Source of the DNA: Pycnococcus provasolii
Taxonomy: Eukaryota; Chlorophyta; Pseudoscourfieldiophyceae; Pseudoscourfieldiales; Pycnococcaceae
NCBI GenBank assembly: GCA_938743325.2
Contig: OW568889.1
Coordinates: 186,001-250,000 of the forward strand
Length of the DNA: 64,000 bases
Direction: 5' to 3'
Part shown: positions 1 through 64,000 of the stretch, in pieces
Layout: each line of letters opens with the position of its first letter
Position numbering within the stretch: position 1 is the stretch's first letter
The notes under the pieces: model-generated
The model's database searches: none
Told to the model about the DNA's origin: nothing
What the model saw: only the letters and a program-made list of their open reading frames with translations
Made by a program: the position numbers and the translations under genes

Positions 1-3000
1 TTGTGCACGCGTACCGATCTCATCGGCTTCCACGTGCGCACGTCCCAAAGCTTCACTGCACGGTCCGCCCCGCCGCTGAGAAGTACGTGCGATGCAAGAC
101 GACTGGTGTCCGCGAGACGAGGCGGTGCATACCGAGTTGGCACCATCCGCGTAGACACTTCGGCATCACTGCGCTGAACAAGCACGGAGCTAACGCCGCC
201 CTCGTGCGCATTCACAAATGCCACGGCACGGCCACCAGAACGGCAGTCAAATGCTGCCATGCCGCCACCCGCGTAGCCTGCAAGAATCAGTTCGCCACGT
301 GCGTCGCACGTCAGCGACGTCACCGCACCACCAGGCTCCGTGCCGCCACCGTCGAATGGACCCGGCGACCATGCCGCGCCCGCGCATCCGCGCTCAAGGT
401 CAATTCTCACAACACGCCCGTCGGCCGTTCCCGCAATCGCCTGCTCGCACTCCTCGCCGCACGTCTCCACGCTGGTGAAGCCTGAGGATGACGACGCCTT
501 GGAAGAAGACGACGGCGGCGCGGTGGAGGTGGGTGGTGGTGCAGAAAGCTCGCAGAGAGTTGGGCAGCCTCCGTGCATGGCGATCAACCAAACGTGGCAG
601 TCGCCACCGCGGTCCACCGAAATGGCGCGACGACGCGTCAGTGCGGCAACGGCGATGACCGGGTCCGAGTGACGCCGATATTCGCCGCTGCTGACCGACG
701 CCGCTTGATTGCCAGGCGACACGACGCGACCGCCGCTGGACACGTCCCAAATGCGCACAATGCCGCCGCCCGAGTCGTCGTCACCCCTTCCGCCCGTGAG
801 CAAAACCTCCTCCGCACTGTCCACCGTGGCGCAGCGAATCGGCCGTCGGTGAGCGCGCCAGGTATGCACCACCTCTCCCGAGAAATGCCATCTATCGGCG
901 AAACTTCGCGAGGTGACCGGCACCCAACCCCAGCGACATGCCACGGTGGGCTGCTGCTGCTGCTGCTGCTGCTCCATATCCGAATTTACGGTAAACGGCG
1001 AATCTGACAACGCTGCGGCGGCGGTATCGGAAGGAGGGCTGTCCGGCTGCTGCTGCGTGAGCATCGGGCTATCAGCGGCTGGCTCGCCCCAACCCGTGCT
1101 GGAAAGGAGCGCAACCGCGCGCTCTGCATGTCTCCAACGCTCCGCATCGCGCTGCGCCTCCACGGCGGTGCGCAGCTGCGTGCCTCCCTGCGTTGACGTG
1201 GCGCTGTCTAGTGACCCTCGCCGAACTGCATCGACAGACGCAACCGCCGTTGCCGCTGAAGCAAGCAGGCTGCGAATCCCAGGAGGACTTGTTATGCTCG
1301 ACGACTTTCCCAAGCTTGACGCTCGGCTCAGTCGGCCTGAAGGTGGGGTTTCCGTTCCCGCATCTGACGAATTCAAAAGCTCGGTCGCCATGTGAGAGGC
1401 AATCTCTGAAGCTTCCACCTGCCCCGAGCCTCTGAGAGTGACCGCGAGGGCGCGCAGACGTGCCGAGTCGATACCACTCGACAGAACGCTCGACGGGGCA
1501 TGCGTTGACATGCAGCGCAGCAGGCTTGCGCATGCACGAAGATTTGCATTCATCATGCGCATTCGAATCGCACGAGCGGCGCCCGCGGCAACGCGATCGC
1601 GTCCCGGCGACACGACGCCACCGCTGCCTTTTTCATTGTCGACGTCGGCGTCGGCATCATCCAGCAGCGGCTCGCGCAGAATCTGCAGAAGCTGAGGGAG
1701 AAGGAAGTGCGTCACCGTGGCGCCTCCCGCTCTCTCGGCACTGCCTATCAGGACGTCCACCACCGCGCCTCGGTCCACCTGCGCGAGCACACCGCGCAGT
1801 GCCGCGTGCGTGCGCATGATGTTGAGCGGACTTGCGAGAAGCGCGAGCCGAACGAGCGGTCCTCCACCGGCGAGAGCCTGCGTCGCTTCGATGTCAGCCG
1901 CCGCCGACGTCGCCGCGCCATCACCTGCGAGATTCTCTGAGGCTGAAGGCGTTGGTGGCGTCGGCTGCGCTCCAGCTTCAAATGGCGACGATACGCTCCC
2001 ATGTCGTCGGCTTCCATCCACCGCCGCACGTGGTGCAACCACAACGTCCACGAGAGTTTCGGGTGGAATCACTGACGTGAGGTCCGCAAGCACGTCCACG
2101 GCAACGCTCGCGGCGCGTGCGGCACACGCTTCGACGCGCATGTCGTCTGGGCGGTCGCCGCCACCACCACTCGCCGCCTCTAGTACAGAATTCAGAGCAT
2201 TTGCGCCGGCATCCACACGCCGCATTAAGCGAGGCAGGACGTAATCTGCAAGCCACAGGGGTGGGCATGCCGCGGAAGCAGCAGAGGCGAGGGCCCGAGC
2301 CAGCTCGCGTGCTGGGGCCGCTGCCATCGCGTCTGACGCGTGCGTTGCGCCAACATCCACCTCGCCTTCGGCTGCCGACTCGTCCAGCGCCGCAAGCAGT
2401 GGGTCGACGACGTACCGAATCGCCAACGAAAGCGGCAAGCTGGAAGAGTCGCGCGCAATGGCCGCGGCGTACGCGCTAGCTAACCGACGCAGGCCTGCGA
2501 CGAGCGCCGCGCCGTCCACGGCACCGACATCGGCGCCCCCGCCGTCGCCAGCTTGTTCGATGCGAGTGTCTTCAGCAAGGCTACTGATACTCGCACTATG
2601 CGCGTCATCATCTTCTTCCGCCTCCGCCACGTCCGCCCCACATCCAACGCCCATTGCAAGGCTGACTCGTTCCATGGAGACGGTGTGCGCGTCAAGAGCC
2701 CGCTGGATCGCGGCTATCGACTGGACGCACGCCGCGCTGACCAATCGGGCGTGCGCTTCGATGCCACACTTCACGCGCGACGCGTCGAGCGCCGAGGGAC
2801 CAAGCACGCTCTCGGCAAATGCCGCGGCAGCCGCCGGTGAGGCGGATTCACGCCCGCCACCCTGGAGCATTGCCGAGGCGGCATCGCCGCCACGAGCGAC
2901 TGCGGCGAGCAGCGCCAATCCAGACGCTACGGCAACACGGCGCGCGCATGCCGATCCAAGAACGCCAGCCACGACAGCTCCGGCGGCGGATGCCGACGTC

Positions 3001-4874
3001 GCACTGCCGTACCTTCCCGCACCTTGCTCAGAGGTTGGCATTGCCGCCGCCGCGAGAGCTAGCAAACTCGGGGCGGCAAGAGTCGCGGCCCGGCGCGAGC
3101 TGGCGGCACATGCCGCCGAGGCGGCGGCACCACGGCTGCGAAGACCCATCGCAGCTGCGATCCGCGCAAGGTGGTCTGGAACGGGCGGCGCGTTGCACGC
3201 GGCGGTACCACCGCAGAGCATCGCGGCACGAAGCAGGGGAGGTCCACCCGCCTCCGCTTCCGTGGGTGCGAACACGTACAATAGCAGGGTATGTGCCATG
3301 GCAAGTTCCGGATCGTGGCTGCGAAGCATTGCGGCAGCTGATGCTACCGCGACACCTCCACCGCCGGACGGCACGGTGAGAAGCCTTGTTGCCACCTTGC
3401 GCAGCAGAGGATCTGTGATTGCCGGTAGCTGCTGCCGTGCGGCGGCCGCCGACGCCTCACATCCGGTGGGAATCTTGGAAGGTGCTAGTGCAGGCTGCAT
3501 GAGCGCAATGCTGACGACAATCACGCCAAGAGCGCGTACATCCTCATCTCGTGCCAATGTAATCAATGTCATCGCGCTGCTGCGTCGCTTCTCACGTCGC
3601 TGTTGATTTGGAAGGACAATTGATGGCGGCACCATCTTGGGTGTGGGTGTGGATGTGGCGATAGTGATGTCATCATCGCTGTCATCATCGTCGTCGTCGT
3701 CGTCGTCGTCGTCATTGCCACCGACATCTGATAGGAGGCGTGGCACCACTCCTCCGTGTGAAAGTCTCTTTGGGTGAGCACTTCGAAAGATGGCGCAGAT
3801 TCCGTGCGCCTGACGAAAGATTCGTTCAGACATGGGACAGACATCTGCCGAAGCGCGCGTGAACTCGCCTCGCATCCATCCATTCGACGCATCGCCAGGC
3901 ACACAGCCTTTCCCAAAAGCATGTGCAACATGACTACGTGCTGTCGCGGCGTCGCTGGGCACGAGAGGCACGTTCATCGCGCTCACAGCGTCGTCGCCAA
4001 ACAAAGCCGCTCCAAACACGAGATCGATCCACCGATGCAGTTCCGAACTCGCACGTCGACCCTCCAGGGCGCGTCTGTGTTTTTCGATGAAGCGCCGGCG
4101 CGCCTGCTGCACGTTTTCATCTTTGCCAAGGCACCAATCGGGAACCGCCATATCGGCGAATTCTCTGTGTCTGCTTTCAAAGAAGTGTTCATCCTCGTAC
4201 AGCTCTGGCACGCACTCGTCCGGTGTCCAAGAGTAAAGTCTCACGAGTGTCTTTGGATACTCTCTCGCCTCGAAGCGCGTGCGTACGGCACGCGTCAAAC
4301 TTGCCAGAGGCAGGTGTCTCGCAAAGTAGATGTGATAAGCGAGCTCGGACAGCGGGGCGTCCGGAACGTGGTGTGGACAAGCCTCCGGCGGCGGCACGGC
4401 ATCGTCGTCGTCGGTGGTGATGGTGCGCCACTGCGCAAGCATCTGCTCGCCAATGCTGTACGAAGCGAGCAGCTGCTCATCTCCCTTATTGATTCGCCAT
4501 TTCGAGCGTGTAAGATCACGCCAGCCGGCGGCGGCGGCGGCGGAGGTGGTGGTGGTGGTGGTGGAGGAGGTGGTGGTGGAGGAGGAGGAGGCGGGGGAGT
4601 CGTCGATGATGCCTCCGTCGCCGACGCCGCCGTCGTCGCCATCGTCGTCTGGGTCAACCGTGAAGTCAATCACCCATGGCACGAACGGGTGTTTGTTCGG
4701 GTCGCCACGTCGGCGACCTGCAAGCTCGTTCAGCTTGAGCAGGTACTCCAAATTGGTGAGCGCCCCAACGCGCCAGGCTGCTGTCGCGGCGTGAAGTGCT
4801 TGAACTGGCAGACGTATCCGTCGACGTTCATGTACATCGACGATCCGTCGTAGCGACCGCTGACGAAGCTCCAT
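1..4874 (-). CDS. BEACH-WD40 protein, WDR81/GFS12-like, 3' end beyond the window
   Basis: One minus-strand frame is open from about 5083 to the window edge, so at least 1,600 codons are present and the C-terminus is missing. Near the N-terminus is a BEACH domain of the WDR81/LvsG/GFS12 type: LTNLEYLLKLNELAGRR (around 4760), HPFVPWVIDF, RLYSWTPDECVPELY (4259-4215) and FGAALFGDDAVSAMNV (around 4000). A segment VRALGVIVVSIAL (around 3540) resembles the kinase-like part of these proteins. A very Ala-rich helical region follows. WD40-like repeats start near 900 (VVHTWRAHRRP, IVRIWDVSSGG) and run to position 1. Such proteins act in endosomal/vacuolar traffic and autophagy. The first ATG is at 4874 but lies inside an overlapping LamG-coding stretch, so the true 5' end is uncertain; conserved sequence starts near 4800. 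Family sure, gene model incomplete. Confidence 0.85.
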   Translation of the reverse strand, partial: MELRQRSLRRIVDVHERRRIRLPVQALHAATAAWRVGALTNLEYLLKLNELAGRRRGDPNKHPFVPWVIDFTVDPDDDGDDGGVGDGGIIDDSPASSSSTTTSSTTTTTTSAAAAAGWRDLTRSKWRINKGDEQLLASYSIGEQMLAQWRTITTDDDDAVPPPEACPHHVPDAPLSELAYHIYFARHLPLASLTRAVRTRFEAREYPKTLVRLYSWTPDECVPELYEDEHFFESRHREFADMAVPDWCLGKDENVQQARRRFIEKHRRALEGRRASSELHRWIDLVFGAALFGDDAVSAMNVPLVPSDAATARSHVAHAFGKGCVPGDASNGWMRGEFTRASADVCPMSERIFRQAHGICAIFRSAHPKRLSHGGVVPRLLSDVGGNDDDDDDDDDDDSDDDITIATSTPTPKMVPPSIVLPNQQRREKRRSSAMTLITLARDEDVRALGVIVVSIALMQPALAPSKIPTGCEASAAAARQQLPAITDPLLRKVATRLLTVPSGGGGVAVASAAAMLRSHDPELAMAHTLLLYVFAPTEAEAGGPPLLRAAMLCGGTAACNAPPVPDHLARIAAAMGLRSRGAAASAACAASSRRAATLAAPSLLALAAAAMPTSEQGAGRYGSATSASAAGAVVAGVLGSACARRVAVASGLALLAAVARGGDAASAMLQGGGRESASPAAAAAFAESVLGPSALDASRVKCGIEAHARLVSAACVQSIAAIQRALDAHTVSMERVSLAMGVGCGADVAEAEEDDDAHSASISSLAEDTRIEQAGDGGGADVGAVDGAALVAGLRRLASAYAAAIARDSSSLPLSLAIRYVVDPLLAALDESAAEGEVDVGATHASDAMAAAPARELARALASAASAACPPLWLADYVLPRLMRRVDAGANALNSVLEAASGGGGDRPDDMRVEACAARAASVAVDVLADLTSVIPPETLVDVVVAPRAAVDGSRRHGSVSSPFEAGAQPTPPTPSASENLAGDGAATSAAADIEATQALAGGGPLVRLALLASPLNIMRTHAALRGVLAQVDRGAVVDVLIGSAERAGGATVTHFLLPQLLQILREPLLDDADADVDNEKGSGGVVSPGRDRVAAGAARAIRMRMMNANLRACASLLRCMSTHAPSSVLSSGIDSARLRALAVTLRGSGQVEASEIASHMATELLNSSDAGTETPPSGRLSRASSLGKSSSITSPPGIRSLLASAATAVASVDAVRRGSLDSATSTQGGTQLRTAVEAQRDAERWRHAERAVALLSSTGWGEPAADSPMLTQQQPDSPPSDTAAAALSDSPFTVNSDMEQQQQQQQPTVACRWGWVPVTSRSFADRWHFSGEVVHTWRAHRRPIRCATVDSAEEVLLTGGRGDDDSGGGIVRIWDVSSGGRVVSPGNQAASVSSGEYRRHSDPVIAVAALTRRRAISVDRGGDCHVWLIAMHGGCPTLCELSAPPPTSTAPPSSSSKASSSSGFTSVETCGEECEQAIAGTADGRVVRIDLERGCAGAAWSPGPFDGGGTEPGGAVTSLTCDARGELILAGYAGGGMAAFDCRSGGRAVAFVNAHEGGVSSVLVQRSDAEVSTRMVPTRYAPPRLADTSRLASHVLLSGGADRAVKLWDVRTWKPMRSVRVH

Positions 4875-5062
4875 TTCCCGGCGGTCACGGGACACTTGTA
4901 GCCCGTCATCTCGCGGTAAACTCCCTCCTCGATGCGCACGGCAAAGTTCAGCTGGCCATCCACCGTTCCGAGCGAGATTCCAAAGGCGCCAGCGCTCGAC
5001 GGCAGCGAGAAGATCGCCTCGCCGTGCGCAAAGGAATGCGTGCGCACAGGGAGGGGACAACC
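4808..5062 (-). pseudogene. Laminin-G/concanavalin-like domain fragment
   Basis: A short minus-strand frame without ATG, opened by a stop at 5063-5065, reads as the second half of a LamG_3-type domain: LGTVDGQLNFAVRIEEG, then TAGKWSFVSGRYDGSSMYM and NVDGYV. The GKW..V...YDG pattern is diagnostic. It stops resembling LamG at about 4808, where the BEACH coding sequence begins in a different frame. No signal peptide or upstream half is visible. It could be an orphan exon, a relic of a surface-protein gene, or an N-terminal domain of the BEACH gene broken by a frameshift. Confidence 0.6.
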
Positions 5063-5223
5063 TCAACCTCCCCGGAATACGTCAACCAAAAATGCAGGGT
5101 TTGGGACGCCCCAATTTTTTTGGGACGCCGGAGGCGTCCCTGGGGGACTCCCTCCCCCCCATGTCCAACAGCGGTTTTGGTGTCCCAATAGTACACGTGG
5201 TATTTCCACTCCGATTTCTCCAA

Positions 5224-5286
5224 ACCTCCCCGTCACGTGATTAGACCTCCCCGTCACGCGATTAGACCTCCCCGTCACGCGATCAC
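5224..5286. repeat. Three tandem 21-bp units
   Basis: Unit acctccccgtcacgYgatta(g) repeats three times head to tail with one or two substitutions. It lies between the LamG fragment and the MITE. No coding potential seen. Confidence 0.85.
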
Positions 5287-5300
5287 GCCCCCCAACCTAC

Positions 5301-5670
5301 TACCAAACTCCGGCCAGAAAAAAATGTACCCCCCCCTTCAGGGCATACCACCCAGAAACATGTGCTTGCAAACCCATGGAAAAGTGAAACACCCTTCGCC
5401 ACAACCACAATCTACAACGGAAAACTAAGAAAACTTTCGAAAATAACAGGTGAAAATAGACTAAATGTTTGTTCTTCCCTTCCAGGTTTCCCTTCCGGGC
5501 CGCGGCCCGCTCGAGGTGACCGTTTGAATTCGTCGAGGACAGGGGAACAAGTGGACCAAACCTGCCGTCTTGGCACCATGTAATAGGACAAAAATATATC
5601 GATGGTACCCCGTTCATTGGGTGGTAGAAGGGGGGGGGGTACATTTTTTTCTGGCCGGAGGTTTGGTACG
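5301..5670. mobile_element. MITE-like element with about 50-bp terminal inverted repeats
   Basis: The left end (5301-5353) starts taccaaactccggccag and runs through an A-tract and a C-tract to cataccaccc. The right end (5619-5670) is its reverse complement apart from small length differences in the homopolymers and one extra base in the outer part. The interior (about 265 bp) has no convincing ORF. Size, TIRs and lack of a transposase fit a non-autonomous DNA transposon. I could not define a target-site duplication. Confidence 0.75.
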
Positions 5671-6016
5671 TCGTAACTGACTAGGTGCACGTTTTTGCAC
5701 GTGTTTCAAAAAAAATGGTGTGGAGGCCAGGACTGTCGCACGATGGTCGCTACATCACCTTCATTTGGTGGGTGCCGACAATGCCGTTGCGCACACCACC
5801 ACCACCGCCACTCACTCCGCCGACCGCCGCTGGCGCCGCCGCAATCGTCGTTAACAACGAGGAGGAAAATATCGCTGCCGCCTCTAGTGCCGGTGGTGCC
5901 GCCGCTGGCGCCGTTTTGGACGTGCCGAGTGGTGCCGGCGTCGTCGACGCCTTCGCCCGATACGCACACAAAAACAGAAGAAAACGACGACGACGCTGCT
6001 GTTAGCGTGAGGAGCA

Positions 6017-6030
6017 CCCTAACCCTAACC
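6017..6030 (+). repeat. Short CCCTAA (telomere-like) array
   Basis: Two adjacent CCCTAA units plus partial copies. The stretch 5671-6415 around it has no gene I can support: an Ala/Pro-rich ORF at 5714-6005 is low complexity and unconvincing. Confidence 0.6.
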
Positions 6031-6123
6031 CGGACCCAGCTAAGACGGCGCCCTAATCCTGTTGGTCGAGGAATTTGGTCGGGCCGGCTGTGTTTGGCGA
6101 CCTAAGCCCTGCGACACCAGAAC

Positions 6124-6152
6124 GTGACATCACGCTGACGGCGTGATGTCAC
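6124..6152. repeat. Perfect 12-bp hairpin
   Basis: gtgacatcacgc (6124-6135) and its exact reverse complement (6141-6152) flank a 5-nt loop. It sits upstream of the retroelement remnant. Confidence 0.8.
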
Positions 6153-6250
6153 ACCATACTCGCTCACAGTCGCGGCAAGGTTGAGAGACGAATATAGATG
6201 GGCCATTACATGCGACGCTTACCGCTTCGCGTCGCGAACGGCGACACGAT

Positions 6251-6386
6251 CTAACGTTGTCAAACAAGACCCACACCTTTGTACTTTTTGGGTCAGGGTT
6301 AGAAATTTTGACCACCTTCTAACGTTGTCAAACAAGACCCACACCTTTGTACTTTTTGGGTCAGGGTTAGAAATTTTGACCACCTT
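6251..6386 (+). repeat. Tandem duplication of a 68-bp unit
   Basis: Two identical 68-bp copies (6251-6318 and 6319-6386), each beginning ctaacgttgtcaaacaagac and ending ttgaccacctt. Identity suggests a recent event. The unit contains tcagggttag but no ORF. Confidence 0.9.
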
Positions 6387-6511
6387 CTATTATCCGCGGC
6401 ATTGACAGGTGGGGAATGGGCGAGATGTTCGTGCGTTCAAAGCTCAAAGCTTCAGTCACCACGTACAAAGCACGCTCCAGCGGAGCAAAACCCACGCCGC
6501 AAGAGCGGTTC

Positions 6512-6913
6512 CTAGTTGTCCCGTGCGCTTTTCAATTTAGCCGTCGCGTGTCTCGCGCGCGATACTCCCTCGCTGTCGACGTATTTAAGTTCCAACGCGG
6601 CGTTATTCCAATTCAAGAGCGCGAAGTGCGCCTTAAGCGCGTCGAACGACATGAACGGCGTGAAAGCTTGAACTCTCTCTCTCCCACCTGCCTCCATCCA
6701 TGCCCACGTGAAGGGTTCGTCCTCCGCACGGCGTCGCTGCAAGTCCGTCTCGCGGGTTACGTGAAGTTCCTCCTCGAGTGCGTGCTTTTCGCGGAGCGTC
6801 TGCCGAAGTTGCGCACGGGTCTCCTCGAGCTGCTCCTTCGTAACATTCGACGCGGCGATGAAGTCACAGAGAAGGTCATCGTTGTGTTTAATGTCGCGTG
6901 CCATCGCCCGCAC
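6512..6913 (-). pseudogene. Orphan coiled-coil protein fragment
   Basis: This minus-strand frame (ATG at 6904, open further upstream) encodes a heptad-rich helix (EQLEETRAQLRQTLREKHAL) followed by a non-repetitive part with FMSFDALKAHFALLNW. Composition looks protein-like, while the plus strand here is only an N-terminal extension of the Copia ORF and matches no Copia domain. I infer a fragment of another gene, lying antisense and joined at about 6960 to the Copia remnant. Family not recognised. Confidence 0.45.
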
Positions 6914-6960
6914 GGCAGGCGTATGACGGGCCGCACGGGCCGCTCTTCCGTCACGATCTC

Positions 6961-8194
6961 TTGGCTGTTAGTCAAGTCTCTTTACGGATTGCGTCAGAGC
7001 GGGCACAACTGGATGGTTGACTTCTTCTCTTTCTTGGAAGGGTATGGCATGTCTCAGTCACCCGCCGACACCAGTCTCTGGTTCCTTCACAAGAATGGAG
7101 TTCCCATCATTGCATTGTTTGTGCATACGGACGATGGAAAGATCGCCTACTCCGATCACTTAGAACGTGACAGATTCATGGATGCACTCTGCAAGCGATT
7201 CGATATTGGCTCGCAGCAGGAGCAGCTCACCCGAATGTTCAACATAAAGGTTAACTATCTACCTGATGGATCATTTCTGCTAAACCAAAAGGCATACATA
7301 ATGGATTTGGCTCGCACCTACAATTTGGAGCAGAACCCGGAAATTAATACTCCTATGTCATCTCATTTCGTCATTAAGGTTAAGTCTGAGCTGACCGAGG
7401 CTGAAAAGCTCAAGATGAAGACTAGGCCTTTCCTTTCTTTATTCTCAGCTCTTCTGTGGGTGAATAGATGCACACGTCATGATATCAGCGTTGCGCTGAT
7501 TGTTATTTCTCGGGCGTTAAGTAATCCTGATCCCACGCATTGGAATCAGTTGATTCGGATTCTTACTTACCTGGTCAACACATGTGAAGAAGGTCTGGAG
7601 TATAAGGCTATCGATCAGCCACTGGCCCTATCAGTTCTGGTTGATGCGAGTCACGCAAGCTGTCCTATAACTGGGCGAAGTATTTCTGGATTGTATGTTA
7701 CATGTGGCAATTGTCTTTTGGATTGGTACTGCAAGCATCAGCCGTATACTACTCTGAGCAGTGGAGAGGCCGAGACCGTCGCCGGAGCGACCGCAGTCAC
7801 TCATCTTCTCTATTGGAAGCAGTTGTTTCTTCATGCTTTTCAACTAAGTGTGCAAACTTTCCTCTTCAGCGACTCAACTACGTGCAGAAATATCTTGACC
7901 AATCCGATTCACAACACGTCCATGAAGCATATCAGGACGCGATTGTTCTTTACGCGCGAGCACGCTCGTGCTGGAGTCTTCAAGCTCCTTCATACTCCAG
8001 GTGACGATAACCCATCTGATGCACTCACAAAACCTTTGTCTTTTCAACGAATTCAACACCTCATGCAGGTACTTAAGTCGTGGGGTTACCGCGTACTAAA
8101 TTTCATTAGGACTTCAGCGCAGGCATCGGCCGATGAGCCGTCAGCCAAACGCATGAAGCAGACCACAGCACACGCCGATGGCGATGCATTCTAA
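6961..8194 (+). mobile_element. 5'-truncated Copia retrotransposon: reverse transcriptase and RNase H
   Basis: The frame encodes the second half of a Ty1/Copia reverse transcriptase (KSLYGLRQSGHNW; FVHTDD at the place of the YVDD catalytic box; LNQKAYIMDLARTYNL) and a complete Copia-type RNase H (VLVDASHASCPITGRS; TTLSSGEAETVAGATA; LHTPGDDNPSDALTKPL). Gag, protease, integrase and the first part of RT are absent. The ORF reads 5' into unrelated antisense sequence at about 6960. The coding part has no stop or frameshift, so the copy may be fairly young. LTRs could not be identified. Confidence 0.9.
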
Positions 8195-9509
8195 TGCGCA
8201 GGACTGATCACCCTGACGCTCTCTCATCTTTTCTTTTCTTTTCTTTTTGTTTATACGCCTTCGTGGCAATTTTGGGTCCATGCATGGCATTGGCCGGACA
8301 GTGTCCTCATCGGTTTCATTTTCGTTTTCGGTTTCTTTTCCACCTTTTGTGGTTTTTCTTTTACCTTCAGTTTTACCTTACACGTGCAGCACCTTCGCCT
8401 GTTCGGCGTGGGTGGTGTGTGGCTTAACCCCTAATTCAGGTGGTTAACGCCGAACGAGGCTCTTGACCCCTAAGACCCCCGGGGAAGTCCCCGGGGATAG
8501 CCGCCTTAGGAACGGTTGTCTTTGTTTCCCTTTACGTGTAACTCTCACCTTTTTCCGGTTTACCTTAAGTACTCCTTCGTAAGTGTACGCGCGGCAGAGC
8601 GTACCGCGGCAACTCAAGGCGCCACCTGCCACAAAACGTGATGACATAACCTGTCGTCGTAGTCCTGTAGTAGTAATGTAAAGAAAGTGTAGATCAGTTA
8701 GAGTAGTTAAGTGATGGTTCGATCAGAACGCCACGTCGAAAATGCGGTCGCCGTTTCGAACTCACCGCCAACATGACACGCGTCACTTTGGTATAAATGA
8801 CACAAATGACATTGCATTTTCGGTGCCCACGCCATCCCGCACCTGCGGCATGCGGCCGGCCTGCGGCCGGCTTCGTGCGAGGCGGCATGCGAGCTGCTGG
8901 GCGGCGACACAGACACAGGCGCACAGACAGGCGCACACACACAGGCGCCACCGACAGACGGAGGAAATGAAATGAAGAGGTGAGAATGCGAGCTGAAAAG
9001 GGGAGGAGAAAGGGAGAGAGGGAGAGAGGGAGAGAGGAGAAAGGGAGAGAGGAGCCTACGCCACTCTGATATTTTTGCTTCAATCCTGTGGGGCCTATGA
9101 GACAACCTAAGAAGGTGGTCTTTCTTTCTTTCTTTCTTTTTTGGTGATTTCCTTTTTTTTTAATTTCCACTATCGCTTCCCTCATGGACGAAAATGTTAG
9201 GTCCATCCAGGAAGAGATCCGCCACTTCCCCTGTGGTACGAATCCCCTACCTATAAGAACGCGGGCCGAGATTCTGCCTGAGGGAGGGCCGAGATGCTGC
9301 CCCAAACCCCCGGGGAGGGCCGTGATTCTGCCCCAAAAGAGGCGAAATGCGCAAAGTGCCCCAAAACCCCCCAGAGGGCCGCTTGTAGTGCCTACGACCC
9401 GAAGGTTACCGGGAGGAAGGGGGGGGGGGTAGGTCGGGAGGGAATTTTGCGCTTTCTCTCGAGAGCTTTAGGTCGAGGGTCTCGAAAAGAGACCCTGGAG
9501 GATCTCCCT

Positions 9510-9544
9510 GGAGGTGTCTTTTTTGGTGGAAAAAAGACACCTCC
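9510..9544. repeat. Perfect 15-bp hairpin (GGAGGTGTCTTTTTT)
   Basis: ggaggtgtctttttt (9510-9524) pairs perfectly with 9530-9544 around loop ggtgg. A related hairpin occurs at 10505-10535. Confidence 0.85.
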
Positions 9545-9685
9545 AAAAAGGAGATGCGGTACCCCGCCTTACGGCTCCACTCAACGCCCCTTGCTCGGTA
9601 TTTGGAAGCGGTCTTGCGGGAAGGGCAAGGCACCAACGCATCTCGCCCTTAAAAATAAGGTGACCTTTTGCAAGAATCCCTAGTC

Positions 9686-9743
9686 GGGAGTTTAGGTCCA
9701 TTGGTCAGGATGCCCATCCTGACCAACCGACCTAAACACTCCC
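9686..9743. repeat. Long imperfect hairpin
   Basis: 9686-9712 (gggagtttaggtccattggt...) pairs with 9715-9743 (...accaaccgacctaaacactccc) with a 2-nt loop and a few mismatches. It could be a very small foldback element. Confidence 0.75.
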
Positions 9744-9931
9744 CACTCTGGGTGCCCCCAACTTCTCCCCTTCCCTTCCCTTTCCTTCCCTTCCTCTCCC
9801 CATTCTCAACCTTAATGGCGTCATAGTTGGCGTCATAATCTACCTCTCCTTTCTCCACGCCGCCGAGACAGCTCCGACGGTTCTGAAGCAGTGGCAGTTG
9901 CTAGCAGTTACTGCAAGTAGTCCAGCTTGCG

Positions 9932-9962
<31 letters not shown>

Positions 9963-10504
9963 CATGACAACGCTCGCGACGGCGACGGCGACACGGGGTG
10001 CGACGGCGATGGCGACATGGGGTGCGACGCCGACACCGACGCTGACGGCTCACAAGAGCTGACCGGCTGACTCACCGGCTGGCTCAGGCCGGCAGACTGT
10101 CTATTTGGGTGTTGGTGGTCTTTATGTAACAACATCTTGTAACATGTGTGTTATTAAAAGTTCACCTCTCTCTCTCTTCTTAAGGTGCCTTAAGATTGTC
10201 CCTCTCCCTTAAGGTCGACACGAACTACCGCGTTGGCTCGAGAAAGACACTGCGAGTGCACGCGTCTGTAGCGCTGTCGACCGTTCCTTGCGCGTTTTAA
10301 TTCCCTTCCCACGCCTATTGGCATGATAGGTGGTGGGCGCCTCGTGCTACGTCCTGTCTTAGGATGGGATGGAAAAACGAGCGCGTCCGCTGCCTCCCAC
10401 CCTTATATCACATGTGATTTAAGTTCCCACATAATCTACCAGGAGCCTAGGAGGGGTCTTACAACTTAGACAACTAGGGGCCGCGTCCCCTTTCCCCCTG
10501 GGGT

Positions 10505-10535
10505 AGGTGTCTTTTTTAGCCTAGAAAAGACACCT
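10505..10535. repeat. Second AGGTGTCTTTT hairpin
   Basis: aggtgtctttt (10505-10515) pairs with aaaagacacct (10525-10535). The same core as the hairpin at 9510 indicates a repeat family. Confidence 0.75.
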
Positions 10536-10840
10536 CTGAGTTCTCACCTCCTTAACAACGGTTCCCCACAAAGCATATCAGGTATAACCTCGACAGAACT
10601 GGTCCAAGGATTCCCCTTCGGGGTTTGATTCGGGGTTTGATTCGGGGGTTCACAGGCTATGTTAGAGTTTGTTTCCGATTGACGGAATGACGAAGCAGGC
10701 CGGTCCCTGAGCCTACGAAGCAGGCCGGTCCCTCACCTCACGAAGAAAGACGAAGCAGGCTTTTCCCCTCCCTCCCTCCCTCCCTCTTGTTTCAGGAATC
10801 ACTTTATTTCGGAAAAGCAGGCAAAGCACGCTACCCGGGT

Positions 10841-13069
10841 ATGGAATACCTCGCTTATTATGAGTCGACGGACGAGTCGTCCGTCGACGACGACGAAAAC
10901 CTTGACTTTTATCTTGCGGACGACGACGACGACGACGACGACGACGAGGAGGAGGATTCGCAGCAGCAACTTCTCCTGGAGATGAGCATGGACACAGACC
11001 TTCTTCAACACGGTGATGTCTCGTTCCCCTACTCTCACAACAACAATCAACCAGAAGGAGAAGAAGAAGACGACAACGACGACGACGGATCGAGCAGTGT
11101 GCAGAAACGCGTGCGTGCTCTCGTCCTGCAACACCTCAAGCACGCTCTCAAACAACAACATGCGGATGCCGCCGCTGCCGCAACAACAACAACAACAACC
11201 CCCCCTCCGCTCATGCGAACGTTCGCACGCCTGGACGCCAACCAGCAACCAGTCCCAGTCACCAGCGCCTTGAAATTCGCCGCGTCGTCAACTTTGAAAC
11301 CAAACCCGCTGTACGTGCGCACACTCGTCGTCATGGTCGCAGCATGCAACTTGATACGATCAAACAGCAAAAGGACAATTCGCAACCTGTATTACCAGCT
11401 CAAGACTCTCGCGCCGGTTGACTGCATAAAAGCCCTGGCTTCTTCCGCGACTGTCGAGAGCGATGCACGGCTCTCGGATCGCATACGCGAATGCTTCTTG
11501 AAACCGTCGTCGTCGTCGTCGTCGAACAACAACAACAACAGCAGCAGCAACCTCGAGGCTGCTGCAGCATCACCACCACCACCACCATCGCCGCTCTTTC
11601 CGGAAAGTCGGTCCGTCACATTTGCCGTGAAGAGCGCGTGCGCACTCCTGAAGTGTCGTCGCATGGACCTGCGCTTGTGCTGCTCACCCAAAGGCTCGTA
11701 CGCAGGCTGCCTTGTCGTGGACACCGCACGTGGCGCAAAGCTGGATGGAAAGACGACGGGAAATGGGGGCATTCTCATACCTGGAGACATCTCCGAGATT
11801 GCGGAGATGAAGGTGACGTGCAACTGCAAATTGGTCATCATTGTGGAGAAAGATGCCGTCTTCCAGCAACTCGTCGAGCAGAGAGTGTGGGATCGCATCG
11901 AAGGAGGCTGCGTCGTCGTCACAGCACGCGGCATGCCCGACCTGGCGACGCGTGCATTCTGCTGTCACCTACGCGCGGAAATGGATGCATGTATGCCTGC
12001 CAACGCGGTAGTTTTTCTTGGACTCGTGGACTGGAATCCTGCGGGACTCGCTATTGCAATGACGTACAAGTATGGCGGTGTGCATGGCGGTCGCGGCAAT
12101 GAACCACCACCACAGACGACGACGCCACAGAATGAGCGAGATGAGCAGCATGGGCAGGAGGAGATGAAGGAGCTGACCAATGAAGAAGAGATTGTGATGG
12201 CGACCAAAAAGCCGCGAGGTTGCGACGACGACGACGACGAGGAGGAGGAGGAGGAGGAGGAGGACTACAGCAAGGAGGCGAAGCGTCGAAGGGTTGGCGC
12301 TGGGGCTGGTGAAGGCGAGGCGAGGTCAGTGCCGATGTACTCGCCGTGGGGTGAGGACGAGACGAGAGTGATCATCGACTACCTGCAGAGGAAGGGCATG
12401 AACAACGGGTGCTGGGCATCCATCAGCAAGGAGCTTGGAACGGACCCTACGGAGGGCAAGCCGGTGCGCACGGGTGTGCAGGTGAAGGACCGCTGGCGCA
12501 ACTTGTGCATTGCCGCCGACCGGACGGACACGAAGAAGAGTCGCAATCCCGTCGCGGAGGACATTTTGGTGAGTGTGCGCAGCATTCGCACGCTGGCTAA
12601 CGGCAAGACGCCGCGGCAAGTTGGCAAGCTGGACGACGGCACCCCTAAGGAGAGCAAGGGCAAGGGCAAGGCGTCCGCCTCCAATCGGCGGGACGCAGTC
12701 TGCGCGGAGTCTGCGCGGTACGCGCTGGGCAGCAACTTCAAGCTGCTCGGCTTGCGAAAGTGCCACCTCGACCAGCTGCAGGCGGATGCTGACTACGCTG
12801 CTGCGATGGATGCTGCAGCGTTTGGGACTACCAGCGCCGTTCCTTCGACGACCGCAATCGCATTCCAGCCTCTCACGGAGCGCGATGAGGCGATGCTCTG
12901 CACGATCGTGGACGGCGCGTGGCTCGTCGCGCTCCCCGAGAACTATACCATTCTCAGCGAGGCAAAAGCCATGCGCAGGCGGAATGGTAAGGCGGAACTG
13001 GAGGTGGTACCAGACTTAGTGACTTTTGTCGCTAGCGAGGTGGAAAACGGCGAGTACGACGACTATTGA
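10841..13069 (+). CDS. SPO11: SPO11/topoisomerase VI A-like protein with a Myb-like domain inserted in the TOPRIM region
   Basis: 742 aa from the ATG at 10841. The N-terminus is acidic (Asp runs). A winged-helix part carries the SPO11 active-site context (SKRTIRNLYYQL) and the LRLCCSPKGSYAGCLVV strand. The TOPRIM half follows: KLVIIVEKDAVFQQLVEQRV, VVTARGMPDLATRAF, FLGLVDWNPAGLAIAMTYKYG. DWNPAG resembles plant SPO11-1 more than DADPHG of other family members. After KYGGVHGG about 195 residues are inserted: an Asp/Glu tract and a Myb/SANT-like domain (SPWGEDETRVIIDYLQ, VKDRWRNLC). The SPO11 C-terminus then resumes (YALGSNFKLLGLRKCHLDQL, LTERDEAML, KAELEVVPDLVTFV). SPO11 makes meiotic double-strand breaks by transesterification through the Tyr. 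A polypyrimidine-CAG at 10760-10795 looks like a splice acceptor, so an upstream exon is possible. Confidence 0.88.
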   Translation: MEYLAYYESTDESSVDDDENLDFYLADDDDDDDDDEEEDSQQQLLLEMSMDTDLLQHGDVSFPYSHNNNQPEGEEEDDNDDDGSSSVQKRVRALVLQHLKHALKQQHADAAAAATTTTTTPPPLMRTFARLDANQQPVPVTSALKFAASSTLKPNPLYVRTLVVMVAACNLIRSNSKRTIRNLYYQLKTLAPVDCIKALASSATVESDARLSDRIRECFLKPSSSSSSNNNNNSSSNLEAAAASPPPPPSPLFPESRSVTFAVKSACALLKCRRMDLRLCCSPKGSYAGCLVVDTARGAKLDGKTTGNGGILIPGDISEIAEMKVTCNCKLVIIVEKDAVFQQLVEQRVWDRIEGGCVVVTARGMPDLATRAFCCHLRAEMDACMPANAVVFLGLVDWNPAGLAIAMTYKYGGVHGGRGNEPPPQTTTPQNERDEQHGQEEMKELTNEEEIVMATKKPRGCDDDDDEEEEEEEEDYSKEAKRRRVGAGAGEGEARSVPMYSPWGEDETRVIIDYLQRKGMNNGCWASISKELGTDPTEGKPVRTGVQVKDRWRNLCIAADRTDTKKSRNPVAEDILVSVRSIRTLANGKTPRQVGKLDDGTPKESKGKGKASASNRRDAVCAESARYALGSNFKLLGLRKCHLDQLQADADYAAAMDAAAFGTTSAVPSTTAIAFQPLTERDEAMLCTIVDGAWLVALPENYTILSEAKAMRRRNGKAELEVVPDLVTFVASEVENGEYDDY

Positions 13070-13188
13070 CTCTAAATATTTGCAGGCGGAATGCTAAGGC
13101 GGAACTGGAGGTGGTACCAGACTTGGCGACATTTGTCGCTAGCGAGGTGGAATACGGCGAGTACGACGACTATTGACTCTAATTATTT
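12975..13188 (+). repeat. 107-bp tandem duplication of the SPO11 3' end
   Basis: 12975-13081, covering the last 31 codons, the stop and some 3' UTR, is repeated at 13082-13188 with a handful of substitutions. The second copy lies after the stop, so it is 3' UTR rather than coding. Confidence 0.92.
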
Positions 13189-13504
13189 AGTACTATTTAT
13201 TGATTGATTGATTTATAGTAAAAAAAAGTAAGCAACTCCAGGCATCGCCATCGCGGTCACGCGAAACGTCGCGACTGGCAGGGATTCAGACTTCGCGAAA
13301 CGATTGAATACACCAAACATTGCCATCGTGTGGGGGAAGTTGCCAGCCATGTGCATCTCCGTGGCATTTGCGGTAATGTTGAGCGTAAGGGACGACGAAC
13401 CCCTCAGCACGCCGTGCTTCGCGCTGGGATATGTAAGCCCGTGCTCAAGCCGCTGACTTGTCGAAGCTCCCAGACGAGCAGGCTTGTTCCCTGGTTCGTG
13501 ACTT

Positions 13505-14332
13505 TCAATGAATCGTTCGCAACGCCCCCAACCTGAACCGCGATGTGCAGCCCCCCACCAAGAACTTCCAGTTTTGGTGGCATCTCGCGGTCACCCAACA
13601 TGCGAACCGCGTCAATCTCCGCCTACGGAGGTGCACGAAACGAGACACGAAGCTTGCGCGTGCGTGTCCCGGTCGAGCGCAGCAGCTCGGAGTACGGCGT
13701 GACCGTCGCGCCGAGCCGCACAAGAGCGCCCACGCTGCCTGCAGCGCCGCCTGCGTGTCCGGCGCCTTGATCACCTTTGAGAACAACATGGTGAGTGCCG
13801 TGAGGCTGCGCAGCACCTCCAGCTGCAGCGCGACAGCCGCGTGGTCGCCGTCGTCGGCGCGCGGCGTTGCAAGCACAGCCGTCATGGCTGCGAGCCATGC
13901 GGGCAGCGTGGGTGCAAGCAGGCTCTCCGCCTTGGCCCGATTTTCCTTTTGTGACGCCATGAGTCCGAGCGTTCCGATGAAGGTTCTGAGCACGCTGAAC
14001 GCGCGCCGTCTTGCCTCCGACCCGTGTCCTCTTGACCCGTTCGCGATTGCGCACAGTTCAGGCAGCAGTGCCGGAGCGTAGAGTTCCACCTGCGTGTCGT
14101 CCACCTCGTCAGCAAGCAAGGACATGCACCTGAGAGATCCGGCGACGGCGCGCGCGGACGCTTCCGCGTGTCCTGGTACACCGTTTCCTTGGAGTAGGCT
14201 GACGAGCGCCGGCATGAGTGCCGGCCAGTGTTCTGGAAAGTCGAATTTGGCGACGGCTGCGATTGCCATCGCCGCCGCCGTTCTCAGTTTCGGCGCGGCG
14301 TCCGCGAGTCCGGGTAGGATGGCGGCGCGCAC
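13505..14332 (-). pseudogene. Importin-9-like HEAT-repeat fragment
   Basis: The frame begins without ATG directly after a stop at about 14335. It reads like the N-terminal HEAT region of importin-9/Kap114 nuclear transport receptors: LADAAPKLRTAAAMAIAAVA, FDFPEHWPALMPALVSLL, VELYAPALLPELCAIA. After AALQAAWALL (about 13725) sense continues only in another frame (LVRLGATVTPYSELLRSTG), which ends at a stop at 13623. Two more protein-like stretches follow in two frames (13404-13601 and 13213-13410). The first 90 or so residues and the C-terminal bulk of the family are missing. I read this as a decayed fragment; a missed intron is possible at the frame change. Confidence 0.6.
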
Positions 14333-14427
14333 GGCTTATTTATCTGCGTCGCTGATTTGCTGCTGCCGTGTTGGTGTCGTATCGTCCGTTCCTGCAGCGG
14401 GACACTACAGTGTCTTGACGAGTCATT

Positions 14428-14625
14428 TCAACAGGACACGACGGGCGCGGATGTGTCAACGATCCATGGCGTCGCCGACGAGGGAGTTCCCACATTACCC
14501 GCGCGGTCGACGGCGCGCACGTCAAACGTGTGCGTGCCGTCGAGCAGGCTGAGGTACCGCCAAGGCGATGTGCACGGCAGGTAGTCGCCTCCGTCGAGCG
14601 AGCACTCGAAGTGGCTCACTCCGCT
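14428..14625 (-). pseudogene. Bacterial-Ig-like repeat fragment of a surface protein
   Basis: The last 60 or so codons of a minus frame give a typical Ig-like repeat: FECSLDGGDYLPCTSPWRY, LLDGTHTFDVRAVDRAGNV and PWIVDTSAPVVSC. The repeat is usual in large secreted or adhesin-like proteins. Upstream (14630-14832) the frame is low complexity with no signal peptide, and it overlaps the TOM22 promoter and start on the other strand. It looks like a stray piece of a larger gene. Confidence 0.5.
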
Positions 14626-14807
14626 CTCCTCGCCAGAGGACCGAGGAGCCCGGGCAGACCCAGGGGGGGTGGCGGCGCTCCCTGTTCTGTTCCTCTCCCC
14701 CTTGTGCTCGTACGTTCCCCTCGGCCCCTGTCCCCTGGACGTCCCACCACGCGCACTCGCCGTCGTCGTCGTCGTTTCACACAACAACCAGGTCAGTCTC
14801 TTCGAAG

Positions 14808-15044
14808 ATGTCCGAGCTCGTCGCGTCGGCATCTCAGGCGCTCTCCACTCTAACGAACAACAAGCCCGTGCGCAAGTGGCTGTTCGCGACGGGCAAGGCG
14901 GCTTGGATCCTCGGCAGCAGTCTGCTCGTGGTTGTGGTTCCGCTCGTGATTGAGTTGGATCGCGAGCAGCAGCTGATGGAGATGGAGAACCAGCAGTTGG
15001 GCGTGCTGACGCAACCCGCTGGTGCGCAGGGGGGTGCCCAATAG
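14808..15044 (+). CDS. TOM22: Mitochondrial import receptor subunit TOM22 (plant TOM9 type)
   Basis: 78 aa from ATG at 14808. The TOM22 signature is clear: a short N-terminal cytosolic part, KAAWILGSSLLVVVVPLVIE as a single transmembrane span with the conserved Pro, then a short intermembrane-space tail DREQQLMEMENQQLGV. Small size and lack of a large acidic receptor domain match the plant/green-algal TOM9 form. It anchors the TOM complex in the outer membrane and docks TOM20 and TOM40. A longer in-frame start at 14568 is GC-rich and lacks support. Confidence 0.85.
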   Translation: MSELVASASQALSTLTNNKPVRKWLFATGKAAWILGSSLLVVVVPLVIELDREQQLMEMENQQLGVLTQPAGAQGGAQ

Positions 15045-15375
15045 CTGGAACTGCTCATTCTGTAATGGAGTTTCCTTCCTACCAAGGTGTGCAACAGTCC
15101 CTCGTCGTCCATTCACGCCAACAACAATCGCGCGCCCTGCCATTCCCAATTTCCACACGACCGTTCTCTCACAGGTTCACTCACGCGTATGCACGGAGCG
15201 CTCGCTCGTTGTCCCACGCTAAACGCTAACGAGAGCCTGTTTTGTATACGAACGGAGAGATAATATTTATGGAGGGAAAAGAGTCGCCATAGGCGTCGTC
15301 ATGGGTGTCGGGGGCAGAACGGGAAGACACCACTAGCCCTAACCCTAACCCTAACACCCATTTTGTGGTAAAGGT
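15045..15375. other. Intergenic region TOM22 to chlorophyllase
   Basis: No ORF with protein character. It contains the CCCTAA array at 15337-15355 just before the next start codon. Confidence 0.6.
15337..15355 (+). promoter_or_regulatory. CCCTAA box upstream of the chlorophyllase-like gene
   Basis: Three CCCTAA units end about 20 bp before the ATG at 15376, on the coding strand. Plant telo boxes (AAACCCTAA) are known promoter elements of growth genes; the regulatory role here is inference from position and recurrence. Confidence 0.5.
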
Positions 15376-16401
15376 ATGGCGCCGCCGCTGCCGCCGAACC
15401 ACGCGTGTCGTCATGGTGTGCAGTTGCAGCGCCGTCCGTTCCTGCACGGCGTAAGCCACCTCGCGTGGGCCGCCGCCTTGCCTGCGCCACCCGCCTCCGC
15501 CAAACTAGCAACCTCGTACGTGCAGCCAGGACCGTACGCCGTCAACAGCACATCTGAGTTGGTCGCGGAATCTGTATCAGTGAACGTGTTCACACCGGAT
15601 TCAGCCAAAAAAGGCGCGCCGATCTTCCTCTTCACGCCGGGTTTCCAGTGCAAGTCAAGCCAATACGACGGCCTAATGAAACATGTTGCAAGCCACGGGT
15701 TTGTTGCAGCCAGCTACGACGTCAACGGCATCACGGGGAAAGACACCGATCTAGTGCGCGTGGACGCCGCGCAAAAGCTCGTCGACGCGCTTCTCGACAG
15801 GACAACGACGACGACGCTCGTCCTTGCGGGCCACTCGAGAGGTGCGAAGCTATCGGCGCTGCTAGCAACGAAACTGCCTTCGACGAGCGCGCTTCTCCTC
15901 ATCGATCCGGTGGACGCCTCTTCCTTTGCACCAATTTCCGACGAGTACCCGAGCGCGCTGCAGGCGATCCGAGACTCGTCGACTCAGTGGAGCGCCGCGG
16001 CAGTCATATGCGCGGACCGTGCGGGTGCTTGCGCGCCTGTTGGTGTGGACGGCGATGCCTTTTATGACGTCATGGCACGGGGCAAGCATGCGCGGTCTCT
16101 GATTCGGATACGTGCATCGGATGCCACGCACTTCGGCGCATTGGACGCCGTAACGTTCACGCAGGCGAGCGCGTGTCCTGGTGTTGCGACGCGGCGTGGA
16201 GCTGACGAGTATCGCCTGAGCACGCGTGCTGTCGCTTGCGGCGTATGCGCTTCCGCACTTGGCGAGAAGGACGCCCTTTTTTTGGTAAGTCGCGAGCTGA
16301 CTGCGCTGGACGCCGCGAACGCCGACGAGGAGGTCGAGGGAAAATCGCGGTACGCGGCTCGCTGGCGCGGCGGCCGTCGCCTCGTCGTCGACACGTTGTG
16401 A
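15376..16401 (+). CDS. Chlorophyllase-like alpha/beta hydrolase
   Basis: 341 aa, ATG at 15376. The first 45 residues are basic and Ala-rich and could be a plastid leader. Family motifs: QPGPYAV, FLFTPGFQCKSSQYDGLMKH, VASHGFVAASYDVNG, the nucleophile elbow AGHSRGAKLSALLA with catalytic Ser, LLLIDPVDAS with the probable Asp, and DATHFGALD with the probable His. Chlorophyllase removes phytol from chlorophyll (EC 3.1.1.14). The second Gly of the usual GHSRGG is Ala here, which is mild. A related carboxylesterase is the main alternative. The gene is unspliced. Confidence 0.78.
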   Translation: MAPPLPPNHACRHGVQLQRRPFLHGVSHLAWAAALPAPPASAKLATSYVQPGPYAVNSTSELVAESVSVNVFTPDSAKKGAPIFLFTPGFQCKSSQYDGLMKHVASHGFVAASYDVNGITGKDTDLVRVDAAQKLVDALLDRTTTTTLVLAGHSRGAKLSALLATKLPSTSALLLIDPVDASSFAPISDEYPSALQAIRDSSTQWSAAAVICADRAGACAPVGVDGDAFYDVMARGKHARSLIRIRASDATHFGALDAVTFTQASACPGVATRRGADEYRLSTRAVACGVCASALGEKDALFLVSRELTALDAANADEEVEGKSRYAARWRGGRRLVVDTL

Positions 16402-16459
16402 GAAGGAAAAAGCAAATGTATTACTAGCCTATATTACACTTCATTGTACTTTCAGTCTT

Positions 16460-17044
16460 TTACCCGTGGAACAGCGTCGCCTTCCGCACCGCTTCGTGGA
16501 ACGCGTCTTCCGTGATTCCCCCCTGAAGGTGTCTGTCCGCGTGTTCGACGGCGGCGTCTAGTTCTTCGTCGGTGACGTCGTCGATTCCCGCCTCCCTTGC
16601 CGCCCTGCGCAGTTGCTGCGTCGTCAAGACCGCGTTTCCTTCGGACCCTTGCAGTAGTTGGAAAGCCGCTCGCATTTCCTTCTCCGCGGACCTCGCGGAA
16701 ACCTTCTGGCACATGAGTGCGACGAATTCGTCAAGGCTGACGTCCCCGCTTCCGTCTTTGTCAAGGTCAGCGATGAACTGCGTCACTTCTTCTCTAGAGG
16801 GGTCATATCCGAGTGCTCTAAGTGCTTGTTTCAGTTCACGCGCATCTAAAACACCGGATTGGTCACGGTCAAAGACCCGAAACACATTCTGGAGCTCCCA
16901 CAGGTGGTCATCCGTTAACATCTCACTGGAAAGAGTATCCATAGATTGACGAGAACGAATGTGACGAGTTAAGTCATGGTATGATGAAGCAGCTCCGGCA
17001 GCAGGTGGACTATTTGACTTGTTCTTGGCAGAAGAAGACGCCAT
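16460..17044 (-). CDS. Centrin/caltractin-like EF-hand protein
   Basis: 194 aa, ATG at 17044. A 40-residue Ser-rich N-terminus precedes four EF-hand units of centrin/calmodulin layout. EF1 (loop residues 59-70, DRDQSGVLDARE) and EF2 (95-106, DKDGSGDVSLDE) have all Ca2+ ligands. EF3 (LLQGSEGNAVLTTQQL) and EF4 (ADRHLQGGITEDAF) are degenerate. Centrins work at basal bodies and in nuclear export. With only two working sites this could be a divergent centrin or another calmodulin-like protein. It is transcribed away from the TBC gene, with a shared CCCTAA array between them. Confidence 0.8.
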   Translation of the reverse strand: MASSSAKNKSNSPPAAGAASSYHDLTRHIRSRQSMDTLSSEMLTDDHLWELQNVFRVFDRDQSGVLDARELKQALRALGYDPSREEVTQFIADLDKDGSGDVSLDEFVALMCQKVSARSAEKEMRAAFQLLQGSEGNAVLTTQQLRRAAREAGIDDVTDEELDAAVEHADRHLQGGITEDAFHEAVRKATLFHG

Positions 17045-17130
17045 GACCCGGAATTCCGGAGACGACGGACCACCTGGAGATGAACAACAGGAAAATGGGA
17101 ACAGGAACAGGAAAAGGAAAGGGGAGGTGA

Positions 17131-17141
17131 TAACCCTAACC

Positions 17142-17174
<33 letters not shown>

Positions 17175-17175
17175 G
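17131..17175 (+). promoter_or_regulatory. CCCTAA array between divergent genes
   Basis: About seven CCCTAA units, one with an extra A, lie 87 bp upstream of the centrin-like start and 240 bp upstream of the TBC start. The C-rich strand is the coding strand of the TBC gene. An interstitial telomere relic is the alternative explanation. Confidence 0.5.
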
Positions 17176-17415
17176 ACTGGTTTGTTTTCTTACTTCTTCT
17201 TATTAGGAGGCCCCCATTAAAAAAAAAAAATAAAAAATAAGAGTTACCAGTTGTTGTTTTTTACGAGGAAATTGTGGGGATCCGTCCTAGGGTAGCCTCA
17301 CCGAACGGTGTATGGAACTTCACCCCCCCCCCCCCGCTTTTCTGTGTGTTTCTTTGCCGTAAAGCCGTGTCAGCTTTCATTCTTGAAAAATAATAATAAT
17401 AAACGTTTGTGCTCA

Positions 17416-19944
17416 ATGTCCGTGCTTCTGCCTGTAGAGGATGCGTTCCGACTCGTGCTGGGTGCTCATGGTGCTCGTGAGCTTGGGAACGCGGGTGTAG
17501 CTTCTTCACCACCTCATTCTCATTCTCATTCTCATTCTCGGGTTAGTAGAGCCTCGTCATCATCGGCGTCTGCTTCGGCATCTGCTTCGGCATCTGCATC
17601 GGCATCTGCTTCGGCATCTGCACCTGCTTCGGAAGCATTACCCGGGGCGGCGGCTTTTTCTTCTTCTTATTCTCCTGCATCACCATCATCGTCATTTCAG
17701 TCGTCGTCATCGTCGTCGAAAGATAACGCCTTTGAGACGTTATTTGCGAGAGATAACGTGTGCATACAACTCACGCAAAACGCGCGAATCGCGGGACGAA
17801 TCACACTCACGCGCAATGCTCACGTACACGGACCCGCGTTCCTCGCGTGGCTGCCGTACAACAGCGGGGGGGCTGCCGCAACGTCGTCCATCGCACTGCC
17901 CAAAACAACAACAACAACAACAAAATCCGCAAACGCTGTAGCAAACACAGCTGCAGGGCCGTCAACATCAACGTCAACCACAACGACGTCATCATCTTCA
18001 GGGAAAAATAACAAACACATGTACGCCGTTCACCCCACGTGCATCTCAGAAATACACTCCATACACCAAAAAGCTCCGCCGTTTCGCACATTCGCACGCT
18101 CGTTCGCAAGCATCACGTTCGTTCTCCACCACAACCACGAAACACTGCCAACCTTCTTCTTCGTAGGAGGAGGAACGCGCGAAATGTTAGGTGCTCTCGC
18201 GAGCGTTGCACGACTCACGCAAAGCGCGGAAGACCCAACCATCTTGCTGGTGAACGACCTCGCCGACCCACTCAGCAGAAGCCTCGTGGGACTCGACCTT
18301 GCTTTGACGGGTGCACTGCCTCCGATGGCACACCACCACTCTCAGCAGCAGCACCAGCGGCGCTCCGTCTCTAGTCCGGTTCAAAGAGGTGGTGGTGGTG
18401 GTGGTAATGACGACCTGCCAATCGTGCAGGGTTTCACCGCTTTCTTAGGAGCTGCCGCAGCGGCGGCAACCGACATCATCAACGACATCGACAACATGTT
18501 CGTAAGCAAGGCTGAAGCTGGAGCCAACGCTACAGAGGAAGTGGTCGCAGCAGCGGAAGGAGAGAGGGAGGAAGATGCAGCAGCTCGCCTTCGTGCGACG
18601 AGCTCGGCGTCAGCGGCGGAGCACGGCGACCTGGGATCGTTCGTCATCCTGAAAGATGCACCGCCGTCCGGTGATGGCGGCACCAGGGCCCGGATGGTGC
18701 ACCAGCTGGCCATGGTTCACGAGGAACCGCCGGTGACGGCGCGCGAGCTGTCAACGTTCCTCGACGAGGAAGGACGAATGTGCACGCCGTCGGCGGTGCT
18801 GCGTCGCGTGTTCCGCGGCGGCTTAGAGTCGTCTACACCCTCGACATCGGCACCGGAGCTTGCACCACCTTCCGCCCTGCAGCGCGACGTGTGGGCTCTT
18901 CTGCTAGGCTTGTACGGCGATCCACAGGCGACGCCCGCGGAGCGCGCGGAGACGTTAAAGGCGAAGCGACGCCGCTACGCCGAGCTGCGAATGCAGTGGT
19001 CATCGATCGATGAAACGCAGGCGCGGCGCTTCTCCAAGTTCCGCGAGCGTCGACAGCAGATTGACAAGGATGTTCCACGAACGGATAGCGCGCATCCGTA
19101 CTTCAACGGCTACGTCGTTGACGAAGCGGAGGTGGCAGCCCTCGTTGCCAGAAATCGACGTGCGAGCAGCGGCGCGTCGCGCGCAAGCAGGAGCAGCAGC
19201 ATAGAGGGCGGGGGTGCCGAAGCGGAACCAATTGTGGACGAAGACGCGGCACCTGGCGTGGGAAACTACTCGCACGAGCTCAAGGCGCATCGCCTAGACA
19301 TGCTCCGAGGACTTCTCCTCACGTACGGCATGTACCACTTCGACTTGGGATACTGCCAGGGCATGAGTGACGTCGCGTCGCTTCTGCTGAGCGTAATGGA
19401 CAACGAGGCGGACGCGTTCTGGTGCTTCGTGCAGGTGATGGATGTTCACGGCTTTGCCGACAATTTTCTCAGCGACGAGAACGGCATGGCGCGCCAGCTG
19501 GCGAGCGTCCGAGACCTGCTCGCGCTCGCCGACGCGGAGCTTATGGCACATCTCGAATCGATTGAGGCGGACAACCTGTTTTTCCTGTACCGCTGGGTGC
19601 TGCTTCGCTTCAAGCGTGAACTCCTGCTCGAGGAGGCAACGCGGCTGTGGGAGGTTCTCTTCTGCTCGCACGAAAGCCTCGAGGGTCTTGACGTGGGAAC
19701 GTTTCACCTGTACCTCGCTGCGGCACTCGTCACTATCCACCGCGATGCACTGCTGCGTGCGGAGAGCCTCGACGACTGCCTGCGTTGGGCGAACAGCCTC
19801 AAGGAATGCCTGCCACTCGCCGAGGGCCTTCGGCGTGCGGAGAGTTTAGTGATGGAGCTCGGCACGAAAGGTCGCGAGGCGGTTGCACCGTGCGTTGCTG
19901 ATGTCGACGGCGGCGGCGGCGGCGGTGGTGGTGTCGATCATTAA
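17416..19944 (+). CDS. TBC-domain RabGAP, TBC1D15/Gyp7-like
   Basis: 842 aa from ATG at 17416. The N-terminus has a Ser/Ala repeat (SASASASA), then a TBC1D15-type Rab-binding/PH-like domain (VHPTCISEIHSIHQ, RSFASITFVLHHN, LPTFFFVGGGTREML). The C-terminal TBC domain has both catalytic fingers: Arg in IDKDVPRTD (about 19060-19085) and Gln in YCQGMSD (about 19350-19370). LQRDVWALLLGLY and FWCFVQVMD are typical. Such proteins accelerate GTP hydrolysis by Rab7-class GTPases on late endosomes and mitochondria. A Gly run closes the protein. The upstream reading to 17308 starts at GTG and covers a C-run, so it was not used. Confidence 0.9.
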   Translation: MSVLLPVEDAFRLVLGAHGARELGNAGVASSPPHSHSHSHSRVSRASSSSASASASASASASASASASAPASEALPGAAAFSSSYSPASPSSSFQSSSSSSKDNAFETLFARDNVCIQLTQNARIAGRITLTRNAHVHGPAFLAWLPYNSGGAAATSSIALPKTTTTTTKSANAVANTAAGPSTSTSTTTTSSSSGKNNKHMYAVHPTCISEIHSIHQKAPPFRTFARSFASITFVLHHNHETLPTFFFVGGGTREMLGALASVARLTQSAEDPTILLVNDLADPLSRSLVGLDLALTGALPPMAHHHSQQQHQRRSVSSPVQRGGGGGGNDDLPIVQGFTAFLGAAAAAATDIINDIDNMFVSKAEAGANATEEVVAAAEGEREEDAAARLRATSSASAAEHGDLGSFVILKDAPPSGDGGTRARMVHQLAMVHEEPPVTARELSTFLDEEGRMCTPSAVLRRVFRGGLESSTPSTSAPELAPPSALQRDVWALLLGLYGDPQATPAERAETLKAKRRRYAELRMQWSSIDETQARRFSKFRERRQQIDKDVPRTDSAHPYFNGYVVDEAEVAALVARNRRASSGASRASRSSSIEGGGAEAEPIVDEDAAPGVGNYSHELKAHRLDMLRGLLLTYGMYHFDLGYCQGMSDVASLLLSVMDNEADAFWCFVQVMDVHGFADNFLSDENGMARQLASVRDLLALADAELMAHLESIEADNLFFLYRWVLLRFKRELLLEEATRLWEVLFCSHESLEGLDVGTFHLYLAAALVTIHRDALLRAESLDDCLRWANSLKECLPLAEGLRRAESLVMELGTKGREAVAPCVADVDGGGGGGGGVDH

Positions 19945-20226
19945 TATTTGCACACTGCGAAAAGGGGACGGAGATGTCAATCGTGATGGTGGGTTATAAG
20001 GGGTGGATTTCTCTCCTGTGCCCTGTTGTTTTGGGGAACTGTGACATCCTCCCCTGGCAGCCTGGGGATCCACCATTACATATTAATAGATCTATCTAGT
20101 GAAAATTAAAAAATTATTCCTCATGTTTACTAAAACGTTTTTTATTCCTTAATTCAGATAGTGACGATAGTAGTCACTAAACTTATCTGTCCCTTAAACC
20201 GCGATAGTTTTTTTTTCTTACTTTTT

Positions 20227-22473
20227 TCAGCGAGAATTGTTTTGACACCACTCTTTTGAACTCTTTGATTGACAGGGCATGTAAGCCTCCGTCATGGAAC
20301 AACGGCCCTTCGAACATAAGAACATATAAGTCATGCCGTCCGCCGTCACCTTCGACGTATCCCACTTGCTGATGTCTTGATTGAAGGCAGAGGCACCGGC
20401 GAACATATTACTCATGTCCGTCACCTTGGATGTGTTCCACCCGCTGATGTCTTGGTTGAACGATTCGGCATAAGAGAACATGTCTCTCATGTTCGTCACC
20501 TTGGACGTATCCCACTTGCTGATGTCTTCATTGAAGGATCTGGTATTGTAGAACACGCGACTCATGTCCGTCACCTTGGACGTATCCCACTCAGAGATCT
20601 CACCATACAGATTAGTCGCACTTTTTTGATCATTCAACCACAATTGAACACGTGTTCGCAAATCCTCATTATCTGCCACGACCAAGGCGCGCTTCTTCAA
20701 GGTGCACTTGTTGTTTTCGCACGACGCTGTGATTTTTTGGTTTTTGTTGAAGGCGTCGGCACCACTGAACATGTCGTCCATGCTCGTCACCTTGGACGTA
20801 TCCCACCCGCTGATGTCTTGATCGAAGGCTCTGGCCATATAGAACATATAACTCATGTCCGTCACCTTGGACGTATCCCACCCGCTGATGTCTTCATTGA
20901 AGTCCGGGGCATTATTGAACATATGACTCATGTCCGTCACCTCTGACGTATCCCACTCAGAGATCTCACCAAACAGATTAGTCGCACTTCCTTGATCTTT
21001 GAACCACATAGCAACACGTGCTCGCAAATCATCATTATCTGCCACGACCAACTTGTCCTTAGCAGGAGGATCGCAGTAGCAAGAGTCGCCGCCGCCGCCC
21101 TTGAATAGGCACCAGTTTCCTTTGGTATCGCTGTCGCAGTTGGTACATCCACTCTGTTTTTCAACGCCGCAATAATCCGACGTCCATTTAGCTTGGCACT
21201 CTTTTTCAGCATACTCTACCCCGCTTTTGGTATTGCAAGTGCCAGATTTCTCTGCCTTCTTAGGAGCATCCTCCGCCGCTTTCTTGGCGGTAGCCTCGTC
21301 GTTCGCCACCTTGAGAGCAGCCTCGAGCTTTTTGATTGTTTCCTTCTCAGCAGAGCAAGTCGCAGCCGCCCCCTCAGAATCAGTTTCCTCATTCGACGTG
21401 GTTGATGCCTGCGTTGACGACGTTCCAGTGTTGCCACTGTCGAGAAGGCGCCGGCGGCGAGACTTCTCAGCCACGACGGTGTCAGTCATCACGATCGTTC
21501 CATCCTCCTTGGTCACATTCAGCGACGTTGCCGTAACGTTGATGACATCGCCACGCGCCGAGTAAAACGCGACGGCGTTTGCCTTGCCTGGCACACCGCC
21601 ATGTGTCTCCGCGCCGGTAATGCTGTAGATCAGGGAGGAGCCGTCCGGCTTACCGAGCGTCAGCGAGCCGATCGCGCGGAGAGCCGACTCTGACTTCTTC
21701 ACCGCGTCGTAGATGGAATCCGTCTTCGTCACCTTTGCTGTCGCCGAAGGCTTGCTGGACCCCTTCGCGAACGTGATGCCAGTCTTGCTGTCCGTCTTCG
21801 TCTCCTTGCTCGCCTCGACGACCACCGCGACGAGGCCGACGATGACGCCCACGAGGGCGCACAGGATGACCAAGAGAACTCCGCTGAAGATCGTGAGTCG
21901 CTTGGCTGTCTTCTTGGAGTCTTTGTAGAGCTCCGCACCACGAGCAAGCTCCATGGGCGCGACCGTTCCGTCACCGTCGACGTCGAACACCTTGAGCGTT
22001 GGCTGGATTTCCTTCGGAAGAGTCTTGATGGCGATGGAGCCTTCCTTGTTCGCCTTCTTCAAGTCCACGTACACGGTGAGGATATCCGTGAGCTCGTCCA
22101 ACTCGATCTTGCCGTTTTTCTCGTCGTCAATCTCGTTCAGGAGCGGTTGCACCTTCTTGGGAAACGAAGAGACTTTGAGATAAGTCATCTCCGCAGACAT
22201 GGGGTCAGGCAGTTCGTTCGGGTCGATGATGCCGTTTCCGTTGGTATCATATTGCGCGAGTTTCTCACGCAGTTCCGGCGGACAGTCGGCGATACGAACG
22301 CCGTGCAGCACCTTGCGCACCTCGCCGAGTGCGTGGTTCCCAGCCGGAGTAAACATAAGGTTATGAGCTGAAGGGCCAGGGTCGATGGAGAGCTGATGAA
22401 GTACTTCTTCTTCTTCGAGCGACGAGCGTTGCTGACGTATCTTCTGAGGAGACACCCAGGTGGTGACTAGCAA
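20227..22473 (-). CDS. EF-hand / transmembrane / BspA-like repeat surface protein
   Basis: About 748 aa; first ATG at 22356, but the frame is open to 22473 and a splice acceptor (ctcctttttcag) lies just upstream, so a 5' exon is likely. Order: three EF-hands (YDTNGNGIIDPNE, IDDEKNGKIELDE, FDVDGDGTVAPME), one transmembrane span (LTIFSGVLLVILCALVGVIV), a Ser/Thr-rich region, a Cys-rich module (GCTNCDSDTKGNWCLF), then two blocks of BspA-like DUF285 repeats (WDTSKVTDMSYMF; three units, then four). The two blocks share an entry motif, VVADN(D/E)DLR.RV. The predicted layout is cytosolic EF-hands and extracellular repeats. DUF285 repeats are common in bacterial and algal surface proteins. Function unknown; a calcium-responsive adhesin or receptor is speculation. 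Confidence 0.75.
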   Translation of the reverse strand: MLVTTWVSPQKIRQQRSSLEEEEVLHQLSIDPGPSAHNLMFTPAGNHALGEVRKVLHGVRIADCPPELREKLAQYDTNGNGIIDPNELPDPMSAEMTYLKVSSFPKKVQPLLNEIDDEKNGKIELDELTDILTVYVDLKKANKEGSIAIKTLPKEIQPTLKVFDVDGDGTVAPMELARGAELYKDSKKTAKRLTIFSGVLLVILCALVGVIVGLVAVVVEASKETKTDSKTGITFAKGSSKPSATAKVTKTDSIYDAVKKSESALRAIGSLTLGKPDGSSLIYSITGAETHGGVPGKANAVAFYSARGDVINVTATSLNVTKEDGTIVMTDTVVAEKSRRRRLLDSGNTGTSSTQASTTSNEETDSEGAAATCSAEKETIKKLEAALKVANDEATAKKAAEDAPKKAEKSGTCNTKSGVEYAEKECQAKWTSDYCGVEKQSGCTNCDSDTKGNWCLFKGGGGDSCYCDPPAKDKLVVADNDDLRARVAMWFKDQGSATNLFGEISEWDTSEVTDMSHMFNNAPDFNEDISGWDTSKVTDMSYMFYMARAFDQDISGWDTSKVTSMDDMFSGADAFNKNQKITASCENNKCTLKKRALVVADNEDLRTRVQLWLNDQKSATNLYGEISEWDTSKVTDMSRVFYNTRSFNEDISKWDTSKVTNMRDMFSYAESFNQDISGWNTSKVTDMSNMFAGASAFNQDISKWDTSKVTADGMTYMFLCSKGRCSMTEAYMPCQSKSSKEWCQNNSR

Positions 22474-23247
22474 TACTGAAAAAGGAGGTCAACAAGAAAC
22501 AGGCATGCACCAGCCGGCGCAAGATTCGCAAAGGTTTCTTGTAAGTTAACCTTAAGTAGTGCGCTGAAGAGTAGAATGAAGAAGTGAACAACACCACTGA
22601 ACACAGAGGTCACCTCGAGTAGACGAGTACTCGACACCGCCTGTGCAACTCACTCGGTCACCCTGTGCAACCACAGGGGAGATGAGAATGAGGTGTATTT
22701 GATACTAAGTTTAACCTTAAGGGCGGTCCCGAGGTCGGAGAGGGAGATCACGTGATGCCTCGAGGCTCTATAGTGGGGACTCCCCTATAAAGGGTGGCGG
22801 ATAAATCACGTGATATGTACCTCCCAATTGGGGGTTTGGGCTGTTCCGCGTATCCCTCACAATTGGGGGTTCACCTCACAGGCGTCAAGCTTACATTCCG
22901 CGAAGCAGCCGTCGACGATGGTTCGCCGCACGCACAGGCGGCTCTGCTGCGACGGCAATCTGATGCACTTAATGCGGCGACGAAGGTGTACGAGAGACTG
23001 CTTCAGATTTTATTACGCCTTACAAAATTTGTGTTGTTGTTGTAATCATTTCTACGACATGTTGCTGTCTTTCCAAAAAAAAAAACGTTCGCTGTTTATT
23101 TGAGGTAAGGATGGATTGAGGTAAAACCTAGTTTCATTATTACTGAACGGGCGATCTTTGTCTCCATTTATGATTGATTTTGATAATTAAAGCCGCCGCC
23201 GAAAAAAACAACAGCCCAAAAAAAAACAGCTCTCTCCTCAACCCAAT
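22474..23247. other. Intergenic region with short repeats
   Basis: Probable 5' exon and promoter of the BspA-like gene. It contains two cacgtgat palindromes, two cccaattgggggtt motifs (near 22827 and 22858) and a TATAAA-like ctataaag near 22787. No other ORF is convincing. Confidence 0.5.
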
Positions 23248-24753
23248 CTACATCTTCCTCGGCGGTGCCATGTCAGGCTCCGCCACCAAAACGTATGCCG
23301 GCGCTGCGGCGGCCACCTTTTGGGAAATCACCGGCTCGTGCTCCATGGCCATGAGGGGCACGTACTCCTCCTCCTCGTGCACCACACCATCCGACTCAAC
23401 GGCACGGTACGGGCACCTTCGCGGTCCGCACATGCAGCAGCAGCAGCTCGACGCGCCGAGAGCAAGGATGAGCAGAATCACCAAGCCCGCGGCGGCGCAC
23501 TTGGTATGATCGTGCTCCTGGTCCATCTCCCCTTCGATAGCCATCTTCTTCGCCGAGTCAATCATGGCAGCCTCCCTGTCGAGGTCCATGGTGGAGACCT
23601 CCATCATCTCCGCAGTCTGCGGGCGCTCCTCCTGCGGACGCTCCTGCACCATGGGCTTGTCGTCCACCTTGAATGCAACAGCCTGCGGACCACCCACCTC
23701 CATCAGCTCGTTTGTCATTTCGTCGCGCTGCATCTTCTGCATGCACACGACGCACCACGTTCCGCTCTTGGTGGGAACGAAGGACACGTCGGCGCGGATC
23801 ATTGGAGGCTGGCGACGTCCGAGGTTTGCGCGAAGGTCCACGGCCATGGGGAGGGGACGCGGTCGCGGCCATTCCATCGTCCGGGGCACCATCATGGGTC
23901 GGAAGAAGCTGTCGTCGCGGAAGATGCTGTCGAACGTGGGAAAGAAGGAGTTGAGCAGGCCCCCGACGGACGACGAGGACTCGCGCCAGGAGCTTGCCGT
24001 GGCGCCGTTCTCGCACCTGCACTCCGTCTTGAATCCCGACTCTGTGGCTATGCACTCGTTCACCACCGCGCGTGAGTTGGCACACGTCGTGACGTCGCAC
24101 GTCTGCCTCGCCTCCTCGCAGGCGGCGGTTTCCGCCTCGACTTCCGCCTCTGCTGCAGCGGCTTCCGCCTCCTGTGCTGCCGCCTCCGCCTCCGCCTCCG
24201 CCTCCTCCTCTTCCGCCTCATCTTGGGCTTCGGTGAGTGCCTGCACGGCGCTGTCGAACAGGCTCTTGAAGTTGTCGAGTTCCAGCTTCTGCTGCTCGGG
24301 TGTTTCCGTCTGGTCCAGGAGGGCGGACCCTTGGAACGCGCCGATTTCTTCGAGAGGGACCATCTTCTGCTCCTGAGGAGCTTCTGAGGAAGCCGCCTCC
24401 TGCGTGGTTGCGGCTTCGAGTGCGACCATGGGCACAGGCTTCTGCTGCTGCTCGGAAACAACGAGCGGCGTCATGGCTGGCTCCTCCTCCGAAGACGACT
24501 CCGAAGACGAAGAAGAGGCAGCAGCCACCAAAGGCACCAAAGAAACAGAAGACTCCGAAAAGGCACCCTCCTTCTTCTCTGGAACCTTTAAGTCAGAAGC
24601 CGAGGGAACCGACGATGACCCAACGGATGAGGATGGAAGGACCTGGAACGTCTTCATAGGCATGAGAGGCGCCACCAGGGCCGATGCCCCAAGAGAGAGA
24701 CAACACAAAAGCAAAGAAGCCAGCAAAGGAAGCTGGAGAAGCATCTGCGCCAT
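23248..24753 (-). CDS. Secreted-type single-pass membrane protein, unknown function
   Basis: 501 aa, ATG at 24753. A signal peptide is clear (MLLQLPLLASLLLCCLSLG, ending ASALVA). The luminal part is Ser/Glu-rich, then has an Ala/Glu helix (EEEEAEAEAEAAAQEAEAAA) and a Cys-rich stretch (CEEARQTCDVTTCANSRAV, CRCENGATAS). A Pro/Arg/Met-rich region precedes CVVCMQKMQRDEM. One transmembrane segment (AAAGLVILLILALGA) runs into a Cys cluster (SSCCCCMCG), possibly palmitoylated, and an acidic cytosolic tail. No family recognised. The orientation is type I. The gene faces away from MurB. Confidence 0.75.
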   Translation of the reverse strand: MAQMLLQLPLLASLLLCCLSLGASALVAPLMPMKTFQVLPSSSVGSSSVPSASDLKVPEKKEGAFSESSVSLVPLVAAASSSSSESSSEEEPAMTPLVVSEQQQKPVPMVALEAATTQEAASSEAPQEQKMVPLEEIGAFQGSALLDQTETPEQQKLELDNFKSLFDSAVQALTEAQDEAEEEEAEAEAEAAAQEAEAAAAEAEVEAETAACEEARQTCDVTTCANSRAVVNECIATESGFKTECRCENGATASSWRESSSSVGGLLNSFFPTFDSIFRDDSFFRPMMVPRTMEWPRPRPLPMAVDLRANLGRRQPPMIRADVSFVPTKSGTWCVVCMQKMQRDEMTNELMEVGGPQAVAFKVDDKPMVQERPQEERPQTAEMMEVSTMDLDREAAMIDSAKKMAIEGEMDQEHDHTKCAAAGLVILLILALGASSCCCCMCGPRRCPYRAVESDGVVHEEEEYVPLMAMEHEPVISQKVAAAAPAYVLVAEPDMAPPRKM

Positions 24754-25633
24754 TTCTTTCTTTCTCTCCTGGGCTGGAGAATGAATGACGAGGGCGCCGG
24801 GGGGAGGAGCAACGAACAACGCGTCAGTCAGATGGGCGACGTGGCCTCGAGGTGCGGGTCCCCGGGGGGATACCTCTTCGGATCCTCCTCCCTCCAGGGG
24901 GGGGGGCCTCCCTCCAAGGGGAGAATTAATCCAAGGGGGGGGGGGGGGGGGGCTCCCAGAGGGTTTCTTTCCGTCGGGCTCTCTTGAATTTGATGCTGGG
25001 CACCACTCACCAAGAGTACTTACAGTAAGTGTGGTTTCTTCAGGCTCGTGCTCGGGCTCGTGCTCGTGGTGCTCGTGCTCGTGGTGCTCGTGCTTTACCT
25101 TCGTGCTTTGCTCCAGTATTTGCTGCCTGGCTGTGCTCGTGCTTTGCTCGTGTTATTTGCTGCCTGGCTGGGCTCGTGCTTTGCTCATTGGCAGGCGTGC
25201 TGTGGTTGGGGTGCTGGTCATCCAGACTGCACCTGTGTCATTTGCAGAGACCTGTCTGCCTGTCTGTGTCATTATTTTCCAGGCAAAACGGGGTCGAATA
25301 CAGTACTCGAGGACACCACAGGCCATAAGGGTATGAAAGGGAGAGGGACGCGCCGCGCCTGTGGGCCGCGCGGTGGCCGGCCGTGGGGAATGGGGATCCG
25401 TTCGTTGGTCGCAGTATCCTAGACTAAGTTTAGTTATTCTCATCTACGACCAAGATTCCCATTTAAATATTACGAGGTTTTCTACCTTGCAGGTCTACCT
25501 TTTCTTCTGGGTTTGGCCTTTGGGCCTCTTGCAAGCAAGCTTGGACTTCTTCCCTCGACGTCCTCCTTCCTTTCGCGCGCAGGCATTACGATAGTGCCTT
25601 AAGTGAACTTAAGTGTCGTTGTAGTACGCGCAG
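24754..25633. other. Intergenic low-complexity region
   Basis: G-runs near 24900-24950 and a (GCTCGT)n/(GGTGCTCGT)n tract at 25040-25170. ORFs across this tract are repeat translations and I reject them. Confidence 0.6.
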
Positions 25634-26725
25634 ATGGCCGGCCTGCGCGTGCGCCTCAGGTACCAGGCATGGCCGCCGCAGGCACTCTCAAGAAGTTCTC
25701 GCCCTCACGTTCCTTGGCCTCGGCACCCTCGTCGTCTTCTCCCTCGCTCAGGAAGCAGCCAGCTCCTCAGCTCTCATCAGCCAGCACCACACCTCCTGTC
25801 GCAGTACTCGTCGTTCGGACTAGGCGGGCCGGCGTCGTGCCTCGTCGTCGCAACCTCAACAGCAGAACTTACACAAGCACTTGCCAGAGGCCTTGAGGAA
25901 TATCACGGACGCTTTGTGGTCATAGGAAAAGGATCGAACGTACTGTTCGACGATCGCGGGTTCTCTGGCATGGTCATCGTCAACGCCGTCGACTTTGTGC
26001 ACGACGACGATGACGACATGATGCACAAAGTGCTGCGCGTCGGCGCAGGAACACCCGTCAACCGACTTGCTATGGACGTAAGCCGTGACGGGTACCGTGG
26101 CCTCGAGTTTGCGGTGGGCATACCAGGCACGGTGGGTGGTTTCACGTACATGAACGCGGGAGCGCACGGCTCACAGGCGAGCGACGTGCTCACATCCGTG
26201 ACGTGCGTCAACGCCAGCGGAGAGCGTACTGTTTTCCGAAGAGACGACTCAGGCGAGTGGCCGAACGGGTGGTGGGACTACAGACACTCGCCCGTGATGG
26301 ACTTGGATGGAGATCCGCTGGTAATCGTCGAAGTGACCATGCGCCTTCGCAGAACCGGCGACGGCGACGGCGACGGCGACGACGCACCGGAAAAACGCGC
26401 ACAGAGATGGCTGCAACAACGCCAGGAAAGTCAGCCGGTGAACAAGCGGTCGGCCGGATGTATTTTTCGCAATCCAGCCGCGAACGTTCCTGCCGGCAAG
26501 CTGATTGACGACGCCGGCCTGAAAGGTGCAGGTGTCGGCGGATGCCAGGTGTCTGAGAAGCACGCCAACTACCTCGTCGGTGTCACGAGCGCATGCACGT
26601 CTGCGGACGTGCGCGCGTCGATGCGGCTCGTGCAGGAGGAGGTGCGTCGGCGCTTCGGGTACGACCTTGAGCCGGAGGTGCGCGTGCTCGACTACGACGG
26701 CGACGGCTTCCATGCGTTCCGTTGA
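25634..26725 (+). CDS. murB: UDP-N-acetylenolpyruvoylglucosamine reductase (MurB), probably plastid
   Basis: 363 aa, ATG at 25634. The first 55-60 residues are Arg/Ser/Pro-rich with few acids, like a transit peptide. The FAD domain has GKGSNVLFDDRGFSGMVI; the next has LEFAVGIPGTVGGFTYMNAG and WWDYRHSPV with the Tyr-Arg active-site pair. Domain 3 has RSAGCIFRNPAANVPAGKLI and ends with a Glu context (EPEVRVLD). At the position of the Ser of E. coli GSFFKNP this protein has Cys. MurB reduces the enolpyruvyl group to make UDP-MurNAc (EC 1.3.1.98). In algae this implies plastid peptidoglycan, as known for glaucophytes, some prasinophytes and mosses. Residues 244-251 are a Gly/Asp insertion. No other mur gene is in the window. 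Confidence 0.92.
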   Translation: MAGLRVRLRYQAWPPQALSRSSRPHVPWPRHPRRLLPRSGSSQLLSSHQPAPHLLSQYSSFGLGGPASCLVVATSTAELTQALARGLEEYHGRFVVIGKGSNVLFDDRGFSGMVIVNAVDFVHDDDDDMMHKVLRVGAGTPVNRLAMDVSRDGYRGLEFAVGIPGTVGGFTYMNAGAHGSQASDVLTSVTCVNASGERTVFRRDDSGEWPNGWWDYRHSPVMDLDGDPLVIVEVTMRLRRTGDGDGDGDDAPEKRAQRWLQQRQESQPVNKRSAGCIFRNPAANVPAGKLIDDAGLKGAGVGGCQVSEKHANYLVGVTSACTSADVRASMRLVQEEVRRRFGYDLEPEVRVLDYDGDGFHAFR

Positions 26726-27121
26726 TTGACTGTACTGTACGTGTACACAACACGTTCTGTACATACATTGTATTGTAATCTATCACTACCTAGTACTAAT
26801 TTCAACATTTAAAAAAAAAACGAAATCGATACCTTGCCCGATTTACAAACAGCAACAACAACTTTTTTAAAAAAAGCTCACATGTAGTATTTGGGAATGT
26901 GCACAGTGTTGCGCCAAATAATCTTCCCAATTTTAATTATTGGCAAGATTTCCGTGCATTTCAAGATTATCCCATTTATTGGTTGCATGGACGCCCCCCT
27001 GGGTCATCCATGGCGGTACTTCAAAAAAGATCCTTAAGCATTCTTTCTTGTATTATAGTACACTGATATCTGCATAAGTAGTAGCTTATTTTGTTTTTCG
27101 TCTCGGCGCATCATTCTTGTG
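26726..27121. other. Intergenic, AT-rich
   Basis: AT-rich spacer with A-tracts near 26810 and 26870. No gene seen. Confidence 0.6.
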
Positions 27122-28674
27122 ATGTGGCCTTCTAAGCATTCAGGTGTGGACACTCTTAGTACCTTTCATAATGACAACAAGGCCGGCATCTGCCTTGGCG
27201 TCGTTCGGGTTAAGCCGCTCGGCGCGGGAGCGGGGGGTGGGGAAGCGTCCAGCGTCCAGGCGATCGATGAAGGTGTCACGCAGACAGTCGCATTCGACGC
27301 GGAACGCGCGCGTGTTACGGTTGACGGCCGCGAGTTCACGTATCCGTCGCACGTCATCGCGCCAGATATGAGCCAAGAGCAGCTCTACGACGCTTTCATG
27401 CCACCACGCGTCACCCAGTTCCTCGAAGGTGTCGACGTGAACATAATGGCGTACGGGCAGACGGGTTCGGGGAAAACGCACACGATGTTTGGGTAAGTCT
27501 ACCTCTAATCAGCCACGGCGCATAAAAACAGTATGCACTAACAACCTAACACACTAAATGACACAGACCACCCGGAATTATGGCGGAGGCGGGTGCAGGC
27601 AAGTTCGGTGACGATGTGAACCCAAACTACGGGCTGTTCCCGCGTGGGCTGCTAGACGTCGTCAACGCGGTGGCTGAGCTGAACCGCGGAGATAAGCGTG
27701 CTGTACTCACAGCAAGTGTCGTCGAGCTCGGCATGGCGGGGAACGTGGACTTGCTCCTGAGCGCTGCGGAGATGAAGGCGAGGAGCAAAAACAATCATGG
27801 CACGTGGGTCAACGGCGCTGTAAGTTTGGGTGTGGCGCTGGACAAAGCTCCAGATCCGCCGCGTTTGTACGGTATGACCGAGTTGACACTCGAGTCGCCA
27901 TCTGACACGATGGCGGTGTTCGCGGGGCTTGCGACGCGCAACACGGCGGCAACGCTGATGAATGATAGTTCATCAAGATCGCACTGGTACGTCGTCCTCT
28001 CCTTGGCAAGCGGAACATGAAGAAACCGATCATACAACCACTAACCTGACACGAAACTACATAGCATGGCATTCCTGACGCTGCGCGTGTACGACCCTGG
28101 AGCTGACACCGTGCGCACGTCACGCTTCCAATTTGTAGACCTCGCTGGTTGCGAGAGAATGGAAGATGCACACGGCCAACACATCACAATGGACTGGAGC
28201 GATCCGTCGCAGCTTACGGGTTTGATGACAAACTTTAGCCTGCTCATGCTGAGTGCGTGCGTGCGGGAACTGCTCGAGTTTCGCAAGAAGAAGAGCAATG
28301 CTGGCAAAAAGTTCTCGACCCGCTTATACATGGTCGACTTGGTCCCTCTTCTCCAGAAATCGATGACAGGTGAGGCGTCTACGGCATGCTTCGTGAACAT
28401 TTCTCAGGCTCCGAAGAATCTGATTCACTCGAAGTTTGCACTCGACTTTGGAGAGACGTTCTCGAAGCTCACGCTGAATCCGAAACCGACTCGTCCTCAA
28501 GCATGCGTGAAGATCGTGAAGGCGGCGGAAGCTCTCAAAGCCGAGGCGACGAAGGCACTCGATCGTGCCAACGGCAAGAAGAATGATAGGTTCGTGACGA
28601 TGCGGCAAGCTCAGGTGCGCGATTGTGACCAAATTCTCGCCATCCTCAACACCCTGAGGGAGGGCATGACGTGA
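27122..28674 (+). CDS. Divergent short kinesin motor protein (three exons)
   Basis: Exons 27122-27492, 27567-27986 and 28065-28674; introns of 74 and 78 nt with GT-AG ends restore one frame of 466 aa. Motor motifs: P-loop AYGQTGSGKTHTMFG (split by intron 1 at its end), switch I SSSRSHC (intron 2 inside the Cys codon) and switch II FVDLAGCERMEDAHG, with LAGCE for the usual LAGSE. The protein is little more than a motor: a short N-terminus, weakly conserved middle and a short helical tail (AEALKAEATKALDRAN). Kinesins move on microtubules using ATP. No stalk or cargo domain is seen, so the role cannot be assigned. Confidence 0.88.
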
Positions 28675-29238
28675 TTCTTTATGAATACAGAGAAGTGCGT
28701 GCACGACTTCCTACCTCCTATGGCAAAAGGTGATATGGCACATGGGTAGTGAGCAGGTAGTGCGTGAGTGAGTGAGGACTTCCTCAATCATCATGATGTA
28801 CCATAGCGTCGACCGACCGCAAGTTGTACAATACAGCAAATAATATGTGACATGAGAAAAATGTAAAAGCATTTTGTTTCTACCTTACTTACTTCTCCGG
28901 ATCGGTGGTATCTTCTTGTGACTCGTCTCTGGCGAGTCTACCTGGCTATAGGTAGCCGGCCGCCGCCGACATCAAGGTCAGGCTGCGAGCATACATACAT
29001 GACGAAACATGATCCAACACCCTTAAATCCGAGCCAACTCCCTTTAATCCGAGCCAACTCCATATCCGAGTCACCAAATATACCAACTATCGTAGTACCA
29101 CTGTAGAGGTGCAAGTTGCGCACGTGACGCGTAAGGTAACGCCCCTATTGTCCCCGGACGATCCCCCCCCCGATGCATTAGAGTAAACTTTAGAGTGGAA
29201 AAATGTGACATCACACATTCCAGCCAGGTTCGGATTCC
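28675..29238. other. Intergenic region
   Basis: No supported gene. A direct repeat of nearly 20 bp (taatccgagccaactcc, 29024-29062) and a C-run at 29165. Confidence 0.5.
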
Positions 29239-31071
29239 ATGGACGCCTCCTCCGCCCCACCTCCACCTGTAGTAGTACCTGTAGCTTCAACATCTTCGAC
29301 GATGGCTGCCACACACGTGTACCCGTCCGCGGGCGTGCTATGCGTGCCTATGGAGGTGCGCGCAATCACGACGTCAAGTCCTTGGACCCAGTCCACCTTA
29401 CTCATCGCAGGACGAGCCACGCACGTGCGCCACTCTGCTGCTCCTGCGAATCCAACCCAGTCAGCAGTTGGGGCGGCACCTACCCTTAGCGACAACGAGT
29501 GGGTGGGAGCACCGCCGGTGCCGTCGCGGGGGGGCGGTGTGGAGAGATACACGCCGTGTGTCATGGCGTTCGATACGAAAGAAAACTTTCAAAAGGACTC
29601 TCAGCCGAAGTGGACGTGGACGTGGAGAGAGCAAGGAGGTTTCTTCGGCACGGCTGAGGAGCACTCGACCCACTTCGCAGTGAGCGCCATCGCGGTCACG
29701 CCTGATGGAACGACGTGTGTGGCTGCCGTGCTATCAGCGATCTTGACCTTCCGCGTTGAAAGCGGCGTCCCGCTATTCGCCGTGGACGTGGGTGCGCAGG
29801 TGATCCGTGACGCTGCACTAGCCCACACCGCCAACGCCGTCGCAAGGCCAGCGAGTATCGTCGGCGGTGCACCTGTCACGTCGTTGGCTTGTCCGGGTGG
29901 AGGTGTTGTCGTCGCCAGCTGCGATGGTGCATACGGAGGTCACGTCGTGTACCATCTGCGCGACTTGACGCTGCACGACGACGACATGGCTTCTGATGCT
30001 CAACAACACGTCAGCGCGACGCTATCAGCCGTTCCCACGTACTTGCCAGCGCTCTCTGCGCCGGATATAGTGGAACCTACGACTCGCAGACAACAGAGGA
30101 GGATTGCCTTGCCTGCGCAAAATAATCTCGGTGCGTCGTTGCTTTACGCACTTCCTCCCGCATGCCGACAGCCGCATCGCCCGAGACTCGTCGCGTCGAA
30201 TCTGCACACACAGGCTGTAGCCCTTGTCGAAGTGAGCGAAGACGCAAATGTCACAGATCCATTCGTATGGAGGGTGAAACCAACGAAACGTGGTGAGAAA
30301 CTTGGTGGTGCATGCATCGCGGCAACACGCGGCGGCTCGTTCAACGTGCTCGTGCTCTGCGGCGAGCTCGACCGTAATCGCGAGGGTGCTTCCGCCATCG
30401 GATCTGTGCCCAGGCTGCGCTGCCTTGACGGCGAAGACGGCACAACGCTTTGGAAGATGTCCAGCCTTGAGGGTGCGGACGCGTACCTTACGAATGGAGG
30501 CGGCATTCGACTTCACATGGCTGGCGCTGTGGTGAGCGGAGACGGCTCAAGTCTCTTCGTGAGTCAGTGGGATGGCGTAGTTTGGTGCATTTCTGCCGCC
30601 ACCGGCTCTTGGATCACGTCGCTGCATGGTCAGCCTCCAGGATCCAGCCACAGCTTCTTTCGGGGATACACACACGAGCAGGCGACGCCACCTTGCCTAT
30701 GCGCGCCGTACGACGGCGAACTCCTTTTCACATGCGCTCGCGACCATGCGTCCAGAGGTGACACCGTTCGCGCGTGGCGTGTGGGCGTACCGCTGACTTG
30801 GTCGCGACAGAAACATGGCAGATTTCCTGCGCCGTTCAAGGAGGCTGTGCGCACGCTGCTGCGATGCGTCTCGCGGGCACGCAGGGGATTGGCGGAGGTT
30901 GGCGACGCGCAGAACAAAGATGCCGCACACGCACGTGCTGTTCTCGATGCGATGGCACGTGAAATAGGGCTCGTGGATGTTGTGGTGGAAGCTCTTGCGG
31001 AAGCTTGGTACAAGCTCGAACGGCGGAGGCAATCGCTCGTGAACAAGGATGATGTTCTCGTACAGAGATGA
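29239..31071 (+). CDS. Beta-propeller-like protein, unknown function
   Basis: 610 aa, ATG at 29239, unspliced. Repeated beta-rich segments suggest WD40- or quinoprotein-type blades: VSAIAVTPDGTTCVAAVLSA, VTSLACPGGGVVVASCDGAY, LRCLDGEDGTTLWKM, VVSGDGSSLFVSQWDGVVWC (SADGTTLF-like). The C-terminal 90 residues are helical (AVRTLLRCVSRARRGLAEVG). No signal peptide or transmembrane segment. I could not name the family. The LDGEDGTTLWK motif is closest to PQQ-like propeller repeats. Confidence 0.7.
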   Translation: MDASSAPPPPVVVPVASTSSTMAATHVYPSAGVLCVPMEVRAITTSSPWTQSTLLIAGRATHVRHSAAPANPTQSAVGAAPTLSDNEWVGAPPVPSRGGGVERYTPCVMAFDTKENFQKDSQPKWTWTWREQGGFFGTAEEHSTHFAVSAIAVTPDGTTCVAAVLSAILTFRVESGVPLFAVDVGAQVIRDAALAHTANAVARPASIVGGAPVTSLACPGGGVVVASCDGAYGGHVVYHLRDLTLHDDDMASDAQQHVSATLSAVPTYLPALSAPDIVEPTTRRQQRRIALPAQNNLGASLLYALPPACRQPHRPRLVASNLHTQAVALVEVSEDANVTDPFVWRVKPTKRGEKLGGACIAATRGGSFNVLVLCGELDRNREGASAIGSVPRLRCLDGEDGTTLWKMSSLEGADAYLTNGGGIRLHMAGAVVSGDGSSLFVSQWDGVVWCISAATGSWITSLHGQPPGSSHSFFRGYTHEQATPPCLCAPYDGELLFTCARDHASRGDTVRAWRVGVPLTWSRQKHGRFPAPFKEAVRTLLRCVSRARRGLAEVGDAQNKDAAHARAVLDAMAREIGLVDVVVEALAEAWYKLERRRQSLVNKDDVLVQR

Positions 31072-31199
31072 AGCCTTTTTTTGTGATTGTTGTACAACAT
31101 CTTTTGTGTAAAATAGTTAAAGATTTTCCAATGTGTTGTTACCCGAAAACAAGACGGAGACGCACATATTTTACGACGATCTCATAGTTTTGCTTTGAA

Positions 31200-32463
31200 T
31201 CACACCGCCGATGCTGCTGCCGACTGCTTTGCCGCCGCCGCCTGCGCCAGCCTCTCCTCGAGCGCGCGTGCGCCTCGCTCTCGCCTTCGGCGTGCATCCT
31301 CCGAGTCATTTCCTGGCAGCGGTGCCGCGGATGGCATACCCGCGGCGAGCGATCCAGCTGCGCCGCTGGCGTAAGAGCCACCGCCGAAGATGCGATCTGT
31401 GAATCGGTCGAAAGGTGTGAGAGCCGCCTGGAACGCGGTCGGCACGCACGACGCCACTGCAAACTCTTCCGATGCGTCGCCTGGAATGGGCTGATATGGA
31501 GAAGCACCAGGAGCTCCAAGTGCCTCCGTGGGTGCGGGTGGCTGGCGAAAGTAGCGCAGGTAGACCCACGCCGCGATGGTCCCACCGAGCGCGTTGCTTG
31601 GCAGGCCGGTGGGCAAGAGGTTCGTTGCGACGGAGGAAACGAGCGCCGTGAGGAGGAGAAGGGCGGCGGGCATGTACGGCACGTAAGGTGCGATGGTCGA
31701 TGGCACGGCGCCGACCGCCTTCGCGTTCACCTGTTTGAGCGCAACAAAGAGTGCGGCAATGGCAGCGTGCGCTCCCGTGACATTGCTGTACAGCAGGTCC
31801 GTCCTCTGCGTGACGGCGAACGTAAAGACGAGCCAGAGCCAGGTGACGATGGCACCTCCGACGTTTGCGATGGCGATGGTCTTAGCGATTTCTACCGTTC
31901 CCATGACTGGCTCCACCATTCGAGCGAGCGTGCATATGAGTGCCCCCGATAGGATCGCCGAGACGACTGAGGCGTCGCAGTATGCCGTGGTGATGATCGT
32001 CGTCGCATAAGGAAGCACCCTTTGTGTTGTTGTGGGAGGTGGGGAGTTTATGGTTAGAGTACGAGTGAATCAAGGTCGATCGAACGTGTGTGTACACCAC
32101 CACCACCACCACCAGCAGCACACTCTGAACTCCGCGTTTTATTTTTTTTCTGCTAGACAAAAGTTTTCACACACGACAAACCACACACACAAAAACCACA
32201 CACAAGCAAATCACAAGAAAACAGAAAACAGAAAACAAGAAAACAGAAAACGAACGAACATACTTGGCAGGCACAAGTCCGAGGTACGATCGCACACCTG
32301 GCAAGACCAACATCAATAAGGATGACGAGAGCAATAACGCGGAGTACAGGAGCGAAAGACGCGTGTACGGCGGAGTGAAAGATGAAGACGACATGGATGA
32401 CGACGATGACCCTGCCGCTGCCGCCGACGCTGACGACGACGACGACGGTGGAGACTCCGCCAT
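31200..32463 (-). CDS. TMEM115: TMEM115-like rhomboid-fold Golgi membrane protein (two exons)
   Basis: Exon 1 is 32463-32264 (ATG at 32463) and exon 2 is 32019-31200. The 244-nt intron (32263-32020) has GTATGT...AAAG ends and joins LGLVPAK to VLPYATTIITT in frame, giving 339 aa. Exon 1 supplies the first transmembrane helix (LSLLYSALLLSSSLLMLVLP). Exon 2 has TMEM115/DUF1751 features: a second span, ARMVEPVMGTVEIAK, several more spans and a polar tail. A Ser/Ala-rich N-terminus is unusual. The family is catalytically inactive rhomboid-like and acts in Golgi traffic. A GTG-started exon 2 alone would lack the first helix, which supports the spliced model. Confidence 0.8.
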
Positions 32464-32544
32464 GGCGCGTATCCCCAGGGAAGGGGGAAAACACGAAAAT
32501 CAGGGGCGGAGAAGGAGACGGAGAACAGGAAGAAGTCCGAACAG

Positions 32545-32568
32545 GTTAGGGTTTAGGGTTAGGGTTAG
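32545..32568 (-). promoter_or_regulatory. CCCTAA box upstream of TMEM115
   Basis: Reads AACCCTAACCCTAAACCCTAA on the minus strand, about 82 bp upstream of the TMEM115 ATG and 27 bp past the end of the desulfhydrase gene. Orientation matches the other CCCTAA boxes relative to the coding strand. Confidence 0.5.
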
Positions 32569-32594
32569 CTCCTTAAGCTTAGGTCACACAAAGG

Positions 32595-33881
32595 TTAAAT
32601 CCACGCGTCTTTCGCCATCTGCACCGCGCTCGCACTCACGCTGTGCGCGCCGCCGGTGTGCACGAATACGACAGTAGTACTTGTTCCACTGCTCGTTCCA
32701 CCTACTCTAGGGGCCCAAGCCTCTGGATCCTTTTTCACGTCGTCGCAAAACGCGCGCAGCGCCTTTCCGGTATACACGGGATCGAAAATCAGTCCCGTGC
32801 GCATCGCAACATCTGACACGAAGCGAATATCCGCGGGACGCGACACGGCATATCCGAGACCCTTCGCCTGACGCACTTCCATGATTCCAGAGTCACGCAC
32901 GCGCTTCCAGCCCTCCTCTGCCGGCGTGTCATCCGCGACGCCAAGCAGAGACGCGTGCGCACCCATCTCCACGAACGTCTCGTATGCGTGTGTGTAGAAG
33001 TACTCCTCGTCGTCGCAAACGCAGTAGCAAGTTAACTTCGTGCGATTCTCCTGCGCCGTCGGATGAAGGTGCAAACCTATGGCAAGTCCAGCTGCCGTTC
33101 CTCCGCTCCCTGTCGCGACGACGACGTGTGTGACTGTGTTCGTCGTCTGACTGAAAATTTCATCCACGCATCCAATGTATCCCCATGTACCACACCCGTT
33201 CGATCCGCCAACGGGAATGACGTACGGATGCCTTGCACCGTACTCGTCGCGCAGGCGCTCCTGCAGTGTTCTCGTGAGTGCCACGGAGCCGTGTGTGACG
33301 TACTCAGAACGCGTGACGAGCCAGATTTCCGCGCCAATCATCAGCGAGAACATGAGGTTGCCCTCGGTACACTTGCGTATGGATGCCTCGCTGGGTGGTG
33401 GTGGTGGTGGTGGTGGTGGTGGCGGTGGCACTGCACGTTTGTCTTGTTCTGGCTGCAGAAGGCGACGCACGCGCTGCGTGGTAGACGCCGCGAACGTCGC
33501 CAGAAACTCGTCCACCTCCTCCTCACTTCCCCGAAGAATTATGTGCGGCTGCATGCCCAGTTGTCTTGCTGCCGAAGCCGTTGCGCGGCAGTGGTTGGAT
33601 TGTATCCCACCTATGGTGATAACGGCATCGGCGGATTGTTCCAGTGCTTCCGCGAGCAAGAACTCGAGCTTGCGTAGTTTGTTTCCGCCTGAGACACACG
33701 CCGTCTCATCGTCTCTTTTGATCTGCAAGTTGAGCGGCACGCCGCACCAGGCTAGGTCAAAGTCGTGCATGGGCGTGGGTCGCGCGGCGATGAGCGGGAC
33801 GCGCGTGCGCGGCGGGTGCGGCAGGTGGTTGTTGGCGGTGCACCACGCCGGCGGCGAGTACGGCTGGCATCGTGCGGACAT
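32595..33881 (-). CDS. D-cysteine desulfhydrase / ACC deaminase-like PLP enzyme
   Basis: 428 aa, ATG at 33881. Fold-type II PLP family signatures: LQIKRDDETACVSGGNKLRK with the PLP Lys in GGNK, ITIGGIQSNHCRATASAA, PVGGSNGCGTWGYIGCVDEI, VVVATGSGGTAAGLAIGL and FDPVYTGKAL. These enzymes release sulfide, pyruvate and ammonia from D-cysteine (EC 4.4.1.15); true ACC deaminases share the fold and cannot be excluded. A 12-Pro run from a GGT/ACC microsatellite (33393-33430) is inserted in a loop and lengthens the protein. No clear targeting peptide. The 3' end lies 131 bp from the TMEM115 start on the same strand. Confidence 0.85.
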   Translation of the reverse strand: MSARCQPYSPPAWCTANNHLPHPPRTRVPLIAARPTPMHDFDLAWCGVPLNLQIKRDDETACVSGGNKLRKLEFLLAEALEQSADAVITIGGIQSNHCRATASAARQLGMQPHIILRGSEEEVDEFLATFAASTTQRVRRLLQPEQDKRAVPPPPPPPPPPPPSEASIRKCTEGNLMFSLMIGAEIWLVTRSEYVTHGSVALTRTLQERLRDEYGARHPYVIPVGGSNGCGTWGYIGCVDEIFSQTTNTVTHVVVATGSGGTAAGLAIGLHLHPTAQENRTKLTCYCVCDDEEYFYTHAYETFVEMGAHASLLGVADDTPAEEGWKRVRDSGIMEVRQAKGLGYAVSRPADIRFVSDVAMRTGLIFDPVYTGKALRAFCDDVKKDPEAWAPRVGGTSSGTSTTVVFVHTGGAHSVSASAVQMAKDAWI

Positions 33882-35413
33882 GCGCCGGAAGAGATGTGGT
33901 TTGGTTTGGCACCCAAGGGGGAATCAAAACCCCAAACAAAAGCAAGAAACAAAAACCAGCACAAACCCCCAAACAACGCACACTGAAAAATCGGTTGGAC
34001 TTGTGGAGAGTTGAGACTTGAGACCCCTGTTTTCAGATTCAAAAACGCATAAGGCAGATCCGGTGGGATTGGTCGGACTGGTTTGGGTACACAGATTCGA
34101 CCTTCTCGGCCTATCAGAAAACTTTTTTTGTATCAAATGGGGGTTTATTCGCTACTGTACCGGTATGTCTACCGGGTACAGAGTGCAGTAGTGGGTCGCT
34201 CTCCCGCCAAGTGGCGCGCATCACGCTCTTCACTCGCAGCAGTGCTCCTTCCTAAAGGCACAGTACTGCATTCTGCGCAAGTGCCTCCCTCCCTTGCGGT
34301 GGGGTACTGTATCGTTTTTCCGGCGGCACCTCCGGCCTGGTTTGTAGAATACCGCCTTAGCATACTCCTCGGTCGTGGGCAGGTGATCGGGTGCCTCCCC
34401 GCCCCGCGTAGGATTCTTCTGTCCCTTGGCCCTTGGGCGTTGGGAACGACGGACTTTCCACTCCATCCATGTGCCTCCCTCCTCTTCCTGTCACCTGTGA
34501 TGCGCACAAAACCATCTCTTCCCACCCTGAGGCCACCCAACGACAAAGACAGGCAGACAGGGGTGTGTGCTTCATCACATCAATCCCCCGCCTTGAGGCA
34601 ACCCTTGCTGATGCCTCGCTGCAAGCCTGCAACGGCAACAACAAGAAGACCAAGACCAAGACCAAGACCAAGACCAAGACCAAGAAGAAGCCCACTTCTG
34701 ATCACACCACTGGTCATCGCGCCAGCACGCTCCATAGGAGCTTATCGTATTAGTACTAGCAAGGGGAAATAACAATGTGTTATTTCCCCTTGGTAGGCCT
34801 TCCTACTAGTCTAGGAAGAGGGAAGTGGCGCCTCAACACCACCGTTGGCAAACACCACTCCCTCGCAGCCAACCGGAAAAAGTACCCCAAACAAAGACTG
34901 CAAAAGAAGCCAGTCCACAGTCCACAGCACTCTCCCCCAATAACAACAAAAGGGTGTGAAAAAAGAGGGGAAAGGCTTCAAACCGTCCCCTCGTCAAAAG
35001 AACGGGCATGAACAAGTGTCCCCCCAAGTGTTCCAGCGAAAGGAGAGGAATTCTCCTCCTCCCAAGGCCCATCCCGGTTGTTATCGCTCAGGCCCTCAGG
35101 TGGGATCCCACTTCCCAGAGTGTGTGCTAGGGCTTGCACAGGGGCCGGGGCCCGGGGGTGACAAGTCTAAGTCTGCCCTTTGCCTTTCGTTCTGCGCGTG
35201 GCCCTCGCCATCACATACATACATACATACATCACGCCCTGGACGCGAGGGTTGTGTGCGGTTGGTGTGGTTGTTGTTGTGGGTGCTCCTCGTGCTCCTC
35301 CTTGCTTGGTGCTCCTTTGGTGGTGTCTGGTGCTCCTTTGGTGCTCATCTGGTTCACGTGTTGGTCATTGCCTTGCCTCAGTGCTTGTGACCGGTGCTTG
35401 TGGTGAGTGAGTG
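33882..35413. other. 1.5-kb intergenic region
   Basis: No supported gene. It contains AAGACC repeats (34649-34684), the hairpin at 34760, a ggggccggggcccgggg run near 35140, ACAT repeats near 35213-35230, and a TTG/GTG-rich tract before the next gene. ORFs here are low complexity. Confidence 0.5.
34760..34792. repeat. Hairpin CAAGGGGAAATAACA, family member 1
   Basis: A perfect 15-bp stem (34760-34774 with 34778-34792) around atg. A close relative is at 41160-41188. Confidence 0.8.
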
Positions 35414-36431
35414 ATGGGGGCACGTGGTGGTGGTCGACGCCTTCCCTCTTCTTCTGGAGGAGGAGGTGCAGCAGGGGGTGCCACCAGTGCGCCGTCAAAT
35501 CGCAGCGACCACCCTGCAGGAGCTGCTGCAGCAGCTCCTCCTGCTGATTCCCTCATGATGCGCGGGGAAGGGAGGCACGTCACGTGGGTCGGTGGAGCGG
35601 GAATGGACCCGTCGAAACTCGCAGACATGGGTGTGCCAGAACTTCGCGCCAAGTTCCAGGCGGCGTTTGGGCAGGCGACGGCATCCAACAACGGCGCGTG
35701 GCTGCGTCGCAAGCTAGCAGAGCCGCGCGACCAGCGTGCACCGCCGCACCGTGCAACGGTGCCGCGTGCCAGAGATCTCAGCGCCGCCATATGGAGCGAC
35801 GACGCCGCGGCACAGGCTGCACAGCAGAACCCGCCGCGACGACGCGCCGGATCCAGCGCGGGTGCGGCGGCGGGAACCAGGCGCAGGTCGTCAGCTGCCG
35901 CAGCAGGTGCAGGTGCAGGAGGACGGCCAAACTCGCGACGACGAAAACCTGCCGTGACAGTCATGAAGGAGTCGCGCAGCCAGCGCACGCAACTGCAGGA
36001 CCCTCCCGAGGGGTTTGAGAGGGTGACGGAGCAGAGCGTCACACCCGACAGGCTCTACGAAGGTGCGCCAGTGCGCGTCTTCTGGCACGACGGAGATGAC
36101 TCCAGCTGGTGGGAGGCGACGATTACCAAATATCGTCCGCGACCAGGTGCCGCCGTTCGCTGCGAGCTGATGTACAATACGAACCCGCCTTCATACGAGA
36201 AGGTGGACGACTTGCGTGAACTTGCACGCCGCGGAGAGCTTGCCGCGGAGCATGTGGGCAACAACAACGACGATTATGACAACGACGCGTCCTCTTCGGA
36301 CGACGAGGGTGCAGATGTTGTCGATAGAGAGGCGGAGGTGGCGGCGATAGAAGATGACGACGACGAGGAAGAGGAAGAGGAAGAGGAAGAGGACGAAGAG
36401 GAAGAGGAGGAGGAAGATCAATCCGCACCTG

Positions 36432-36468
<37 letters not shown>

Positions 36469-37066
36469 TGGGTTAGCCGCAGCAGCAGCTCCAGCAGGAG
36501 CAGTCCTGCGCGGTCAGAAACGCAAGGCAAGCGCGAGTCGCCAGACTAATGCAGTTCGCGCGGATCAAACTCCGGTCAAACTCCAAAGGCCACAAGCACA
36601 AGGGATCACTCCGACACCATCCCCGAACCATTGGAAACCACCATTTGACCGTGGACTACAGGCACTGCCGGTGGAACCAAATCACGCCAGTCTTCACCCA
36701 CATCAGTCACAATTCCATCATGCATCGCCGCTTCTAGCAGGACCAGGCGCGGGAGCTGGACTGAATTCTCCCTCACCTCCAATGCAGACAATGTATAATC
36801 AGCGAACAACGCGCTCACAGAAAACAACGCAGCTTCCACCACCACATCCTGCTGATTACTTTCAGCAAGCAGGATTTGATGGGCCCGTCGTCATGGGCGG
36901 TTTACCTTTTGAGGATGTTCTCACCAATCCCAGTGGTGATCCCAACGACAACAACCTCCTGGATAATCTGATGCAAGAAACGCCGCACCCAGCGTACCCA
37001 GCATTTCCTTCTTTCGACGCGGAACATCCTCACCACCACCACCACCACCACCACCACCACCAGTAG
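35414..37066 (+). CDS. Nuclear protein with Tudor-like domain and WLRRKL motif
   Basis: 550 aa, ATG at 35414. A motif MGVPELRAKFQAAFGQATAS followed by NNGAWLRRKLAE resembles a small helical module of plant chromatin proteins. A basic Ala/Arg region precedes a Tudor/Agenet-like domain (GAPVRVFWHDGDDSSWWEAT, YNTNPPSYEKVDDL). Then come a long Asp/Glu tract, a poly-Ala run, a basic nuclear-signal-like GQKRKAS, and a Pro/Gln/His-rich tail ending in ten or so His. Tudor-like domains bind methylated histone tails. A chromatin or transcription regulator is likely; the specific family is not recognised. Confidence 0.72.
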
Positions 37067-37319
37067 TGCTGAGGAACAAAATTTCACCAAAATGCGCTAC
37101 CCAGTCTTACATGTTGTTCAGAGTACGCTTGAAAGCTCTTTTCCTTTTGTGGCTTGCGGGCGGAAATAATTTCTTTTCTTTGTTTGAAGTGTAACCTTTT
37201 TGTTTCACATTCATTTTCAATCTTTTCTTTTTTTTTTTAAAATTTGTAGAGTAAATTTTATTTTGTCGCTGTTGTTTTTTTTCGCCAGCCCAACGTCAGG
37301 TCGAAAAGAAAGTCTCGTT

Positions 37320-38963
<1,644 letters not shown>

Positions 38964-38982
38964 TCAGGGGAGGGAGATGATA

Positions 38983-39059
38983 AGCCTAACCCGAACCCTA
39001 ACCCTAATCCGGAAACCCTAACACGGAAACCCTAACCGGATCCCCCTATAAATAACCCT
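38983..39059 (+). promoter_or_regulatory. CCCTAA cluster and TATA-like box before the NCBP3 gene
   Basis: At least five CCCTAA or near units occur at 38983-39035, followed by ctataaata (39047-39055), about 70 bp before the ATG. The C-rich strand is again the coding strand. Promoter function is inferred. Confidence 0.55.
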
Positions 39060-39122
39060 CATCTCTTCGCCTTCTTCTTCTTCTTCTCTTCATTCATTCT
39101 TCTTCTCTTCATTCTTTTTCAT

Positions 39123-40259
39123 ATGGCGCCGCCGGTCCCGATCGTCTTTCCCACCGCACCTGCTCCTGATGCTCCTCTTGTTCAAGACGGCGTTCCTGTT
39201 CCTGTTCCTGTTCCTTTGGGATTTGAAGATATCGCTTCAGCTGCTCAATTAGAAGCGGACAAACACAGGGCAAGAGCAGAAAGATTCAACAGCGAATATG
39301 TTCCGCCCAAAAAACAAAGTCTCTTGAACGAAGTTAATACTTGGCAGGCGGAGCAGCGAGAAAGGTACTCGAGAAAGGGGGACGCATTCGTTACCGGAAT
39401 CGACTTCGCATCGCCGGATGAAATACAAAAGAGAGAAGCGCGCGCAGCCAAGTACGGGGTCACGGCGGAGCCGACGCCGACGCCGGCGGGACCGGCGCCG
39501 GGAATCCCGCACGCCGACGACCCGGAGGAAGCGGCGAGGCGAAAAAGGAGAGAAGAGCGCTTTGGACCGATGGAGTCAGCGCCAGAACCAACCATGGCGT
39601 CAGCGGCGCCGGACGACGACGGCATGGACGTAGACACGCTTGAGCCGCCGCGAGAACCACCCGCACACGAGGCGATCAGGCCGGATGCCGTGCACCTTTA
39701 TGGCGTGGACATGCTCAACAATAACGAAGTACTCAGCTACTTTCTCTCGTATGGCCCGTCGTACGTCGAGTGGATCGACGACTCGAGCTGCAACGTCGTG
39801 TTCCCGGACGCGGGAGGATGTGCGCGCGCACTTGCTGGGCGCGGGAAACCCATCGACGAGGACGGCGGAGACAGCGCGACGGCGCAGACGACGGGGATCA
39901 ACCGCGCGTGGCACCGTGGCCCAGACTTCATGCGAGGAAAGCTTGCCGTGCCGTTGATGTACAGAATGGCAACTGTCGCGGACGTGAGGCCCGAACTGCG
40001 CGGGGAGAAAAAGGAGAAGAGCAGGAGGCTGTGGCGCACGACTCCCGCCGAGAAGAAGAACCGGAACATGCAATTCAAGTTGACTGGCGCGCTCGCCCCG
40101 AAGGCTGGCGTAAAGAAGCGGCGCGGAGGAAAGGGCGGCGGGCGTGGTGGCGGTGCTGCTGTTGCAATGATGGAGGCCGCCGTTGTGGAAGCGACGGCTG
40201 AGGAAGACAAGCGATTGCGCAAGGGAGGTGGTGACGATGACGACGACGATGAGACATAA
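39123..40259 (+). CDS. NCBP3: Nuclear cap-binding protein subunit 3-like (NCBP3)
   Basis: 378 aa, ATG at 39123. The core is the NCBP3/DUF2414 RRM-like domain: AVHLYGVDMLNNNEVLSYF and SYVEWIDDSSCNVVFPDAG, then RGKLAVPLMYRMATVADVRP. The WIDDSSCNVVF block is diagnostic. An N-terminal stretch KHRARAERFNSEY resembles the SARNP/Tho1 RAxRF motif that contacts export factors. The tail is basic then acidic (KKRRGGKGGGRGGG, Asp run). NCBP3 binds capped mRNA and aids export. Shorter than the animal protein, keeping the core. Confidence 0.85.
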   Translation: MAPPVPIVFPTAPAPDAPLVQDGVPVPVPVPLGFEDIASAAQLEADKHRARAERFNSEYVPPKKQSLLNEVNTWQAEQRERYSRKGDAFVTGIDFASPDEIQKREARAAKYGVTAEPTPTPAGPAPGIPHADDPEEAARRKRREERFGPMESAPEPTMASAAPDDDGMDVDTLEPPREPPAHEAIRPDAVHLYGVDMLNNNEVLSYFLSYGPSYVEWIDDSSCNVVFPDAGGCARALAGRGKPIDEDGGDSATAQTTGINRAWHRGPDFMRGKLAVPLMYRMATVADVRPELRGEKKEKSRRLWRTTPAEKKNRNMQFKLTGALAPKAGVKKRRGGKGGGRGGGAAVAMMEAAVVEATAEEDKRLRKGGGDDDDDDET

Positions 40260-40628
40260 GTAAATATGTGGATAGTATGGAACTCCTATGGACCACCTTG
40301 GGGAAGGGGGTGCCCCTCTACTTGCAGAAGGCCAACCCTCCCCGCCTGAGGCGCCTGGGGGGTACGAAGGAAGCTATTTCGCGCACCCTAGATTTACAGC
40401 ATCATTCTCTCAACCTGCTGCCTCGCAGCGTAACTCCACGCCGTTCGCCGTCTTCGCTCGTCTACCGGCATGCTCCGCGATCTTCTTCTTCGCGCACATT
40501 ACGAACGTGATGCCGCAACATCTTCCGTTCCTCCTCCTGTCCCGCGACCTCTTCCCGCCGTTCTTCAACCTGTGCAGGTTTCTCAGAATCAACCCTACGT
40601 CGCTGCTGCCACACCGCCGCCATGGTTT
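40260..40628. other. Intergenic; ORF-like Pro/Gln stretches
   Basis: Between two converging genes. Plus-strand frames at 40288-40470 and 40470-40632 have Pro/Gln-rich protein-like text (NQPYVAAATPPPWF) but no continuous gene. It could be an unannotated spliced gene or 3' UTR. Confidence 0.4.
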
Positions 40629-40928
40629 CTAAAGCTCTTGGAGCGACAATGTACCAAAGCTCACATCCGCCGGCGCGTGGTTGTACAACGCACGCATCGC
40701 CGCCTTCGCTGCGCGAAAGGCCTCGGGCTTCACCGCCTTCGTAGTCACCCAAACAACCCGACACAACAAGTCTGGCAAGTCTCCTTCGTCGTCGTCGTCC
40801 CATCCGTCGTCGTCGTCCCATCCGTCGTCGTCACTGTCTGGGTACCCCTCCCATTCCCTTTCGCTTTCATCATCGTCGTCATCAAAACCATGCATCGAAA
40901 AATTGCAATCAGTCCAATGCGCCGCCAT
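40629..40928 (-). CDS. Small acidic protein, unknown
   Basis: 99 aa, ATG at 40928, TAG at 40629. An Asp-rich centre with a seven-residue repeat (DDDDGWD, twice) is followed by a well-mixed segment (LPDLLCRVVWVTTKAVKPEA, AAKAAMRALYNHAPADV). That second half looks like a folded domain, and the overlapping plus frames are low complexity. No family recognised. Confidence 0.5.
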   Translation of the reverse strand: MAAHWTDCNFSMHGFDDDDDESEREWEGYPDSDDDGWDDDDGWDDDDEGDLPDLLCRVVWVTTKAVKPEAFRAAKAAMRALYNHAPADVSFGTLSLQEL

Positions 40929-41159
40929 CAGTCCAAGAAGGCGCCTTCGTCGTGTGCGTCGCGCTTGCGGCTGTTGCGCGGGTCAAGCGCACGCATTGAG
41001 CGCGCCTTGCACGCGTCGTCGTCGCGCGGAGCTCCGCCGCGCCGCGCGCGCAGGGAGCTCGCGCAAGCGAGCCGCGGGGACGCCGTGGTCACCGTTTGGC
41101 GCCGAGGGCGCCGGGAACTGGACCGGGATCCCAAATGGAAATTTTCCTCCCCAGTTCTA

Positions 41160-41188
41160 CCAAGGGGAAATAATATTATTCCCCTTGG
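41160..41188. repeat. Hairpin CCAAGGGGAAATAA, family member 2
   Basis: ccaaggggaaataa...ttattccccttgg, related to 34760-34792. It lies 80 bp upstream of the gene at 41268. Confidence 0.75.
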
Positions 41189-41267
41189 CTCTACGACGGA
41201 TCCCCCCGCAAGTGGGCCATCAGAAAAAGATAAGGTTGTCCCCCTCCCTTTCTTTCCACGTCAAGCC

Positions 41268-41993
41268 ATGGCGTTCTGGGGTGCGTGGACGCCGCCGCAA
41301 GTCGTCAGGTGCGCCGCCGCGCGACCCGCCTCGCCCCCGTACCTGTACTACGCGGGTGGGGTTTATCTGTTCAGTCTTGCCACGCAACGCTTTGCGAAGA
41401 TGGTGCGGCGGCGGCGGCAGCGCGCGAAGCTAGGAGGAGGAGGAGCGAGTTCCACCGGGGAGTCGTCCGCGCTCGCCTCAGCCGCTCGCTCGATAGCGTC
41501 GCGGCACTGGGACTTCGGCTTCTGGGAACGCGCGGCGGCAGGTACCGTCCTAGGACGCAGCATGCTCTCAAATACACAGCTAAAACGATGGTTCTTTGCA
41601 GCACTGGCGCGCGCGGGCGACGACGTACGCGACGACAGGGAGTTCGAGGAGTATTTGGGTGCTGTTATTGCCGCGTACTTCGACGAAGCAGAGAAGGTGA
41701 ACGTTCGCGCTGACATCGCGTTTTGCCACGCGATGCTGTACACGGGCTGGTTCCGGAGATGTGATCGGTCTTGCTATGCGTTTGGCGACGAGCTGTGGGG
41801 CGGTGCGAAGCGGCACGACACGATGGATGCTGGTGTGCGAGCGCACGTCGCGGCGCTTGCCGCAACGACACGTGACAACGCGCTTCTCCGGTGGGAGGAC
41901 CTGCGAAGTGCGCACGACGCGGGCGTCGGTCGTTCTATCGCGGCTCTCTACCGGCAGATTCACTACGAGACGGCGTACATCAAGTCTCCCTAA
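41268..41993 (+). CDS. Hypothetical helical protein
   Basis: 241 aa from ATG at 41268; an in-frame extension to 40470 is low complexity and rejected. The N-terminus has YLYYAGGVYLFSLATQRFA, a weak membrane-like or leader segment, then basic RRRRQRAK. The rest is mixed and helical (NTQLKRWFFAALARAGDDV, FEEYLGAVIAAYFDEAEKV, CYAFGDELWGGAKRHDTM). No known motif. The last 23 codons and the 3' flank are duplicated at 45687. Confidence 0.6.
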   Translation: MAFWGAWTPPQVVRCAAARPASPPYLYYAGGVYLFSLATQRFAKMVRRRRQRAKLGGGGASSTGESSALASAARSIASRHWDFGFWERAAAGTVLGRSMLSNTQLKRWFFAALARAGDDVRDDREFEEYLGAVIAAYFDEAEKVNVRADIAFCHAMLYTGWFRRCDRSCYAFGDELWGGAKRHDTMDAGVRAHVAALAATTRDNALLRWEDLRSAHDAGVGRSIAALYRQIHYETAYIKSP

Positions 41994-42411
41994 CTAATGT
42001 GTGCGTGATGATACATGTAGTAGTATTTACCAGTATGTGCATTATTTATTTTAGTTCGTTTATATATACAGTACTTGGCTGGCCGCCCACGTCTTTGTCG
42101 TATTTTTTATATGGGATATGAGCACGCTGAGAACACGCGAATAACATTCATGCGCGCGCACAGTCCGTCATCATCATGAGCTCACTCACTCACTCTCTTC
42201 TCTCTCTCTCTCTTCGCGCGCGGTTGTTGATGTTAAGGTTCGTGACCCGAACGTGCGCCCCACAAATCGAACTCAGAACAGGAAACACGGAGGTCTCAGG
42301 GTGGCGAAAATCACTTGGCCTTTATTTTTTTTCTTTTTCAGGAAGAAATTTGGAATATTTTTACTCGCGAGCGAAAGACCTCGCACTTCCCCTTCCCTAC
42401 CACCAACCACA
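41917..42411 (+). repeat. 0.5-kb direct repeat, copy 1
   Basis: Covers the last codons of the 41268 gene and its 3' flank, through cttcccctaccaccaaccac-like sequence. Copy 2 (45687-46189) differs only by a few substitutions and short indels, including an 8-nt insertion near the end. Confidence 0.95.
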
Positions 42412-43049
42412 TCCTCACCCCCCTGATCACCCCCCTGATCAATCCCACCCCGATCAACCACGTCCTCCTCCACCTCCTCCTCATTTCGATCTTCCCCTTC
42501 CCTACCACCCCACGTCCCCACCCCGTCACCAACAACGTCCTCATCCCCCTGACGTCTGATCCCCCTCGTCATCACCCTGACCGTCTCCCAGGTCCGTCTC
42601 CCTCGTCATCGCCTCCCCACAAATCAACCAGCAAGCCAACCACCCCACGAAGCTGGGAATGGGGTGACGATTTTGACCACCCCCCATATTTTCCCTTTTT
42701 CTCTTTTTTCTTCTTCTTCTTTTTCTTCTTTTTCTTTTTCTTCTTTTTTCTCTCTTTTTTTTTTTCTTCATACTTACCTGGGTATCCCGTTGTGTATCAG
42801 GAACACACAGGGAAGGAGAGTTCGTGCGGGGGCTCATCGAAGCCCACACTGCACTTCCGCGCACTCTCCTTGTGGAAGCCTATTGGTGGACACCTACCAC
42901 AATCTTTTTAGCCAAGTCGGCGCAAGCGCCACTGGCCTTTCCCAACCCCTACCATCCTCTAACCCCGAAATCTATTCCCACCTATCTCCCTCCCTTTCTT
43001 TCACGTGCAATGTTCTAAAGGCGATGGAGAGGGCGCGTGAAAGAGGTGA
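42412..43049. other. Pyrimidine-rich spacer
   Basis: Repeated ccccctgatca motifs (42420-42460) and a long CT tract (42690-42775). No gene seen. Confidence 0.6.
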
Positions 43050-43340
43050 GTGGGCGAGTGCGTCGCCTGCTCGCCGCCGCCGGCCAACGCTAGCCACAGC
43101 AGCCATGCGGCGGTGTCGCAGCCTTCTTTGGTGGAGTCGCAGTCTCAACGTCTTTCGCAGCTCCTTTTAGGCTCTGCCAATCACAACAACAATAACAACC
43201 ACTTTTCTGCCGCCATGCCTGCACATAAAAGGAGCAGCAGTGGCGAACTGCTCGCGGCAGCCACGGCGCTGCGAAGCACGTCGGCGGCGGATCTCGACGA
43301 CGCCTTGTGAACAATAACGAGCACGCCAAAAAAATGTTTG

Positions 43341-45686
43341 ATGCACACGACGGATTTGGTTCCGTACCGCCTAGGGAGCGCGCACTTTCGCATGTTCCAA
43401 CTCACCGCATCCGCTTGCGGGAACCCCAAGGCGTGCGAGTGGAACGGGTCCGAGGACACCAAATTCAAGGAGATGTCGAGCGCACGCGCGCGCACGTGCT
43501 CGGATGGCACGCTGGGCGCCTGGGGCGCTTGGGACAAGACACCCGCGCAGGCTTCGTGCAATCAGGGCTGCTCGATTGCGGTCCACGGCCAGGACGTGAC
43601 TGAGGAGCGGACGATGTACCTCGAGGCGCTCCCGAACAACACCTGCACGGCGGAAGAGCAGACGCGTTCAGCCCAATGTCAAGACGGCTCGATCGTACCG
43701 GTCGGGGCTTGGTCGGGCTCCTATGCCTCCTCGGAGTGCGTCGGCGGATGCGGCGAGGCCAAGTACGGCCAGCTCCACATCGAAACTCGGCTGCGATACA
43801 TGGAGGAGCTCGCATCGTCTGAATGCGTTTCGGAGGTTCAGACCCGACAACGTCTCTGCGGCGAGGCGGGGGCCTTTGGCGAGTGGTCGGCGTGGTCGGG
43901 CGAGAACGGGTACACCTACGAGCAGTGCGTGGTGGGATGCGGGGACGGCATCGTGCCGGGCGACTGCGAGAGCCGATATCGCGAGAAGTACCTCGAAGAC
44001 CTCCCCGCGGGGCAATGCAAACAGGAAACGCAAGAGTCCTGTCGCACCTACAGTCCGCTCGATCCGCAGCCGTGGGGCCCGTACGACGGGAGCTACACGT
44101 TCGACGCCTGCACGCCCGGCTGCGGCTCGGTCAGCCATGGGCAACAGGTTTCGGACGAGCGCATCTTGTACCAAGCCGAGCTCCCGGACGGCGAGTGCGT
44201 TGAAGAGATTCAAACTCGAAGCAAGACGTGCACCGCGGGGGTCCTCGACGAGACGTGGACGGTGTGATCGGGAACCTTCGGCGCTTCGGGGTGCACCCAG
44301 GGGTGCGCAGCGGACGAGATGCATCACGGCGAGGTGCACACCTCCTCGCGCGATCGGTTTGAGGCGCGCCGCCCGCTCGGCGCGTGCGCCGTCGAGACGC
44401 AGACGGCGAGCCTGCGCTGCGACCGGGGCAACACGGTCACGGACGGGTGGTCAGGCGCCTTCAAATTCGAGGACTTTGTCGATGGATGCGAGGGGCTCAC
44501 GGCACACGAGGAGGTCCAGAGCCGGTCGTTGATGGTCTTTGTCGAGGAGTACCCCGTTGGGTCGTGCGCCTCTGTTCCGAGGAAGTCCAGCCGCGAGTGC
44601 ACGAACGACGCGTTCGGCGAGTGGGTGGACGATCGTGAGTACGGCGAGACCTTTTCGCTGTGCAGCGACGGCTGCGGCCGAATGCGGCATGGGGACGAGA
44701 CGGCAACGTAGGTTGTAATGTACGAGGCCGGCGACGTCGCCTGCTCGCCTGTCGCCGTGTACGTCACGGAGCGGTGCGTTGATGGAGAGCTCACGATCGA
44801 CGATTCCGAGAACACGTCCTCGTTGACTTCTGTATGCTACGCGCCGTGCAACGACACGGTCGATGGCGCCGTCCGCGCCGAGGAGCGCACCATGTACCTC
44901 GAGACGCACCCGTTTGGGGAGTGTGTCGCTCAGAACCAGACCCGCGGGCGCATGTGCATGAACGGGCAATACGAGGCATGGTCCATGTGGGACGAGACGT
45001 ACACTTACGAGCCGCAGCCCGGGCGTCACGACGAGGGGTCCATGCAGCTCGCCACCATGTACATAGATGACCTACCCGTTCAAGACTGCATATCGGTGCT
45101 TACCTCTACGACCATGACGTGCGCCGCCGGCGACATGGTTGCCTCGAGCCCCGAGACGAATCTGACCGAGACGTGCATGAACGGCTGCGGCGACGCCGAG
45201 CACGGCGCCGTCGTCTTCGATAATCGCGTCATGTACCGAGCCAGCTTCCCCGACGGGCCGTGCCTCTCCGAGACGCAGTATCGCGCGCGCACCTGCGAGA
45301 ACGGCTTTTTCGAGGCACCGAGCCAATGGAATGGGATGTACCAGTTTTTCTATTGCAACCCAGGGTGCGGCAAGGGGTTCCTCAGCGGCGAGACGCGCAC
45401 GATCGAGGAGACCCGGTTCGTGGAACGTTTCCCCATCTTATCATGCAACCCCGAGAAACGGTCGACAGTCGAGACGTGCGTCAAGGGCAGCTTGGTGAGA
45501 GAGGTAATCTCCGGCGAGACGCTCACGTACGACGAGTGCATCCCAGGGCGCCAAACAAGCCGTCACGGCGACACCGAGCATCGAAAGGTGATCATGTTAG
45601 CGAGGAGCTCCCCATGGAAGGATGCGACTCGAACGAGGTTGAAATGACCCGCACGTGTGATAACGCAACACTCGCCGAGTGGACAT
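43341..45686 (+). pseudogene. Cys-rich repeat surface-protein gene with in-frame stops
   Basis: One frame holds about nine repeats of 70-80 residues with a W..W/GC core: FGEWSAWSGENGYTYEQC, VGCGDG, ERTMYLEALP, C...Q.R...C. The repeat recalls thrombospondin-type modules. The frame is cut by TGA at 44265, exactly where other repeats have Trp (TGG), and by TAG at 44709. A frameshift near 45590 moves sense to another frame (SEELPMEGCDSNEVEMTRTC). At 45687 the repeats fuse to the duplicated tail of the 41268 gene. No signal peptide is visible; a same-frame Ser/Asn-rich ORF at 43050-43310, ended by TGA, could be the old 5' part. I read it as a decayed gene; stop readthrough is the alternative. Confidence 0.65.
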
Positions 45687-46189
45687 ACGCGGGCGTCGGT
45701 CGTTCTATCGCGGCTCTCTACCGGCAGATTCACTACGAGACGGCGTACATCAAGTCTCCCTAACTAATGCGTGCGTGATGATACATGTAGTAGTATTTAC
45801 CAGTATGTGCATTATTTATTTTAGTTCGTTTATATATACAGTACTTGGCTGGCCGCCCACGTCTTTGTCGTATTTTTTATATGGGATATGAGCATGCTGA
45901 GAACACGCGAATAACATTCATGCGCGCGCACAGTCCGTCTTCATCATGAGCTCACTCACTCACTCTCTCTCTCTCTCTCTTCGCGCGCGGTTGTTGATGT
46001 TAAGGTTCGTGACCCGAACGTGCGCCCCACAAATCGAACTCAGAACAGGAAACACGGAGGTTCTCAGGGTGGCGAAAATCGAACTTGGCCTTATTTTTTT
46101 TCTTTTTCAGGAAGAAATTTGGAATATTTTTACTCGCGAGCGAAAGACCTCGCACTTCCCCTTCCCTTAGTTCCTACCACCAACCACAC
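45687..46189 (+). repeat. 0.5-kb direct repeat, copy 2
   Basis: Near-identical to 41917-42411. It includes the 23-codon tail GVGRSIAALYRQIHYETAY... and stop. Here the tail follows the surface-protein repeats rather than its native gene. Confidence 0.95.
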
Positions 46190-46684
46190 CCTACATATAT
46201 TAAAAATTTTGGTGGTGGGATGGTTTTATTTTCAATATGTTTTTGGTAGAGGTAAAGATTTGTAACACAATTCGTGAAAAATGAATTCAATTTATTTATG
46301 GATGCCTATTGTCTTTGTTTTTGTACAAAGCGCATGTTGATGCATGCACCACAGGCACCAAACGTCCAAACTGTCCTCTCCAGGCCTCCATGTGGTGGTG
46401 GTGACCAGTGGTCTCTCTCCAGGCCTCCATGTGGTGGTGGTGTTGGCCCCCTTGAATGAACCTTTCAGGACTCATTTTCCTGTTCTTGTTCTTGTTCGGC
46501 AAGTCTCTTGCAAGGTAAGTTGCAACCAACCCAACCCAGACCAACGCTGAGACCCGTTCTCGCGGCCTACACGTGAACTCCGAACTCAGAAGAAGAGGGC
46601 GAAGAAGGGTGTACTCTTAAGAAGAAGTTCCCAAACCCGCTTTTCTTTCTTTTCTTTCCGGCGCATTCTTGTATTGCACGCGAC
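46190..46684. other. Intergenic region
   Basis: Two copies of ctctccaggcctccatgtggtggtggt (46376-46402 and 46414-46440). No gene seen. Confidence 0.5.
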
Positions 46685-49135
46685 ATGGACAGAAGGCAGG
46701 CTAGCGCCGGCGAGGTACTTGGCAAGCTCGGACTGCACACCGTCGCTCTGCTGCACGAACGCATCGCGGCGGAGAGACGGACGTCAATTGAGCGTCGAAA
46801 CACCATCGAGCGAAGAGGGAGCGTGAGCTTGTCGCTCAAGCAACGCGGGCCGGCGATACCCCCTCAGACGCTCTCGCCGGAGCAGAAGGAAATCAAAAGA
46901 CGGATAAAGAAGAGACAGGAGACTGGGTGGGCGAGTGCGCCGGACCGCGCATATCGGCCACTCGGAACGCCGGACCTCGTGCGTCCGAAGGGAAGCCTCA
47001 TGTACGTCTTCCAGGCGCTCGGCATGTCCGGTGTGCAGTACCTCGGCAAGGCGATGCCAGTGCTATTCCATCTCGCGAGGCAGGGTGATTCGTCCATGCG
47101 AGAATTCATGCTGCAACAGCTCACACTGCTCGTCGGCGTGGCGAAGCAGCACATACGCCGCCACCTCGCGGCGATGGTGGAACTTATCCACGACACCTGG
47201 CCGGATCTCGACTCGTTCGGGGGTGGCGGCCCAAGCTCCGCGGGTGATAAGAACGGCGTGCGGTCGAACAGTGACGGCGCGTCCGATCGTGGCAGCAGCA
47301 GCGACGGTGCCGGCGCACGTACGCTCGCGGGCACGGGTCAACCAAGCATGCTCGCTCTGCGCATTTTGCACCTGCTCGAGGCGCTCAGCGTCAATGTAGG
47401 CGACGATTTGAGAGCCCACTTGCCCAGCCTTCTTCCGGGCGTGGTGGCGCTTCTCTCGGGAATTGAGCGCGGCGATGTTGCGTCGCACGAGCTCGTTCCT
47501 CAGGCTCTTCACACTCTCGAGACGTTCGGCGGTGCAATCGACGATCAGCTGCCGATCGTTCTGCCTGCGCTGATGCGCCTGGCTGTGCCAGGGGCATCGT
47601 CTGCCCCGGTGCCACGCAGTACGCAGCACAACGCCCTGGCGACGCTCGCTCGCCTCGCGACAAAGGTTTCAGTGACAGGCCATGTTTCCGCAATTCTGCA
47701 TCCGCTCTCGCGAGCCCTCCGTGAGAACCCGCCCGACGAAACGGGGCGGCTGGTGCTTGAGGCTGTGGTTGCTGTGGGAACTGCGCTCGGACCGGACGTG
47801 GCACCATTCCTGCCGATGCTCCGCCGAAGCCTTGCCGTTGCCGGCGTTTCGTACGTTCCCTTCGAGGAGCTGGCAGGAAAAACGCTCACGCGCGTGGCGC
47901 TTCCCGGTGGCATACTAGGCGCATGGAGTCCGACTGGGGGTCTCGTGCCGACGCAGCCTCGCCCGTTTGGCGCAGCGCTGCAGCACCTGCGCGCCGAGGA
48001 CATCGCGGGCATCGAAGGTGAGCAAGCGGCCGCTGCACACCGCGCTGCCGCCGCCGCGGCAGCCGCGGCGACCAAGGCGGCTCAGGAGCAGCAGAACGCA
48101 TCTACGGACGCCACGGGCGTTCGACTGACGGTCAAGGAGGGCGTACTGCGGCGCGCTTGGGACACCTCGCAGCGCAGTACGCGGGAGGACTGGGAGGATT
48201 GGGCGCGAAACTTTACCGTTGAGCTTCTTCGCGAGAGCCCGAGCCCCGCGCTTCGCGCATGCTTCACGCTTGCGCAGCTCCAGCCTCACGTCGCGCGCGA
48301 GCTCTTTGCGCCAGCATTCGTCTCGTGCTGGAGCGATCTGTCAGAGCCTAATCAGGAGGCGCTCGTGCGAAGCCTGGAGGCGGCTTTCGCGAGTCCGACG
48401 ATCCCACCAGACATAGTGACCATGCTACTGAATCTCGCAGAGTATATGGAAAGAGAGGAGCGACCTCTGCCCGTGGAAATTCGCACGCTCGGCTCGCTGG
48501 CGGAGCGATGCCACGCGTTTGCCAAGGCGCTGCACTACAGAGAGAAGGAGTTTCGCAATCAACCGACAGCCGGCAGCGTGGAGGCGATCATTTCGATCAA
48601 TAATCAGCTGCGCCAGCCGTTTGCCGCGGTGGGAATGCTTGCGTACACGCAGAAGCACATGCGCGGTGTAGAACTCCGCGAGGGATGGCACGAAAAGCTC
48701 GGCCGATGGGACGAGGCACTCGAAGGCTACGAGAAGCGCCTTGCGACGTACACTGAGCAGATTGCTCACATGAGCGTCAGCGCAATCAAGAAGAGCGGGC
48801 TTGGGGAGGAAATGCTGGAGGCTCGGCTGGGAAAGATGCGCTGCCTCGCGGCGATGGCGGAGTGGAGGAGGCTGAGTGACCTGATTTCCGGTGTTTGGAC
48901 GAGCGCGTCGCGCCCGCTCAAGCGTGAGATGGCCGCCACCGCCGCGCACGCCGCTTGGCAGCTCGGCGAGTGGGAGGACATGGACATGTTTGTCTCTCAA
49001 CTCGATTACGAGGCATCGAGGCCCGCGGTGGGTGGCGGGGGCACGCTCGGGGCGATCAGCGACGACGTGGTGAATGGCGCGAGACTGTCCGAGGTGAGTG
49101 GGAGGAATGTTGCGAATGTCATCGTTAGGGTGTAA
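46685..49135 (+). CDS. TOR kinase internal fragment (HEAT to early FAT)
   Basis: 816 aa, ATG at 46685. The sequence matches the middle of TOR: MYVFQALGMSGVQYLGKAMP, REFMLQQLTLLVGVAKQHIR, EDWEDWARNFTVELLRESPS, FVSCWSDLSEPNQEALVRSL and KALHYREKEF. These span the late HEAT repeats and start of FAT. The N-terminal HEAT half, most of FAT, FRB and kinase domains are absent, so it cannot be a TOR kinase alone. A good donor (gag|gtgagt, 49094) and acceptor (gttacag, 49155) suggest a 62-nt intron, but no TOR sequence follows. It may be a split, chimeric or truncated duplicate gene. The first 60 residues are not recognisably TOR. Confidence 0.8.
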   Translation: MDRRQASAGEVLGKLGLHTVALLHERIAAERRTSIERRNTIERRGSVSLSLKQRGPAIPPQTLSPEQKEIKRRIKKRQETGWASAPDRAYRPLGTPDLVRPKGSLMYVFQALGMSGVQYLGKAMPVLFHLARQGDSSMREFMLQQLTLLVGVAKQHIRRHLAAMVELIHDTWPDLDSFGGGGPSSAGDKNGVRSNSDGASDRGSSSDGAGARTLAGTGQPSMLALRILHLLEALSVNVGDDLRAHLPSLLPGVVALLSGIERGDVASHELVPQALHTLETFGGAIDDQLPIVLPALMRLAVPGASSAPVPRSTQHNALATLARLATKVSVTGHVSAILHPLSRALRENPPDETGRLVLEAVVAVGTALGPDVAPFLPMLRRSLAVAGVSYVPFEELAGKTLTRVALPGGILGAWSPTGGLVPTQPRPFGAALQHLRAEDIAGIEGEQAAAAHRAAAAAAAAATKAAQEQQNASTDATGVRLTVKEGVLRRAWDTSQRSTREDWEDWARNFTVELLRESPSPALRACFTLAQLQPHVARELFAPAFVSCWSDLSEPNQEALVRSLEAAFASPTIPPDIVTMLLNLAEYMEREERPLPVEIRTLGSLAERCHAFAKALHYREKEFRNQPTAGSVEAIISINNQLRQPFAAVGMLAYTQKHMRGVELREGWHEKLGRWDEALEGYEKRLATYTEQIAHMSVSAIKKSGLGEEMLEARLGKMRCLAAMAEWRRLSDLISGVWTSASRPLKREMAATAAHAAWQLGEWEDMDMFVSQLDYEASRPAVGGGGTLGAISDDVVNGARLSEVSGRNVANVIVRV

Positions 49136-49327
49136 CGATGTTTGTGTTGTTACAGCCTCGCAGCCGGCAGCGGTGTCGTCGCGGTAGCGACCCTGCTGAG
49201 CACACTGCACGAGCGTCTGCGCAGCCTGCTGGTCACCCGCGGACGCTCCCCAAGCCTCCAGCAGGCTCGCGTCGCCCGCATCACCACCCGGCGCCGCCGC
49301 GAGCATTCGTATGTTCAGTCGGATGCA

Positions 49328-49945
49328 ATGGTGAAGGCTCAGGAGGAGGGGGAGAGGGATTTGAGCAATCTTCCTTGCCAGCACGACGAAGTGGGGGCTG
49401 TTTGGGACCTCTTCCACCGCAATGATGCTGCTAAGCTCGAGTTGTGGATCAAGGAGAAAGCAGCGGAAGGGCGTTGGTACCACGGCCCGAACAAGGTGGT
49501 GCTCACAGCGACGCAGAATGAGACCGACGCCGCCGTGCCTGACGAAACAGCGACGCAGAACGAGACAGACGCCGCGATGCCTGACGAATCTGTACTCGAC
49601 CATCCGATTCACGATCAACTGGTATACCTGCGCAAGGATGACCTGGCGCTGCTCAAGCAGGAGACGGGCATTGTTCCGTGGCGCATCTACCAGCGTGAGG
49701 GCGACGCGGTGTTCGTGCCATCGCGATGCCCGCATCAGGTGCGTAATCTGCGACCTTGTGTGAAGATCGCGGTCGACTTCGTGTCTGTGGAGAATGCACA
49801 GTTCGCGGTGGACCTCGCTGACGACTATCGCGGTCTCAAGCAGGGTCACGCACATAAGGAAGATGTGCTTCAGGCTCGCGCGGTTGCTATGCATGCCTGG
49901 GCGGCGGCGGAGGCACTAGCTACGGGCGGTGCTGGAGCTCGTTGA
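49328..49945 (+). CDS. JmjC (KDM3/IBM1-type) C-terminal half, partial
   Basis: The frame (open from 49142) encodes the second half of a plant KDM3-type JmjC domain: VGAVWDLFHRNDAAKLELWI, HPIHDQLVYL, and GDAVFVPSRCPHQVRNLRPC, whose CPHQV His is the last Fe(II) ligand, then IAVDFVSVENAQ. The HxD/E half of the Fe site would lie upstream but is absent. Residues between hold a direct repeat (ATQNETDAA..PDE, twice). The frame does not join the TOR exon through the 49094-49155 intron in phase. I infer a gene fragment or the last exon of a gene whose other exons are missing. Confidence 0.65.
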   Translation: MVKAQEEGERDLSNLPCQHDEVGAVWDLFHRNDAAKLELWIKEKAAEGRWYHGPNKVVLTATQNETDAAVPDETATQNETDAAMPDESVLDHPIHDQLVYLRKDDLALLKQETGIVPWRIYQREGDAVFVPSRCPHQVRNLRPCVKIAVDFVSVENAQFAVDLADDYRGLKQGHAHKEDVLQARAVAMHAWAAAEALATGGAGAR

Positions 49946-50290
49946 TTTTCTTTCTCTCTTTTTGTTTACGTGTAAAACCAAAAACAATTTGATATATTGT
50001 GTTGTGCCACCACCATGAGTTGTTTACATATGTAATTACAGTCGTAGAATATCTTCTTGCCCTTGACGTTCATATTATTAGGGGTTGGTGGGAGGGTACC
50101 TTGAAGGGAGGCTGAAGGGCGTATTCGACGCGTGGGCGCACGAGGGTTGAGTTGGCGTACAACATCTCGATTCGCGTGCAGTCGAGTGGGACGACGATGG
50201 CGACAAGCTTGAGAAGCTCATCGAGCTTGAGACGACGGATCGTAAGCGTGTGTGGGAACAATTCGTTGAGCAAGCATCCAAGGTGTGGGA
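49946..50290 (+). other. Intergenic with a stray C-terminal exon
   Basis: At about 50154-50294 a plus-strand frame reads VEWDDDGDKLEKLIELETTD then RKRVWEQFVEQASKVWD and a stop. It looks like the C-terminus of a protein of unknown family, with no upstream exon. It abuts the 3' end of the ZIP gene on the other strand. Confidence 0.4.
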
Positions 50291-51100
50291 CTAATAAATT
50301 TCACGCTGCGCGAAGTAGTAACAAAAAATGAAGTATGCTCCCGCGGCGTTGGAAAAGCCGCTGCTGGTGAGCACGAGCGCGATGGCGAGTCCTTCGCACG
50401 CGTTATGCAAGCCCATGCTGAAGGCTACACGCACGCCTTGTTGCCATCCCCTCTCCGCCTTGAATGCGACACCCATGGAGATACCCTCGCCGCTGTGTAT
50501 GCACAGGCAGACGAGCAAGTACAGCAAGCACTGCACCTGCTTGGCTTTACTCAGCTCCTCTCTCTGCCCTGGTCCTTGGCAAAGATCGTCCTTTGTGTTT
50601 CCCATGCCCGCAGCGTTGAGCGCCTTGACGATCTGCCTGGCTGCGTCGTCGTCGTCGTCGTCGCCGTCGTCGCCGCTGCCCGAGAAGAAACGCTTCACGG
50701 AACCCATGGTGGCGATTCCCAAGAGCGCACCTACGAGCAATGCCACCTTGTGACTTCCCGCGTTTCCGAGATATGGCAGAGTCGTCCCAAGCGCGTTTCC
50801 GTTCGACCCATCCTCGAGCAGGTCGAACGAGGCGGCAAGCATCATGCCGCACGCCACGGCGAGTCCTGGTCCTTCCCACGTGGCGTCCACCTTTGCGACG
50901 TACAGCGGCAGAACGCCTAGACCCGCGAAGAGCGCCATGGCGAGCACGACGATGGTCTTCTTTCCAAAGTCGACGTCGTCAGCTGCTTGCTTTTGGCGGT
51001 TGAGCTGGTGTGCGTGTGCGTGCGCGACGGCCATGTCGATCATTGAGGTCGAGGTGGGGACGACCACGGAGTTGTCCGTGTCGTCGTCGACGTCGCGCAT
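50291..51100 (-). CDS. ZIP-family metal transporter, C-terminally truncated
   Basis: 269 aa from ATG at 51100; the frame extends upstream to 51472, but that part is a shifted copy of nearby DNA. Spans: TIVVLAMALFAGLGVLPLYV, GLAVACGMMLAASFDLL, ALLVGALLGIATMG, then the ZIP metal-site helices HSGEGISMGVAF and FSMGLHNACEGLAIALVL with the usual His/Glu ligands. An Asp run lies in the TM3-TM4 loop. After AAGAYFIF the family normally has two or three more helices, but the ORF ends CYYFAQREIY. This is a truncation at about 50300 or a missed intron. Similar to ZTP29/GufA-type zinc transporters. Confidence 0.78.
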   Translation of the reverse strand: MRDVDDDTDNSVVVPTSTSMIDMAVAHAHAHQLNRQKQAADDVDFGKKTIVVLAMALFAGLGVLPLYVAKVDATWEGPGLAVACGMMLAASFDLLEDGSNGNALGTTLPYLGNAGSHKVALLVGALLGIATMGSVKRFFSGSGDDGDDDDDDAARQIVKALNAAGMGNTKDDLCQGPGQREELSKAKQVQCLLYLLVCLCIHSGEGISMGVAFKAERGWQQGVRVAFSMGLHNACEGLAIALVLTSSGFSNAAGAYFIFCYYFAQREIY

Positions 51101-51339
51101 CAGTGTCCATGCCGACGCTTGCAGGCCTTCTCGAACTCCTCGGTGATGACGACACATGGCCGTGTCGTTGCCGTGAACCGCTTGCCTGTGGCGTTCGGAT
51201 TCGTCGGTACGAACGCGTGGGTGAAGCCCTGCTTGTTCGCCCCTTGGCACTGCACATGGCACTGCAGATGTCCTTCCAAGCCTCCGCGCAAGGTCGAGGT
51301 GGTGACGACCACGGAGTTGTCCGTGTCGTCGTCGACGTT
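51046..51339 (+). repeat. 49-bp direct duplication around the ZIP N-terminus
   Basis: 51046-51095 and 51291-51339 are nearly identical (ggtcgaggtggggacgacca... versus ...ggtggtgacgacca...). They encode MRDVDDDTDNSVVVPTSTS and MVNVDDDTDNSVVVTTSTL in two minus frames, so the start of the gene is duplicated. The second copy leads a 91-codon ORF (51100-51375) of unknown nature. Confidence 0.8.
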
Positions 51340-51563
51340 GACCATCACGCTGCGTCGGCAGGGCACTGCCCGCACACCTCGGTCCTGTCGTACTGCGTCC
51401 TGGCTGTGCGCGCCGCCAGGCGTTCCGCTGAATGTAAAGCGCCAGTGGCAGTGGTGGTGGTGTTGTCAGCACTGAGCGCCTGGCGCAACTTAGGGTGAAG
51501 CGTGATCTTAGGGGTTGTTAAGCGCCAAAGAGTTTGGAGCTTTCCCTAGCCTCTTGAGCTCCC

Positions 51564-51753
51564 GACCAAAACTCCCGTCGGACGGAATGCCCCCGACCAA
51601 AACTCCCGTCGGACGGAACGCCTCCAACCAAAACTCCCGTTGGACGGAATGAATTACGTCAGGGGAGTTCCGTCCGACGGGAGTTTTGGTTGGAGGCGTT
51701 CCGTCCGACGGGAGTTTTGGTCGGGGGCGTTCCGTCCGACGGGAGTTTTGGTC
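51564..51753. repeat. Large inverted repeat built from 28-bp units
   Basis: Three tandem copies of gaccaaaactcccgtcggac(ggaacgcc) form the left arm (51564-51650). Three inverted copies form the right arm (51668-51753). The arms are about 87 bp and nearly perfect, with a loop of about 17 bp. Another inverted half unit follows at 51757-51778 and a short hairpin (gagaggtttg/caaacctctc) at about 51785-51809. Confidence 0.9.
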
Positions 51754-52172
51754 GAGGCGTTCCGTCCGACGGAACGCCTCTCCAGAGAGGTTTGAGCTCC
51801 AAACCTCTCCGCCCCATGCCTCTCCTTTGAGCCCTATTTGCACCAACTGCTACACCCGGGGAAATTCCCGAGAGAAGTCGTTGTTACCTCTTCCGCTCCC
51901 CCATACACTGTATCTCATTGTTTTCACTGCGGATTTCCGTGGCGGCACCGCTGCTGCCTTCGCCTTCCATTGCGTAGGCGGGCTGAGCACTGCAACTCAC
52001 GGGCAGCTCGTCAGCGCACTTCACGCGTGAGGGGGTCGCACTGCTCGAACGACACGCGCCGATTTATTCACATTTCGCAGGCCACGTTTTTGGTGTTTTC
52101 ACCTTCCATTGCTCGCGTCGCACGGACCGGCTTCCACAGCTAACTCGCACGGGCCACGACGTCGGCGCGTTG

Positions 52173-52721
52173 ATGCCTGAAGGTGAAAAGCGCGTGTTTG
52201 GACAACAAGTGGAAGTTGACACGTACAACGCGCAAAACCTCGTGAATGCTGAGGACGATGGTATTGTGAGTGCCGCTCGGAGAACGCTTGCTCTTGCCGA
52301 CGAACGATGGCTGACGCTCCCGATATGTGATGTGCGGTTGGCAAGAGCCAAGAATGCCGCGACGCGATTTGTGCCGGGCAGCCATTCACACACGCCAGCA
52401 ATGATCCCCGACGGCGCGCCTCGAGGACTCTTCTGTGCTGGTGACGTCGTGCGACAAAGTCCAGCTGATTTCAACGTTCATCGCGGCGCACGTGGCCTGT
52501 CGCAAGAGAAAGCGCTCGTCACCGGTCTCGCCGCGGCCGAGCAGGCTGCTAAGGATTTCCTCGGCTTGCGCGAGGTGAGCGCATCGGTGCAGCCCCTCGC
52601 CGTCGACGCTGACGAGGAGCACATCTCAATCGCGAAGGAGTCCGTGCGCCGCGCACGCGAGCAAGGTTTCGTAAGGTTAGACCTATTACCATCGAAAAAT
52701 CGCAGATTTTGGGTGCTATGA
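52173..52721 (+). CDS. FAD-dependent amine oxidase/desaturase-like C-terminal exon, partial
   Basis: First ATG at 52173, but the frame is open back to about 52082, just after a splice-acceptor-like tttcgcag. The readable part is the C-terminal FAD-contact region of amine-oxidase/phytoene-desaturase-like enzymes: LPICDVRLARAKNAATRFVP, GAPRGLFCAGDVVR and SQEKALVTGLAAAEQAAKDF. GLFCAGD is the typical FAD-binding end motif. The N-terminal Rossmann GxGxxG half is absent. The 3' end may be a donor site (tttc|gtaagg, about 52670) rather than the stop at 52721. So it is an internal exon or relic. Confidence 0.55.
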   Translation: MPEGEKRVFGQQVEVDTYNAQNLVNAEDDGIVSAARRTLALADERWLTLPICDVRLARAKNAATRFVPGSHSHTPAMIPDGAPRGLFCAGDVVRQSPADFNVHRGARGLSQEKALVTGLAAAEQAAKDFLGLREVSASVQPLAVDADEEHISIAKESVRRAREQGFVRLDLLPSKNRRFWVL

Positions 52722-52736
52722 TGACTAAAATGGACG

Positions 52737-52754
52737 TCAAATGCGATCCACGTC

Positions 52755-52789
<35 letters not shown>

Positions 52790-53009
52790 CCAAATCCGGC
52801 AAAGCATCATCATCATCGTCGTCGTCGTTGCCGCCGCCGCCGCCGTGGTAGCCATCATGATCATCATCACCGCCGTTGTTGTTGTTGTTGTTGTCGTCGT
52901 CGTCGCCGCCGACGAAAAGATCCAAAAGTGCTCGCACCATGCGCTTTATCATGCGCGTGATATTGAGGAGATCACCATTGAAACGCCCAAATCGTCGACG
53001 TAACGCCAT
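52737..53009 (-). CDS. Small acidic protein, unknown
   Basis: 90 aa, ATG at 53009. The first 33 residues are mixed and amphipathic (MALRRRFGRFNGDLLNITRM); the rest is Asp/Asn/Gly repeats from GTC/GTT microsatellites. CCCTAA-like sequence lies 190 bp upstream on the same strand, as for other genes here. Could be a real small protein or a chance ORF through a microsatellite. Confidence 0.4.
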
Positions 53010-53189
53010 TGTTATTGAAGAGAAGAGATGAACAAATGATCGGAAGCGAGAGAGTCAAAGTATCTTTCGTTGTTGGTATTATCTCCGAGACGTAAAGCGG
53101 AAACCCCGATTTCCCGTTCTGGGGGTGGATTCTATAAGAAGCCTGGAAAAAAAAATTTCTATAAGCCTGGGGGGCTCCACTACTGGGGA

Positions 53190-53280
53190 AGTATCGGTTA
53201 GGGGTTAGGTTTAGGGGTTAAGAGTACCATTCGCTGGTTAGGGGTTACGATAAACCATTCGGGGTTAATATGCCCTTGGT
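53190..53280 (-). repeat. Degenerate TTAGGGG repeats
   Basis: Several ggttaggggtta-type units (53196-53260) on the plus strand, i.e. CCCCTAACC on the minus strand. Degenerate relatives of the CCCTAA boxes. Confidence 0.5.
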
Positions 53281-53307
53281 ACTACCAATGTTCGGGGTTC
53301 CTAAACT

Positions 53308-53520
53308 TAAAGCCCCCCCGCAATCGAAAAGCGGGCCACCCCGGCCCCCGACCTAAACAGCAGTTATATTCCCCTGAATTATTAGTTTGCGCCACTAGTT
53401 TTTCCAGTTATTCGCATAGAAATAAGAAAAACCTTCCCCCTCCCTGCCCCCTCCCTGCCATTCCCGGGGAGGGGGGGGGGGGGGGCGGGGTGGCCCGCTT
53501 TTCGATTGCGGGGGGCTTTA
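53308..53520. mobile_element. Short MITE-like element, TIRs about 36 bp
   Basis: Left end taaagcccccccgcaatcga...gggccaccccg (53308-53344) is the reverse complement of the right end cggggtggcccgc...gggggcttta (53485-53520), apart from one base in the C-run. Total 213 bp, no ORF. Unrelated in sequence to the element at 5301-5670. Confidence 0.8.
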
Positions 53521-53684
53521 TTTAATTCATTCCGGCTCGTCCATCCGTCGATTCTTTATATTATTCCGCCATACGCCATAGAATATACAATATTCTGTAC
53601 TGTACTGAAGTTATTTGGTTGTGTGCTCCTCCAGCCTGACTCCGGCTCCGGTATTCATCATAGTCTTATTGGAAAGAACGAACT

Positions 53685-54683
53685 ATGGCGGCGGCATCGT
53701 CGTTCTTCCACGGGTCTTTCCACAAATATCACATATCACTCATACTCGCTGCTAATATTCGTGTGCTTGGTGGGGCGTCGTCGTTCAGCACGATGGTGGT
53801 GAGCAACAAAACGTGCCGTCGTGATCCTACCTCAGCACGACCCGCGCCGCACTCGTCGTCGCAGCGTCGCACCGTGGGTACGCGTGCGGCATGCGACGGA
53901 CGCACCAACGTCATAACGGATGCTGCGCGGTGCTCGCGAGGACTGTTCACCTTCGCATCGGCGTCAACATCAAAATCGCAAAGTCTTACGCCTCGCTTGA
54001 TGATGCTCATGCCACGCCGCAAGCTCTTCGTGCAGACGCAAAATACTCCCAACCCTCTCTCGCTCATGTTCCTGCCCGGCGTGGACGTCATGGCATCGCT
54101 TCCTAACAGTACTGCGAAAAGCCACGACTTTCCGAACGCGCGCTCCGCCTTGACGGCCAACTCGCCGCTTGCACGTCGCCTGTTCGGTATTGACGGCGTG
54201 ACGCGCGTCTTTTATGGCAGTGACTTCGTTACAGTCACGAAGAGCGAGGAGAGGGACTGGGGCGTGCTGAAGCCTGAGATTTTTGCCGCCATCATGGACC
54301 ACTACAGCAGCGGCGACCCACTGTTCGCGGAGTCCGAGGATGGCGACAACGGCGAGGGCGACGTTGACAGCTCGACGGTGATTTTGGATACAGATTCGGA
54401 GGTTGTGGCTATGATCAAGGAGCTGCTCGACACACGCATTCGGCCTGCGGTGCAGGAGGATGGCGGCGACATCGGGTACCGCGGCTTTGACGAACAGACG
54501 GGTGTCGTGTATTTGCAGATGCAGGGTGCGTGCGACGGCTGCCCATCGTCATCCGTGACGCTGAAGAGCGGCATCGAGAACATGCTCATGCACTACATCG
54601 ACGAGGTGAAAGCGGTGGAGCAGTGGCTGGACGAGGATCCTGACGAGCCGCTCGTATTTGGGCGTTCGAAGGAAACCGAGTAA
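53685..54683 (+). CDS. NFU1: NFU1-type mitochondrial iron-sulfur cluster protein
   Basis: 332 aa, ATG at 53685. The first 110 residues are basic, Ser/Ala-rich and uncharged in part, a long mitochondrial leader. The Nfu N-terminal domain follows (QTQNTPNPLSLMFLPGVDV, SPLARRLFGIDGVTRVFYGS, WGVLKPEIFAAIMDH). The NifU C-terminal domain has IRPAVQEDGGDIGYRGFD and the cluster site GACDGCPSSSVTLKSGIENM (CxxC). It binds a 4Fe-4S cluster and passes it to lipoate synthase and complex I/II. Unspliced, and it starts 165 bp after the MITE. Confidence 0.93.
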   Translation: MAAASSFFHGSFHKYHISLILAANIRVLGGASSFSTMVVSNKTCRRDPTSARPAPHSSSQRRTVGTRAACDGRTNVITDAARCSRGLFTFASASTSKSQSLTPRLMMLMPRRKLFVQTQNTPNPLSLMFLPGVDVMASLPNSTAKSHDFPNARSALTANSPLARRLFGIDGVTRVFYGSDFVTVTKSEERDWGVLKPEIFAAIMDHYSSGDPLFAESEDGDNGEGDVDSSTVILDTDSEVVAMIKELLDTRIRPAVQEDGGDIGYRGFDEQTGVVYLQMQGACDGCPSSSVTLKSGIENMLMHYIDEVKAVEQWLDEDPDEPLVFGRSKETE

Positions 54684-55630
54684 ACTATCGTAACAGCTTT
54701 TAACTTTAACAACACTCTTTATATATGTACATACCGTCCCCCGTTTGATTCGCAAAACATAACAAATCCGCGTTGACCGACCGGTAATCGACTTCTTCAC
54801 CCTCCATCGGAGCTCCATCAGGCGCCAACCACCCACCGCAGGCTTGAATCCGACGTGCACTGATTGGGAAGCGACGCTCACGGCGTACGAGCTGGATGAC
54901 AGTGGAGGGACTCCCCAACCAGGATGCGAGATCACGAGCGTCACCGTGAAATGGTCGCACACTGATACTACTGCCGGCTGCCCCGTCTGATTTCTCTCTT
55001 ACGGACGAGTTTTTTTCTTGGTTTTAGTCACGGAGCAATTTTGATGTCAAAACCGTCGTGCGTGCCTGCCAGCATCACGTGCGGTCAATGTTGCGCTCAT
55101 GAACAAGAACTCTCGCACTAAGTTAGTTTCCGTGTTGTGAAGCGAGTACGCAGGCATAAGCATTGCCTGCAGATAGCAGCGTCGTGCTGCCGTGGGGAAC
55201 GTGTAACGTACCCCTTCGTTACCTACATAAGATCGCCCATTCCGTTGTCTCTCTCCCTCCCTATATTTTACGACGACGACCCACCTACTAATAACCCAAC
55301 GTAGCCCTACATATGTGACAGACAAGATAAACTTTACCAGTCAGTGGTACATGTATGTCCCACCCTACGTACGATAGGAGAAAGATGGTCGAATGCAAGG
55401 TAGGTACAACACAGTAGTAGGTAAAACAATATCTCTCACGTTATTATAGTAAGGGCAAGATTGTAACTATGAGTAGTTGGTAGATCGTCCGAGCGAGTAG
55501 TCTAACTTAACTACCAACGGTATGTAATAAGGGGGAGAAAGAAAAAAAAATCAAATTTGAGATTTCCCCCTCCCCTTTCTTCGTGTGTGTGTGTTTTCCC
55601 ATCAGCGCAGATCACACTCTTCCTATCATC
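54684..55630. other. Intergenic with a coding-like scrap
   Basis: At 54771-54990 a plus frame without ATG ends NPTCTDWEATLTAYELDDSG, CEITSVTVKWSHTDTT and a stop. This Cys/Thr-rich text recalls secreted protein ends. The rest (54990-55630) is AT-richer with no gene. Confidence 0.4.
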
Positions 55631-56238
55631 ATGCTCCACGGTGGTCACGTCAAGGCGGTCGCGGCCGTCGCCATGTCGTTTGCGGCCGCCGTCGGTATCA
55701 GCACGCTCGCGTACCCGCGCGTGTTCCGCATCGCGTGCGAACGTGCGTTCGACTTTGTGGATGAAGATTCCTCTGGAGAACTTGACACGTCCGAGATCAT
55801 GACGGCTGTTTTGATGGTACGTCGTTGCAAATATATTTTTCCAAATAAACAACAACAACAACACACTCACTTAACTCACTCCATCTATCCCCCCTTTTGT
55901 CTGTTCAATAGCTGTACTCTCACCTGAACAAACGCCTTCCTTGGGAAGATCCGCCAACCAAGGCTCAAGTGCAACAGTTAATGGAACAAGCTGACGTGGA
56001 CCAAAACGGACGCCTTAACAAAGAAGAGTTTGTCAACTTCTGCAACAACTTTCTCAAAGGTGGAGAAAACTTTTTCAAGAGACTCTCTACCGGCATAACG
56101 CGTGACGTTGGCACAATACCCGCCGTCGCCAAGGGAGCTAAGGTTGCTTTGAAAGCAACAGCTATTGGCGCAGCCTTGCCAGAGTCCGTCGTCGCGGGTC
56201 TGGTCAGCACGACGACCAAGCTTGTCACCGGCAAATAA
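55631..56238 (+). CDS. EF-hand protein with N-terminal hydrophobic segment (two exons)
   Basis: Exons 55631-55816 and 55912-56238; the 95-nt intron (GTACGT...CAATAG) is phase 0, giving 170 aa. Residues 8-32 are hydrophobic (AVAAVAMSFAAAVGISTLAY), an anchor or targeting segment. Two canonical EF-hands follow: DEDSSGELDTSEI, and DVDQNGRLNKEEF in exon 2. The C-terminal third is Ala/Val-rich (VALKATAIGAALPESVVAGL), possibly another membrane-associating helix. Calcium binding is expected; partner and location unknown. Confidence 0.8.
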
Positions 56239-56528
56239 ATTATGGTAGTAACTTAACCATAGTTTGTTTTGTTTTGTTTTGTTTTGTTTTATTTACTTCA
56301 TGGCGACGACAACAAGCACAAGCGACAACAAACGCAAGTGAAGCTCTTACGCCAGAGAAAAGCGGCAAACGTTTTTTTTACAAAAAAAAGAAAACGTAGT
56401 GCTGCTGCATGAATGGCACCCGCTCACTGAAAGGGCTGTGTATATAACTAGTCTAACTACAGTAGTTCTTATGATAGACTAAACGTTAAAAACGTTTGTG
56501 TTGGACAGAGTAAAGCCTTTACTGAAAA
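56239..56528. other. Convergent intergenic spacer with (TTTTG)n
   Basis: A TTTTG repeat (about 56262-56290), otherwise nothing seen. Confidence 0.6.
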
Positions 56529-56877
56529 TTACTGAATGTGCAATCTCAGGTTTGGCCCTTGATATCTTCTTAGCATCAGCGAACTTACCACAACGGACAC
56601 ACTGCTCAGAGCCATCGCACCGCCGGCAAGCCAAGGAGGAAGCCTGACTTTCAACCAAGGGTACAGCACCCCCGCAGCTACGGGAACGGCACACAGATTA
56701 TATCCCATGGCAAACACGTAGTTCAGCCGTATGCGCTGAAACACCGCTCGAGCCAAAGCGAGCGCATCCGCGACGCTTGTTAGACCCGCGCGCATAAGCA
56801 CCACGTCAGCAGCCTCCACAGCCACGTCAGCACCGGCGCCAATTGCCATGCCCACGTCCGCCGCAGCCAAGGCGGGT

Positions 56878-56910
<33 letters not shown>

Positions 56911-59681
56911 ACGCAGCCGTCGCGCTGCTGCAGCTGACCAATTCGAATCGCCTTCTCCTCCGGAAGCAACGGTGCATGGACGTCAGAAATTCCCGCAGAT
57001 GCAGCAACCGCCCTTGCGGTTGCCTCGTTGTCGCCGCTTAGCATGCTGCACGAGATACCCGACGCGAGCAGGTGCGATACCACGTCCACAGCCTCCGGAC
57101 GCAGCGGATCTGCCACCGCGAACGCGGCGAGCGTCTCGCCGTCGCGCATCAAGATGGCAACGCTTCTTGCCCTCTTCTCCTGTGCCGCCAACCAACGGCT
57201 CATGCCATCTCCGAGAGCTGCTCGTCCTCCTCGTGCCTCCGAGGTTGCGAGCGCCACGTTGCCGCACACGACGCGTGAACCTTCACGTGGTGCACCTTGG
57301 CCAATCGCCTGCCTCCATGCGCTGAGACCAACCCTCACCCCCGAGGTGGGAGGTGGCGTGATGGACACCTGCACGCCGCTCGCCACCACGCCTAACCCAG
57401 GTCGCACCTCCAGCGCGGCTGCACGTGGGATCCAGTCGCAGCTTCGTGCATCCTCCTCCAAGTTGTTTGTTGCTCCATCGTCAGGCAATGTCTCTGACGC
57501 GGCAATAGGTGCGGGTGCAGGCGCCACCTCCAAAAGAGGCGCGTCCTCTGACACCACCTCCACCTCGAAATGAGGCGCATCCTCGGACACCACCTCCAAC
57601 TTGGAAGAACCACCCGCAAGCTTGCCGTAGCAAAACTGCAGCAGCGCATTCGCCAGCGGGTGGTAGCTCTCCACCTCCGCCGTGCAAGCCATCAGCAGCG
57701 CGTGAACTTCGCGTGCAGTCTGCGCCGCAGCACGCAAGCTGTCGCCGCCGTCCCACCTATCGAGGCTGCACTCGACCACGGATCCGCCGCTGCCCGTGGG
57801 TGTGCACCACGCAACGACGCTCGGGCGGCCCGTCGTGAGCGTTCCCGTCTTGTCGAAGCAAACGTGCGTCACCTTCGACGCACGCTCGAGAGCATCTCCA
57901 CCCTTGACAAGGATGCCGCGTGATGCGCCGACGCCCGTTCCAACCATGACGGCTGTCGGCGTTGCAAGACCGAGAGCGCAGGGGCAAGCAACCACCATCA
58001 CAGCCGTGCCAAAGAGCAGAGCGAACAAAAACGAGCTCGTGCCCTCTGGCAGCCACGAAGATGGGTACGAACCTGCCGCGCCAGCTGCCCACCACACGAG
58101 GAACGTAATGATCGCCGTCACGACAACGGCTGGAACGAAACGCGCTGAGATGGAGTCAGCGAATCGCTGGATCGGCGCCTTGGCAAGCTGAGCCTGCTCA
58201 ACAAGGCTAACAATGCGGCTGAGCGCCGTGTCGGCGCCAACACGCGTCGCCTGCACGATCAGCGAGCTGCTCGATGCGGTGACGGCGGTGCCTCCGACGA
58301 CGGCATCGCCACGCTTTCGACGCTTCGGCGCCGACTCGCCGGTGAGCATGCTTTCGTCGACGTACGCCTCGCCGGAGAGCACGATGCCGTCGCAGGGCAC
58401 GAGCGAGCTCGGCGACACGCGCAGGATGTCGTTGCGCTGCACGAGAGCAGAGTCAATCAGGCGCACGCTCGCCTTGGCGTACGCCTGCTCGGTGCACTCC
58501 GCATCACCCGATTGTAGCTTTGACATTTTAAGCAGCACGGCGCTCTGCGGCTTAAGGCGAAGCAGCGTCGCGATCGCCTCTGACGTTTTCCCCTTGGCGC
58601 GAGCCTCGAGGTACTTTCCGAGGATGATGAACGTTAACAGCATGGCGGACGTCTCGAACGCGTCGGTGTGCTCGTACGAGGTGTGGTGAGCGTTCATGTG
58701 GTGAAGGATGGAAATCAAGCTGTACACGTATGCGGACGACGTGCCAAGCGCCACGAGCACGTCCATGTTCGCCGTGCCTCTTCGCAGCGCGTAGTACGCA
58801 CCCTGGTAGAAGCGCCAGCCAACTCCAAACTGCATGGGCGTTGTGATGAGGAAGAGAAGCATTTCGCCAATCTGTGGTCCGTTCGTCATAATATCTGCGG
58901 CAAGCAACCGGCCGAGCGGGGGGCAGAGCATGCGTCCCTTCGAGAGCACCATGATGGGTATGGTGAACAGCAGCGCCGTGCGTAATAGTCGGCGCCACTC
59001 GTTCGCGTTCTCGCGCTGCTTGGCGCTGAGGGTTGAAGTGGAAACGTGCGGGAAGGCGGATACGAGGTTGAACGACGTGCACAGGTCGCAGAGGTCACGC
59101 ACTCCTGTCGTGTTTTGGTGGTACTTGATGGTGATGAGGTGTGTCGGCGGCGTTTTTCTGCCTTTGTCGAGCGTTTCGTGTGGTGCCGATGTTGGGGTGT
59201 CGTCGTCGCCGTCGTCGTCAGGCGGTGCCCTTTCGATGTGCGCCCTGACAACGCCCGGCGAGACGTTGACTGCGGCGAACACTGCCTTGGCATCCGCGTC
59301 GGAGTTGGCACTAACGGCGAGCGTAACGTCCGCAATATCGTCGTCCGTTTCCCTGTTGTTATGTGCCGCTGCGTTTGTCGTTTGTTTCGTCGACGATGTG
59401 CTGATGACAGCAATGTCGTGCACGTCGAATCCCACGGACTCGATCGCATCTCTGCATATCTTCTGCAGTTCAGCCTCTGACGTAGCCTCTCTCGCTGCGA
59501 CGACGCGCGCTTCTTCTGTCGTCAGCGCGACAGCAGCGGACGTCACTCCCGGACACTCCAGGAGCGCGCGTTCGACGGCGGACGAGCACGCGGCGCAGTG
59601 CATGCCTCCCACTGAGATGCGCAGGGACAGAGAACCACCACCACCACCACCACCAACACCACCTGACAAAGACGCGGACAT
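56529..59681 (-). CDS. P1B-type copper-transporting ATPase
   Basis: 1,050 aa, ATG at 59681. After a Gly run the N-terminus has one heavy-metal-binding domain (VGGMHCAACSSAVERALLEC, CxxC); a second, related fold without CxxC follows. Eight transmembrane helices with VACPCALGLATPTAVMVGTG hold the CPC Cu+ site, and MGYNLCAVPVAAG and MALSSVSVVVSS supply the YN and MxxSS residues. Catalytic parts: MLTGESAP actuator, CFDKTGTLTTGRP phosphorylation Asp, SYHPLANAL (usual SEHPL) and VGDGINDAPALAAADVGM. The nucleotide domain has an extra 60-70 residue loop with a VVSEDAP duplication. It pumps Cu+ out of the cytosol (EC 7.2.2.8). Of the HMA5/RAN1 or PAA type; targeting is unclear because the frame is open upstream to a GTG at 59810. 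Confidence 0.95.
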
Positions 59682-60794
59682 TTTATTTTCCCAGAAAAAA
59701 CACAAATGATCGCTTTTGAATGCGGAGAAGGGGAGAAGGTGCGGAGGCTGAAAACCCCAATCAGCCAAGCCAAAATCGCAAGTCGGAAAAATCAAAAACC
59801 ACCGTGACACGTGATCTCAAGCAACCAACGTACGGGTACTTCCCTGGAGGGTGAGGGAATGGGAGGGAGGGAGAGGGGGGGGGGGGCCCACCAGCCGACG
59901 GGCGGAGGAGGAGGCGGTGGATCCTCCGCACCTCCAGTCCTCCACAGATCAAATCTTGATGAGCGCCACACGGATACGCCGACACGTGCCCACAAGGGAG
60001 GCACGGCAACGCAACCCGTGTGAGGCGGCCTGTCCAGTAGTACTATGGACAGCCCCCCTTGGAACGAGACAAGTGTCTTCAAGTTCGGGTTTGGTTTTAT
60101 CGAGTTGCCTTCTCGGGTCTTGTTTATAGTGGAGAAGGGTAAAACCCTCCGAGCCCGTTTTTGAAGGTTGGCTCTACCACTTCCTCTCAGGGTCCCCAAC
60201 TGTGGTCCCCAACTAATCTGTATACACTCGCGCGCGCGTCGTCGTCTGCTGCTGCGGTCGTTGTGCCGCGCGACATCGACGCTGTCGCTCGCGTGTTGCC
60301 GTCGTCTGCTCCCGCCGTGATTGCGCCGGTGGCAATCGCGCGCATCTCCTGCATCGTCGCCGTGCCGACGGTCGTTCCAAACACATCGGAAGCGACACGT
60401 CGGCACGACGACTTGCGGTCGTCGGTGGTGCTGTGCGTGCCATTTGCTGCGCGGACGTCAGCGAGTGCAGCCTCGCTCACCAAGCGTCCACGCCACGTGC
60501 TCCGCCGTCGGCGCGGTGCTGCGCACATCCTTCCCCTCGACGTCACCCACGTATGGCTTGAGCACGTTGGCGCCGACGGCGTGAAGTGCGTCCAAGGTCG
60601 GTCCGACCGTTACCCGACCGGGATCCCCGGGGCAAAAAAAAAGGAAAAATCTCGACCCGAATAGGCGACCAACCAAAACGACCACAGACGGATCCCCATT
60701 GGGAAAAATCAATCCCAATATTTTGCTGACCTGGCAGATATTCCTTCGCCCGGTCCTTTTTTCCTTTTTTGGCATCCGCATATCATTCTCGTCT
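59682..60794. other. Intergenic with coding-like minus-strand stretch
   Basis: G-run at 59874-59886. On the minus strand 60640-60487 reads VGPTLDALHAVGANVLKPYV, DVEGKDVRSTAPTAEHVAWT, ending at a donor-like cttg|gtgagc. A second frame (60485-60190) holds SEAALADVRAANGTHSTTDD. Together they may be a fragment of an unknown gene. Two close subregions, no complete model. Confidence 0.35.
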
Positions 60795-61286
60795 ATGTCA
60801 GGCGCGGGTCGTTTCATCAGCAAGAACGCTTACGCTTACTTCGCGAGGCTGTTCGAACACCGCGCGGGAGGCGCGATCGACCTCAAGTGGCACCAAGTCG
60901 AAACCATGGTGCGCGCGCTTGGAGGGTCCGTGTACGCGCCAGGGGCACATTTGGGGCACAAAACAGGAGCGAGGTGGAATCCGACGCTGCGCGTGCAAAT
61001 TGGTGGACTCTCCAAGGTGTTTCGCACGCCATCCGGACACAGGCACGAACGCAAGAACATAGCCACGCAGGAAGATATCAGCACGCTTCGTCGCCTGCTC
61101 ATTCGCGCGGGCGCTGTCAACGACGCAGGTGAGCCGAGCAAGGTGGACGTCGCCACACACACCAACAGCCGCCAGGCGGCGCGCTCGCGTCTCCGAAAGG
61201 GGGAAACTACTACCACGGAGTTTCAAATCGCCACTTCGTCGACGACGTGCGTCGTGCCCTTCCCGACTCCGGCGCGGATGTTCTGA
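60795..61286 (+). CDS. Small basic protein, unknown
   Basis: 163 aa from ATG at 60795. The well-mixed first 105 residues (ISKNAYAYFARLFEHRAGGA, KWHQVETMVRALGGSVYAPG, TPSGHRHERKNIATQEDIST) have the layout of a small alpha/beta RNA-binding fold such as HicA/YcfA-like domains, a weak resemblance. The C-terminus after RSRLRKG is Thr-rich and may be the wrong frame, because another frame from about 61197 becomes strongly protein-like (see next entry). A frameshift or intron near 61195 could join them. Confidence 0.45.
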   Translation: MSGAGRFISKNAYAYFARLFEHRAGGAIDLKWHQVETMVRALGGSVYAPGAHLGHKTGARWNPTLRVQIGGLSKVFRTPSGHRHERKNIATQEDISTLRRLLIRAGAVNDAGEPSKVDVATHTNSRQAARSRLRKGETTTTEFQIATSSTTCVVPFPTPARMF

Positions 61287-61420
61287 TTGTCGGGCATGGC
61301 AAGGGCCACTCGAGCGCGGCGGATGCGCTCGCGTCTGTTTTGGATGACTACAAATCCTCCGGTGTCGCTGACTCGCTGTTTTGGGCATTGAGAAGCTTGA
61401 TTCCCACCTCACGGATAAGC
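61198..61420 (+). pseudogene. Fragment similar to bacterial host-attachment/eRF1-like proteins
   Basis: Frame 61199 onward reads GNYYHGVSNRHFVDDVRRAL, PDSGADVLIVGHGKGHSSAA and DALASVLDDYKSSGVADSLF. The HF..V...L...AD.L.VGHGKG...AA layout matches the C-terminal part of bacterial proteins annotated as host attachment or translational machinery proteins. No ATG of its own; it overlaps the end of the 60795 ORF in another frame. Confidence 0.4.
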
Positions 61421-61824
61421 AGTTGCTTGCTCATGCGCGCAGCTGGTTCACAAGGGTGCGTGGGTGGGAGGAGTAAAACGCTTGTTGTTTTGCTTTTGTT
61501 GTAAACACCTTGTTTGTTTGTATGTCACGAAATGCTTCATTATTCAGGTGCGCGAAAATAAATGTATAATCCGCCATGGTTTCCCATTCGGGTTTTTACT
61601 CGTTCCCCCCCCCCCCCCCCCCCCCTCCCCCCTTCATTCTTCGTTCCGCCGCCGCCGTGGCGCCGCCGTCAGCCGCACCCGTCCGCCGTCTCCGCCGTCC
61701 GCCGTAAGCACTCGCGCTTTTATTATAAAAATAAAGTGTCTTTGAAGGGTAAAAGGGAGGATCCTTCGCTCTCATCTGAGAAGCAATCAAGCAGGCAGGC
61801 TATCAAGCAAGCAAGTCGTCAAGC

Positions 61825-62481
61825 ATGGTGGTATCTCTCGTTCCATTCTTGTCCCTCATGACGACGCCCTCGCAGGACGCATCCCCCTCAACGCACCCAG
61901 CTATTGTCAACGCCATCGTGGAGTCTCTGGCGTCGTCGCATGACGACGAAACTTTCCACGCGACGCACGCGAACGTCACTCTACAGACTGCGGATCAGTC
62001 CACGAGTATTCCAGGTACGCTGGTTTTGACGACGCGGAGATTGCTCTTTGTTCCCCTGGACATGGATATCATAACACCTACGAGGAGTGGTGGCGTCGTC
62101 ATTGCAGTGCCTTTTCGAGCCATAGCCGTGCACGCCATCGCGCGCGACCCGCCGGGAATCTACATGCAAGTGGAAGGCGCACTGCCAGCAGAATTAATTG
62201 CGTCGACAGCTCCTGAAGACGACGACGACGACGTCACGTCGGAAGTGAGACTACTCACCGACGAGGTGGATGTCGTCTACGAGGAGATGAGCGCGATGGC
62301 AGCTCTCAACCCCGACGACAATTCTGACGACTCGGACGACGACGTGTACGAAGAAGGTGACGACGACGCGCGGCGCGCTGCCATGCTCGACCGTCTCGAC
62401 GCCATGCTTGAGGCGCCCACACCCGCCGCGAACGTCGACCGTCTCCTGGAGGAGGATCGCGAGCGCTTCGACGACGCGTGA
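61825..62481 (+). CDS. CLNS1A: Methylosome subunit pICln
   Basis: 218 aa, ATG at 61825 (MTTPSQ, 12 codons later, is an alternative). The pICln PH-like domain is recognisable: TLQTADQSTSIPGTLVLTTR, RLLFVPLD, VVIAVPFRAIAVHAIARDPP, IYMQVEG. An acidic region follows (NPDDNSDDSDDDVYEEGDDD) and a C-terminal helix (AAMLDRLDAMLE, VDRLLEEDRERFDD). pICln brings Sm proteins to PRMT5 for arginine methylation and chaperones snRNP assembly. A C-run and microsatellite lie upstream (61606-61626). Confidence 0.85.
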   Translation: MVVSLVPFLSLMTTPSQDASPSTHPAIVNAIVESLASSHDDETFHATHANVTLQTADQSTSIPGTLVLTTRRLLFVPLDMDIITPTRSGGVVIAVPFRAIAVHAIARDPPGIYMQVEGALPAELIASTAPEDDDDDVTSEVRLLTDEVDVVYEEMSAMAALNPDDNSDDSDDDVYEEGDDDARRAAMLDRLDAMLEAPTPAANVDRLLEEDRERFDDA

Positions 62482-62526
62482 AGAGTGAATGCACTGTACC
62501 AAAGAAAAGAAAATAAAATTTTGTTT

Positions 62527-63765
62527 TCAACGGCCAATGCCTTGCGGCTTCGTCGTTGCCTTGACGGCGGCTCCACCCGCAATCAGCGCGGGAGCCTTCA
62601 CCTCGCCAGTCATGCCGTCCATGCTCGAAAACAGAGTGTCGACGATGCGCTGATCTTCGGACATGTTCGCGAAGTCGTCGTTGATGGGTCTTCCGTCGAC
62701 GTACCACCTCGCCGTCTGTCCCTGGACGTCGGGCTGCCTGCTCGTCGCCACCTCCACGCACGTCTGCACGTTGCGCCGCATCGCCTCGCTCACGCCGAGC
62801 CCGACGTCGCCACCTTCGACGTTGTAATTTCCCGTTTTTCGACTTCGACCTCGGAACAGCTGGTACAGCGCCATCGGCTTGCGCCGGTCCGCTATCGTGC
62901 CCGGGTGGCACGAGTTGACGGTGATGCCCAGCGGCGTCAGCTTCGGCGCCCAGATGTATGGCATCATGCGAAGCACCTGCATGTTGCTCTCAAACACAGC
63001 CTGAGGCGTCGGGTGCCGCTGGGCGAACGACAGGTCGCGGAAGTCCGCGCCTCCGGCTGCCAAGCTAGCCACCTGCACGACGCGGGCGTTGTCCTTGATG
63101 TTGGGCATCTGCATTGTGCGCGCCATCAGCTCGGTGGTGGCGTAGATGAGGCGGTAGTGCAGCAACACGTTCACGGCAAACTCCTCGGAGATGGGCGTGA
63201 CCTTCGTGGCGATGGGCTGCTTGAGCCCGCTCTGAACTCTCTCGCCTTTCGCCGTTCCCGTCGCGTCCCAAGCACCCTCCGCCGCAACAGGGTCAGGCAC
63301 GCCCATCGTCGCGGCGTTGACGACCACGTCCAGCCTGCCGAACGTGGTATCAACGAACTTCACAGCCTCGTTCACACCTTGCCACGTGAAGATGTCGCCC
63401 TCGAACAACACCACCTGCTTTCGCTGCACGAGGGTGTCGTATCTCGAGATCTGCCTCTGCTTGGTGAGCGGGTCGTCGAAGTTCTGCCTGAACTTCTGCA
63501 AAAATACGCAAACGGTCGCGTGGTTGCGCACGAGCCCCTCGACGATCGCCACACCCATTTCGCTGTCTCCTCCCGTGACGAGCGCCACGCGCGGGTCGAA
63601 GAGCGCCTCGATCTGCTTCTTCTCCTCAACCTGGTACACGTCGTACTCACGCTTCGCCAGGATCGCGAGCGCGAGGACGAGCGTTCCGATAGTCACGTAC
63701 GTCGCGAAGCGTATCCACCAGGCGCGCGTCGGGCCGGACGATACGGGTTGCATGAGCATCACCAT
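62527..63765 (-). CDS. Membrane-anchored short-chain dehydrogenase-like protein lacking YxxxK
   Basis: 412 aa, ATG at 63765. An N-terminal membrane anchor (IRFATYVTIGTLVLALAILA) precedes a Rossmann fold: RVALVTGGDSEMGVAIVEGL (TGxxxxxG) and LDVVVNAATMGVPDP in place of NNAG. The Ser strand VVQVASLAAGGADF is present. The YxxxK position reads TPQAVFESNMQVLRMM, with Phe and Asn for Tyr and Lys. The region ITVNSCHPGTI (retinol dehydrogenase-type NxxHPG) is normal. The layout resembles RDH/WWOX/POR-like SDRs. Loss of Tyr and Lys argues for a non-catalytic or atypical role. The 3' end lies 45 bp from pICln, converging. Confidence 0.75.
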   Translation of the reverse strand: MVMLMQPVSSGPTRAWWIRFATYVTIGTLVLALAILAKREYDVYQVEEKKQIEALFDPRVALVTGGDSEMGVAIVEGLVRNHATVCVFLQKFRQNFDDPLTKQRQISRYDTLVQRKQVVLFEGDIFTWQGVNEAVKFVDTTFGRLDVVVNAATMGVPDPVAAEGAWDATGTAKGERVQSGLKQPIATKVTPISEEFAVNVLLHYRLIYATTELMARTMQMPNIKDNARVVQVASLAAGGADFRDLSFAQRHPTPQAVFESNMQVLRMMPYIWAPKLTPLGITVNSCHPGTIADRRKPMALYQLFRGRSRKTGNYNVEGGDVGLGVSEAMRRNVQTCVEVATSRQPDVQGQTARWYVDGRPINDDFANMSEDQRIVDTLFSSMDGMTGEVKAPALIAGGAAVKATTKPQGIGR

Positions 63766-64000
63766 GATTCGTTCGTCGCAGGAACTATCTTAGCTAAAAA
63801 AGAAAGAGGAGTAAGCAGCGAGCGAATCCTTCACCACCTACCTCAACACACACGTCTTAAGAGCACAGCGTCTTGCACGCACACGCGCGGGCACAGATAC
63901 GCTAACTTAAGGCTGATCTATTGATCACCAAAGCGATGGCGACAACAGGGATCACCAAATATATGTAAGCTCAGTAACCAGACAGGTCGGTGAGTTGGCC
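63766..64000. other. Promoter region of the SDR gene
   Basis: No gene on either strand within the window. Confidence 0.5.

Follow-up and report, generated by a model that had tools for sequence, protein, structure and literature searches.

A SPO11-2-type reading frame with an internal TRF-like Myb domain in Pycnococcus provasolii, a likely young chimeric duplicate

Introduction

Can a DNA-binding domain become a built-in part of the enzyme that makes meiotic breaks? This question is raised by an open reading frame on contig C29 of the 32.3 Mb genome of Pycnococcus provasolii, which comprises 46 contigs (labelled C1, C2 and so on). The stretch analysed here, referred to as the window, has a length of 64,000 nucleotides and corresponds to C29:186001-250000. 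A sequence-only reading of the window had proposed that positions 10841-13069 are open throughout and encode a SPO11-type protein with a Myb/SANT-like domain in its TOPRIM half, which could target meiotic breaks. Indeed, the region consists of one frame of 742 amino acids with 0 stop codons; its features and those of the surrounding DNA are listed in Table 1.

Table 1. Features of the chimeric reading frame and its surroundings (window positions)
Feature	Positions	Strand	Evidence
Fragment identical to C23:630209-631098, which adjoins the truncated SPO11-Myb copy on C23	5667-6556	+	genome search
Ty1/copia-type retrotransposon piece; RVT_2 33.3 bits, cut-off 31.6	6962-8637	+	genome search, Pfam
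Upstream region also present at SPO11 on C3 (73.6%, 242 columns)	10615-10832	+	blastn
Short filler that links C3-upstream DNA to the SPO11 coding part and provides the start codon (ATG, 10841)	10833-10885	+	match ends, junction print
Chimeric SPO11-TRFL open reading frame, 742 aa, without stop	10841-13069	+	frame translation
SPO11 5Y-CAP/WHD, first TOPRIM part and loop start; 92.4% identity with C3	10886-12246	+	blastn
Catalytic tyrosine codon, Y185 in RNLYYQL	11393-11395	+	alignment
TOPRIM glutamate E336 (VEKD)	11846-11848	+	alignments
TOPRIM DxN motif D397-W-N399, SPO11-2-type variant of DxD	12029-12037	+	alignments; excerpt of PMC11302465
Entire inserted loop, 210 codons, TYKYG to ESARYALGSNFKLLG (starts ESARYALG)	12077-12706	+	sequence
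Acidic-then-basic linker; greatest window/C23 divergence, 22 of 32 differing columns	12222-12295	+	alignment
Copy of part of the TRF-like gene on C37; identity at 380 of 388 bases	12296-12683	+	blastn
Myb/telobox domain, residues 502-555, VQVKDRWRNL	12344-12505	+	Pfam; profile vs PDB
Modelled Myb and Myb-extension helix, residues 505-594; pLDDT blocks 73-89, last 63	12353-12622	+	AlphaFold2; NgTRF1 matches
C-terminal portion of SPO11 plus 3' flank; 96.4% identity with C3	12706-13237	+	blastn
107-bp tandem duplication at the SPO11 3' end (12975-13081, 13082-13188)	12975-13188	+	genome comparison
Fragment, C2:184641-185117, 97%	13237-13715	+	genome search
Fragment, C20:499699-500437, 97%	13698-14437	+	genome search
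Fragment identical to C29:35490-35688	14434-14632	+	genome search
Fragment, C37:192151-192295, 87%	14630-14784	+	genome search

SPO11 identity of the protein

The TOPRIM family PF21180 covers residues 332-413 of the window protein (E=5e-18, 66.1 bits against a Pfam cut-off of 24.1), while TP6A_N reaches 20.1 bits, which is under the 26-bit cut-off, compared with 27.9 bits for the protein of a paralogous gene on C3. A sequence search of the PDB with the window protein returned Topo VI-A and yeast SPO11, and the first eight Foldseek matches in the PDB were Topo VI chains (E 5e-8 to 2e-3, TM by target around 0.5); thus, profile, sequence and fold agree with the proposed SPO11 type. The AlphaFold2 model covers residues 85-742, and in its alignment the prokaryotic and SPO11-3 rows end at the loop. 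Its mean pLDDT is 57.5, with blocks of 72-93 across most of the WHD and TOPRIM and of 60-68 near the DxN helix; the linkers and the C-terminal SPO11 part are of low confidence, and the C-terminal third is mostly below 50 except for the Myb domain.

To compare the catalytic residues, the window protein was aligned with SPO11-3 from this genome and with Topo VI-A proteins of 14 prokaryotic loci; the latter stem from 22 loci found, eight of which were omitted because they were partial, near-duplicates or contained long inserts. Y185 aligns with a tyrosine in 14 of 14 prokaryotic proteins, and the TOPRIM residues E336 and D397, the first aspartate of DxD, are conserved, with DWN replacing DxD. Just before the catalytic LYY/FY, each of the 14 prokaryotic proteins carries D or E, as do SPO11-3 and the C3 protein (RDLYY), whereas the window has N182. 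Judged from the alignment, this D182N change next to the catalytic tyrosine may reduce activity. According to an excerpt of PMC11302465, DxN is found in SPO11-2 and is absent from the other Spo11 paralogues, and an assignment to SPO11-1, which had been considered from the motif DWNPAG, was therefore dropped. The window protein resembles the SPO11-2 proteins of plants and protists, as far as that excerpt describes them, in the 5Y-CAP tyrosine, the TOPRIM glutamate and DxN; it differs by the long loop after the DxN helix, which carries the telobox Myb, and by a C-terminus that lacks the final stretch of the family. The TOPRIM family occurs at three places in the genome, namely SPO11-3 (C40), the window gene and C3. 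Judged by sequence, this fits a lineage that retained just SPO11-2 and SPO11-3, as described in part of PMC4647503 for, e.g., diatoms, red algae and prasinophytes.

The inserted loop

From the glycine of TYKYG to the next conserved strand (NFKLLG), 14 residues are found in SPO11-3 and in 14 of 14 prokaryotic proteins, 176 in the C3 protein and 219 in the window protein. The sequence-only reading had described the motifs flanking the insert as adjacent in normal SPO11; this holds for the family, but not for the C3 paralogue, which already has a 167-residue low-complexity loop without a Myb domain at the equivalent site. The length of the insert, previously estimated as about 195 codons, was close to the measured value. 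The loop sits after the TOPRIM helix that follows the DxN motif. As the C3 loop at this site is a long low-complexity stretch, a domain placed there need not disrupt the fold. The Myb domain would hang from disordered linkers, clear of the TOPRIM core, and its presence may be tolerated during folding.

An insert of this kind could also be removed as an intron together with the Myb domain, leaving an ordinary SPO11. The loop length is a multiple of three in both the window and the C3 copies, a GT at the beginning of the loop combined with CAG or GAG before ESARYALG would give an in-frame join, and codon usage is ambiguous as to the reading frame in the C3 loop (0.097 in frame versus 0.252 in another forward frame) and in the part before the Myb domain (0.18 in frame versus 0.299 in one reverse frame). 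However, the loop contains no stop codon, and its earliest GTs, GTGTGC and GTGCAT, differ from the donor GTAAGT (27493) of the one intron that was checked, a 74-bp intron of a kinesin gene in the window, which was inferred from the frame. Moreover, only 0.25% of base-shuffled versions of the C3 loop stay open, and the Myb part lies in frame on the coding strand with a codon usage that resembles that of the genome's genes (in frame 0.302; the two remaining forward frames -0.187 and -0.114). Removal of the loop by splicing is thus very unlikely, and the insert is, as proposed, not an obvious intron.

The Myb domain

The family Myb_DNA-binding (PF00249) matches residues 502-555 with E=8e-9 and 35.9 bits, above the Pfam cut-off. 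While this confirms a Myb domain, the generic Myb/SANT type that had been suggested was not upheld: the structural model identifies the insert as a telobox Myb of the TRF-like kind with a "Myb extension". Foldseek matches 9-13 comprise two chains of the NgTRF1 complex with telomeric DNA (2qhb), NgTRF1 alone (2ckx, 2juh) and RTBP1 (2roh), with E-values of 0.009-0.12; the match to 2qhb, the tobacco protein with telomeric DNA, has a probability of 1.00 and a TM by target of 0.75. A profile built from the three Myb segments of the genome and compared with the PDB gave plant telomere-binding proteins and TRF2 as the top ten, at weak E-values of 0.003-0.06, followed by ordinary Mybs at 0.2 and above. 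A generic Myb/SANT or GT-1-like domain was rejected, since telomere-binding proteins ranked first in both searches. The structure prediction produced a Myb domain together with its extension of around 30 amino acids, the latter as a fourth helix at model residues 489-501, and both match NgTRF1; a model of the Myb domain only, built without an alignment, had a mean pLDDT of 44.

The insert shares the single Myb domain, the telobox-like motif, the helical extension and the fold match to NgTRF1 (2qhb) with TRFL family 1, to which NgTRF1 and RTBP1 belong. In this family, the Myb domain is C-terminal in a protein of its own, as is also the case in the presumed donor on C37, whereas in the chimera it lies inside an enzyme. 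The telobox given in an excerpt of PMC4924339, LKDKWRT, differs in three of seven letters from VKDRWRN in the window.

Related copies and order of events

A genome search with the window protein gave 18 matches, ten of them at E<=5e-8 on C29, C3, C23, C37, C32 and C40 and the other eight weak (E 0.01-0.74). An initial pattern scan of the genome contigs yielded 65 matches with 0 relatives among them, and a pattern scan of viral contigs yielded 600 pattern matches with 0 relatives. The SPO11 frame on C3, read from TTG, encodes 791 amino acids, and its DNA is 92% identical to the window across the first part. C37 carries a full-length TRF-like gene of 391 amino acids, and 388 bp of its C-terminal part correspond to 12296-12683 with 97.9% identity; a paralogue of this gene on C32 has a Myb domain at the corresponding end and a ubiquitin match under the cut-off. 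On C23 lies a truncated relative of the chimera, with both fusion joins but no SPO11 5' half. This copy aligns colinearly with window positions 5186-14093 except for the missing 5304-5666 and 6557-11996, differs from the window in 32 columns across 11997-14093 and departs from the common sequence beyond 14093. Within the genome, the fusion is thus found only in the window duplicate and its truncated relative on C23.

The C23 copy also bears on the question whether SPO11 and TRF-like reads were joined by an assembly artefact. The near flanks of the C23 copy are not independent, being colinear with the window apart from the two gaps; however, both joins are present on this second contig, in a copy that lacks the SPO11 5' half, diverges past 14093 and shows the 32 differing columns, which makes an artefact highly improbable.

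Synonymous distances are 0.044 for the SPO11 duplication (0.019-0.057 by segment), 0.034 for the Myb capture and 0.016-0.019 for the C23 split. Although the underlying counts are small, this suggests that the SPO11 duplication was followed by the Myb capture and then by the C23 split. The direction is inferred to be from C3 and C37 to C29; the polarity of the SPO11 duplication is taken from the better conservation, within this genome, of the C3 copy, which, judged by its sequence, is probably the working SPO11-2. In the proposed course of events, C3-like SPO11 DNA would have become part of a fragment patchwork on C29, where the end of the C37 gene that encodes the Myb-telobox and Myb extension would have been copied in, replacing the low-complexity later part of a C3-type loop. 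If made, the product would be a SPO11 half-enzyme with the catalytic tyrosine and the TOPRIM E and D, tethered to a domain of the telomeric-repeat-binding type. Taken together, the window gene is likely to be a young chimeric duplicate of a SPO11-2-type gene and not an established SPO11 architecture.

Some smaller features of the copies were also observed. The C3 frame (L020 3629-6004) has 16 extra residues relative to the window before the DxN strand; an explanation of the 48-bp length difference at around 11980 as a deletion in the window, which had been based on C23, was dropped because junction prints assign the C23 stretch to another fragment. Near the C23 breakpoint (window 12026-12086; L021 3135-4250), four substitutions lie within about 60 bp, as error-prone break repair might leave them. 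The 107-bp tandem duplication spans the SPO11 stop codon and is common to the C3, C23 and C29 copies, and therefore probably predates the fusion.

The surrounding fragment mosaic

The chimera is embedded in a mosaic (4500-14784), whose pieces match C23, C5, a Ty1/copia element, C16, C3, C4, C2, C20, another place on C29 and C37. The fragments match at least eight other contigs; many are 97-100% identical to their counterparts, and some 73-92%. The four joins on the right-hand side overlap by 1, 18, 4 and 3 bp according to the match ends, and in the printed junctions the source switches abruptly. At the position of the filler that provides the window's start codon, C3 has around 450 bp, which include the N-terminal codons of the C3 frame. 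The Ty1/copia piece has at least 13 further near-full-length matches among the 40 of 293 candidates that were scored. At the C20-like fragment (13698-14437), a frame on the opposite strand (13508-14335) matches Xpo1 with 22.1 bits, just under the cut-off of 22.7. In a control stretch (52500-60000), copied pieces occur in the first 1.2 kb (52500-53700), and the gene-bearing remainder contains no pieces at E<=1e-20 among the 40 of 45 candidates scored. Patchwork intergenic DNA is thus not peculiar to the locus of the SPO11 chimera.

Selection and decay

Across 561 homologous codons, the window and C3 differ by 44 nonsynonymous and 17 synonymous changes, which gives an omega of 0.79; this does not differ from 1 (P=0.25; P=0.47 with kappa 2). 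When scored against a Topo VI-A profile, the C3 protein surpasses that of the window in the WHD (21.2 versus 13.3), the middle segment (18.8 versus 16.0) and TOPRIM-a (62.5 versus 60.2); of the other two segments, one is a tie and the C-terminal one scores 1.6 in C3 and 2.7 in the window. Between the window and C23, very few changes are available, with 3 synonymous and 2 nonsynonymous changes in residues 485-742 (omega 0.21) and 1 synonymous and 3 nonsynonymous changes in residues 387-466 (omega 0.83). Constraint on the chimera is read here as weak or recent at most. It is quite likely that C3 does the meiotic work and that the chimera is either a weakly constrained new gene or a decaying duplicate without an essential role.

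The frame is nevertheless intact despite a new start, two fusion joins, the 48-bp length difference and 61 substitutions relative to C3; at 11336-11352 and 11597-11613, apparent paired +1/-1 shifts restore the frame. In a simulation, 32% of frames remained open after 35 random substitutions alone, and the in-frame joins reduce this further, so that some selection for the open frame is plausible. These values bear on whether the locus is a pure pseudogene, i.e., an unexpressed pasted fragment whose frame is open by chance, which is an extreme form of a young duplicate and does not exclude it. The patchwork flanks, the truncated sister copy on C23, the replaced start region and an omega not different from 1 speak for this possibility; against it, three joins and the 61 substitutions have produced neither a stop codon nor a net frameshift, and the simulated 32% chance of an open frame is reduced by the in-frame joins. 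A pure pseudogene is therefore conceivable but somewhat doubtful. The notion of a lasting SPO11 architecture that directs meiotic breaks, in turn, finds no support in a fusion that is limited to a recent duplicate and its truncated relative, evolves near-neutrally at a patchwork locus and is accompanied by a better-conserved C3 gene without a Myb domain.

Possible targeting to telomeric repeats

SPO11 is a half-enzyme, which must pair and needs partners. If expressed, the telobox of the chimera would, on balance, be expected to bind TTAGGG-type repeats. A three-unit pattern of this type has 2982 forward and 2932 reverse overlapping matches in the genome, compared with 0 and 8 for the reversed pattern; among the matches listed, all lie inside C1. 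Furthermore, the window contains five arrays of two to six units (6017-6028, 15337-15354, 17134-17170, 32546-32564 and 38996-39007). As such repeats are frequent, an active chimera would have targets, and a match to MND1 indicates that meiotic genes exist in the genome.

A working enzyme could accordingly be envisaged in which the Myb domain tethers SPO11-2 to TTAGGG, either causing breaks at or near telomeric or interstitial repeats or holding the enzyme at chromosome ends. Besides the targets on both genome strands and the MND1 match, the intact frame, the retained catalytic Y, E and D and the TRFL type of the Myb domain with its extension are in favour of this idea; moreover, fusions of the Gal4 domain or dCas9 to break proteins can boost local breaks or recombination, although not everywhere, as described in part of PMC12078263. 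Nevertheless, the change relative to C3 is near-neutral, the catalytic motif has drifted, an intact paralogue exists on C3, and cuts in telomeric repeats should be costly. In addition, TRFL proteins need not act at telomeres: according to an excerpt of PMC4700174, the loss of all six group I TRFL genes of Arabidopsis caused no telomere defect. A working telobox-targeted SPO11 is thus unlikely. Slightly less likely still is a newborn self-targeting SPO11-2, which would have arisen by fragment capture, would be directed by its internal telobox to TTAGGG arrays genome-wide and could feed the surrounding patchwork by its breaks; such an enzyme would be a naturally evolved analogue of Gal4BD-Spo11.

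Relation to known systems

Chimeric duplicates can arise by fragment capture through Pack-MULEs, Helitrons or template-switch repair. The window gene resembles them in that pieces of several genes were copied into one locus, and differs in that its series of joins yielded a long open frame. With the engineered fusions Gal4BD-Spo11 and dCas9-SPO11-1, it shares a DNA-binding part joined to SPO11; however, those are man-made, with shown activity and with dCas9 at a terminus, whereas the window fusion is natural, internal and known from its sequence alone. In agreement with the earlier impression that the layout is undescribed, no natural SPO11-telobox or SPO11-Myb fusion appeared among the papers listed by a literature search; within this scope, the chimera is new as a combination, and it is probably not yet an established function. 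Since the likely donor, recipient and product are present in one genome, the locus illustrates how a DNA-binding domain can enter a low-complexity loop of the meiotic nuclease in frame. If active, the chimera would be a natural test of whether sequence tethering of SPO11 suffices to place breaks; if inactive, it would clearly exemplify a chimeric gene seen early in its life, prior to fixation or loss, and would warn against taking open chimeric frames for established proteins.

Outside this genome, in archaeal Topo VI-A frames of 565-761 amino acids (L080-L083), the family match ends near the TOPRIM DxD site, and one of these frames finishes at the contig end in LAGLIDADG-like letters; judged by sequence, they look like cases of an intein or a homing endonuclease.
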